A DNA stretch of 64,000 bases from Hypomesus transpacificus. Taxonomy: Eukaryota; Chordata; Actinopteri; Osmeriformes; Osmeridae. The stretch covers positions 1,338,154 to 1,402,153 of the forward strand of contig NC_061067.1 in assembly GCF_021917145.1 (NCBI RefSeq). Direction: 5' to 3'. Positions 1 to 64,000 of this stretch are shown piece after piece. The position numbers and the translations under genes were made by a program. The notes below the pieces were generated by a model. It searched no databases and was not told the origin of the DNA. It was given only the letters and a program-made list of their open reading frames with translations. The stretch's first letter is position 1, and every line of letters begins with the position of its first letter.

Positions 1-151
1 GACTACAAGCCCATTTACTCTCCGTCAATTTAAGTTAAAGCTATAAAATAAATACTTTTAGAACAATGATGTAAAAGCAGCACTATGGTACAGAATATCA
101 TGTTTGTGCTAAATGTAAAAAAAAATCTTTGGTGGATGGAATGGTGATTAT

Positions 152-652
152 TTATTTTCCGAAGATCTCCATCATTTTTCTGTTGTTATGCGCTTGTTGG
201 GCTAACTGTTCGGCTCTGGACATTTCCATCATCTCTCGGAGCAGGTGGAACGTCAGATCCAGCGATATCGGCGGGTCCTCGGATCTTCTCTCCCTCTCCA
301 TCGAGTCGTCGAGTTGGTTTGCTAAACCGCTGATGGGCCGGTTGATGTTCCCAACTTTGCCTTGTAGAAGACGCTGCGTCAGTTGGAGTTGTAAGGCTCT
401 GTTGTAGATTGCCGGTGATCCCTCGGAGAACATTTTCGACGCGGTCCCAGCTGAGTTTGGGTTCCTGTTTCCCATCCGGATGAAGTTTTCCTCTCCTACA
501 CGAGCTAGGATGGGAAGAGATTGATGCTGAGGGTCGGTCTGCGGCGCCAGCGCGCGCTGGATAGCGCCAGGGCTTTCAACAGCCCTACATTCATAGCGTG
601 GTAAGAAGGCAACGAGCAGAACCACGGTGGTGACAAATAAATTGAGCTTCAT
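152..652 (-). CDS. crh: Corticotropin-releasing hormone precursor
   Basis: A 166-aa prepro-hormone whose whole coding region lies in one exon, as is usual for CRH. The peptide is the hypothalamic releasing factor that drives pituitary ACTH secretion through CRH receptors. Visible parts: a hydrophobic signal peptide (about residues 1-24, MKLNLFVTTVVLLVAF...), a cryptic propeptide with the family's conserved block around 'VGEENFIRMGN', a dibasic cleavage site RERR, then the C-terminal 41-residue hormone starting SEDPPISLDLTFHLLREMM and ending ...MMEIF, followed by GK, the amidation and processing signal before the stop. The length fits fish CRH (about 162-168 aa). A 3' splice site lies about 20 bases upstream of the ATG (exon starts near 672), so a 5' non-coding exon is expected. 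Teleosts have crha and crhb paralogues; I cannot tell which this is, though linkage to rrs1 fits the ancestral locus. Confidence 0.97.
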   Translation of the reverse strand: MKLNLFVTTVVLLVAFLPRYECRAVESPGAIQRALAPQTDPQHQSLPILARVGEENFIRMGNRNPNSAGTASKMFSEGSPAIYNRALQLQLTQRLLQGKVGNINRPISGLANQLDDSMERERRSEDPPISLDLTFHLLREMMEMSRAEQLAQQAHNNRKMMEIFGK

Positions 653-1167
653 GTCAGAGGATCAACAGGAATCTGAGAAAGAAAAGAGTGAATTAACTTC
701 ACCTTTTGTCGCCATTACTATAATTACTTTAAAGTTATCAATTTTCAAAATGCGCACCCAGGCATTTTCACATGGATTTTGACCATTTTATGCACAGAAG
801 CATTTTGGTATGGCGAAGTTGCATGAAACACTGTAATACATTTCATAAAAAGTTTCAATGAGGACTAATAGTTCCTGTCTCTTGTCCATGGTCACACAAG
901 AAATGTAGCCTACTAGAATAACAGACTAAATCTTAGGTCTATGTAAAGTAATCCATTTAAGGGTCCATAAATCCAGGATTTGGTGAAACGTCCACAAAAG
1001 CAAATCGACATAATGACCACTTATGCTCTATTTCCAGGAGAGAGAATATATCCATTAAGTTATTGTAATGCAAGAAGGTATGAACATATCTTATGACACC
1101 TGTCTGCACAATAAAAATAAGTAAATATGAAGCGCGAGGGGACTGAATCAAGTAGAACTAGTCTCAC

Positions 1168-1246
1168 CTTAAACCGTTATTCTTTTGCCAATAGAAGGTT
1201 TCAGTTGAGATGTCTCCCTCTTCCAGTGTAGTATCAAGAAATTAGT
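1168..1246 (-). other. crh: crh non-coding exon 1 (5' UTR), predicted
   Basis: On the minus strand a donor (AAG|GTGAGAC) occurs at 1168/1167, and the acceptor TTTCTCAG lies at 673-680, giving a roughly 0.5-kb intron before the coding exon. This is the standard CRH arrangement. The upstream end is set only by the TATA box at 1271-1278, about 25-30 bases away, so the start near 1246 is an estimate. Confidence 0.6.
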
Positions 1247-1270
1247 CAAAGCAGTTCTTGAAAGAATGGA

Positions 1271-1278
1271 CTTATATA
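1271..1278 (-). promoter_or_regulatory. crh: TATA box of crh
   Basis: Reads TATATAAG on the minus strand, about 100 bases upstream of the predicted first-exon donor. This spacing gives a short 5' UTR exon, as in other CRH genes, which have TATA promoters. Confidence 0.6.
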
Positions 1279-1393
1279 GCCAAGACCTGCTACAAGTGTC
1301 ACGCTCTGAGCTCAGAGATTGCGTCTGCGCAAAGTTGCATGGGTGTAACTTGAATGAACGAATCTGAGAAAGTCTAGAGTAGTTTGGATGGGA

Positions 1394-1400
1394 TGAGTCA
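1394..1400 (-). promoter_or_regulatory. AP-1 consensus in crh proximal promoter
   Basis: A perfect TGAGTCA (palindromic core) about 120 bases upstream of the TATA box. AP-1 type control of CRH is known in mammals; use of this site here is inferred from sequence only. A near-consensus CRE (TGACGTCC) lies farther up at 2036-2043. Confidence 0.35.
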
Positions 1401-1425
1401 TAAAGGTGGCGATGTGTGTGTGATT

Positions 1426-1476
1426 GCGCTTGCGCTTGCGCTTCCCTGCGTGCGTGCGTGCGTGCGTGCGTGTGTG
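1426..1476. repeat. GCGCTT and TGCG short tandem repeats in crh promoter
   Basis: Three copies of a GCGCTT-type hexamer (1426-1443) are followed by about seven TGCG units (1447-1475) grading into TGTG. The alternating purine-pyrimidine tract lies 150-200 bases upstream of the crh TATA box. It accounts for the low-complexity reading frames seen here on the minus strand. Confidence 0.85.
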
Positions 1477-2697
1477 CATATGTATTCTGATTATAGCCTC
1501 TTGCAAAAACACTTGACAGGGAGTTTGGCCTTGTAGCACATTTCAATTGCATCCCTGTTTGAAAGTGAGGAGACCAGTTCATTGATCAAATGCATGTCAG
1601 ATATTCGTCCAGAAAAGACACAGTTTGCAGTCAAATTCAATCACTTACATCATTCAGTAAAAATTGGAATGAGTCGATATTGTTGATCCTGACTTAAGAT
1701 GTACAGGTACAACACATTATCTCTCAGAATACATCCTACATTAACATAATTCTCAAGTTGAATCAGCACAGATGGTTCCCCTCACACCCATATTTCTGTC
1801 TCAAACCTGAATATGGCAGATGGGACCCAAAATACAGGTGTTTCTGTATATTGAACATGATTAGAGTCAGAGTTTGGAAAACCTTCTCTCTGGTCTTCCT
1901 AACTGTCGTACAACTACAGGGATGCACTTCTGAACAGTCGAAGCAAGATACATTCACCTGATCTGCTCGTGGCTTCCAGTGATTCATTCTTGCTGGCTGA
2001 GTTGCTGCACAGACGTACGTCACTAACCCTGTCGTTGACGTCCTCCCCCTTGCCCCTGTAGACAGACACCATGATGGAGACCTTGATTCCAGCAACACAC
2101 CACCATCAGAATCCCAAACAGTCTGAGTCTGATTCTTTTGATTCAGGTCTCTCTCTCTCTCTTTCACTCTTTGTTTCAGTCTTTCTCTCTCTGTGTCGAT
2201 GTGTGAAAAGTTCTCCCAATTTTCTCTCTCTGTTTCTGTTCATCTTTACAGTTATCTCACTCTTTTTAAAATCCATTCAGAAAAATGTTTTCTGTTTTTC
2301 ACCGTTTGATCCCAGAAGTCGATGAGTCAAGTCAACTTTGTTTAGTTTTTCAAAAAACTGCGATGGTTCTTTCCCCTAACTGAAACTGATTGTGGTATAA
2401 AAAGGCAGAGGAAATCAGATTTCAAACTCCTGTACTCTTGGAGAACCTAAAGAGATCATGTTGTCAGGTGATTCAAAAAGGGGGATCCTTCCCAAGAAAA
2501 GCCCAATGCTATTAAATGTAATAACAACATCCATCTTTTGGACTGAGGCAATTTGACAGTGTACCTATAGAGTGGGAGAGTATGGAAGAACGGGGGATTT
2601 TAAACAGCCTGTGTTATTATCATCATGATTTTGTTGTTGCTGCTTTCCCTAAAATATGGTGTATACAGTCCAGGTTTTGATTCGTTTTATCATCAAG

Positions 2698-2890
2698 GGA
2701 GTCAGGTGGCTGAGCGGGTAGAGCATCGGGCTAGTAATCTGAAGGTTGCCAGTTTGATTCCCCGGCCGGTGCACATGACGTTGTGTCCTTGGGCAAGGCA
2801 CTTCACCCTACTTGCCTTGGGGAGAATGTCCCTGTACTTACTGTAAGTCGCTCTGGATAAGAGCGTCTGCTAAATGACTAAATGTAAATG
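2698..2890 (+). mobile_element. tRNA-derived SINE, full-length copy
   Basis: The head resembles a tRNA with an A box (GTGGCTGAGCGGGTAGAG) and a B box-like GTTTGATTCC. The body contains GTGTCCTTGGGCAAGGCACT, and the tail has the common fish SINE end, GCTCTGGATAAGAGCGTCTGC then TAAATGACTAAATGTAAATG. The same family recurs at 7261, 25645 and 52904. It is not a functional tRNA: the acceptor arm and anticodon loop do not close. Confidence 0.85.
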
Positions 2891-5800
2891 TATCAGCACA
2901 TCCGTTTACAATCTGTCACATGTGTTCCTGCCAGTGCTGTGCATGTACAAGTCCTTCCATCTGGGCTCCTCTCCCATCTCCTTCAGGGGAGGTGTCAGGT
3001 CCCATCATGGGAAGCACATGCTCTCCGCCACGAATAGAACACACCAGCAGATGAAGGAACCACAGCTCCTGGTCATCCATATCACCTCATTTTCCAATCA
3101 CTGTCCCTAAACTGATCACTCAAAGAGGAACTGGCCCGCAGTGTGATGCAACAGCGGAATAGCTCCAGGCCCACATTATAGAAGCACTCCAGTCCCTTTT
3201 TTTAGTGTAATTAGAAGTTTACGCCACATAATGGACTGTGATTGTGAGATAGACACTGACCAGGAATAGTTATCTCAGACAGCATCAGCTGCAGCATTAC
3301 GACAAAGACAGAATGTTGTCTTACCCTTTCAAGTGAAAAGAAGGAAATCAGAGGAAAAGCTATTTACAACACTTAAAAAACAGAAAACAATCCATGCCAA
3401 CAGATGACACGTCTTCTTTAATTCCTCTCTCTCCTAATCGCAACATGTCACTTTGAGGTGGTATAAGCTTGTGCTTTCTTTGTACACTTTGTGAAGAGCT
3501 TCCACGTTCTTCATTGGGTTGACCCCTGTTGGCCCTGTGTATCCAGCCACACACACAGAGAATTTTCCCAATTATTCTGCAGGGGTTGTTTTCAGCTTTG
3601 ACTACCACATCTCCATATACAAGGTGTCTGTGGCCTTATAAATGAGTGTTAACAGGGTCTGGTCGACTCCACAGCACATTGGATGGGTCCAGGGACAAAA
3701 CCCCGACCTTAGAAGCATAACCTCGTATCTCCCTGCAGGAAGGCAGGACCAGCCGAAGGACCTGGTAAAATGAGGGCTTTTATTGGGTTTAGAGTGCATT
3801 TGAATACATTGTTCCATGTTAACAAGCTGTTACAAGCAGGGACACAGCAGAGAATGATTGTGACATCACCCACTCTGAGAAACAGTTCAAACACATTTAG
3901 TTTGCCAACCTGTTGAAATGGCGTTTCCCCCTTATTGTATATCATGTTTAAATAAATGTAGTAAATGATTTTAACCAAAGTCAAACAGTGCATGTACAGC
4001 AGATAATCTAAGACCAGAAGGGCACTGCATTACTTGGGATCTATTGAACATACACTTTATCCACATCCCAAAATAAGCATTATACATCAAACATGTGACC
4101 ATAGATTTGAGAGAATACCAGTTTTTGATTAACCATACATATAAATTACATTCTGTATTCCACTGATGAAGTTCTGTCCCTAGACATATTTCTATTCTCC
4201 TATGTTTTAGAAATTGAGTGTATTTCCAGTTTGTTTATATTGTTATGATGGGAGAATATAAAGGAAATCTTAGATCTACTTTTGGAAACCAGGATCAGCA
4301 TGGATCAGATGTCTTCTCAGTTCTGCTTTCCCCCGCCTAGGGACTGCTTGAGGTCTCCAGTGATTTGAACAACGACATAACCATCATGTCATGAGAGGGA
4401 TAAAAGCAAAACACAAGTTCAGTGGCAGAAATGACGAACAAAAGTTAAATGTATGGATTTCTGTTTGTGTGGTGTTTGTGGTACTTGTGATAGATGTGGG
4501 ACTGTGTGGGTCTACATACCTCTGACTTTAGTCCCCTTTCTATTTTCTACAAAACGAAACAAAAACTGGGTCACAATCATTGTAGAAAAATTGTTGCCAG
4601 CCAAAACCTTTTACATTGTAAAAAGTGACAACAATGATTTATAGGGCTCCATCACCTTCTCAACCGGGACACAACAACAACATATTGTGGTCTTATTCTG
4701 CTCCTGATGTCATGACCGGAAAAAAAAATGATCAAGATGTTTTCAATCGAATGTCTTCCAACAGATATAAATCTACTATGTTTTTAATGTATTTTATGTT
4801 TGTTTTTTATTAAATCTGACTTGTTTATTTCCATGTAACAGTATTTTTTTTTTATAAAGGAATGGACATAGCCACCTCATTCAGCTGAGCTGTTTCCACT
4901 GTAAGTCTGTTGGCTGGGTCCTAACTAGTGACTTACAGTTGGTCTTCAAGATGTTGACATGAACTGGAACGATAATGCTGATCAGTCTCCTCCCTCGCCT
5001 GCTTCCCCATCACGTCTCAGCCAGGGTTTCCAGCATCACGTTCATTTCTCTTCACTCACAAACTTTTTACCAACCAACCAAATGTTGCAGAGAATGTGAA
5101 ACACCTTGAAGTTGTGAACATATAAAAATGTCACTGTTGCATTAAGAAAATGCTCTCGTCGCGTGTTGCTCGTGTGTGTAGATGGGAGGCAATGCTGTAT
5201 GACAGTTCATCGTAGAGTTTCACATGCTGTCAATGACTTATCTTCACCCAGCTTGGGCATTTGTGTCAGCTATATATGTCACAGTAGCTATGTTAGTATA
5301 CCCATCGATGAATAGGCTGATTCACTGGAGTGTAAAGCTACTTCAACAACACTGGCATGGAGGTGGCCATCGTCATAGGGATACCCATCTACAGATGTAG
5401 GGTCAGCATCCCGCTTCCCTGTTCCTCTAAACTATACGTGCCTAAATAGACTAAACTGATGCCAGATCAGTGAGGTTCATATGCCGCAAATAGTTTCTTG
5501 TCATGGGTCAGTGATGGTTACGTAAGTATCAGGATTGGAGCAGCTCAGGGCTCATCAAAGTGATGTGAGGTCCAAATCCAGGAACACAAGACTAACAGGA
5601 ATACTTCCTGTCCTCTTTGCTAACAGACCATTTGAATAATCCCCATCATGCTTTGCAGAAGATCGCTGTGAATATTTGTCCCACGGTGCGTGTAATCTCC
5701 CTCACCACATTACACTAGATTCTGGCCAATGAAGATGCATTGAGATGGACTATTTTTTGTTTCTTGGTATTAGGGCTGTGTGCTTTGCTGTTGACCTGAC

Positions 5801-7260
5801 TCTGGAATAGGTCTGTCAAATGATCTTGACACGAATGTCTGTTTGTGTGGAGTTTGAAACTCTATTGAGACTTGTTGATAATTTCATCATCGGACTTTGG
5901 TGAATAATATTCAGAGTCAGTTGTATGTGACTACGTTTGAGTATGTCAAATATAATCACACTCAAAAACAAAGTCAGTTCACGGTCAGTGTGAAAAGTTT
6001 TCATCTTTGATGTTACACAAGACTACACAGTGTTACTTACATTGTATTCTTAGAATTATGACTCTGATACATGCGGTGCTGCAGATGTTCCTTTGCTTTC
6101 TTCCTGTAAATTAAACAGAATTGATGGCACATTGTTGTTCTTCCTTTTTCAGGCAGATAAAATGTACCCTGGGGAGAATGTGAGATTATCTTACATTTAA
6201 AATCTAACATTTTTAGATGGTCAGGCATTCAAACATCACACACAAAAATAAAATATCTTGCCTCATAAATGAAATAAGGTTTTACCAAGAACAGTCATAT
6301 CATTAGCACAATCAGAACTATGTTATCTAAAATAAATCTATAAATATGCCCAGTTACAAATTCCTGAGATAAATTTAAGTTCAACCGTCTCAGAAGATCT
6401 CCGTAAAGGTCTTGATTGAAGCAGCTGATATTTGATTTGATTGAACCTCTGTGATCTAAAGGGTGTCAGAGCTCGACATCAATCACTTAAATGAGCAAAA
6501 TAAAACTAATGTAATCACTTGCAGGCACAGATATGAATCTCAATGTGAAAGCCTTGTGTCAGCGCTCCCCTCTGCACTGGACCTGACATCTGAGACAGGA
6601 GGAGATGATGGGGAGGATAACATGACGCAAAAGAGATAGAAAGAGAGAGATAGAGAAAGAGGGACACTCTCATCAAGCATCAGCAGCAGTCAGTTGTAGA
6701 CGTCTGGAACAAGAGGTGGCTATGCCTGCCCAGTCGATCCAATTACGTGATTCCAACGGACCTATTCAGGAGCACGATGATGTCAAATTACTCACAAAGA
6801 AAGACATGTAGTTCTGCACATGAAGAACCCCCCATGCAATTTAACTTGGTGTAAGTCAACAATCATCTTGATTGTTTATTTGTTATTAAAACAGTATGCT
6901 AACAACCAAGTATATTGGTCATAAAAATTACCTGCATGTAGCTTCTTACTAACCCTTTACTTTAATTAAAACGAATTGTTATTAATTAACTTATTTTTAT
7001 ATTAAAAAACACTCAAATTAGTGATACCAAGCACACACTAATTGGCCACAGCATAAAAGCAATGTGTGCAGGTAAGTAATAATGAACACTTTTCCAAAAT
7101 TAGCATTTTGTTTTGGTTACAATGACTGTCACAATATTGTTTTAAGAGCCAGCATAATTTTGTCAGTCAAGTTAAATTGATAGGGTGATTAATATGGGAC
7201 TCACTGTAGTTGCAGATCTCTGTTCTGACTGAGGAACAGGCGAATGGGGTTGATAAACAA
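2891..7260. other. Intergenic, no gene recognised
   Basis: Only short random reading frames, none with family resemblance or plausible splice context. AT-rich unique sequence with no long tandem repeat. Confidence 0.6.
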
Positions 7261-7463
7261 TTTACATTTACATTTACATTTAGTCATTTAGCAGACGCTC
7301 TTATCCAGAGCGACTCACAGTAAGTACAGGGACATTACCCCCGAGGCAAGTAGGGTGAAGTGCCTTGCCCAAGGACACAATGTCATTTGGCACAGCCGGG
7401 AATCGAACTGGCAACCTTCTGATTACTAGCCCGATTCTCTCACCGCTCAGCCACCTGACTCCC
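7261..7463 (-). mobile_element. tRNA-derived SINE (minus orientation)
   Basis: Inverse of the copy at 2698. It begins with a (CATTTA)n tail, has GCAGACGCTCTTATCCAGAG, and ends with the tRNA-like head (GCTCAGCCACCTGACTCC on this strand). Its head end takes part in a local 65-bp tandem duplication. Confidence 0.85.
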
Positions 7464-7566
7464 ACTGCAGCGACTGCAATTGCAGCGACTGACTCCTGAC
7501 TCTCTCACCGCTCAGCCACCTGACTCCCACTGCAGCGACTGCAATTGCAGCGACTGACTCCTGACT
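7437..7566. repeat. Two 65-bp direct repeats at the SINE edge
   Basis: 7437-7501 and 7502-7566 are essentially identical. Each begins CTCTCACCGCTCAGCCACC (SINE head) and continues into flanking GCAGCGACTGCAATTGCAGC. The duplication therefore took in the SINE end plus flank after the element inserted. Confidence 0.85.
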
Positions 7567-8608
7567 CCCCAATTGCAGCGACTTTTTAATTGTGCCTAGA
7601 AGATTCTCAGATGGACAGGCAGCACAGAGCTACTTGTAATGGGATTAGACTGCAGACTATAACTTTAAGCAACACAACAGCCTGAAAGTGGAGAGTCATT
7701 TTATTGTAATTAAAGTATAGTTTTTCAATCCCTCCTGATTGTGTTCAGTTCACTGGTCTGTGTACAGAACGCCCACACAAGGAACACCACCAGGTGATTG
7801 GTCAACACAGGAGGGCTTCCCCTGCCCTTCTTGACCTTCCTCCGCTGCTGCTGGCATGGATTACATTAGCTACACTTAGGCACACATTCATTGTATCACA
7901 GCACCGAACACCTCCTGTCATATTTATGGTGTGCATGCGCGTGCGTGACAGTCCTCTCAACTGCCCAAATACCATGCATTGATGCCATTTTGTGAGAGTA
8001 TTGTGATATAACAGCAACAGCAGCCCCAGGGGTAGCATTTTTTGTTTTTTTTGTATTTGACTGGGGTAAGCAATAACTGTCTGCTTTCAAACAGATGAAC
8101 CATCTCACCATGGGTACATAGCCTTCAGCCAACCCAACGACAACAGGGATCAAGATGCTGCCCCGTCACACTCCTGTAATTGTTTGTATGAAGCCAAAAA
8201 GGGAAACTAGCAACAACTGTCTGTCCCCACTCGTCTGTACCCATGAATCATCAGCTTTTATTTGGAGCTAAATATGTAAATGAGGGCCTGTGGCCATCGC
8301 TGTGCATTCTCCCCCCTGCAACTCTTTATTCAGGCGATGAGGAAATTAATCACGTCACTCACAGATAGTGTGAACAACCATAAATGCTGCGGCTTCTGGA
8401 TTGACAGTTGGACAGAGCATAAATAGACCAGTGAATTAGCACCAACAACAGCCACAGCTTGAATGGTGAAGTGCGTGTTTCCACAACAGAGAACAGGAGA
8501 GGGAATGGATCTTATACTTGTGACCGAAATTGGGAAAAATGCACAAAAAGAAATCTGTGTTTTAGCGTCTCTGAATATCCTGCCGTTTTGGCAGTTGCCA
8601 CCAAACTG

Positions 8609-8612
<4 letters not shown>

Positions 8613-8638
<26 letters not shown>
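8613..8638. repeat. (TG)n microsatellite
   Basis: Thirteen TG dinucleotides followed by imperfect TGTTTG units. Confidence 0.9.
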
Positions 8639-8643
<5 letters not shown>

Positions 8644-10047
8644 TTGTGTCTGTTTTTGTGTGTGTGTTTGTTTGGAATCCAATTAAAGTGAAGGTAAAGC
8701 AGAGGCTCTGTGAAGATGACTTATTTCCTCCTGCCCCAGTTCACCATCACTGCTCCCCAACCACACACAATCCAATTGGGCATCCACTGAGCACTGCCAC
8801 TGACCCAGCTCTTTATAACTGCAATCTTCTCACAGGGAAGCCCTCTCTTACTTTGCTTTCTCTGACTTTCTCTCTCTATCCCTCTTTTGACGTGAGTGAA
8901 GGTTCATTCCATCCCCATGGTGTGAAGTCCGCAATGGATGGTTTCGAACCCCCGGGACCAAATTCCAAAACACTGTTCAGCGTGTGGACTGTTACACTGC
9001 ATATCAGAGAGAACAGCCTTTAGATGGTTCTCCTCATCCCATCTGGGGCATGTAGAAAGCATAGGCCTTGATACACAGCGATGAAATTACAGGCTGGAAA
9101 ACAGGTTGTGATTAAAACATATGACTAAAAATACCTATGTCTTAAACAAGCCTGCGTAAACCAACCAAGCACAAGCTGTAAAGCCTATGTATTGTAAAGG
9201 TCCATATTGTTCCATTCAACCGAGTAGTTACATCTTGTACCTCAAGGGTATAGAATCTAAAATTAGCATAACAAAGCTAACTATCTATTGCTAGAGGATC
9301 CTCAAAGATGCCTATATGTACGGTAGCCAGTGTTATTTATAGTGACCACCTAGAGTGTCTCTGGGTCTCATAGCAGTTGGGCATCTTTCATGCTTCTGGA
9401 ATAGACAGTTTGGTAAGTGCAGCCGGCAATTAGTAAATGAGGCAGCAAGTCCCACCCGAGGGTTGTGTCAGAGGTGCGTGCCGAGCATTAATCACAGAGT
9501 ATTATTGATCGCACCACAGTCAGACTTGTCAACTCTGGGAATCAACCGTCCCAGACAGGGGTTAGGGGGTGTGTGGGGGATGCAGGAACCAGTGAGGGAG
9601 CACCAGACACAGTCATTAGGGCAGGAAAAGTGTGTTTGTCACTGAAACCAACCATGTGAAGTGTCCTTCCCCCCCCCCCCTCCCCAAGGAGGACAGAGAT
9701 TCTGTTTGTTCTCCGCTTGCAGCCCAGCTCTGACCACAACACAGACTCATTTAGCATTACGCTGCGCGCCGTGCCGCAGTGCCCAGAACAATACTGACAC
9801 CCAGTTAGGACAGGAGTGACAGAGATGCTGGCGTGATCCTCGATGATGGCCGGAGCAAGGTGACTTCTGCCCTTTGGCTAACAAGCCTCTCAACACACTG
9901 ACTGACGTGTCACGAGTTGTTAGATGTGACACAAACTTTGATCCCAGGTGTGGGGTCTCTTTCCCCACTAAGCCCCAATGCTCAAACAGCTATATAAAGA
10001 CAACATATCTAACACAAACCCCCACACACATAATGGAAAGACCAAGA

Positions 10048-10083
10048 CCCCCCCCCCCCCCCCCCCCCCGCCCCCTCCCCCCC
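10048..10083. repeat. Poly(C) tract
   Basis: Nearly pure C run of about 36 bases, interrupted by single G and T; base count is likely unreliable in the assembly. Confidence 0.9.
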
Positions 10084-11825
10084 AAATAGCCTAGCTCTGC
10101 AAGACTAATAGGGAGGACCAAGGAGGATAAAAAGGGTTGGGAGGGGGCCTTTCAAAATGTGTGGCCATAGAGACAAGGTAGACAATTGGTCCCATGACCC
10201 ATGTAACCTCTCCATCCAAAAGAACGTGTTCTTTCATTGATAGACATAGCCTGGAATAGATCTCCAGTCCTCTTTAAACCCCAATATTTGTTAACTTGCC
10301 TGAGTCTTTTTCTTATTTCATTAATAATTACAAAACCACTCACATTAAATTCGTGTTTCACTTGGTATTAAAGACAGACTGGACGTTTTAAAGTGAAATT
10401 ACTTTGATGAAAAGTCTGTGCGTTTTTAATCCTCAAAAGTAAATCCCACAGGCATTTATTGTTCCAGTCTATTATGAATGATTGAGTGTTTCAGCGTCCG
10501 CCTCGTCTTCACGCGAACATCAAAACGGTCGCCAACGGCTTCCAGAACGCCAGATAGACGGAGAGCCGTCGCCCAGGGGAGAGCAGGAACCTTTGTCGTG
10601 TCTGTAGTTCATCTCTCAAAAGACTCATTTGTCACTTGTCAGAATGTAGATTTAGTGTGAACCAGGTTTCCTCTATGTGCGTTTGTTTTTTCTTTTTCTT
10701 CGTTGATTCCCCAATGGTCCAAATCAAAAGGCGTCAAATAGAGCTGCGTTTGATGCTAAAAGCTCTCCTGTCTTTGAACGAAGGTTATGTAAACCAGGTC
10801 TTTTGTGATGCTTTTTTTACGCACACCCTATTAAAAGGGTTAATTGGTTCTATTAATCGCAAGGCCTTCGTCCGGTTTTGATGCATTTATGCTGAACCCA
10901 ACACGTTTCCTTGGCTCTATCTGTCACATAGGCCTATATTTCTACTTAACAAACATGTTTGCAGTGCAATCAACCTTCAAAGTACCTTTTGAATTTTGGA
11001 ACCATTTCCCCGGCGGCTCCAGAGGTCGTTTCCCCCCATCACATTATGGCCCGGCATCACTCTGATTATGCACCGAAGTGCACCTATGAGCTAATTAAGC
11101 GACGATCAATAAAAGACCTGGATGCTCCTCGCGTTTGGACGTATCCCAGGCTCTCCTATTATTGGCCTTCTGCTCAGGCTTCAAAAGGGATTTCTGCAGG
11201 CTATCCCCGGCAGAGCTCCGATGACAAACTGAAGGTTTCGGCAAAGTTTGCATTTCCTTCCCTCGCTTTCTTTTTGTGTTCTGAATCTGATTATGAGTGT
11301 GAGAAAGGAGCAGCACCTCCGGGCCCACTCGGGAGAATGGTATATTTACGGACTCTTCAAAAGCACACAGATTTGTCATGCTGTCAGATTTACCAGGTTT
11401 ATGAAGTGAAACCCTGGAGGGATTTGTGACGAACATGAACCGAACTGAAGGATGGTCGGCTGTGTGTCGCATACACATGGAGTATAATTATGAATTGAAA
11501 GGGTGTGGTTTTGCTGTACGTGAGAAATACTGGGGAAACTGTCATGCAAACTCAGAATTTAGATAATATTTGCAGTGTGCGTTTTCTAAATATGAGGTTG
11601 TGTAAGGTGTTTTGTGGTGATGAGGACAGCAGTTGATGCTTTGACTCAAGTCGGCATGGCCGCCCTATGATGTCACTGAGATGTGCCAACACAGAGTTGA
11701 TGACCTCTACAAGCAAAGGTGAAACAGTCAGTGACCAACTCTCTCTCTTAGCATCCAAACCCCAGCATGGGGTCAGAGGATGATATCATCCGGACACATA
11801 ACCCCCCCCACCCACCCTCCCCATC

Positions 11826-11965
11826 ACACACACATACACACACACATACACACACACACATACACACACACACATACACACACACACATACACACACACA
11901 CACATACACACACACACATACACGCATACACACATACACACACACACATAAACAAACACACACAG
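11826..11965. repeat. (CA)n with periodic TA interruptions
   Basis: About 140 bases of CACACACATA-type units. It produces false open frames on both strands. Confidence 0.9.
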
Positions 11966-13300
11966 AAAACACAAAAAAAACTTGGAATGATATCTCAAGG
12001 ACTCTCCATCACATGCTGTGTGGTTTCTAGGACCGAGGCCAGGATCGTGAGAAACTGGGCTGCTTCTTTTGTGGTTCTGGCCAGCACGGTGCTTAAGGGA
12101 GACCCAAGCTGCGTTTCCCAGTACTCCCCAATCATCCTGGAACAGCAGAATCACAACACATTCACAGGGATCTCACTCTGGATATGGTTCGTCCCTGCTG
12201 TGAGGAAAGAAAGAGTGCACGAGCGCACGACAAACAAACTCGCCTTTTCATTTTGTATCGTGTCATGTATAGGGTCAGAGTTTGGTTACATAAATGGAGA
12301 ATGTGTTTTAATGTCAGCTGGCTTTGATAATCCATGAAAAAATTTGAGGTGGCTTGCCTTCTTGCTTGTCCTTTTCTGGTCCTGCTGAGCAGGTGGTTGT
12401 TTGGTAACAGCAGGTGCCAACATGAGGCATTGCCTTGGACCAAATGGTGAGTCTGTGCCAGTCAGTACACTTCCATAAAGGCTCTGACCTCAACTGTCAG
12501 CCAGCAAATGCTCTTCTGCTTCACAATTGACAGGCCTCATACAGTACACAATAAAAAACAAATCAAATACACTCGAATGCTAAAATTGTTGTGTATATAT
12601 CGCAGCAACACATGGACAATCCACCACAAAAAGGTTGTACGTGTTATTCCGGGCAAAGTAAAACGGCCAGGAGTTGATTAATCAAACAAAAGGTTCTGTT
12701 GATTCTTTTGCTGTGTAAAATCTTGTCACGCGTGTGATGGTTCAGGGTACAAGATGCAGAGCGTTGCTGGATCAATAGCTCAGCATGCTTACCCTTGCAT
12801 GACTTGGGAATTGGCTTAATCCCCTCATCAGTGCTCAACTGTTATGAACTCTCACATTGTGTCGACCTCCACCTAGAGTATCTGTTTTCCCATCCACTAT
12901 CTACACCTTTAGTCTGGGTCAAGGGGCTGGTTCTGAATGGTACAGGCGGGGAAAAAAACAGACCAGAATCAGTAAGCAACGGGAATAGAGGTTCTCATCA
13001 AGCACAACTCATACACAATAAGGAAGGCCAACGAATCTGGTGACTATCATGACAAAACCTGGACCTGCATGCTCTGTTTGAGTTTCATCAGGATCTCCCA
13101 GCTAAGTGGGTCACGGACGTTTATGTAAGATCCACCGAAACTATAAATATGTGCGCTTACACATAAAGAACAGTTTTTTGTGTGGTTCCGTCAACAGCTG
13201 GTCATTTCGATTTAGTGTGAAAGGTGATGATGAGGTGAGTTCAACTTCCATTCCATGTTTTCCTCCCTTCGCTATCTTTCTCTCCCCCCTCCTCCTTCTC

Positions 13301-13440
<140 letters not shown>

Positions 13441-15689
13441 CCCTCCTCCTTCTCCCTGTTTCTCTCTATCCTCATCACCCCCTCAGGTGATAGTAAGTCA
13501 AACGCAGCAATAAGGAGGAGGTTGAAGCAGGGGGCTCATTTCAGCACAGTCCGGCGTGCTTCACGTGCTCTGCCGTGACTCAGGGATCTGAGGGGCTGAT
13601 GCTCATGCAAGGTGCCACCAGTCAGAATATGTTTGGGTAAGAGATTGAAGCATCCTTGCTATGAGCTACACGTGTCAGTGTGACCTCATAGGTTGTATCA
13701 AAAACACTCAGCACTGCACCTTCCCTGCAGTACATAACTATCTGGTGTGCCAGGCTCATAATTGTGCTCCCCGTCCTCATTGTCAAAGGCTAACCCTGTT
13801 GAAATTTGAACCAGGAGATCTCACTCATGACACCTAAATGAACCAGGTGTCTATTATTACTTTTATAGAATATACTTTGAAAGAAATTACCAGGGTACAT
13901 ACACAGAAAAATATGATGGGACTAGGTACTGTATTACATGACTTGAGTTTGTTTGTGTGTTTGTGTCACATAAACATCTAATTAAGACATTCATCCTGAC
14001 ACTACCTGCTATAGTCTACATATAGCAACGTCACCACTGGGTTCATCTGCATAGCTGTCAAGACACCTAGTTTTAAGGGTGTCTGACAAGGAATATAATT
14101 ACTAAGGACCAAAATAACCACGACATTTACAAGGCAACAACATAATTGTCACTGCAGGGTTACTCACTTATAGCATAGCACTCCACCGTCTCAACATCGC
14201 AACAGTATTGCCCTCCTGTTAACATAAATATTGATCAAAGAATTTGCATCCTCATGATGTATCACTTACAGTTTGAGTGGCAATCAAGGCAAGTTGTTCG
14301 TTTTTGGCTGGACTCCTCAAGTACGGCATTGGCGAAACGATACTTTAACAGCATGTGTATATTACACATCTAGTGATAGCCCCAAAACTTTGAACACTGT
14401 CTCTCTACATACGGGATCTTTGGTACAAATAGGCATTAATCTTTTGGGTGGACAATAAGGACATGCCCATTGATGTAACTGTTATAATTACATAACAATT
14501 GTGTGATTTCACCACACTTTGAACACTCAGGCGAACCACTGAAGTCAGCGAAGTGTATTAACTTGAATGAGATGCAACTCTCTGGTTATACTTTTGATGA
14601 AACCCTAATATCCCACTGTGATTTTAGACAGGAGATTGTTTTTTTCAAAATACACAACTTTGCTACTATTAGTGAACTATCCCCAGAGGCTATTTCAGTT
14701 TATGTGAAGGACAGTGTCAGGGCTGGTAGGGTAATCAGTGTTGGAGTTAGCAGGATGTATAAAAGAAATCTAACCATACCTACACCCATATGTACACACA
14801 CTCAAGTTCAACCATTGAACCAGGCAGTAGCAGCTAGCGTCACATTGATCTACAGGCTATGAACATTTGCTCTGCAGTGTTTCATAACTCTGCTCTCTTT
14901 GCGTTCTTTCTCCTGACATTTACTTTTGTGTTATTGGATGTCCATGCTCAATATCCCAGATATGATCTGCAAAGAGGCCTTGTCCTGGTGTGCATTGGCT
15001 GCACTGCCCACACCCCGACTCAGGAAAGACAGAGACACAAGACAAGACAAAGAGACTGTCCTTTAAGGATATCTGGTAAACTGCTGTTCCTTAAGCTAAC
15101 CAAGTACATCACTGTGGTGACATTCTTGTCAGTCCGGGTTGAAAAGGTTCTAGCAAGTCTTTCATAAGTGGTATAGCCCCATGCAGTTAATCAATCAAGA
15201 TGTGGAAGTGAAGCAGTTGGCTGTTTGTTAGTCACTCCACTTCATGGATTGACGTAGCCACCTGAAAGAAGAGTTCTTAATACTGTGACATCGGTTTTAG
15301 GTAAAGATGTTACTGGCTATGACATGGAATGACCAATGACCCCCATTAAGCCTATCCCACAGTTTTGTGGATAAAAACAGACAATAACCTTGGTGAACTG
15401 GTGGCTGTTGTGCAGAATGATAATGTGCCTGCTGAGTGGGTTTTGATGCAAACGGAAATTCACAGATGACGCAGTGAGAGGCTCTTGTCCTTCTAAAAAG
15501 CCCCCAAACTACCCTGCATGATGATTGTCATCATCTTTCAGACACTGATTATGGTCGTCATTTCTTCAAATTTTGGATGAACGTACTTGACAATAGAGCA
15601 AAGGGAGAACATTACATTGCATTGATGAGGGGTGACCAGGCATCCACAACCTAAAAGAGAGAACATTGAGAATATTGAGAGAAAATACA

Positions 15690-15832
<143 letters not shown>

Positions 15833-16354
15833 ACTCAAGGCAAACACATTGTCACTCTTCAATGCACCTTGTATCTCCATTCGAGGTTGAAGTCATAATA
15901 TGCACTGTAAGAGTGGTCTTAATAGATTGTGTTGTCTGACTGAAAGCAGACTATTCTAGAATCTGTACAAGGTGGTGGTAATTTAAGACTTCTGTGCCAT
16001 TTTCTGCATGTTGTACGTTCACCTTCGAGGTAAAAACGTTCATTAATTGTAATAAATAAATAAATAATAATAATAATAAAGGGGCCATGAGTTGCCATCA
16101 CGTTGTCTTGCTCGGGCATAGTTAAGTTTAGACAAATATGTACCGACTGGGAAAACAACGCCCATGTGTCACATATTACTGTCTGCATTAACATTCAAAT
16201 GCAATTCTTTGTCACCATTGAGTTGCCAGTTTTTTTATTTCTTTTTTATCGTTTCTTTATGTAGCTAGTGGAACAACAACGCCATCGCTCGGACATTTTA
16301 GAAAGTGTTTGAGGCGCGTGAGAGGAGTAACCCGGAAACAGTAGTATGAACTGT

Positions 16355-16407
16355 AACGTCACTAAAAGCACGAGGCGGAAGTACGGAAAACACGCTGGGA
16401 ATTCAGC
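16355..16407 (+). promoter_or_regulatory. rrs1: rrs1 core promoter / 5' leader with ETS site
   Basis: No TATA box is seen. An ETS-type CGGAAGT lies at 16376-16382, just upstream of the ATG at 16408, and a CRE-like TAACGTCAC near 16354. ETS sites of this kind are typical of ribosome-biogenesis gene promoters. Site use is inferred. Confidence 0.4.
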
Positions 16408-17496
16408 ATGGCAGCGTGCAACATAGAAGATGTACTGGCGAAAGCCGAAAGAGACGAAGCTGAAAAACTCAAAAGTATCTCTGTTCAGAAAGAACTGGAT
16501 CTCGAATTCGACATAGGCAATCTGCTGGCATACGACAAGAACCGTATTGAAGTCCAAGTGTTTCGTACGCAGAAGAAAGAGGAGTTCCTATGTTCTCTAG
16601 CTCGTGACAACACGCAGCTTCTTGTAAATGAGATATGGAAGCAACCAACTGAGAGGGTTCAGGAGGTGATCGTAGTCAAACTACCTGAACCGACTACTCG
16701 ACTTCCCAGAGAAAAACCTGCTCCCAAGCCCAAAGCCCCTACCAAATGGGAAGAATTTGCAAAGCTGAAAGGAATTCAGAAGAAAAAGAAAACAAATCTG
16801 GTATGGGATGATGTTGCGAAGGATTGGAAGCGGCGTTGGGGCTACAAGAGGGCCAACGACGACACCAAGGAATGGATGATTGAGGTTCCCGTGACTGCCG
16901 ACCCGAATGAGGACCAATTTGCAAAACGCAACAAAGCCAAGAAAGAGAGAGTGGCAAAGAACGAGTTGCACCGACTGAGGAACATAGCCAGGGCACAGAA
17001 AATTAAAGTGCCCGGCGTTGGACTCACACCAACACTTCAGCAGTCTCAAACTGACTTGACTAGAGCTGTCAATGTGGCCAAGGCGTCCACCGCATCAGTT
17101 GGGAAGTTTCAAGACCGCTTACCCAAGGAAAAAGCTCCTAAAAACACAGGCAAGAAGAGGAAATTCCAACCGAACATTGGCGACTTTAAAAGTGAAAAGG
17201 AAAGACACCTGGAACTTCTAAGAGTAATGGACACTAAGAAACCACGACTTGACGTCAACAAAGCTGCCAATAAGCAAATGCGCGAGGAGGACAGAGAGGC
17301 GGCGTCCAAGTTTAGAAAGGGCTCTGGAAAGAAGGGACGAGGCAGCTTCTCTGGGAAGGGGAAAGGTGGTGGAGGAGGGGGCAAGGGTGGGAAAGGTGGA
17401 GGCGGCAAGGGTGGGAAAGGTAGAGGCAAAGGAGGTAAACCTACTGGGGGTAAAGGAGCTGGGGGGAACAGTCGGGCTAGGCCTGGGAAGCATTGA
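16408..17496 (+). CDS. rrs1: Ribosome biogenesis regulatory protein homolog
   Basis: Intronless 362-aa protein, matching vertebrate RRS1 (about 365 aa) in length and gene structure. RRS1 is a nucleolar assembly factor that acts with RPF2 to bring the 5S RNP (5S rRNA, RPL5, RPL11) into the pre-60S ribosome. The N-terminal RRS1 domain spans roughly residues 20-190, with family hallmarks such as 'DIGNLLAYDKN', 'LPREKPAPKPKAPTKWEEFA', 'GIQKKKKTNLVWDD' and 'WKRRWGYKRAND'. The C-terminal third is highly basic (nuclear/nucleolar targeting) and ends in a Gly-Lys-rich tail from about residue 305 (GKGKGGGGGGKGGKGGGGKG...). The tail is more repetitive than I recall in mammals. The start is the first ATG after a short leader, and the conserved N-terminus follows at once. 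AATAAA signals lie at 17563 and 17916. Confidence 0.97.
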   Translation: MAACNIEDVLAKAERDEAEKLKSISVQKELDLEFDIGNLLAYDKNRIEVQVFRTQKKEEFLCSLARDNTQLLVNEIWKQPTERVQEVIVVKLPEPTTRLPREKPAPKPKAPTKWEEFAKLKGIQKKKKTNLVWDDVAKDWKRRWGYKRANDDTKEWMIEVPVTADPNEDQFAKRNKAKKERVAKNELHRLRNIARAQKIKVPGVGLTPTLQQSQTDLTRAVNVAKASTASVGKFQDRLPKEKAPKNTGKKRKFQPNIGDFKSEKERHLELLRVMDTKKPRLDVNKAANKQMREEDREAASKFRKGSGKKGRGSFSGKGKGGGGGGKGGKGGGGKGGKGRGKGGKPTGGKGAGGNSRARPGKH

Positions 17497-17921
17497 GCAG
17501 GAAAGCCTTTAAATGTGACTTGGAGGTACTCCTAAGTGCCACTATTGCGTTGATCATTAGAAAATAAATGCAACCTGGCCCAGACAACAACCATAAGAAG
17601 TGACAAGCTAATGTTATTATGCCTCTGTCTCCCCCTGTATTCGGGTGGGTTGCATTGTACATGGTGAATTGTCAGTGAATATTGTAAATATATTACACAT
17701 TTCTGTGCAAGTTGTTTTTGATTGGTTGTTTCATCAGTCGGGGATTAATATCTTATATATTTCTTAATGTGCAAGACATGGATATACGTTTGGATATTCA
17801 TATTAAAAGTGTAACTTCCTAAATTGATATCCTCATTTTTGTCTCATAGTAGAATAAGTATTCAGCTGCATCTCCAGAGGTAAGGCTAGCTTGTGTCTGA
17901 AGACGTAAATCTAACAATAAA
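17497..17921 (+). other. rrs1: rrs1 3' UTR with two poly(A) signals
   Basis: Non-coding, AT-rich. AATAAA occurs at 17563-17568 (about 65 bases after the stop) and 17916-17921, suggesting a short and a long 3' end. Confidence 0.5.
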
Positions 17922-18104
17922 ACATCTAAAACATGTTCCTTTCTTCACGGTCAACACACTGTAGGAATATGCCTATAGTACACCTCTATATAGACTATTC
18001 AGGAAGTTTGATAGGAGATATAGCACTGTGGACAGTGCAAGAGACAGTACAAGACTGATGGGAGGGTGAGTGGCACATGCTTTAGGACATCAATTATTAA
18101 TCTT

Positions 18105-18208
18105 GGCCGGGTTTCCCAGATTCGTTAAGAAACTCTTAACGCTCAGAGATTCTTAGGAGCATTCTAGAGCGTTCTTAGAGCTTCTTAACGATTCTGGGAA
18201 ACCTGGCC
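18105..18208. mobile_element. Palindromic MITE-like element
   Basis: About 104 bases with terminal inverted repeats of about 27 bases: GGCCGGGTTTCCCAGATTCG at the left pairs with CGATTCTGGGAAACCTGGCC at the right, and the match continues inward (TTAAGAA / TTCTTAA). There is no coding capacity. It resembles foldback elements abundant in fish genomes; the family is not identified. Confidence 0.7.
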
Positions 18209-19225
18209 CCCTTCAGTAAAACATTAACCATTTTCTAGAGCTTTTAGGAATAGGCTAAATTGTTGAGTATTTCAAGGATTACCGCCATGTCCGCGTAAGG
18301 CACTTTGGATATTCCCGTATCTGAGGAATAGAGGCCTTTCTCAGAACTAGTTACATGAATTACCAGTCTAATGAGCTTAGTCCTGAATGGTTATGTAAAG
18401 ACTTGGTTTAGACACTGAACCACGTTTACATGTTTATCTTGTTTGTAACTTTCTGGTCACTTGTTGATCCAGTCACCTTAAAAAAAATCTGGGTCATCAT
18501 ACAAATACAGCCAAGACAGTTTGGTCTAAAATAAATAATCATATTTTTTACATGTTTATAATGAAGACAAAGGGTAAAATAATATTACAAGACAAATCAT
18601 ATTTAATACATTTGATGTGTTTGAATTCTATCCATCAAGAAGACTGATCTTTGATTTTTTTTAAACATTTAATCCACCTGACTGCATAATCTCCCACATT
18701 CTTGATGGATGATGTTTGACTACAGCTCAAGCCCCACCCCAGCAAAGCCCAGATGCACTCAGTCAGACCACCATCTGTTGAGTGGTTCATTCCCAGTCAA
18801 AAACTGTTCATCTCTGTCTAATCCCCTCCACTGACACTGATGAATGGGACACTGTCAATAGCCCACATTAATCAACCACTCTTGACGTGAGATTTATGAA
18901 TTCTGGTCCTTGTTTGGCGGGCGAAGGTTGCGGTCTCCCTGACTCCACCTCATGCATTGGTCTGACCAGATGGAGACAAAGGCATTACAGGCTGGCATGG
19001 TTGAACATGATGATACACATGACACTTGTATTCTCTCAGAGCACAGTAAGGGCATGGGAAGGGGGGGGGAGGGATAATAAATTCACCATTCATGCAGGAT
19101 TTTATTACATCATAATTGTAATTTTTAAGTTACAAATGTATTACTCGAAAAGTAGTACTCTTAGTCTGCAGAAGTCCAATGACCACCCACCATGAATACA
19201 TTTTGTGATACAGTAGTGTTTGTGT

Positions 19226-19308
19226 GTACGTATTGAGCCTTAATTCGAGCGTGTGTGTGTCTACGTATTCAGCCTAAACAAGTGTGTGTGTGTACGTATT
19301 CAGCCTGA

Positions 19309-19346
<38 letters not shown>

Positions 19347-19411
19347 ATTCAGCCTGAACAAGTGTGTGTGTGTGTGTACGTATTCAGCCTGAACAAGTGT
19401 GTGTGTTCAGA
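19226..19411. repeat. Composite (GT)n repeat with TACGTATTCAGCCTGAAC units
   Basis: Five copies of a motif close to TACGTATTCAGCCTGAACAA separated by GT runs of differing length, immediately before the vxn 5' minisatellite. Confidence 0.85.
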
Positions 19412-19466
19412 GCTTCCAGTAGGTCTGCAGTGGATTAGTCACCTGGATGTTTATTACAGGCAGGCA

Positions 19467-19940
19467 GAGAGGCTGGAGGGAAACCTCAGCGAGGCTGGAG
19501 GGAAGTCTCAGAGAGGCTGGAGGGAAGCCAAAGCGAGGCTGGAGGGAAGTCTCAGAGAGGCTGGAGGGAAGTCTCAGAGAGGCTGGAGGGAAGTCTCAGA
19601 GAGGCTGGAGGGAAGCCTCAGAGAGGCTGGAGGGAAGTCTCAGAGAGGCTGGAGGGAAGCCAAAGCGAGGCTGGAGGGAAGTCTCAGAGAGGCTGGAGGG
19701 AAGTCTCAGAGAGGCTGGAGGGAAGCCAAAGCGAGGCTGGAGGGAAGTCTCAGAGAGGCTGGAGGGAAGTCTCAGTGAGGCTGGAGGGAAGTCTCAGCGA
19801 GGCTGGAGGGAAGTCTCAGCGAGGCTGAAGGGAAGTCTCAGCGAGGCTGGAGGGAAGTCTCAGCGAGGCTGGAGGGAAGTCTCAGAGAGGCTGGAGGGAA
19901 GTCTCAGAGAGGCTGGAGGGAAGTCTCAGCGAGGCTGGAG
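19467..19940. repeat. 22-bp minisatellite upstream of vxn
   Basis: About 21-22 head-to-tail copies of a 22-bp unit of the form GAGAGGCTGGAGGGAAGTCT+CA, with variants (GCGAGG..., ...AAGCCAAA). Because 22 is not a multiple of 3, the array reads open in more than one frame with a 22-aa period, giving spurious frames. The array ends about 24 bases before the vxn ATG, so it lies in the vxn 5' UTR or core promoter. Confidence 0.92.
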
Positions 19941-19963
19941 GCTGTGGAACCCAGGCTGTAAGG

Positions 19964-22518
19964 ATGCGACACATTTACATGCAGAGTGACGAGCACCTTC
20001 AGGTCTTCACCACTGTCCTCTCCTCTCAAGGTGAGTGAACATGTCGGCAGCATATTAGACTGCAACTGCCATCAGAAAGATGATGCATCGTGTCTAATCC
20101 AATAGACTAGTTGCTATCTCTTGTTTTGTCCTGTTATGATGGTGCAATGTGAAGGGGTAATAGATAAGATACAGTTATCATAAACAGTTATGCATTCTGC
20201 TTGTGTTATGAAATTTATTGTTTAAACTGTATTTACTGTATATGCACCCACATGACTGATCTCTTGCTGGTTTGCAATCAACAGGGGGAGACTTTGGTAC
20301 AAACATGAAGAAGCTGAGAGGGTAAGTTGTTCCTGTGTTTAAACAGTAAAGAAGCAATTCAGCTTTGGATAAAGGACGCTGCTAAATTGATAATGAAAAA
20401 AACTAACAAATACTAATAGCCATAAAAAAGTTTAAATAGGGATTTTCATCTTTTGTGCAACATTTTGCTTCATTTTTTTATGAGCGTCTTTGGTTTTCAA
20501 CATTTCTAACTTCTTGCAAAGCCCTCTACATGGCAAGTAATCTGTAATGAAAACAAACAAATAGAACAGCTCAATTAGGGCAGAAGATTTAAAGTTTCTT
20601 TTTAACTGCAAAGGAAATAATCTATGACGCTTCTTAACACACTTAATCCCGTCCATTCACTCAGTCAGTAAGACTCCTGTCAGGACAAGCACACAGGAGA
20701 AAGCTAATATTACGACATTACCAAGCATTCACTTCAAAACAATAGCATAACATATGGCACCGCACGTTTGCCATATTACTCCAGATCTTGATGTTGTTTG
20801 ACGATGCGTTTCCTGTTTTGTCCTGCAGATGGCGGTATCGCACAGTTACAAGCCCCATTGGCCCGACGAACTTGAGCTCTCGCAGGGTGATGTCATGCAA
20901 GTCGTGTCCAAACATGAGGGGGCGAGGGGGTTTGGGCGCCTGCAGAGTGTCCAGCAGGGAAATGTTCCCAACTCCTGTGTGATGGAGCTTAGCCAGGTTG
21001 GTGGCTGTGTGCATCATCATGACTCAGTTTACAGCACTTTAAACAGTGTCTTTCAATTATTCTATTTCTAATTCTTGACTTTAAGGCTTTTGGGCCAAAA
21101 ACAGACCCACACACCAGCAACACAGTGTGGTTGTGTGCAGCTTGTCGGTAATAGCTCAGTAGAGTGTCAGTACAGCATGTCAGGTAAGACTATCTTACAG
21201 CATGTCAGGTAAGACTATCTTACAGGGTCAGCCTGTGGTTTTGTGAGGACAGCAGGGTAACAGGACTGAGGTAATCTCCACTGTTGCTTGTGTTCCCAGG
21301 GGGATGAGCCGTCCCGAGATCTCCGTAGATCACTTTCAGGACCACACTCAGCGCCAGACCTTGTTTGGTGGGTGCGGGCTGGCTTTGCTAGGTGAGTGCA
21401 GGCATTGCAGCACAACCACATTATGCACACTCACACGCACACACACACACACACATCCCACAGGTTTGTGCACACGCACACACATCACCACCCAGCAGCT
21501 GCTCCATCATCATTCTCCCCCACCCCCACCCCCGGCCCCAGCCCCAGCCCCAGCCCCAACACCATTCCACTCCGCCCAGCGCCCCTGAACAGGTGGCCTC
21601 TCTCGTCCCTCATTAGTTGACAAAGCACACAGATTACCCCCACCCCTCCCTGATCAATTCCCTCTCAGTGCACTGCTGCTCCCTAAGGCACACCCCACCA
21701 GAGGCTGTCTCCGGGCCAGCTCACACACACACATTCACTGTAATTATTCATCAGTGTCTAAGACCATGGGTAGGGCAACAAGTTCTGTTGATTTTAGAGA
21801 GAAACTTGCTTCGATGTTTCTAAAAAGATTATATGAGGTGTGTGGAAAAACTACAGTATTGTTCCTTTTGTTTTTTTATTTATTGTTCCTTATGTTTTTT
21901 GTAATGTTTTTATGTACTTATAAAATGTACTTTTATTTTTATTTTTATAATCTCTATGCAGCATAGACAGTGGTTGTATGTCAAGGTGAATCCTGAGATG
22001 TGTCACACAGACTCACACACACACACACACACACACCTACACACACACACAGCCCCAGAACAGCGCTTGTCTTGTCTGTGAGAGGTGGAATTTGGGTCAC
22101 AGGGAATAAACAGGGCCTTTGTGTTTGTTGTTTCCCCTCTGTCCCCCAGTGGACACTGGATGCAGGCCCCAAGAGGGGGCAACAGGAGAGGGGGGCTGCT
22201 GGAGGGGGCTAGGGGGCCGCTGGAGGGGGCTAGGGGGCCGCTGGAGGGGGCTAGGGGCCGCTGGAGGGGGCTAGGGGGCTCCTGGAGGGGGCTAGGGGGG
22301 AGAAGCAGGGCCCCATACTAGTGCTGAGGCCCCAGAACCAGACCCAACTCCCACAGGCCCCTAAACCCCCAGCACCCAGTGCCCCAGGTCTGCTCCAAAG
22401 GATCCTGTCGAAGTCCCGGAAAAGGAGCGAGAACCAGGGGGCTACCAACGGAGCCTTCGAAGCTGACTGGGAGGGCCTCTTCTACGGGCAGCTCGGCCTG
22501 CTCCATCCAGTAGCCTGA
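19964..22518 (+). CDS. vxn: Vexin, five exons, with an apparent 1-bp frameshift
   Basis: Proposed exons: 19964-20030, 20285-20321, 20846-20996, 21300-21391, 22150-22518. Vexin (C8orf46) is a small vertebrate protein that promotes neurogenesis; no enzymatic domain is known. Exon 1 (MRHIYMQSDEHLQVFTTVLS) matches the family N-terminus, exon 3 has 'ARGFGRLQS', and the last exon has the conserved C-terminal block 'RILSKSRKRSENQGATNGAFEAD'. Position between rrs1 and mybl1 on the plus strand fits the human order. Exon 5 includes five LEGARGP-type repeats; the third unit is one G short, which shifts the frame. Allowing that base, all phases close and give about 238 aa (human about 207). Oddities: exon 3 also has an acceptor at 20828 that does not keep frame with exon 2; the exon 3 donor (GTTGGT) is weak; about 16 residues follow the usual FEAD end. 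Confidence 0.8.
21172..21221. repeat. Perfect 25-bp direct duplication in vxn intron 3
   Basis: Two copies of a 25-base unit containing GCATGTCAGGTAAGACTATC. Each includes a donor-like CAGGTAAG and an acceptor-like TTACAG, but neither bounds an exon I can support. Confidence 0.8.
22199..22300 (+). repeat. vxn: 21-bp coding minisatellite in vxn exon 5
   Basis: Five units of CTGGAGGGGGCTAGGGGGCC+G (LEGARGP): 22199, 22220, 22241, 22261, 22282. The third unit (22241-22260) is 20 bases, with GGGG in place of GGGGG after CTA. Unit length is a multiple of three, as expected for a coding repeat. Confidence 0.85.
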
Positions 22519-24430
22519 GGCGTGGTGGTGGTGGTGGGGGGGGGAGGACAATATGGAGGAGAAGGTGTCCCCGTGGTAGAAAGAGGAAATCACGTTAAAG
22601 CTGGTTATCACTGGGGGAAGGTGTTACCCTGTCACTCATGCTGTAGGTATGGGTGGTTCTCTCTGACTGTGGATCCTGGAGCCACCCATACAGGAGTTCA
22701 CTGGAGTCTGGACTGTTAAGCAGGTCTATCAGGAAGGTGCTTTTGTGGCCAATGTGTGAAAATGCAAGCCAGTGTGAATAGAAATGGGGGTGAATATATA
22801 AAGCCACAGTTCCATAATAATCATAGAGAGATGTACATAACTATTTGCAAAGGTAACTATAATGTACTAGCTTACTCTAGCCAACTCATGTCCTGCCATG
22901 TTCCACGAATATACCTCAGATTATTTTGTTCCATGCTGTCACTCATTGGTCAATCTCCTTAGTTACTGTCATAATCTGCATTATATTGATGATGTTTTGT
23001 TTTGATGAGATGTGTTTATGAGATAAAAACAAACAAACATCAAAGCTACGACTGTTCTCCTCTGATTATCAACATTAGCTTAGTCTACAGTCCCTATGGA
23101 ATGTCCATGGAGTTTGCAAAACCTCTCGTTCTACATTGGGGAAAGAAAAAAATAGCTTTCTCAAGCGAAAGGAAGTGTGATTGAGGCATGCTGAAAGCCC
23201 TGCCAAAGGAAATGGCATCATTATTGTGAGGGTTGCCACAGCAACGCTGAGGCAGCTCTCAGTAGTTCCGTCTCGTCCTCCTTGGTGCCTCCCAGCAGGA
23301 ACGCAGCAGGCCTGAGCTCTAGAATGTATCCTTTCTAAGGACACAGGCGCCACCCCATAATACTCTGCCCAACCTTGACCTCCGGGGGGACTGAGAACCC
23401 GTCATACTGCCACCCACCACTGCTATGATGTGTCCTTTAAAAGGATCTGTCTGTGAGGCCGTCAAATGGGGGCCATCTCTGTTGGGAGGCCACTCTGGTA
23501 TGGGGGCTGAGGGGCTGGGGGCCTGGGGGCCTGGGGGCCTGGGGGCCCAGAGTGACATACCTCTGTCAACAGGGAACTTACTGGGGGAGGTCTTCTGTCT
23601 TCTGTATTTTAGCAGGACGAGCCTATCCAGCTGGCCACATAAACACTTTATCTTTCTCCACAGCTACTTCCATATTTCTGTTATCTTAGAGTGCATCTGT
23701 GGCTGAAATGGGGATAGGATGTTATAAAAGAATACGCCACCGCCACCTGCTTAGACCTGAGAGAGCAGCAGCTTTCTCCCTATGAACACCCTCTCGTTCA
23801 CCAGCTTCTTTTATATCAGTAATCATCCATGATCCATGAGACAAATACCCTGCAACGACCACACTCTGTAAATAAGGATTTGCAATGTTGTTTATAAGGT
23901 CTAGAGAAGAGAATGCTGAGGCTGAGTCTTGTGAGGCTGTACTGTAGGTGGCTTTTAGGGTTAGGTTGTGTATCTGTGTGTGTGTGTGTGTGTCAGTTTG
24001 GGGGATGTGGGGCTTGATGTGTACCTGACACCTCGCACCGCCCTCTCACCTGTAGAGCGACAGATGCTAGACTGGGGTGAGATGAGCCTGGCCCCCCAAG
24101 GGGGGCACACTCGGTGCCCCTTCCTGTGAATTCTGTCTTCATTGACTATTCAACCAGGGCCCCTCAACACCCTTAGATCTATTCACAAGCAAGCAAACAT
24201 GCACACACACACACACTTACAAATGCATGCGCACACACAGACACACACGTACGAATGGTTTGTGTGGGCTTCAGTAACAGCTTAGATACCGTTTGTGGGA
24301 AAACATTTCCAGTAGAGAATGTGGATGACAGAATAACTGAACACAAACATCCCACCTTTCCTTTAATCTGTGATCCGATACATAATCCCTGACATCCTCC
24401 TTCTATTTGAAAATCTGCAATAAAGCGTTC
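22519..24430 (+). other. vxn: Probable vxn 3' UTR and downstream sequence
   Basis: No coding signal. The first AATAAA on this strand is at 24419-24424, another at 24824-24829, so a long vxn 3' UTR is possible. It contains a short GGGGGCCTGG tandem (around 23510-23550) and small CA/GT runs. Confidence 0.35.
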
Positions 24431-25507
24431 AAGTGAATGTTTACAGTTTATTCCACAGCACTAACAAACACGGCTGTATAAATTGTGACCTATTTCTACT
24501 TACTTCCAGCAACAACATAAAAGGGTTTGTCAGCCCCTTTCTAAACACACATCTATGATCACACACACAAACACACATGCTCAGGACTCCTCTTTCCCGC
24601 CTAAAGTGTCCTGTCATTGCTCTTCTGTTGGGGTGGCTGATCAGGGGGAGCCTAACAGGGTGCTTGCCAGATGACTGCCCTGTCAGCCTTATAATGGGCT
24701 GCCATCTGCTGTCTGGCATACACAAAGGCAGAGTGTGTGTGTGTGTGCGTGTGTGTGCAGGCATGGAAAAAGGGGGGGGGGGCAAAAGGGAGCCTTGTGT
24801 CGTGAACACATACAGTACAGGGCAATAAAACAACCCTCTCCAAATACACACATCAAAACTACAGCTTTGGGAAATAGCACACTTTCCAGTGTGATTCAGG
24901 GGGTGTGCATTAACATCCGTTAGGTCCATTAACTCAACTATATGAACTCAACTAAATGAATCAAGTTGATTTATAACTACACCACTACAAAAGCTCAACA
25001 GTGCCCATACTGCTGTATATAACAGTTCTCTTGCACACAAACAGCTGTGTGACCCGAAGACAACTTCAGTCAATAATTACTGTTCACTGCCAGACCAAAA
25101 CAAACCCAACAGAACCCTTAAGGCTGCAGGCCCAATGCCAATACACAATTAAGAGGTAATGGGCCTTTGACATCTTTCAAGCCTGAGTGCGGACCACTCC
25201 ACAACAATAGCTAAAGCACAGTCCAAGAGTGAGAGGGAAGGGAAACAGATTGATGTAGTGCATGTGTGTGTGTGTGTTCGTGCTGCTGTTTCTCCAGCAG
25301 AAGGCAAGTCACTGGGACATTGCACCCAGGGGCAATTGAGTGAATGGGCCCATGAAACCAACAGCCCCTGGGACAATAGGGCCTGGGGGCATTAAGTCAT
25401 GGGTGAGTGGGTCCCTTTAGGGGCAGCAGCTGACCCTGTGGAGAGGCCACTTGTTCTGGAGCAGGGGGCTCGTGTCCGCAGAGCCCAGGCCAAGCTGACA
25501 AGACCCA

Positions 25508-25644
25508 ACACACACACACATGCGTCACACACACGCGTCACATACACACACGCGTCACACACACACATGCGTCACACACGTGTCACACACACACGCGCGT
25601 CACACACACACATGCGTCTCACACACACACACAAGCGTCACACA
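25508..25644. repeat. (CA)n / GCGTCACACA minisatellite
   Basis: CA runs punctuated about every 16-22 bases by GCGTCA or GTGTCA. The SINE at 25645-25836 is inserted into this array. Confidence 0.85.
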
Positions 25645-25836
25645 CATTTACATTTAGTTATTTAGCAGACGCTCTTATCCAGAGCGACTTACAGTAAGTA
25701 CAGGGACATTCCCCCGAGGCAAGTAGGGTGAAGTGCCTTGCCCAAGGACACAACGTCATTTGGCTCAGCCGGGATTCGAACTGGCGACCTTCAGATTACT
25801 AGCCCGATTCCCTAACCGCTCAGCCACCTGACTCCA
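25645..25836 (-). mobile_element. tRNA-derived SINE (minus orientation)
   Basis: Same family as 2698 and 7261: tail CATTTAGTTATTTAGCAGAC at the left, tRNA-like head (CTAACCGCTCAGCCACCTGAC) at the right. Flanked on both sides by CACACA repeat, so it probably inserted into the microsatellite. Confidence 0.88.
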
Positions 25837-26215
25837 CACACACCCCCACGCGTCTCACACAATGTGACAAGAAATGGGGGTCAGGTCAGCCCCCTGTATT
25901 CAACCCCAGATAGTCAGTCTCCATCCCTACCCTACAGAACCACCTGCCTCACTGCCACATCCACCTGGCCGGCTTCACACGCCTGAAGAGACATGCAGGA
26001 TCTGCAGGCAGGACGTTTACACTGTAGTAGGTACCGGAGGACATGAATTAGGTGGGGACCCAAGATCTCATGTTAAAGGCTCCATATGCTAAGACAGCAG
26101 TTGGAGACTGGGGTGGGTGTGTGTCACTCTGAAAGCATAGTAAAGATTGGGTATTGTTTAAATCAATACAGAAAAACAAAACACAAAAGGCTTCAGAAAT
26201 TCAATGCGATAGCAT

Positions 26216-28822
26216 TTTATTATTCCATATTAAGTAAATGGCTACAAAACCAATAGGTAGGAGTTCTATGGTACCTTAGATATGACATCAGCAGAGAAAT
26301 ATTGTAAAATAAAGCATTGTGATACACCAGTGAATTATGCTATGAGTTTTGCTTGAACATGACAGCACATCGTATTGTGTCGTGTAAAGATGAAAACACC
26401 TGCTCCTACGCTTGTACTTAATTCCCTCAAAACCTATGGGTTAGATAGCAAAATGTTAACATGCATGTGTTACATATCACAACCTACAAACAAAACATAC
26501 ACTCCAAAGATTCTAAAAAAAAACCAAACGGAACACGGAACAAACATATTTACAGATTTAGCTGTTGGATAAGACCAGTCGGTTTGACAATGTATGCAGT
26601 GAACCATAGCATGATCGTTGTAGCTCTGGGACTGAGCGACACCAACACGTCTGATCTTTCCACTTGATCTCCTGACAAGATTCCCTTCTTAGTCTCACAT
26701 ACATGCTTAATGCTGGATAATCCAGATTATGGAAAACCCACAAGTGACATCATTGACACACCACTGGTGTTCTATACAATAGTATTAATATTTAAGGGTT
26801 TGCAGAGAGTTAAAATACCAAAGCAATTAAGAAAATTACAAATGATGATCACAAATTCAGTTCAAATTCCTTCATAACAAATGTAGTATTCATAAACCTG
26901 GTCACTCAAACATGCGATTGTTTAGGAATGGGGCACAGTTTATATTTACAGTTCAATAGAACAACAGTCCTTTGGCTTCCAAAACCATGTGTAGATTGTT
27001 ATTGCAGTGCTCTTGTGTCTGGCCTCACTTCTCTGCTTCTGCCTGGTACAAGTAGCAGCTAGCCATTCACCAGCACTCAACATCATCAGAGGCCAAGAAA
27101 CCAAACATAGAGCCTTCTTCTTCTTCTTCTATCAGCGTGTTCTGTTGTCACATGTAGTGACACATTCATTTAACGGCACTGAAGCTTTCGAAATAAAGAT
27201 AAACAAAATCTACATCTTCATCAGGACACACAAAACAAACGAACCAACACTTACACAATGAGAAAAGTGCAATTTGTCTATGATTAGAGGTTGGATGGAA
27301 TCCAGCTACCTAATGAACTAACTCTCATTCCGAGGAAGATTGGCCTAACATTATCAACATTGCTACACAATTGGACAGTTCTCATCTGATCCAAAAAACG
27401 AAATATGATGAATGAATGACATTTCTGGCAGTCTGTTTACTTCTGATCTGTAGACATGAATGTGAAAGGTAGCCAAATCCTTGTTGATAGAAAGAAAATA
27501 TAATTGTTCAATAATGTCATTAAATTGTTTTTTAGAAATAAATAAATTAGTAGATATTTAATAAATAGAACCTACAGCTTTCACACAAACAGCACATCCT
27601 TCTCAACTACACGCTTGTTCTAGAACACTCGAGAAATTGGAATTGTAGTCAGCTCAAGAGCCATACATACTGAATTTATATTGTGTATTTTGATACAGTT
27701 TATTGCCAGAGCTGTATGTTATAAATCAATAATGATAGTCATTTGTCATGTGTTGTTTTCTTGACTACGTTTCACTCGAAAAAAGAAAACAGTTGAACTG
27801 ACTGTAGATCAAAGCTTAAGTGAAACAGCTGTATAGTCGACAGTCTCACTGAACCTTTCATGCTGTGCGATTGACATTTATATTAATATCTAAGTTTTAG
27901 AGCAAAAAATAAATACGAAAAAAATAATAAATGAACAAAAAGGTACCTTCCGTTTTCAGTTTCTTTGCAGTTTTATGCTACAAAATACATTCAATAATTG
28001 TTTCAACTTGAAACTGTTAATGGTAAAGTATGGCCTAGGAACTGCAACTTTATGCCGTCATGATGCCGCAAGTGCTATCCAGTGACCCCATAACACTACA
28101 TATCCCCCTGTAGCAAACCAAACTCAGTAGTGCAATACTGACAGCTTTCTCACAGATACTCTTAAAACTTATCATCAAAAGGTTATGCTTTGTCAATGAT
28201 AAGAGGGCAGGTCTACAAACAAGATGAAGATTATACATACTGTATATGAGTAAAGTTACAATACTTCATAAAACATATTTTTTGTTTCCTTTTGTTTAAG
28301 CAATATATATTAACAATATGTAACTCAGAAGCAGCCACTGCCTGTAATAATAAACATTCTATTTGTACAGTGTCCTGTATGTGCAGGCCGTTCCAACATT
28401 ATTATCTAGTGCAGAATCTAGCATTTCTCATCGGTACAAAACTGTCAGCTACATGGCTAGTACAACATCTCATGAATTCAAAAAGACAAACCAAGCCAAT
28501 GGTTAAAAAAAAATAGTGTGAATATCAAGTAAGAACTAAGGCAGTGTCCAAGAAATACCATGACAACCAGAACAGCAGTCACATCTTACTCTTTAGGCAG
28601 AGTTCAGTCATTATTTTTAATTCACACAGCTTTTTTTGTTGTTGTTGCGTACGCCAGACGGTCAACTTAAAAATATCAATCGAGTCTCAGGCAATCTTGG
28701 TTACCTTGGCAACCCCCTTAAACAGGTCGGGTGTAGTGTGTTTCTGGGAGGGAGTGATGGATGGAGGCATGGAGGGATGGATGGAGGCATGGAGGGATGG
28801 ATGGAGGAGTGAGGGGGGCCAT
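26216..28822 (-). other. mybl1: Probable mybl1 3' UTR
   Basis: About 2.6 kb of AT-rich sequence without coding signal directly after the mybl1 stop. A minus-strand AATAAA at 26216-26221 is a plausible distal end. A long 3' UTR is usual for MYBL1. A GGATGGATGGAGGCATGGA repeat lies just after the stop (28748-28810). Confidence 0.5.
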
Positions 28823-31800
28823 TCAAAGGACGAGAGCCCTGGAGGAGGAGCTGGAGGAGGGGTAGGTGGTGGTGCTGAGGTACTGGCGCGCCTGCTCTGT
28901 CATGAGCATCTGGTCCTCCGTCTTCCCATAAACCACTGTTTCCCACTCGTTCTTCACCTGTAGGGTACAGGAGAGGGGGTCAGCCTCCAAGGAGAGGGGG
29001 GTTAGCCTCCAAGGAGAGGGGGTTAGCCTCCAAGGAGAGAGGGTTAGCCTCCAAGGAGAGGGGGTTAGCCTCCAAGCAGAGCTGGTTAGCCTCCAAGGAG
29101 AGGGGGTTAGCCTCCCAGGAGAGGGGGGTCAGCCTCCCTTCAGGTACAGGAGAGGGGGTTTTATCATCCATTTCATCGGAGCCTACTGGAATAGCCACAA
29201 ACGGCGTGTGGTTGTGTGAAGGAGAGGTCTACGTGTACCTGACCAGGTGCGGGGTGAGGTAGCGTCCTCAGAGGGGGGTGAGGCTTTTTCTTGCGGGGGC
29301 TGGGGAGGTGTCGGTGGGGGGGGCAGGAGGGCTCTGGTGACAGGCGGCGGTCGCGCTCCTCCCGTTCGGGGATGGGGGTCATCAGCAGGGAGCTGGTCAG
29401 GAGGCTGTCATCTTGGACCTACGGGGACAGAGGTGGAGGGAGATGGGGGGGGGGGGGGGAAACCGATCACTGGCATGTTCATGTGAGCAGCGTTCCTTCA
29501 TATTAGGAGTGTTGCCAGAGCAACCCACCTGTGCGTTGTTGAGCTGATCCTGGAAGTGCTGGACGTTGAGGCAGTCTTTCTCCCAGGGGTCCAGGACCAG
29601 AGACTTGCGCACCTTTCTGGCAGGGCCATCCTGCTGTGGGCCACCAACGAACAACCATGATCAACATGACATGTTCGAGGGAGATTTTGTTTGTTACTTT
29701 TGCTTGCTGAGAAGTATACAAGTCGTTTTTGAAGCCAAGAGGCAATATGGTTCTGGATAAAAAACCCAAGGCTTCTCCAGAGGTTGCCAAAAGAACTTTG
29801 GATCATGTTCTCAAGCAGACGTACGTCATGTTTCCAGGTCCTGAAGTCTGGTTGGTGGTCTGCTCTGGTGAAGATGTCAGCTCCCGTCTCCTCCTTCAAC
29901 ACCTCCCTGATGTCCTCCTCTAGATAAGCCAGGGGCTGGGACTGGAACAGACAACACACCCGTGAGCACACACACACACCCGTGAGCACACACACACACA
30001 CACCCGTGAGCACACACACACACACACAACGTAAAAGCAGGTAAAGCCTGAAAACACACTGACCACCATCTTTAGAGGGCCATGCATCTTCTCCTGGAAG
30101 GCGAGAGCGTTTTTAAAAGGTGTTGGAGTCCTTGGCGTTGGGCCCAAGATGGCCTTACGGATCTTAGGAGTCCTGAAACTGCACAACGGAAAAACAGCCG
30201 GAGTGAAAGAGAACATAAAAGAGGAGGTATAAAATAAAAACAAAAACAAAACATTTATAGGTCAAATTTGTCAAACAAACAATCCAAACAGACATGAATA
30301 TGACCTGAGCAGAAGTAGCAGCACTAGCGTAGCTGTGGTAACCTTACCCAGCGTTCTCCTTCTGGTGCTTGGGTGTGGTCTCCTTCTGCAGAGGCGTGTT
30401 GAAGAACTTGTGTCCACACACAGGGGTGGAGGTGAGGGCGGGGGTGTCCAGGCTCAGGTGCTCGCCCCCTGACACGTTGAAGAACTAAAACAGAAGACCA
30501 ACCATCAGAGGGGCGATCAAGCTCCACACGACATCTGGAGTGCTGATTTTGAGTAAAAATAGAACCGAAAAAATCTCTAAATTCTTTTTGAAATTCTGAT
30601 CCCAAAAAATGGGAAATGGTGAAAATATTTGAGGCGATAAAATATGAGGGAGATTTTTTTGGGGAAACATTCGGCTCTCCTTTTAAACATTGTGTCACTG
30701 ATTTGCTTCCATAGGGATGATTGTGTGATGTACCCGAGACGGTGAGAAGGGCAGCGTTTTCGAGGGGGTCTTCTTGGGAGAGTCGGTGCTGGTGTCTATG
30801 AAGGATTGTCCGCACACATGAGACGACTCCACCCTGTTTCTCCTCTTCCTCCTCCCCACAGACGGAAGGCTGGGTCTGGGCGCACTGGTCTGATGAGGGG
30901 GGCTGGGCTTGCCCAGACCAAACGGGGCACAGTGTTTACCCAGGCCAGAGATGGCGTTGGGCGGGTTCACATGGTAACCCAGCCCCTCAATTGTCCTCTC
31001 CGGGAGGGCGTAGCCCCCCTGGCTGTGCTTCTGGGGGGTCCCTACTTCAGACAGGTCGAAGCTGGCCATCTCGCTCCATGCTACAGGGTCCTGCAAAGCC
31101 AAACACATCTACAGTAGATTTTCAATACATCCATGTTCTAGGTCTGGTACTACCACCAGTTTGCGTGGTAGTACGTGGATTCACTGGCGCACACTCACGC
31201 CAGTGAATCCTTCTCTTCATCACACGCTACAGCAACAAAAAATGAACTCAGGCAAAAACAACAAACAGTTACATGCACACGGACTGCATTTTCACACCCC
31301 ACTCACCGAATCGATGAGTTCCATCGTCTCAGCAAACTCGGGGATGGTCTGCAGGGCGGAGAGCACGGTGCTGGCCTCCACAGCCAGGAACTTACTGGGG
31401 GAGACGTCGAGCTGGCCCTGGGACCCCTCTGCCTCCTCGGGCCCCCTCCAGCCCTCCTGCTCCTCCAGGCTGCTGCTGCTGGTGGTCAGGGTGTCGTCGG
31501 ACACGCTGGCGGACCAGCTGGCGTAGCGGTCGGCGCTCTGCAGGGACAGGAGACGGGGCGTTAGGCGGGTCCAGCGGGACACCAGGAGGGGACACCACAG
31601 AGGTGGAGCAACGGGATGAATACAGAGAAGTGAGGAAGACATGTGGTACCATACGAGGTACAAAAACAGGGCGGGCGGGCGGGAGGGGGGGCAAAGGTTG
31701 TTCCACACCAAACATTTGAATGAGGTGAGGTGCTTAGGGGCAGGAGTAGGGGTGGGGGGTCAATGAAGCACAGCTGATGGGCAGTGAGGCGATGAGAGGA

Positions 31801-34800
31801 ACTAGAGGAGGGGGATGAGATGGAAGCTACTGCAGCAGGTCAAACTGGAAAGCATGCTCACGCACATTCATATCCGCGGCCTACGCTCACGAAAACACAA
31901 TCACACATGTATGTGGGATGGCCCTCGCACATACATGTGGGCTATGCTACGGGCTAACACAAAACACACTCCTACGGTGTGTTCTCCTTACACATGGGCC
32001 TCTGCACTGCGCCTGTCTTCGGACTTCGCTCTCTGCTGACATAAGCAGCAATTCAAGCTCCTTAATTCTCTGCTCTTTGTCTGGGTCGTCAGGGCCGGAC
32101 GGCTGGAGGAGACGCACATCAGGGAGGAAGAGAGGAGGAGAAGAGGAGACCGGGAGAGGACGGAGGGAGTGTGGGAAGGAAGGTAGGGAAAGAAGGAGAG
32201 ACAAATGTTTAACTCACAAATTACTGAAGGTGGACCCTTTGCCCTGGCCCAGAAAACACCTCATTCAGACCCACATGTTAGTTGATATAAAAGAAAGTCG
32301 TTCAGTTCTTTGATTTAGAAAGTGATTAACCGGAGATCAGAGAGGAGTTTAGGAAGAGGACGAAACGGAAGGCGGGGAGGAGAATCACTTCACTCACTGA
32401 TAAGAAGCTGGAGTCATGAAGGCTGTCAATGAGGTGTCCACTGGAAGGGCCGTAATGCCTGTAGCCACCAAGCTGAAAACACACAGGAAAGAACCAAGAA
32501 GTATATATCACGGCAAAAGTCTCACCAGAACAAAAAAAGCATGACCTAATGGTTTTGGTCCCTGAAATAATACCCCCCAAAAGGTCTGTTTGTGTGTTAT
32601 CAAATCCCACTGACCTGCGCCGGTGTGGTCAGGGCCAGGGGGCTGTGGTCAGGGTGGGGGGATTCTGGGGGGGGAGCACAGGTCCTATGGTGCCGTCTCC
32701 TCACCCCGCCGGACGCAGAGCCAAAGGCCCTGCAGCTGTCCTGGAGGTAGCCCTCGTGCTCCACCTTCCTCCTCATGGTGGAGTTCCAGTGGTTCTTGAT
32801 GGAGTTGTCTGTCCTGTTGTGGGGGAGGGGAAAGGGGAATGACAATCCCAAACAGCTGGTTGGGTCAGTGAGCAGTCACAGCAGTTGTTGCCGTTCCGCC
32901 TCCTCTCTAGAAAGCTCCCAGAATGCCGTGCGTGTGGGTCTTACCTTCCCGGCAGCAGTTTGGAGATCTCGGCCCAGCGGTTCCCCAGACGCTTGTGTGC
33001 ATCGTAGATGATGCGGTCTTCCTCCTGCGTCCAGGATGACTTCTTGACCTCGGGGTTCAGGTGGTTGTGCCAGCGCTCGCGGCACTGCTTACCGATCCGG
33101 CCCTGCAGGTGCTTAGCGATCACCGACCATCGCTTGGGACCGTACTTGTGTACGAGGTCGATAACCTGCATTACACACACACACACACACAGACACACAC
33201 ACACACATAAGGGGCATTAGAGCCAAGATTCCTAAAGGTCCTGAATGTTCAGAATGCAGCTTTACGAGTAAAGCTGTTCGGCTGTTTCAGGCAGAAATCT
33301 AGTAATGTCATCTCTGTTATGTCTCCGTGGGTAACCAGAACAATCCGACTCTAGATAGGAGTCGGAAAAGCAATATTTTGGAAGGCTGGGGCCACATTCC
33401 TGCCATCCCTGCAGTCAAGACATCATGTAAGCTGTATGTGAGGAATGCATTGTTGGTGTTTCAGCGAGGAGAAAGATTAGCAGTCTTTGCAGGAGGTCTG
33501 AGGAGACGCTGGGCGCAGAGCCAGGGAGGTGGGGAAGGTTCAGGCTATTTTAGGGGAGAAGTCTGCAGTCAAAAGCACGACCAGTGATAGTCAATATATG
33601 AGTTCTCCTTCTGCGCTGTAGACGTAATCATCAAAGCAGCAACACTGGAGTTAATATCAGATGTAATGACGGGGTTTAATAAGGATTGGGATTATATATT
33701 TTTTTTTGCCGGTTTGCACACAAACCATCCCTCTAGTCTACACACACACCTGGCCAATCCCTGGTTCTGAACACCTCCACATGTCCTTTCTCTCTCTCCC
33801 TCCACACCCCCCCTCCATCTTTATTTCCCGCTCCCGCCCTCCCCGCTCCCCCCAGGACGGGGGACGGCCGTCTCTTCTTACCTTCTGATCCTCCTCTTTT
33901 GTCCAGGGTCCTTTCACCAGCTCCGGGTTGAGCACCTTCTGCCAGCGGTGCTGGCACTGGCCATCTGTCCTCCCCTGCGACACACACACACACCTCATTA
34001 CAACACCACACCTTTACACACCCATCACACTCCTCTCACACACGTTCATTACTAGGATGAGTGTTGCTGTGCAGCATGTTTAGCGAGGGGGTGCATGTTG
34101 TACTTACAGGGAAGTAATTGGCAACTGACTTCCAGGAGTCTGTTCCATGCTGCTCAACTAACTTTTTCAGCCTCTCATCCTAAAAACAGAGTAAAAGAGA
34201 GAGAGAAAAAGAGAGAGAAAGAGAGAGAGAAAAAGACAGACAGTGAGGAGCCAACCTTCTTGACAAGCTTTCTTTATATAAGGAGGTTGAGTCATTAAGC
34301 ACTTTCTTTTCACAAATGACACGTCAGACCTTTCCAGCTTTTAAAAGAAGTAAACTGTACACAGCAAAGGTTACAGTAGTTCCAACTGATAATGTTTTAT
34401 GACACTGTGATAATAGGAGTTATGGGGGGTAAAAAACTCTTTGAAGCATACAAAAAGCCATGCGTTCAAGAGCCATGCGTTAAAGACAAAGACTTTAACT
34501 TTTTTTAAATGACTCAATCTCGTGCCAATTATTAACTTACCTCATCCCGAGACCACTTGACCTTGAACAGAGTCTTCTTGTCTTTGCTTCTATCCTTATT
34601 CTCTGGGTCTGTAGAATGTAGTTCTTCATCTTCGTCTTCACTGAACATAGGAGAGAGGGAGGGAGAACATTGGTTTTTTGACAAATAAGACTAAAGTGAG
34701 GCCTATTGCAAATGAGACAAATTATCTTTTATTCAGGTATCAAAAGCTTACTGTAAGCTGAATGTTGACATTATGAGCAAGTAGTAATTCAGAGTTGACT

Positions 34801-37209
34801 CATGGAATCATGAGATCATTGCAAAAAAAGAAGAAAAAAAAAGAGAGAGAGAGAGAGGCATTCAGACCTAAAAAGGACTAGACCAGAATCCCTCACAGCC
34901 CACAGTAAGTATCTTGACTGGCATGATATTATAATTACTGTAATGAATGAATGGTGAATAGATTGTCAGACAGCACTGGCACAAGATGAAGCCACCATCA
35001 GTGATTGCAGAGGGAAGTCTTGGTACTAAACAGGACATTCCTGACCATAATTAGACTAGCTTTTCCTTCAAATCTTGCTTTGCTGGTCAGTCTGTGCCTT
35101 CATGCACAAAAGGTGGGCAAGGTTGTAATGGCCTTCCTGGGTCCACTTCCACATTCCACAAAAAGTAGTCTTGTGTAAGTAAATCAAGACTCACTGGTCT
35201 AGTCTGAATTCCATTCCACACAAACTCACAGTTAGCCTTCCCCAGTCTGTGCTATGCATGGAAAAGTGCGGTTGTGCGATTCTCTGTCTATAGAAATGTC
35301 TTGTTGCTGGGCAACACTTCCTCCATGGGGTCACGCTGTGCCAGGATAGAACATTTAATAAACAGGGTGGAGGATTGAAGATCGCTGTTGCCAAGGGTTA
35401 CCGTAGAGCAAACCTGAGGGTCTATGTCTACACTGCAAAAAACCATGAACAGACCCATTCTAGGGAGTTTCAATAAAAGCTAAAAGCTAACCTTACACAC
35501 ACACACAAACACACGCAGGGAAAACAGGCCCTCCCCGGGTTCTTCTGTACATCTAACCTGTGATGAAAGAGGCTCTTCAGCAGTGACTGGGACACACCAA
35601 TTGAATTTCAGTGCAGCTAAATCCCCGAGTCCAGTAAGGGAAAGAGGTAGAGGAGGGCTGTGGGCCTTCAGCTGGGAGGGAGACTGTGTGTGGGGGTGAG
35701 GAGGGGGGGATGAGGGGGTGAGGGTTACACTCTCATCAACAAGCTCTTTCTCTTCAGGAGCAGTGGAGGTGTGTGTGTGTCTGTGTGTCGCTGGGCAGGA
35801 GTAGGAAGTGTACCGGGGTGTGGCCAAGCTAATGACAAGACCCTAACGGTCAACCGCTGAACATTCAAATACAGGCAAACTTTTGGAAGCGTAGGACAAC
35901 TTCCAAATTAATTAATAACAGAACCGATGATGTTTTATGGATCACTGGTTAAAAACAAAAGACATACTAGAAAAGCCAATGTAAACATAGCTTTCATCAT
36001 CCCAAGATTTCTCACTTATAAAAAAAAAGAATGAGTAAGGCGGTTCTGAACATCGATAACCTAGTCAGGCGTTCTCTTGCTCCACATTTCCAGTCCACAA
36101 GTTCACTTTTGCATGTGGTAAGTGAAAATCACCAAGAACCCCCTCTTCTCCCGCTCTGCCCCCCTGTCGCCCCCCCCCCCCTTCATCCCCCTCCAGCTCA
36201 ACACAGATGGGGCACACAGAGGGGGAGTGGGTGGGTGCGGAGTAGGGGACACACACCACTGAGCTGTTCATCTCACGGAAGTTACATCACTGTCATGTTT
36301 GTGGGCAATCATCTGCCACCAGTCAGCCCACCAGTCAATACTTAATTTGCGCTTTCACATGGAGAATTTATGAATGCTAAACCATTCGGATGAATTCTAA
36401 ATTAAGGCAATACAGTTGGTTTGTCTATCTATGCATTGATTACTTGCGAAATACAGAACAAAATCTACTGTTATTTTACAAAAGTGACACATAGACCCAT
36501 ATATCACGTTTATTTTCCATGCATGGGACTTGGATGAGATCACACTAAGGCATTGCTCACATAATCGGAAAGGACCCTGTACAGATCAGGTCCACTGTCA
36601 AAGGAAGCAAATTGACATCACTGACCGAGGAGTTTGTAAGCATAAGGTTCCGCGCGGTGATCATAAGAGCAAATCCTCACATTATTATTGCCAAATATCA
36701 TATACAATTTGACACACAATGCCATAGCCCCCTCCGTCATCAGTGCAGAGTACGGAAGAAGCCAAATCGAATTTGAAACTTGCAAAAAAGTGAGACGCTA
36801 AAGCGCTTTGATAGTTTGGTTATTAGCATACCGATATAGTTATATTCTTATTCATTCCAAATTCAAGTGCTTCTCTGTTTTTTCTTTCCTTCAAATAGAA
36901 CTATATAGTCTGCTTTTTACTCTACTGTTCAAATTATTGTAGCTATTCATTCACCGAGTAGCGTTAATCCAGTGTGTGATAGTGAGCAGGTGCACATGTT
37001 GTGTCAAAGATCAAGCAGCCTAGATATCTTGCTATCTTAACAGTACCGTCTGGTTACTTTAAGTTTAGTAAATAGCATACATATTTTCTCAATATTTAAA
37101 AAAGCTAGGTAGCTAGTCATTAGCTACCCTTACTGTAGTCTAATTTTAGCAAGTAGCTAGCTTGCTACAATAGAACCATCACCCACCTGCGCGACTTCAT
37201 GTTGTCCAT
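28823..37209 (-). CDS. mybl1: Myb-related protein A (A-Myb), 16 coding exons
   Basis: Exons in transcript order: 37187-37209, 34541-34640, 34108-34179, 33882-33974, 32945-33165, 32615-32813, 32398-32472, 31992-32102, 31307-31537, 30734-31090, 30348-30484, 30064-30178, 29825-29941, 29529-29633, 29239-29418, 28823-28957. All phases close: 2271 nt, 756 aa (human 752). A-Myb is the transcription factor that drives the male meiotic and pachytene piRNA programmes. Three Myb repeats are intact: R1 about 34-83 (W37, W57, W76), R2 about 87-138 (W89, W109, W128, redox Cys124), R3 about 139-189 (ends [20 protein letters not shown]). Later come '[21 protein letters not shown]', '[21 protein letters not shown]', '[17 protein letters not shown]', '[20 protein letters not shown]', and the C-terminal '[11 protein letters not shown]...[10 protein letters not shown]'. 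These mark the MYB family and A-Myb over B-Myb or c-Myb. The start MDNMKSRSEDED is in a 23-nt exon separated by a 2.5-kb intron. Confidence 0.96.
28976..29135. repeat. 21-bp minisatellite in the last mybl1 intron
   Basis: About seven units of TTAGCCTCCAAGGAGAGGGG+G. Because 21 is a multiple of 3, the minus strand reads open as a SLEANPL repeat, but splice sites at 28957/28958 and 29238/29239 place it in an intron. Confidence 0.85.
29960..30030. repeat. CA / CCCGTGAGCACA repeat in mybl1 intron
   Basis: Three CCCGTGAGCA motifs separated by CA runs, just upstream of the 29825-29941 exon on the minus strand. Confidence 0.8.
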
Positions 37210-37780
37210 AATGACAGCTGGCAAGTTGATCAATGCTTCACAAAATAATTTGTTGCTCTAGAATCCATTCAATTTGGTCAGCTGTAAACAGTTATTTATG
37301 TAAGCCGCTTCCAGCCATAGTCCAGTATTTAGCGCAAAATACAGGCAGTCTTGTCTTGCAGTTCCCAAGGTATGGTTTCACGTCATGCTCCGCTGTGTTG
37401 TAAATTCAACAACGTAATCATACAACTGGTACAATACCGGCGACTTATTTAGCTGGTTGCGTAGTTAAATACAATGTCAATGCCTTATCCTGCAGAAAAG
37501 AACATACTATTGGTGTGTCTCTAACTGTCCGTTACGTCCCACACTCCCCAGCACCTCTATTTTATTATTTTGGCAGTCCGATTTTTGTCCATCCCGCCGA
37601 ATCTCGCGCCCAGCCTCCTTCCAGAAGGGTGTTTGAATCTGCGCAGGCGGCCTCGCGCCTGATAGGTCAGAAATGTGGAAGCTCAGTCCCTCATACAGAT
37701 AAAGCGCATGTACAGTATGAGCGCCCGTGCACACTGCTGCTGCAGTATGGGCAGGGTCGTGGAGTCATCATGGCCAACTA
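37210..37780. promoter_or_regulatory. mybl1 5' leader and CpG-rich promoter region
   Basis: Sequence upstream of the mybl1 ATG has a CpG-rich block (about 37560-37660, e.g. CGAATCTCGCGCCC) and a Myb-type CAACTG site at 37423-37428. sgk3 is transcribed away from mybl1, so part of its distal 5' region could also be here. No TATA box is seen. Promoter assignment rests on position and composition only. Confidence 0.35.
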
Positions 37781-37789
37781 GTTCACACT

Positions 37790-42420
<4,631 letters not shown>

Positions 42421-42591
42421 TTAAACGTTAGCTAAGAAAAAATGTGCACTTGTCAGATAAAAGTGTCTGGTAGACAACGGACACTACTATACTATTTTTA
42501 AGTACAAGAACTTCTATTCCTGAGAGTTTCTAAATATTACAATTGCTTTTTTTATTTTATTTATGTATATCTGTTTGTTTCTCCTCCACAG

Positions 42592-42724
42592 CAGTGAATC
42601 AGGATGGGGAAGGGTCAGCTGTTGACCTGAAGTGTTTCTTGGTCCCTCTGAAGGTTGCACTTCAAAACTTGATCTCTGACCAACATCTCAACCCCCCCCC
42701 CCCCGTCGTCGTCGTGGCGTCAGG
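42592..42724 (+). other. sgk3: sgk3 5' UTR portion of first coding exon, with short uORF
   Basis: An acceptor (TTTCTCCTCCACAG) ends at 42591, so transcription starts further upstream. An upstream ATG at 42604 opens an 8-codon uORF ending TGA at 42628-42630, ahead of the main ATG at 42725. Confidence 0.55.
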
Positions 42725-45024
42725 ATGGAGGAGCAGTCCAGTTGCCCAAACGTCAGCATCCCCTGCTACAACGAGCAGAGGGACAAGAAGAAACGCTACA
42801 CCGTGAGTAAACCGTCGCCATGGTGACAGCTGGTCAACAGGAAGTGACTGGGGCTAGCATTCCTTGGAGACAGTTTTGTGTGCAGTGTCATCGTTGCAGT
42901 GCCAAAGCATTGTTACATTCGCAGCATTAGCCGTGTGGATCTCAAACTGAACTAGATCGTGTTCTTCCAGGTATACAAAGTGATGGTCAGCGTTGGAAGA
43001 CATGAGTGGTTTGTCTTTAGACGGTATGCTGAGTTTGACAAGCTCTACAATACGGTGAGTGTGTGCCACAATGAGATACGCATGCTGAATCACCTTATTC
43101 AATATGCAGGCTAGTCTATATTTAGGCTGGACATTTATGTAAAGCAAAGTTGACATTTCCAAATTCAGATGATTCAGCTCTTGTGACTGTCCTTCTGAGT
43201 AATAAGTACATAAGTAAATGAACTGCCAGCCTACATTAAATATCAATGCTTCAAATGCTTATATCATATCTTCTCTTTTAATACAGCTGCGGAAACAGTT
43301 TCCATCATTAAACTTGAAAATCCCTGCTAAGAGAATATTCGGAGATAATTTTGATCCAGGTAAGGTATTGTGCTGGGCATGCTATATTACATCACGAGTC
43401 TCCAGTCTACTAATTTAACTAAGGTTATTTTCATTCCTTCTCTAGAGTTTATTAAGCAACGAAGAACAGGGTTACACGAGTTCATCCAGAGACTTGTCTC
43501 CCACACTCAACTCAGCAACCAGTGAGTAGCACTAATATTACAGTATGTGTTTAAGTTACTGTGTTGCTAAGAATGAAAGTATTATTTTAATCGATTGATG
43601 CTTGTTGCACGTGCCATATATCTTTATCTTCATCATTACAAGTTCAGGAGGGAAATGGATATCAGCCTTTTTCCATTTGTCATGCTTTCCCATTTTTCAC
43701 CCTGTTTTGTCATGGTGACATCTCCTGACCCATGGGTTATAAAATGGAGGAAGTAGATTCCCCTAACAACAGTGTCATTGTGTGTTTATTTAACCCTTCG
43801 ATGCCCTGGCCCTCTCTGTCACACAGCCCTGATGTCAGAGCGTTCCTGCAGATGGACAAATCACAGAACTTCTCTGATGCTTCTGAGGATGAGGATGACA
43901 AGGTTAGCCCCTGGTGATGGTCTTTAACAGACAGGCCGTTGTATGAGACCATGGCTTCATTTAAACATTCACCCCAGTTGAGATGATGGTGTTTTCTCAT
44001 TGGTTAGTTGAGATGACGTGTTTTCTGTTTGGTTAGTTGAGATGACGTGTTTTCTCATTGGTTTACAGAACAGCTCTGGCTCCAGAAATATTAACCTGGG
44101 ACCATCTGGAAATCCACAGTGCGTTCCACAAATTATTCACATATAGGAAAATATTTTTTTTATAACACTTGTAGTGAAAATGTACATGAGTCATTGATGT
44201 AAATGTAATTTACTTGTTTTGTTTTTTCCCCAGGGCGAAACCCACAGACTTTGACTTCCTGAAAGTCATAGGCAAAGGGAGCTTTGGAAAGGTATGTCAT
44301 CAGAAGAAAAAACGACATTTATAATAGTCATATGCTATGTGTCTTTAAGACACATTGTATGTTTTGTGGTTTAGTCAGTCCTTCAAAAATGAGAAACTGG
44401 CCACCACATCATCTTTTGAAACAGCTACTCTGTGTAGTAAAGGATACAGTTTTACTTCTGCATGGAACACCGAGTGGCCTTTACACATAGGAAGTGAGAG
44501 TCTCTCAGTTCCACTGGAATTTCACTGCCTCATTGTGTTGGTTACTATTGTCTCAGAGATGGAGCTTGAGGCTAGCTAACATACTTTCTCTCCCTTGTTA
44601 AGGTTCTTCTGGCTAAACGGACCCTGGACGGGAAGTATTACGCAATCAAGGTCCTGCAGAAAAGAGTCATTCTCAACAGGAGAGAGGTAGTTCTGGCTGC
44701 GATTTTATCATATCAGATCCCCTTTGGTCTTTAAAGAAGCACTGTATGTTTAGGGGGTTTACTGCACTGAAACACCTCTTGTGTTTGTTACCAGCAAAAA
44801 CACATCATGGCCGAGCGCAACGTGCTGCTGAAGAACGTGAGACACCCCTTCCTAGTCGGGCTTCATTATTCCTTTCAGACGACAGACAAGCTGTACTTTG
44901 TCTTGGATTTTGTCAATGGTGGAGAAGTGAGTAGGATCACTGTTATGAATATAGTTCCTAGTGCTGAGTCAGTGGGCCAATTGGAACCCAGGATAGTATT
45001 GGCACAGCAAGTGTGCTACACTGT

Positions 45025-45071
<47 letters not shown>

Positions 45072-48000
45072 TCTCTGTTGACCTTGGAAACACAATGAAG
45101 CCACTTAAGGCTGTGTCCATGAATGAACAACCATTATACCACGGTCACGATGAATGCCTGATTTCAGGTTTAAAATATATGGTTTAAAACATGTTTTTGA
45201 AACCATATATTGTATACTTCTAAACATTTCTACATACAGGCTGCTTATACTGATTTTCCCCAACACCAATCCCAGTGTTTGCCGGTCTGGGTCAGCTCTA
45301 TCTGGACACAGTGTGACCTCACTCACACCAATCTTTTGTGAGCTAGATTTCTGTTCCTGGTAAAGAAGTTGAGGATTTTCCTCGTTTGTGTAGATGAGTT
45401 GGTCATGATGCTGTCGTTTTTTCTCAATCAATTGTGTAACGCATAAAGAGCTATATCAAAAGGCTTTTGTGGGGTATAATGGTGGTGGCAAAGTTCACTA
45501 CTAGATCTATTTAAAACATCGCGTTGTTACCATGGTGAAAACGATGGCTCGGGGCTGGATTCCTTCTTTGTAGAATTAATGCATCCTGACCGCTTGTGCA
45601 GCATAAGCCAATGGTACTATGAACATATCAAGACTTGATTTCCTCACCTGTTTTTCTTTTATCTCCTAAGATTGTTCTGATACTACTGCTGGAATTGTGT
45701 GTTTAGTCTCTTCAGCATGCATGAATGAATTTAAATCAGGAAATGGGAGTTTGCATTTTTTAGCTGTGAGAGTTTGAAGTGTTGGCCCCTTCAACAATAT
45801 CCAGTAACTTTCACACTCTCTGTGTTCTGTTCAATCTTAGCTTTTCTTTCATCTTCAAAAAGAGCGGACTTTCACAGAACCCAGGGTGAAATTCTACATT
45901 GCTGAAATGGCCAGTGCACTGGGATACCTGCATTCACTTGACATTGTTTACAGGTAATGTGTGTAGAGGAATCCAGATTGGTGGTTGTCTGGGTTGGTGG
46001 TAGAGTTTGGATACCTGTTTTCATGTACGTTCATTAGGCATTTCTTATTTGTTGAGCGCATCTCAATTGGTTGGAAAGTCCCACTAAACATGGGATTTTT
46101 GTGACGGTCCAAGAATGTTCAAAGCTTGGTGTATAATAAACACTTTCTATTTGCAGCTTTCAAGTTAAGTTTTTAGTGCGGTCATGCTTGCTTGTGTATA
46201 ATTGTAGATTAACTGACATGTGAGTGCAATTTTCTTTACTAGACTGTGCTGCTTCATATGATGTTAGCTAAAACCTTAGTGTGTCAAATGGACTTGGGGG
46301 AATAGATCCCAATTAAATTTAGATTGAGACATGAGACAATCTTAACTCAGTAGCTCATTGTTTCACCACATTCTACTACTGACCGTGACGAACCAACTAG
46401 TTTTTAGGACAATTACATTTTCCAATTAGCAACTTTATAATGATATTATTGTTTCTTGCAGGGATTTGAAGCCAGAAAATATCCTTCTTGACTTTGAAGT
46501 AAGTCTGACCAATTCATAAAATGTACTTTTAAGTTCTAAATTTGGTTTCCTAGAACTGTCCACAAATTATCCAGACCTGATTCTTAGGTTCCATAAACTT
46601 CCTACTTTTCCAATATCCCATAGACTGTGCAATCCTAACCAAAGAGACTGCCAGTTATTGAGTTATGTTTTACACATGCGTTTCCTGTCTGGCTTTATTG
46701 AGAAAGTGAGGAAATTGTGAGTTTACTGAATCGGGGTAGTGGGCACTACTAGGCATTCCAGAGCAACAATAGATTCCTCAGTCCTGATATAGGATAATGA
46801 GCTGCTTGTGTGCAGTGCACACCGTCTAAACATGTCTCTGTCTCCGCTCTTTAAAGGGACACATTGTGTTGACAGACTTTGGTCTGTGCAAGGAGGGCAT
46901 CTCCCAAGCCGAGACCACATCCACCTTCTGCGGGACACCCGAGGTAATGTGTGCGCAGCAGTTAAGCATTACGTCGTTCTGTTCCCCTGCACCCATGTGG
47001 TGAATCCTGAGAGATATCCTGTGTCCAGCTCCTAATCAGTAACCACGGGAGGATTTGCAGTGTGAAAGTGTCTAAATGAGGTGGTTAATCATTTGGCAAG
47101 TCTAGGCTCAGGGTCAGGTTGTCAAGGCGAGTGTCAAGTACTGTAGTCCTTCTAGTCACTGTCTTCTTGAAGTTTGAAATGAACTTGTTTGCTAAAGGTT
47201 TACCCCGTGGTTTTGTGTGTTCAGTATCTGGCTCCAGAGGTACTGAGGAAGCAGCCGTATGATAACACCGTGGACTGGTGGTGTTTGGGCTCGGTGCTGT
47301 ATGAGATGCTTTTTGGCCTGGTGAGTTTATCATTTGCTGTACAGCAGTTGCCAGATTGTTATTGATCTTTTTACAGGATAAAGCATACAGCGCCTACAAG
47401 TGTCTATTTACGGACGATAATTAGAGACAGACTTCTCTTTTCTCGTGCGTTATATTGAGAGCGGAAGAGCTAACTTACTTTCCTCTCTGTCACAGCCGCC
47501 ATTCTATAGCAGAGATACACACGAGATGTACGATAACATCCTCCACAAGCCTCTGTTGATGCGCCCTGGGGCTTCAAACACCGCTTGGTCCCTGCTACAG
47601 GCCCTGCTAGAGAAGGATGGTGCCAAGAGACTGGGCTCCAGAGATGACTTTGTAAGTGGCTGTTTGTTTTTTTGGGTATCAGTGAGTGTTACTGGGTCCA
47701 GAACAGTCCTATATCTCTTTCCAGGTAGTACAATACAGGATAAAATTGTTATTTTGAGCTTTTGACTGTTGTTTTAGCGACAACATGCAGCATGAGTATT
47801 CATATCACTGTAGAAACTGTTCAGACACCATTCTTTTTACATAAGCACAGCAGAACAGCTCGTCAACGTTTAGACTCCCTCTGGTGGACAAACGGTGTTT
47901 CTGTTTGGTTCAAGTCACATGAAGTCTCTTCTTCGCAAGCAGTAAACCCCTCTTTAAACTCACTGTACCTAAATATGTTCATGTTGAGCAAACTATATTT

Positions 48001-48454
48001 TCATTTTTGCAGATTGAGATCAAAGCGCATGACTTCTTTTTTTCCATCAACTGGGACGACCTGGAACAGAGGAAGATTCCACCTCCCTTCACACCCAACG
48101 TGGTAAATATATGTTGGGGATTCTGGTTGTTAAAGCTGGTACACACGTTTTATGCATCGTGTTGTATTTCACAATATCATACAAACCCAAACCCCTGGTA
48201 TATAAACACCGTCATGTAATTGGAATGTTTGATATGGCGTTGCTATGGTTGTCATGTCATGAATTTGTTTCCTTGTCTTGCAGAATTCTCCTTATGACAT
48301 TACAAACTTTGATCCAGAGTTCACGGATGAAACTGTTCCAAACTCAGTTTGCCACTCTACTGACTATTCCATAGTCAATGCCAGCGTCATGGAGGCCGAC
48401 GATGCATTCCTGGGATTCTCTTATGCCCCGCCTTCAGATGACTCATTCTTGTAA
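42725..48454 (+). CDS. sgk3: Serine/threonine-protein kinase Sgk3, 16 coding exons
   Basis: Exons: 42725-42802, 42971-43054, 43287-43359, 43446-43521, 43827-43902, 44069-44118, 44234-44291, 44603-44686, 44795-44926, 45841-45953, 46462-46498, 46857-46943, 47225-47320, 47496-47651, 48013-48102, 48284-48454. All phases close: 1461 nt, 486 aa (human 496). SGK3 is an endosomal AGC kinase that acts downstream of PI3K. An N-terminal PX domain (about 10-120, '[13 protein letters not shown]', '[13 protein letters not shown]') binds PI3P. The kinase domain has the Gly loop GKGSFGKV (159-166), Lys181, catalytic RDLKPEN (275-281), DFG 294-296, PDK1-site Thr310 in TFCGTPE, and the hydrophobic-motif Ser476 in GFSYAP. 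The PX domain distinguishes it from SGK1 and SGK2. All catalytic residues are present. AATAAA sites lie at 48509 and 49238. Confidence 0.97.
43977..44064. repeat. Three ~29-bp repeats ending at sgk3 exon 6 acceptor
   Basis: Copies at 43977, 44007 and 44036 of GTTGAGATGACGTGTTTTCT+CATTGGTTA. The last copy runs straight into the acceptor TTTACAG of exon 44069-44118. Confidence 0.75.
45029..45067. repeat. (CT)n microsatellite in sgk3 intron
   Basis: Pure CT array of about 19 units in the intron after exon 44795-44926. Confidence 0.9.
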
Positions 48455-49243
48455 AACACACGGTTCCAGCGATCTATCACCTTGCCTTATCCTGTCTTGA
48501 TTCGTTTGAATAAAAGGGAAGAATTCATCATGTGGATGAACCCATTATGAGAAGCCAAAGCAAGAATTTAAGATGAGTTCGCATTTGATGGGTGATTTTG
48601 GGTGTCCAGTAACCTTTATTTTTACCTTATTCTATTTATATAACAGATTCTATTTTTAAGAAATGTGTGCCATCATTCGTGATATGCATTTTGGTTTCCG
48701 CTCCCTTGTTTATCCTGGAAAAACTGACCCAAAATGTATTTATTGATAACAGAAAAATGAGCTAATGCTTATAAAAGAACATTCCTCTTTGCAGTAGACA
48801 AGGTTTACAAAGTTGTGTACTTCAAAAGTTGAACTAAAAACACTGAAACGTTATTATTTTCCTCATTTGCCCAGAATTATAATATGTGGACTAGTTCTGT
48901 TTTCCCACTACGATCATTGATTCAACTTTCAGTGGTGAATTAGTGTCTTTTGCTGGGGAGTTGAAATTGGAAATACTTGAGGTCACTTACAATCGCCATA
49001 TGTCGACAGGTCATTTTAATGCGTCTATACTTTGTGATACAGATTTTCTGTATGGTTATGTCAGAAAAAAATGTTTGCATATTTGTTAGTTTTCCTGCAT
49101 GTATATTTGCTTATTCTCTCTCGTGCCTTAATTAACACAAATATAGTTTTAACAGAAAAACTTAAAATGTATCTTTTACAGACTCCACTCAACTGTATAA
49201 TGCCCCGGCTCAACATTGTATCAGTACTGTACTGTAAAATAAA
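48455..49243 (+). other. sgk3: sgk3 3' UTR
   Basis: Non-coding, AT-rich, ending near the second AATAAA (49238-49243). Only about 265 bases separate this signal from the mcmdc2 ATG. Confidence 0.55.
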
Positions 49244-49440
49244 AGCAAAAATATAAATTCGTTGAACTTTGAACAAACCCATGTGTGTTTTTATACCTTA
49301 TAATAATTACAATCATTAATCGACGTTGCCGGCTATGAGGCAACATACAGTAATATCATACTTTGGAGATAGAAAAGGGGATTCTGTGTCGCACAAACCA
49401 ACTTTATTCTTGAGGCAGCTGGCACGAACGCATTCCAATG

Positions 49441-49476
49441 TTTGGCGCGCGGTCAAGTGTTACAAAGTTGGCGCGC
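49441..49476 (+). promoter_or_regulatory. mcmdc2: Paired E2F-like sites upstream of mcmdc2
   Basis: TTTGGCGCGC at 49441-49450 and GTTGGCGCGC at 49467-49476, 33-68 bases before the mcmdc2 ATG. Both fit the E2F core (TTTSSCGC / GGCGCG). MCM-family and many germline genes carry such sites; use here is inferred. Confidence 0.5.
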
Positions 49477-49508
49477 TTGTATGGTTCCTTTAAATTAACG
49501 TTCTCAAA

Positions 49509-52500
49509 ATGGACGATGTTTTATCGCTAAAAGAATCCGTATTATATTATTTAGACAGAAGTGGTGGTCTTCTTAAACTCGCCGAAGACTGCAAGACTTT
49601 CAATGGTAAGTTTTTAAAGTGATGAAACTTCCCAAGTGAAAGTGGTCGTAAGTAGGTTAGAACATGCCTAAGGAGTTGAGGATAGGCCTACACCCAAGAA
49701 CGTTAAAAGTAGCCTACAGGGATGACAAGTATGAATTTCTTTCATTTTGACAACACTAGTTGCTAACACTTTTGTGGAGGCTTAAACTACCTTGGATAGT
49801 GACTGATTCTATCTCCAGACCCCCAGCAGAGTGAGGCAGTGTATAGGTTTTGCATTAGTGTGAATCCTTCTGACCTGGTAGAGCTGGACCCCGTGTTGGG
49901 CGACTGTATTCTACACAGCCCGCTGAAAGCGACCGCCCTCTTTCAGTCTGTGAGTCCAAATAATCATCAGGTCTCCAGTTCCAGTTTCCCAAGGTGTCTG
50001 AATGAAATAAGATAATATGTTTGTTTTGTTATGCCTATATCAGGTTTGTTTTCTATCAATAAAGACCCTTTCCCTGATAGAGAAGATACACACAGAGAAT
50101 CAGGTATGAATATCACTAGTGGTTTGTTCATGTGTCCTATTACTCACCCTTAGGGAAATATCGTTTGTTTTAGACTGTAATCTCTGGTCTCCTTGAGGTT
50201 AATGTGATCCTGAAGCTGACTCACCTGCCTCCATTTCCTGAATACTGTCTGGACCTCTGTGAGTTCCCCCGTGGGTATGGCCCCATGAGGCCCGTTGCCA
50301 TGGAGGGCCTCGTCATTGCCATGACGAGGGTCACCAAGTACACTCAGGGGGCCAGATTCCTCTGTACGGAGGACGGCTGCCCCTGCTCAACAGGTACTGT
50401 TACCACGTCAACAGCAAGGTTAACTTTCCCTCCTCTCTGTTAGTTTTGCCTTCCCTTCGTTTTCAAAGCATCCAGTGTGCTGGTTCGTTTTGGCTTTTAA
50501 CAAGATTCTAGAATCCCCTACACCCAGTCTCCTCACTCAGTAGAGTGAGGAGACTCCTCACTAGTAGAGTTATAGTGATATATAGATTCTGATCATAGAA
50601 CTACAAGATCTAGTTCTATGATCAGAACTCCATGTAGTTCTATGATGTGTCCTCCAGGGTTCCATCATATCAGAGTACACGCCCCCGGGGCCACTGAGTC
50701 TGCCACAGTGAGGAGAGACTTCACCTGCCCTCTCTGTTCCTCTCCCCTCATAGAGGACGTCAAATTCAGAGTGCTTGGAGGTGAGTGAAGCCTGCCTGGG
50801 CCGTCGCTGACGACAACACGTTGCTCGGCTCAGCTAAGACCACTTATGATCACAGAGGATGTATGTAAGTTAGATCTATTGAACAATACAGTTAAAGGGT
50901 CCTTTTGACACCAACAAGTGGTATGTGCGTTTGTGTGTCTTTGTGTGTGTGTGTGTGTGTGTGTGTGTTGTAACTTCACTGAAACAGACAAGCAGCTGGT
51001 GGAGCTGATTCATGTCAGAGCTCTCGCTGTGCTGAGTGTTCATCCACACAGCTCCCTCAGATACCAGTCTGTCAGCCTGTTTCTCAGAGGTAAGCTCACA
51101 TCTGTGATTTGCAAATACAATTATAACTTTAACATTCAAGCTCTAAGAGGAAACAGGCCCCAGAAACCGTTTAACCAAAAAGCTTGAACTGGTATACGGA
51201 ACTGTAGTTCAAATGGGATCTTTTGGAAATAATACTGTCTTACACACTTCACATAGTTACTTGGGATAATTTAATAAAGTAGGCTAAGGCCCTTAATACC
51301 AATACCCCAATGTGATCTATGTTTAGAAAATATCCAATCATATAGGTATTCAAAGTTTGACATTTTCTCCTTACTTTTGTAATGAAACATTTTGGAGAAC
51401 CAAGTCAATGGGGGAGAGTTCAAATAAACAGAGTTTCTAGTAGTCTGCCATGCACTGTTCCCCCAGGTGCGATATTAGCTGTTCCTGTCCCCTTCAATAA
51501 CATTGTTCACCCATTACCCCCTGAGACACCAGTGATTCTCAGTGCCAGCATTAGCATATTCTGTTGACCCAGTCTTACAGAGGAATTCCATACACTGGGC
51601 TCTGGTTACTAAACATATATGTTAATATGTGTAAGGAACACTCATTAGCTGGTCACACGGTACACTAACACTAGGAGCTTTGTTCTGCAGGTCTTGCTCT
51701 GTGTTGCTCTTGGCCGTGCCCTGTAGGTGGCATGCATGTTTTCTTCAGTAATCAGCAGACAGGAGAGAACAACCTTTCTTAAGTGTTATTGTTTTATTTC
51801 CCGAGCGTTTAGATGAACTGTGTAACTCGATGAGGATTGGCCGGCTGTACAGGGTTCTGGGCATACCTGCGCATGTGCACCAGTGGCCTAAAGTCACTTG
51901 GAGCGTGGAAGCCAACAGTGTTCAACCATGGAAGCCAGCGTGTAAGGACGCAATCAATCCTACCTCTGATCTAACTTGCCTATCAGGCTTTTTTTACAGC
52001 AGTTTTCTGGAATCACACTGAACAGGATGTTCAACTGTACACTATGTACACAATCTTTTGTTCTTTCTGAGTCTAGCTTGAATACAGACTGTGTGTCACT
52101 CCTACATGGGGAAGAGTTAATACATCACCAGATTATCAACACAAAGGCCTACTCTCCACTTCCACAGATTCACATCAAATCAGCACTAACTTCCAGGCGC
52201 TGCTGACGGCCACAGCCTGCTCTCCCTGGAGGTTCTCGGCCGTTGTTGCTAACTCGTTTGGGTCGGCCGTGGTTCCCCCAGGCCTGTACAGCACCCTAAA
52301 GCTGGGCCTGCTCCTCAGCTTGGTCCAGACCAGGTCAGAGGAACCAGACTCCCTGCAGTGTCTGGACCTGTTGTCCCTGACCACAGACACACTCATTATA
52401 GAAAGGTACATCGTCAGCTTCACAATGGAGCATTAGTATGGATTGTTTGGGTTATTTAAAGTCCTCACTAAATCCTAGTGAACACAGTTTATCTGAGTAC

Positions 52501-55376
52501 ACCCACATGGTCTGGGTTATGTGTGTGTGTGTTAGGTTGATGACCTACAGCCTGGGCCTGGCTGGACGTGGCGTCAGACACCAGGCCACGGGGGAGATGT
52601 TTGCATCCCTGTCCCGAGACGAGCACGGGGCAGGCACCGCCAACGTCCATGCTGGCTCCGCCCTGCTGGCCACAGGGGGAATCTGCATGCTGGGAGACCT
52701 GGGGGGCTACAGGAGAGACAAGATGGACGCCGTTCAGTCAGGTGAGCAGTAAGGATCCTAGTCTTGTTATCGGATAACCACCTACTTATTTTAGCTGCCT
52801 GACCTCACTGATATCCATACTAGAATAATATGACACAGAATTGTTTGTGTGTCGGCCGTAGCGCGGAGTTCTCAGTGTTTATATAAGCTGCTTCGCTCTA
52901 CTTACATTTAGTCATTTAGCAGATGCTCTTATCCAGAACAGTAAGTACAGGGACATTCCCCCCGAGGCAAGTAGGACACAACGTCATTTAGCACGGCCAG
53001 GAATCAAACCGGCAACCTTCTAATTAATAGCCCGATTCCCTAACCGCTCAGCCACCTGACATTCTCCCTCAGCCCTGGAGAGCCGGGTGGTGTCTGTGTT
53101 TGTACCGGGGAAGAAGTACGGAGAGGACGCCCCCCAGACACTCTCATTCCCGCTTCAGTGCAGCTTCTGGGCCCTGGCCGACTCCACGGCCCCCTCCAGG
53201 AAGCCCACCAGGGGGGACAGTGCTGTGCTGTTGGGGACAGTGGTGGGTTCATATACAGCAGCTTCTGGAACTATTCAGACTCACTGTTGTCACGTGGTTC
53301 AGACCTTATGTTAATGGACTGGACTGTTTTCATTTTGTGCACATAGGCGGCATAATGACAACCTATAAAAATATTTTATGAACGGAAATATAGTATTAAT
53401 ATCCAGTTTTATCTCTCTGGAGAAAACACCTCATGCCTCATAATGTCAGCTGCTGTGTCTGTTAACCACGAGGGCAGGAGATGGGCCCAGTCCCCATGCA
53501 GCTAGCGGAGGCCTTTGGCCTGGTGATCCAGTGTAGGGAGGCAGGGGGGGAACAAGCCCTGCTGGCCCAGACGGTGCACACTCTGAGGCAGGCGGTGCAG
53601 CCTGGAGAGCCCCTCTACCCTTCCTGCATGCAGTTCACCACACAGGACTACCAAGAGGTACACGCCGCAAACTTACATTTACATTTATGCATTTAGCAGA
53701 CGCTTTTTATCCAAAGCGACTTCCAAGAGAGAGGTTTACAAAAGAGCACAGGTCACTGATCATAACAACGAGATAGCCCCAAACATTGTGGATAGCCAAA
53801 CATGAAGCCTACATTGTGAAACCAAATAAGTCCCAAAGGGAAGAGCAATAAGAGCATGTAGTTGGACAAGTTAAAATTAAACAGCAAGAACCTCAAAAGT
53901 GCAATAGTGTACCTGTGGAAAAAGCAGGCAACTATAATATATTTCACAGCGAGTACAATAATTTTAAGATAATTACAACAAACCAACCAGAGCAACAAGT
54001 CTCTCAATAAGAATCATTGTGATCCTGGGGGGAAAATCCCGAGCTTTCAAACTTGTTTACATCATTTGGGAAATGCTTATACGGACATGAGAATGTTTGT
54101 CGTAGCCATGGCGATGATTCCCCTTCCTCCCCCAGCTCCTGGCCCATGCGCAGACCTTGCAGGTGGAGATGAGCCCTGGAGCTGAGAAGATGATTCATGG
54201 GTACTACATGGCCAGCCGCAGGGTCCGCTCAGACACTGCCCACGGGGCCAAGGTGTCTGTGGCCTCCATGAAACTCCTGTAAGAGCTCCAGCACACTACC
54301 TTGAAACCACTCATCCAAACGGATGTCATGCAACTGGAGAAGTAATATTATTTTGACCACAAGGTGGCGCACACTTCCTGATTTATCACTGTAACTGCAA
54401 ACCTTACCCCAGAAGACAATTAGTCATGTCGTTTGTCCAAATGTTTAAGAAATCCTTTCAGTGTAGTGTCAAATGTGGTGTCACAATGAACTGTTAAAAT
54501 AAACATTAGGCCACAACATTTAAAAGGCAAATTGACTCTATACTACGGTGTAACAGAGACAGATGAAGGAGCTGTGCCAGTCCTATATACAGTCAACTCT
54601 GCCTCTCAATTAAATGTGCTTTTAAAATACAACTCTTATGTTCCTTACTGCAATAGAAATGTTACAAAGTAGACTTTTTCTTACTAATTTAACATATTAG
54701 ATGTTAACATGGGAGACACATTTGGAGGACCCACCAGTAAAATAATTACAATTCAGTGCCTTTACTTTTCATCCAGTGCCTTCACTGTCCATTCTCAATA
54801 ATAACCTACATTTCTTCCCCAGGATCTCTCTGGCTGAGGCCCACAGTAAACTGTCTCTGAGAAGCAGCGTGTTGGAGGAGGATGCTGTGATCGCTGTCCT
54901 GCTCTGTGAAAACGCCATCATCCTTCGGCATGGTAGTTAATATAGTGAATCTATAAAACATAAGACACTGGTAGATTAGACTTTGGATCTCATGGTTTTG
55001 CATCATTTTACCCTTTGTAACCACTTCAAAATGTTCAAACATGTTCTGGGGTTCATACCTTTACTGAGTGATAAGTGTTCGATGGCAAGAGTAGTTAACT
55101 AGTCAACAATTGTACCACCACCACTACCAATCATACTGTACCACTGCAAAGGGCACACAAGGTCATTTGGCTTATAGGCCAGTACCGTAACCTTGGAGGT
55201 CTCCCACAGGGACCTCAGCGCTCGTTATCCCACCTGACGCAGCCTTTCCCTGTGACCTGGGTGATCTGGAGGCCCTGCAGCAGAGAGACGCAGCCTTGCA
55301 GCAGCTCCACCAGGACATCCTGCACTTCATCTACGCCCACGCCCCCGGGGCCGACAGCTACATCACAGAGGAGTAG
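49509..55376 (+). CDS. mcmdc2: Minichromosome maintenance domain-containing protein 2, 14 exons
   Basis: Exons: 49509-49605, 49819-49949, 50044-50103, 50174-50393, 50658-50780, 50988-51089, 51813-51941, 52168-52405, 52536-52741, 53073-53242, 53478-53657, 54136-54278, 54823-54932, 55210-55376. Phases close: 2076 nt, 691 aa (human 681). MCMDC2 is an atypical MCM-like protein needed for meiotic recombination and homolog pairing in mouse. Recognisable blocks: 'YYLDRSGGLLKLAEDC' at the N-terminus, 'LKLTHLPPFPEYCLDLCEFP', 'MEGLVIAMTRVTKYTQGARF', a Cys-rich zinc-finger-like part (LCTEDGCPC then CPLCSS), 'AGSALLATGGICMLGDLGGY' and 'VFVPGKKYGED' of the degenerate ATPase region, 'MIHGYYMASRRVRS', and a C-terminal helical stretch ending ITEE. 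Two SINE pieces sit in introns 9 and 11. No AATAAA lies between the stop and the snhg6 3' end. Confidence 0.96.
50529..50626. repeat. Two perfect inverted repeats in mcmdc2 intron 4
   Basis: Arms CTCCTCACTC (50529-50538) and GAGTGAGGAG (50543-50552) with a 4-base loop; and TCTGATCATAGAACTA (50588-50603) with TAGTTCTATGATCAGA (50611-50626), 16-bp arms around a 7-base loop. A third related GTAGTTCTATGAT follows. Confidence 0.85.
52904..53061 (-). mobile_element. tRNA-derived SINE, diverged, in mcmdc2 intron 9
   Basis: Minus-orientation copy with internal deletions relative to 2698 and 25645: it lacks the GAGCGACTTA and GGGTGAAGTGCCTTGCCCAA portions. Its tRNA-like head ends about 12 bases before the acceptor of exon 53073-53242. 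Confidence 0.85.
53669..53745 (-). mobile_element. SINE tail fragment in mcmdc2 intron 11
   Basis: ACATTTACATTTATGCATTT followed by AGCAGACGCTTTTTATCCAAAG and CGACTTCCAAGAGAGAGG: the 3' end of a related but distinct fish SINE subfamily, just after exon 53478-53657. No head is visible. Confidence 0.65.
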
Positions 55377-55806
55377 CAGGCTCCTGTAGGTGTGCCGTCA
55401 TACGACAGCAGGACCACGGCAGGCAGGTTCAAACCCCAGGCTGGACAGGCCAAGCTCAATGCACGATAGAAAACCATTTTCAACACAAATCTAGAGTAAA
55501 GTAGACAATGTAGTTGTGGCTTTAGCAAGTCTTTTATTTACTCATACAAGTTCATTATAGTGGTTGTGTGAGAAACATAATTGTACATTAGTGTAATTGA
55601 CCAGCAAATATAAAGGGAGAAGAAATTAGCAGATTGTAACTTCCAGGTCGTTCCTTCAAGCTGCCAGTAACATCGATAGGGGTGACCAGGGGGATTGCCA
55701 TATGGATAGCTTCACTTCAGGCTAGATTGTCCTGTGTGGAATAAAAGGGGGGGGGAAATTACCTTTGGAATTCTAATGCAAAAAGAATGTACATGAAGCG
55801 GTCAAT

Positions 55807-55883
55807 TGGAATCTCAGGAAGTCACATTCTCAGCACTTGCAGTCTGATGGGTAAACGGCAAAAATGATCTCATCATTGTTCCA
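55807..55883 (-). ncRNA. snord87: SNORD87-like box C/D snoRNA, copy A
   Basis: Box C ATGATGA (55870-55876), box D CTGA (55814-55817), terminal stem TGGAA/TTCCA (5 bp). The antisense element TTTTTGCCGTTTACCC precedes a CAGA D'-like box. GCCGTTTACCC is the hallmark of SNORD87 and is complementary to the conserved 28S rRNA stretch GGGUAAACGGC, so it should guide 2'-O-methylation of a G there. Lies 75 bases upstream of the last-exon acceptor. Confidence 0.88.
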
Positions 55884-56081
55884 GAACAGTGGACACATGC
55901 TGTGGTCATAATGATCACACTTAAGTGTACATCTGTAGGAATGACCTAACGAAAAATATGCACTCACCATGGTTAAAGTTTCCTTAGTCAGTTCCAACCT
56001 TGGAGAGAGAAAAAAATAATAATACATTGAACATAGTTTCAGGATAATACAACCACAGACCTTTGCCAGTAGTTTAGCAGT

Positions 56082-56159
56082 TAGTTCAGGTAGTCACAAT
56101 CTCAGCACCCCAATTTTTGGTCAGATGGGTAAACGGCAAATGTGAAATCATCATAACTC
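56082..56159 (-). ncRNA. snord87: SNORD87-like box C/D snoRNA, copy B
   Basis: Box C ATGATGA (56148-56154), box D CTGA (56086-56089), short AGTT/AACT terminal stem. Antisense ATTTGCCGTTTACCCAT directly followed by a perfect D' box CTGA, so the fifth base upstream pairs with the third G of GGGUAAAC in 28S rRNA. Lies 83 bases upstream of the exon 55968-55998 acceptor. Confidence 0.87.
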
Positions 56160-56368
56160 AAGGAACACTAGTCTTACATCACCAGAGTTAATAATACATC
56201 AGTCACCAAACTTCAGGTGCACTCACCAGACTGGATGTCGCATCAGAACCTCCGTGATGAAGACCTCCGTGATGCAACCACTACTCGCGTCTAGAAGAAA
56301 GTACACTTGGTAACTATCTTTGGCTACTTAAGAGATCGCGATGTTAGTGCCTGGTTGCCATGACGCTG

Positions 56369-56446
56369 GTCATTCAGGTAGTCACAGTCTCAACACCTTG
56401 TTTTAATCAGACGGGTAAACGGCAAATGTGAGATCATCATTGATCC
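56369..56446 (-). ncRNA. snord87: SNORD87-like box C/D snoRNA, copy C
   Basis: Box C ATGATGA (56434-56440), box D CTGA (56374-56377), a weak terminal pairing (GATCA/TGACC), antisense ATTTGCCGTTTACCCGT followed by D' CTGA. The flank is shared with copy B (GACTGTGACTACCTGA). Lies about 78 bases from the exon 56227-56290 acceptor. Confidence 0.85.
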
Positions 56447-56636
56447 AGCAGTCAGTAGGAACAGCACTAACAGACGACATGACTGGTTGGGGTGTACTGA
56501 CCTCGTAGATACAGCACCACCCATCCCTGCTGGACTCACAAGACCTGTGAAGGGGAAGAAAATTATTCAACATGAAAAAGGCCAGTGTAATCAGTAGGGT
56601 CTGGCTGAGAACACTAGATAGTCAGTATCTACAGTT

Positions 56637-56716
56637 GGAGATTCAGTTAGTCACAGTCTCAGCATCCCATAATAGTCTGATGGGTAAACGGCTTTAACGT
56701 GTATCATCACTACTCC
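56637..56716 (-). ncRNA. snord87: SNORD87-like box C/D snoRNA, copy D (most diverged)
   Basis: Box C GTGATGA (56704-56710), box D CTGA (56643-56646), terminal stem GGAG/CTCC. The antisense core GCCGTTTACCC is kept, but the base-pairing extension changes from TTT to AAA before GCC. The D'-like box is CAGA. Lies 92 bases from the exon 56502-56544 acceptor. Confidence 0.8.
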
Positions 56717-56801
56717 ACTATTGTCAATGACTGGCAGAGCACTGTGCAATTACTCACTTGGTACAGAAGATGTGTACATCTTCACCTTCTCATTTTCAGT
56801 C

Positions 56802-56937
56802 CATCAAACCTGCAGAGGGGAAGGTTTCAGTTATTCATCAAACCTGCAGAGGGGAAGGTTTCAGTTATTCATCAAACCTGCAGAGGGGAAGGTTTCAGTT
56901 ATTCATCAAACCTGCAGAGGGGAAGGTTTCAGTTATT
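56802..56937 (-). repeat. Four 34-bp repeats, each carrying a 3' splice site
   Basis: Perfect copies at 56802, 56836, 56870 and 56904. On the minus strand each contains CCTTCCCCTCTGCAG|GTTTG, i.e. polypyrimidine tract, AG and the first exon bases. The copy nearest the exon bounds exon 56758-56809. Confidence 0.9.
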
Positions 56938-58109
56938 CACAAGACCAAATAAGAGGCTTTGCTCACAATTCTAATTTAATACTAATTTCCCTGAATATGT
57001 TGGAATTCATTCACCATGAACACTTTTTGGTTTTTCAGATCATACCTTGATAGAACCACATCAGGAATCCTTGTTGAGATCACTTTTAGCCATTGCAATC
57101 AGAAGATAAATCACATAAAAGCAAAGTTAGGAATAATTTTCACGGTACATGTTCAACCCTTCACAAAGTGATAGATGCTTATAAGTGCTTCGCGTCAGCA
57201 GCCTGTATCCAACTGATTGACCATTGAAGCATGGATCTATTGATTTCCATGTCGCATGAATAAGCTGTACTGAAGGGTTCACCAATGTGTCCACTGAGGA
57301 TGACTGATTAAGTTGAGGTCAGCAGAGGGCACATGCGACACAGCTTGGAGGCACTGTCGACACTGCTGCAGTCTCTTCAACCAGGTTCAACATCAGGTCA
57401 CGACCTATACCATGGCCTTTACTCTTGAGGGGCTCGACGCCCTGGTTTGCTCATGTAAGTAATTGGGAAGACAATTCCCTAACCACTATCACCTTTGATA
57501 ACTAGTTAGCCCTGATCTGAACACAGCAATGATTCTAGCAAGCTCGGTAAAAGGACAATGTAATTTATCATCGGTAAGTAGTGACAAGAATCTGCCAAAC
57601 ATGATTTATGACATTACGGGGGGGACGTTTAGCAAAACATAGATTAAACGAGTTCTGGTTTTATCATATTGAATGGCAATTGCATTCCTATCATTTGCGT
57701 AAATACACGTTGTTGTAATTGATTAATTTAGCCCTTTAGCTGCATCGAAAACTGACTACAAATAATGCAGCATTCGATTCGGCTATCAGGACATACCACG
57801 TGTTACGTGCTAGCTAGCTAATTAGCTCGTTGGCTGCATTTCCTGGCCTTATAAGTTCTTGGACAACAGAGGTACTAATTAACATATGGCAAACAAAGGC
57901 TGAAAGATTAGCTACGTACCATTCAAACTACAAGTAAAACACAAACATGATACCAGTTAGCGAGCTGGTTTAGTGTTAAATCGTAACGCTATTGTAGCTA
58001 TTTACCAAAGGCTTTCGTTTTCACTCATCTTTTCAAGAACGTTGCAAATGTGCAAAAAAGTATCTATAATACGCCACAAAGGCCTACACAGCACACTTAT
58101 TATATGTTA

Positions 58110-58230
58110 ACCTACCATTTGTAAATGAGAACTCTGCATTATGGTTAGAAAAGTAATCGTGATCAGAGAGGACGCGCATGTCTTCACCCTTCAACAGCAT
58201 GGACAGAGAGAAGGAAAAGATGTAGCGTTC
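58110..58230 (-). promoter_or_regulatory. snhg6: 5'TOP start region of snhg6
   Basis: CATCTTTTCCTTCTCTCTG on the minus strand at about 58205-58222 is an oligopyrimidine start typical of translation-machinery and snoRNA host genes. No TATA box lies at the usual distance. Confidence 0.45.
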
Positions 58231-59473
58231 CTGATTTTGTTGTCATGCGCACTGCTCTCGGACGTGCTTGACTATTGCCTGATCTAAAATTGCAACATGG
58301 GCTGTCTACTCGATCTGTAAAATAAATGTTTTCCCAAAATATTTGGATGGAATCATTTTTGAATACATTTTAAACTATTTTTTTTACTGTATAGGACCTT
58401 TCCTTTTACGAGCAATTTTTTTTTTTCCATCAAGAAAAGATTGGCAGATTGAGAATACATTTATATTTGAGATATTATACAATATGTTAAAGGCCTAGAC
58501 TAAAGTTGGTCTACTGTCAAGGCTAGTTGTAGCCTATGTAGCCTAATTTAGTAGTTAATTAAACTTTTTGTTGTTGTTGAGTTTTAGAGTTATATTGTCA
58601 ACGTAGACAGCCTAGGCCTAAATGACCAATGTCAGAATTTCAAAGGGTCAAGCAAACGTTATACTAGTCTGATTTTCTTTCAATTGAAAGCTTTTATTTA
58701 ACAATAAAGCATCTGGTGGTATAATGCTTTTAGGATAAGCCCCTCTATTTAATAGTTTTATTTCAAATCCAACATGACCATTCCACAACCTATTTATGCA
58801 AATGAAGACCACTAAACCTATTTCCTTAGCGTTGCTAATTTGGCGTCTATATAATATATTTAAGTTAAATAGATGCTTAGTAAATCTATTCTGCAATGAG
58901 AACATATTCAGGCTATAGATGTAGGCTACGTCTCCACGTGTTCATGTACAACAGAAGTCTTTATTTCCACAAACACGTCAACAACCATCCACATAGAGAA
59001 CAGGAGATGAAGAGACTACCATTGTTGAAATTCTGACAGACCACTTCACATGACAGATGTTAAGTTATTCACACATGCATTTAGTGCAAATGTTTTAACA
59101 AAAAAAGTGCATAGCCATCAACTCAAGCATGACGGGTCATTACCCAACGAATTTCTAAAAGTAATACCTCGAACAAGTATAGGCTATAGAACTACACAAT
59201 GCAGAGAAGAAATGTACCGGCCAAAATGCAGAGAAACACAACAATCATTTTATAATTATATCTACATAATCACATAATATATTAATTTACAACGTGTTCT
59301 AGAGTTGGGAAATGCATTAACCACAGTTTACAGAATGTGGCCATCGTTCTATTGAAAAGTAATGGTAGGCTACTTTAATTATTGGACAGATCTCCAGTTG
59401 CTTTATTACCAGAGGCTATGCGGAAAAGCCCATTCATAAAAAAGCCTTAGATGAGATGAGATTTTTCGAATAT

Positions 59474-60414
59474 CTATGAGTGAGAGGTCGACGATGATGC
59501 TCCTTGATTCTCCGATTGATTTGAATTGTTCAAGAACTGACCGGTTGCGCCGATGTATAATCTGGATCTCATTGGCCACTTCTGTAAAAACAAAACGGGG
59601 AAAATATAAATTAATGCGGCTAAATCGTGCACATTAGGGCTAGGCCTAGCCTACTTGTTAAAAATGTAGTTTTTTTGGCCTATTTATTGTGACGTGTTGG
59701 CCGCCTATAGCATCTGCAAAAATGAGATGAATCAACATTAGCATTTTCTAATCAGTTTGATGTGTTTGTAGGTAATTCATATGTGAAGGAAAACACTTTT
59801 CAAATCTATTGAAATCACATAGAATATACAATTCGTTGCAATCATCACTATTTAATAATATTATGCTTAGGCTAATTAAGACAATTCATCGGCCTAAGTC
59901 AATAGCCAAACGGTAGAGGTATAGGCCTATATTGCCTATGGATGTTTAATGTCAGTTTCGTGGCATGTTGGCTATCAGGTCATGTAAGGCTACTTACTTT
60001 GACAGGATGCAGGTATCCATCACCTTTCAGGGACTTTAATGCTTCTGTTTGTTTTGTGCTCTCTCCCTCCTCCATGCCCTCTTCTTGCAGTGTTCGGGTG
60101 AGATGGGCAATGTACGTGGTAGCCAAAATCAACACATCGAGTTTAGATAGTTTGGTATCCGGTGGTACCGATGGAAGCGTCCGCTGTAGTTCCAGGAAGG
60201 CATGTCTCAGGGTTTGTACTCTACTCCTTTCCCGGGCAGCATTGGCTGCTGCCGGGCGGCCTTTCCCACCACCAAGCCCACCGGCTTGGACCACCCTGGA
60301 ACGTAAGGCCTCCGGACGACTGGGACTGGAGCTGGGGCTCGATGTGGGACTGTCATCCATATCTGTCACTGGGACATTTCCACTATCCATGCGGCTCGTC
60401 TGTCTTCCAACCAT
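59474..60414 (-). CDS. tcf24: Transcription factor 24 (bHLH), two coding exons
   Basis: Exons 59998-60414 and 59474-59581 (minus strand); donor GTAAGT, acceptor TTTTTACAG, phase 0, giving 174 aa (human about 167). A class II bHLH factor that would bind E-boxes as a heterodimer with E-proteins; little is known of its biology. The bHLH spans about residues 56-108: basic region NAARERSRV, helix 1 '[19 protein letters not shown]', helix 2 '[19 protein letters not shown]'. After the domain come '[11 protein letters not shown]' and, across the intron, '[16 protein letters not shown]', which mark TCF24 specifically. The Ser/Pro-rich N-terminus is not conserved; Met1 and Met9 are both possible starts. 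A 5' non-coding exon is suggested by an acceptor at about 60431 and a donor AAG|GTGAGT at about 60920. AATAAA at 59402-59407. Confidence 0.95.
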
Positions 60415-60919
60415 TGAGAGTACTTACAAACCTGAATGGTAACATGGCTTGTTTGTTAATGTCTTTCACTTATTTAGTCTATACTTTCCCAAACCTAATA
60501 GCCTACTGACAACATTTGACTGTTTTTCGTAGGATGCCTAAATTAAAATGTACGCTAAAAATCGCTAGGATATAGGCCGAAAGGCCCTATTCATTTTCAT
60601 CATGATTGTTTGTAAAACATATTTTTTACATAAAATATACAAAATATTCGAACTAGCTTGTAATTGGTAAGGAAAGATCCCTCACCTTCACATTTAGGCT
60701 ACAAAGCCTTAATTAAAGTCGTCAACTCCAAGCAGTCCTTTCTTAAATGAACATAATGCTAAAAATAAAATATAATTCAAGTTTACAATTATGCCTTTAA
60801 ACATTTGAGATTGTTAAGCCCATAGTTTCATAACATGCATGGCTCGCATTGCTGGTGTATAAAATGTCCACATAACTGATTTGATCAAACATATCCAAAC
60901 TATCAAAAAATTACTCACC

Positions 60920-61130
60920 TTAAAATGTCCTTAAAAGCGACGTCTTGAAAAACGTCATTAAGCCAATGCAATTGGCTCAGTGCAAAATCTGCTGTTTCCC
61001 CGCAGTGCAGAGTAGTTCTACTCGTCGGTCCAGCTCCAACTACAGAATCCTTATAAAGGCACAACTGTCGACAGAAGGTGCGCAAAGGTCCCTGTCCGCG
61101 CGTGGAGCACTCACCTGAGTGCGTCAAGTC
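60920..61130 (-). other. tcf24: Possible tcf24 5' non-coding exon
   Basis: Minus-strand donor TTTTAAG|GTGAGT near 60920, matched by an acceptor (TTACCATTCAG) about 16 bases upstream of the coding ATG. The exon's upstream limit is not determined. Confidence 0.4.
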
Positions 61131-61139
61131 TCAGGAGCC

Positions 61140-62470
61140 TCTTAATTTATTGGACACACAAAGCGTAGACAAGTCTTTCACTCCGGAGTAATTAATCACA
61201 AGCCCAAAAGACTCACTGGCAGTGGGAGAGGCTCCGCTCTTTTCCCCCTCGAAACTTATTTCTCTCTGAGGGAAGCTGAGAGACTTGTTTTCAACACCAG
61301 AGGCAGTCGGTTTTTTTTTCTTCTCCACATTCTGAGTTTTGTCCTGGGTATACATAGAGTATAGACCCAGTTTCATGAAGTAGCCTAGTTGAATTTAATC
61401 TTTGGTCGAAACGTATTGTAGACCATTGAAAAGCACGCTTAAGAGCGAGCTTAAGTCGTGTGTTCAAAAGACCATGACGATAAAATGACAACAGTAAGGT
61501 GATATGCAAAACATTTGACTAATTACCCGACTGTCTTGAGTTGCAAGTCGCAAAACAGTCTAATTTACTAATTCATTTTAATTTAGGCTACTGAGGAACA
61601 GCTAATAAATAAACTCTAAACACTGCAATCAACAGGCAGGCATGAGGAAATTCTTGTGAGACCTGCATATAAATCACTCTGATTTCCAGGGTCCACAAAC
61701 GGAGATGTCTGTAAATTAATGAATGGAATTATTCATAACATGTATATCCTTAGACTGTTTTTAATAAACATTGTTTTTGTACGGATTGAGTAACAGTATT
61801 GCTCCGGGCCACTCATTCTAAGACGAAGCAAAGAGGGTTAAGTAAGCTTTATTCCATAATTACCCCACATCTTTCAGGGGTTACACACCCACAGTTTAAA
61901 GACCCGTTCAAACGTGCGCAAGAAATTTAAGAGGGTGAAGTAAATATATTGTGAACTGCATCCCGTAGGCTATACAGTGAATTATATTTATTTGTAGGCA
62001 GTCTTTTATACGCTTCATGGATACATATGCACACTGCAACCTATTTACAAATCCCATGATCAATATAAAATAAAATCTGAGTCAAATGGAACAAATCAAT
62101 TCAACTTTCAGAAATTGGGACAATGATTTTGGTTGATTAAAGCATTAAAACCGTTGAAAGTTTGAAGAATAAGTTAAATTGGGGAAACAATATTGTGCAG
62201 ATCTGGTAATTAATCAAACAAATACATGTGATAATGTTAAGGCTTCAAATGTAAAATATTATGGGCATATGATTTCTCCAAAGGTGATCAATTATAAAAT
62301 GTTTTAAATATGGGGGGGAACAACACTACCTCTGATTTAAAATCAATTGACCAAATATCTCAGAAAATGTCAATCATCTGGCCTATGCTAAATCAGTTTT
62401 AAGTCTTAAATAAGTACACTTCAGTATGTATTTATTTTTACACGAGAGATAGACAATGACATAAGACATA
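61140..62470. other. Intergenic upstream of tcf24, no gene recognised
   Basis: AT-rich; no supported exon or repeat family. Confidence 0.5.
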
Positions 62471-62803
62471 AGAGTTAAATAATGCAAATTATGTTTATTT
62501 GCACTGTAAGAAATACCATATCAAACACCACACTGGTCCATTCCAAATCAGGCAGTTAGGAAAGACTAAACACAAACAAACGCACACAGGGAGAAGTACG
62601 TGAAAGGAATCTATAATTTCAGACACTGTGAGGAAACACTGAGACAAAGAGCTACATTTTTTTGCAGAGTTTCAAGGTAGCAGGTCAGATTCTGATGTGC
62701 AGAGGCACCAGTGACAGTCTCCATGCCATGTGTGTCAAGTCCATGGGTCAGACATGAGGAAGTGGTCTGTGTGTATGTGAGTGTGTTTAGTAAAGCTGGC
62801 GAG

Positions 62804-62873
62804 TCAAGTGGCTGCAGAGTCGGCCATGTCGCAGAGTAGCCCTGTGCTCACAGGGACCGTTATGTTCTGCGCG
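62804..62873 (-). CDS. Candidate terminal coding exon of an unknown minus-strand gene
   Basis: On the minus strand a strong polypyrimidine tract (CTTCTTCTTCTTCTTCTTTG) and GTAG precede 70 bases that encode AQNITVPVSTGLLCDMADSA and two more residues, then TGA, if entered in phase 2. A minus-strand AATAAA at 62494-62499 would end a 3' UTR of about 310 bases. By human synteny the next minus-strand gene would be PPP1R42, but I do not recognise these residues. The tract could equally be a chance microsatellite. Confidence 0.25.
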
Positions 62874-63310
62874 CTACCAAAGAAGAAGAAGAAGAAGGTT
62901 ATCAGTGAGCTTCAAAGAGCGGGTAACGCCTAATAATCTTTTTCCTTACATAATACATACAGTCTTACAAGTATTTATTTTTCACATTTGGTAAGGATGT
63001 TATTGTGTAAATATTAAGTATGAAACTTGTGTGGAACATTTTCCATAAAATCTTGTCATTGTAATACAGTTACAGTTTATTTACATAAACCCAGGCCCTC
63101 ATAGAGGAGAAAATCTGTTTATTTAAGTAAGAGAATTTGACCATCTAGGCCTTTTGTCCAACACAAACGATAAGAAAGGAAACAAAGAATATAATTTGAA
63201 TCTTGTCAAATAAATATATATTGTCTGATCTTCAAAATGAATCTGTCTCCTTTTTGAGGTTTGAAAGCAAATACCGACTGTAAACACAATATCAAATATT
63301 GTACTGGTGG

Positions 63311-63810
63311 NNNNNNNNNNNNNNNNNNNNNNNNNNNNNNNNNNNNNNNNNNNNNNNNNNNNNNNNNNNNNNNNNNNNNNNNNNNNNNNNNNNNNNNNNN
63401 NNNNNNNNNNNNNNNNNNNNNNNNNNNNNNNNNNNNNNNNNNNNNNNNNNNNNNNNNNNNNNNNNNNNNNNNNNNNNNNNNNNNNNNNNNNNNNNNNNNN
63501 NNNNNNNNNNNNNNNNNNNNNNNNNNNNNNNNNNNNNNNNNNNNNNNNNNNNNNNNNNNNNNNNNNNNNNNNNNNNNNNNNNNNNNNNNNNNNNNNNNNN
63601 NNNNNNNNNNNNNNNNNNNNNNNNNNNNNNNNNNNNNNNNNNNNNNNNNNNNNNNNNNNNNNNNNNNNNNNNNNNNNNNNNNNNNNNNNNNNNNNNNNNN
63701 NNNNNNNNNNNNNNNNNNNNNNNNNNNNNNNNNNNNNNNNNNNNNNNNNNNNNNNNNNNNNNNNNNNNNNNNNNNNNNNNNNNNNNNNNNNNNNNNNNNN
63801 NNNNNNNNNN
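63311..63810. other. Assembly gap (500 N)
   Basis: Exactly 500 undetermined bases, a round size suggesting a scaffold gap of unknown true length. Reading frames crossing it are meaningless. Confidence 0.99.
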
Positions 63811-64000
63811 CAGCAGTAAACAGGCTCAGTCAATCTTACAGGTCTGAAGACATTCAGAGTTTTCTTTGGTATCATTGAATTCTGCACAACACTGCTTATA
63901 CATGCGCCAGTAGCTTTGGCCAAGTATGTTACAGATCAGTAAATATTCCAAGTAACAAAACTGACTAAAATACTGTAGTTGCTGTGATAAAATGAGGCAT

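Follow-up and report, generated by a model that had tools for sequence, protein, structure and literature searches.

Four SNORD87-like box C/D snoRNAs in successive predicted introns of an snhg6-like host gene in a fish

RESULTS

Four box C/D units on the minus strand

The locus described here is very probably a fish orthologue of SNHG6 in which four successive introns each carry one SNORD87 paralogue, the four being redundant at a single 28S rRNA site and derived from an old intragenic duplication. The features are collected in Table 1, where the snoRNAs are called copies D, C, B and A in transcript order; the window is the whole stretch of 64,000 nucleotides that was analysed. The window contains four exact matches to the antisense 11-mer GCCGTTTACCC, each of them on the minus strand, and allowing one mismatch adds none. 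The chance expectation is a mean of 0.42, and none of 100 dinucleotide-preserving shuffles reached this number when as much as one mismatch was allowed. The full pattern of box C, 11-mer, D′ box and D box matches copies A, B, C and D only, with no match on the plus strand. These counts confirm the four minus-strand box C/D units proposed in an earlier, sequence-only reading of this DNA. The spacing of about 270–290 nt given there also agrees with our measurements: box C starts at 56710, 56440, 56154 and 55876 (D, C, B and A), i.e. at intervals of 270, 286 and 278 nt, the positions reported earlier being the 3′ ends of the units.

Every copy retains an intact box C (RTGATGA), 11-nt guide and box D, while the D′ box is CTGA in B and C and CAGA in A and D. 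The longest invariant runs in an alignment of the four copies (88 columns) are box C, the 11-mer and a 3′ block that includes box D. Terminal stems of ~4–5 pairs are present in A, C and D, two or three bases away from the boxes; the stem of copy B is weak. Searched against the window with E values up to 10, a sequence model made from the four copies, which are thus its own training rows, found only A–D.

Table 1. Features of the snoRNA host gene and its neighbours (window coordinates)
Feature	Position	Strand	Remarks
Kinase exons, SGK3-like gene	45835..48425	plus	Pfam Pkinase 1.6e-16, Pkinase_C 1.1e-08
Last exon, predicted	55513..55731	minus	AATAAA at 55533-55538; 3′ end approximate
Intron with copy A, predicted	55732..55967	minus	box D to 3′ splice site 81 nt
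snoRNA copy A	55814-55876	minus	63 nt box C to box D; most 3′ copy of the transcript; D′ box CAGA
Exon 5, predicted	55968..55998	minus	splice motifs; 31 nt
Intron with copy B, predicted	55999..56226	minus	box D to 3′ splice site 86 nt
snoRNA copy B	56086-56154	minus	69 nt box C to box D; D′ box CTGA
Exon 4, predicted	56227..56290	minus	splice motifs; 64 nt
Intron with copy C, predicted	56291..56501	minus	box D to 3′ splice site 82 nt
snoRNA copy C	56374-56440	minus	67 nt box C to box D; D′ box CTGA
Exon 3, predicted	56502..56544	minus	splice motifs; 43 nt
Intron with copy D, predicted	56545..56757	minus	box D to 3′ splice site 97 nt
snoRNA copy D	56643-56710	minus	68 nt box C to box D; most 5′ copy of the transcript; D′ box CAGA; TTT extension missing from guide
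Exon 2, predicted	56758..56809	minus	upstream, a 34-bp unit in four identical copies, with a CAG acceptor at the end of each
Exon 1, predicted	58116..58222	minus	pyrimidine-rich 5′TOP-like start (CATCTTTTCCTTCTCTCT); start predicted from sequence
bHLH gene, TCF24-like	59980..60414	minus	Pfam HLH 6.5e-13; translation
Shared block before box D	55813-55837, 56085-56109, 56373-56397, 56642-56666	minus	repeat finder

The host gene and its neighbours

Donor and acceptor motifs put each copy in a separate predicted short intron, and small exons between neighbouring snoRNAs, as noted earlier, are borne out by splice motifs that predict exons of 43, 64 and 31 nt. The 81–97 nt between box D and the 3′ splice site are close to the usual spacing of intronic box C/D snoRNAs. 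The pyrimidine-rich start and these splice motifs would suit a spliced 5′TOP non-coding transcript such as that of SNHG6, also known as U87HG. The host would be transcribed as a spliced 5′TOP-type snoRNA host gene, and each intron would be spliced out, debranched and cut back to its box C/D snoRNA, ~72–80 nt being the approximate size that each product would have once flanking stem bases are added to the units. Ahead of exon 2, perfect 34-bp tandem units (56802-56939, minus strand; 4.1 copies with 100% matches) all include a pyrimidine tract and CAG; they provide four identical candidate 3′ splice sites, and the resulting exon 2 starts would differ by 34 nt.

The host gene looks like the fish version of SNHG6/U87HG, and the snhg6 identity given by the earlier reading is supported by the neighbouring genes: an SGK-type kinase lies on one side and a TCF24-like bHLH gene on the other, with RRS1 further off (2.9e-60). 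The best solved relative of one kinase exon is SGK1 (5.8e-16); from its C-terminal tail, we take the kinase to be probably SGK3 and not SGK1. The bHLH gene resembles TCF24. The human gene order is RRS1, SGK3, MCMDC2, SNHG6, TCF24. MCMDC2 gave no Pfam match in the six frames of 44002-64000, and the window yielded no COPS5, another human neighbour (a single tblastn row, E 0.66); both results count against the identification.

Elsewhere in the window, an open frame at 41431-42402 (minus) has a Cornifin (SPRR) Pfam match (1.6e-12) and is perhaps a proline-rich or low-complexity stretch. Three UnaL2 LINE 3′ elements score above the Rfam cut-off, at 2830-2883 (plus), 7278-7331 (minus) and 25652-25705 (minus).

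A common 28S target for the D′ guides

Pairing was assessed by the fifth-base rule, with human rRNA sequences as targets in place of fish 28S. The guide GCCGUUUACCC sits two bases before D′ in all four copies, and its fifth base pairs with G3723 of the human 28S. All four D′ guides pair at one 28S site, GCGGGUAAACGGC (core GGGUAAACGGC), with the third G at the guided position, the fifth base from D′. The pairing score is highest for C (36.0), followed by A (35.0), B (32.5) and D (29). The guide of B, the only one of the four that was shuffled, reached at most 30.0 over 60 shuffles, with a median of 23.0 and a 95% level of 29.5. Copy D falls just below the 95% level of B's shuffles, yet has 11 unbroken pairs. 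Retention of the 28S-complementary core in all four copies, as claimed earlier, thus holds against the human 28S. A placement of the copy D guide on 18S GGUAGUCGCC at human Um354 was tried and rejected; the stretch starts at 373 in the human 18S sequence used, and the scores of 17.5–20.5 are below the shuffle medians.

According to PMC3349704, 28S G-3723 is a methylated base whose modification can be guided by SNORD87, and we counted the agreement of the pairing register with this published target towards SNORD87 identity. The element upstream of box D′ would pair with 28S GGGUAAACGGC, and fibrillarin would 2′-O-methylate the third G (human G3723). For this site the four copies would be redundant.

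SNORD87 identity and the Rfam thresholds

Guide, boxes and 28S pairing all support the SNORD87-like identity first suggested from the sequence. The covariance check proposed for it was ambiguous: copies A, C and D matched the SNORD87 model, but all under its gathering score, and B was unlisted at E up to 1. With Rfam searched at E up to 1, copy A matched SNORD87 (RF00439) with 35.6 bits (E 0.00024; gathering score 50), copy C matched sn2343 with 31.9 bits and SNORD87 with 30.0 bits, and copy B matched sn2343 (RF01172) with 35.1 bits and had no SNORD87 row. Copy D had the lowest SNORD87 score among the three copies listed (22.9 bits, E 0.63), and also matched the archaeal-type sR18 model (E 0.14) under that model's cut-off. 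No copy reaches the curated cut-off of either model (50 for SNORD87, 60 for sn2343), and a whole-window Rfam scan at gathering thresholds listed none of copies A–D.

We name A–D SNORD87 paralogues because of their guide and host gene; the Rfam cut-off is not the ground. With SNORD87 (HBII-276, RF00439) the fish copies have in common the guide beside D′, the 28S target G, the boxes, the intronic site and the host neighbours. They differ in number, human SNORD87 being single, in scoring below the curated cut-off, and from the Rfam SNORD87 consensus in the sequence before box D. The model sn2343, the best Rfam row for B and C, has the same guide; we take it to be a plant snoRNA and a functional analogue, not an orthologue, of the fish copies. 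The four units exemplify snoRNA paralogues that lie below the reach of Rfam's cut-off.

When the RF00439 search was extended to the genome, 55 of 129892 candidates were scored and five had E values of 10 or less; two of these were copies A and C, with B and D unlisted. The other three (24.1–25.9 bits) were rejected, there being no GCCGTTTACC in their loci. At E 10 this search is unspecific, a control having matched in 12 of 14 prokaryote genomes, none above the cut-off.

DISCUSSION

Do all four copies work as SNORD87?

An alternative to redundancy is that only some of the copies are working SNORD87, with D, and perhaps A, decaying or specialised paralogues. We consider this unlikely. The low SNORD87 score of copy D would fit, as would the loss of TTT before GCC in its guide and the CAGA that it has in common with A; however, no copy is altered in box C, its 11-nt guide or box D, A has the top SNORD87 score despite its CAGA, and imperfect D′ boxes are frequent (PMC3349704). 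The sequence-only reading had singled out copy D as diverging in both guide extension and D′ box. The missing extension is indeed peculiar to D, but the changed D′ box is not, since A has CAGA too.

A second guide before box D?

A 25-nt block before box D, around GTGCTGAGAnTGTGACTnnCTGA, was reported by the repeat finder as a four-copy family, the other three copies being 84, 92 and 88% identical to the reference. If the copies were double guides, this GTGCTGAGAnTGTGACT block, which has small changes among the four, would direct a second modification or another pairing. That the block is kept in four copies while no two inter-snoRNA stretches clearly resemble each other speaks for such a role, but shared descent or gene conversion may account for the likeness. 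The target search points the other way as well. Against the human 18S, 28S core, 5.8S, U1, U2, U4, U5 and U6, the best scores were 24.5 for D, 22.0 for C, 22.0 for B and 21.5 for A, under the respective 95% levels of 26.5, 26.0, 27.5 and 30.0 (60 shuffles per guide; medians 22, 22, 24 and 23.5), so that no second target among these human rRNAs and U RNAs exceeded its 95% shuffle level. The chicken table in PMC2653536 gives one guide only. Double guides are therefore distinctly improbable, and we give just as little credence to the related idea that fish SNORD87 paralogues, unlike the Rfam consensus, have a second conserved functional element ahead of box D that pairs with pre-rRNA spacers, fish-specific rRNA positions or another RNA.

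A chance clustering of the guide 11-mer and boxes, or their origin from an unrelated repeat, can virtually be dismissed, given that no shuffle reached four matches and that a DNA search of the 437-Mb genome with copy B gave B and C only among the best candidates scored (A and D were missed), and hence no sign of a close dispersed repeat.

How the copies arose

Redundant paralogues from an old intragenic duplication are thus our preferred reading, and the route of duplication is where we depart most from the sequence-only reading, which had proposed tandem duplication of a whole exon–intron–snoRNA module. The five inter-snoRNA stretches were aligned locally in 10 pairs, and of the 200 shuffles run for each pair, 10 to 168 reached the observed score; none of the 10 pairs was clearly alike, the best being matched by 10 of 200 shuffles. 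The repeat finder gave no family linking the exons. With no exon or flank homology visible outside the snoRNAs, duplication of the module is not supported. Because the inter-snoRNA stretches are not clearly alike and no repeat family joins the exons, either the duplications would be old or the snoRNAs alone would have moved. In PMC2653536, intragenic duplication with divergence is named as possibly the major force for new chicken snoRNAs. Selection for dosage was put forward by the sequence-only reading as a possibility for copies other than D.

Copy number in other vertebrates

The claim that this fish has more copies than the single human gene is true but was already in print: according to PMC3349704, zebrafish has four SNORD87 genes, as does Xenopus, whereas chicken has two and human one. 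The unusual copy number is therefore not new. With zebrafish and Xenopus the likeness is one of copy number (PMC3349704). The chicken family can be compared further. GGgCD46, whose human counterpart is HBII-276, has, like the fish family, one copy in each successive intron of a single host (introns 1, 2 and 3 of the host of EST BU308261) and an 11-nt 5′ guide, here for 28S G-3233 in that paper's numbering; unlike the fish, it has three copies (PMC2653536). The two papers thus differ on the chicken count, three (PMC2653536) versus two (PMC3349704). A term search of the main texts of PMC8797249 and PMC12309372 found no mention of SNORD87.

The present locus adds one more fish with a four-copy SNORD87 family and leaves the picture of the mechanism unchanged. 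It fits the published trend towards fewer box C/D copies in placental mammals, a trend that is contested with reference to SNORD115/116 (both in PMC3349704).

Ribosomal RNA sequences in the assemblies

Viral contigs were scanned for eukaryotic rRNA and none was found. An 18S query against the fish genome returned only one inserted fragment of ~285 nt. This 18S rRNA fragment, on contig C7 at ~7658610-7658890 (excerpt 3611-3891), is 92% identical to the human 18S over 285 aligned columns and is inserted between apparent exons of another gene.
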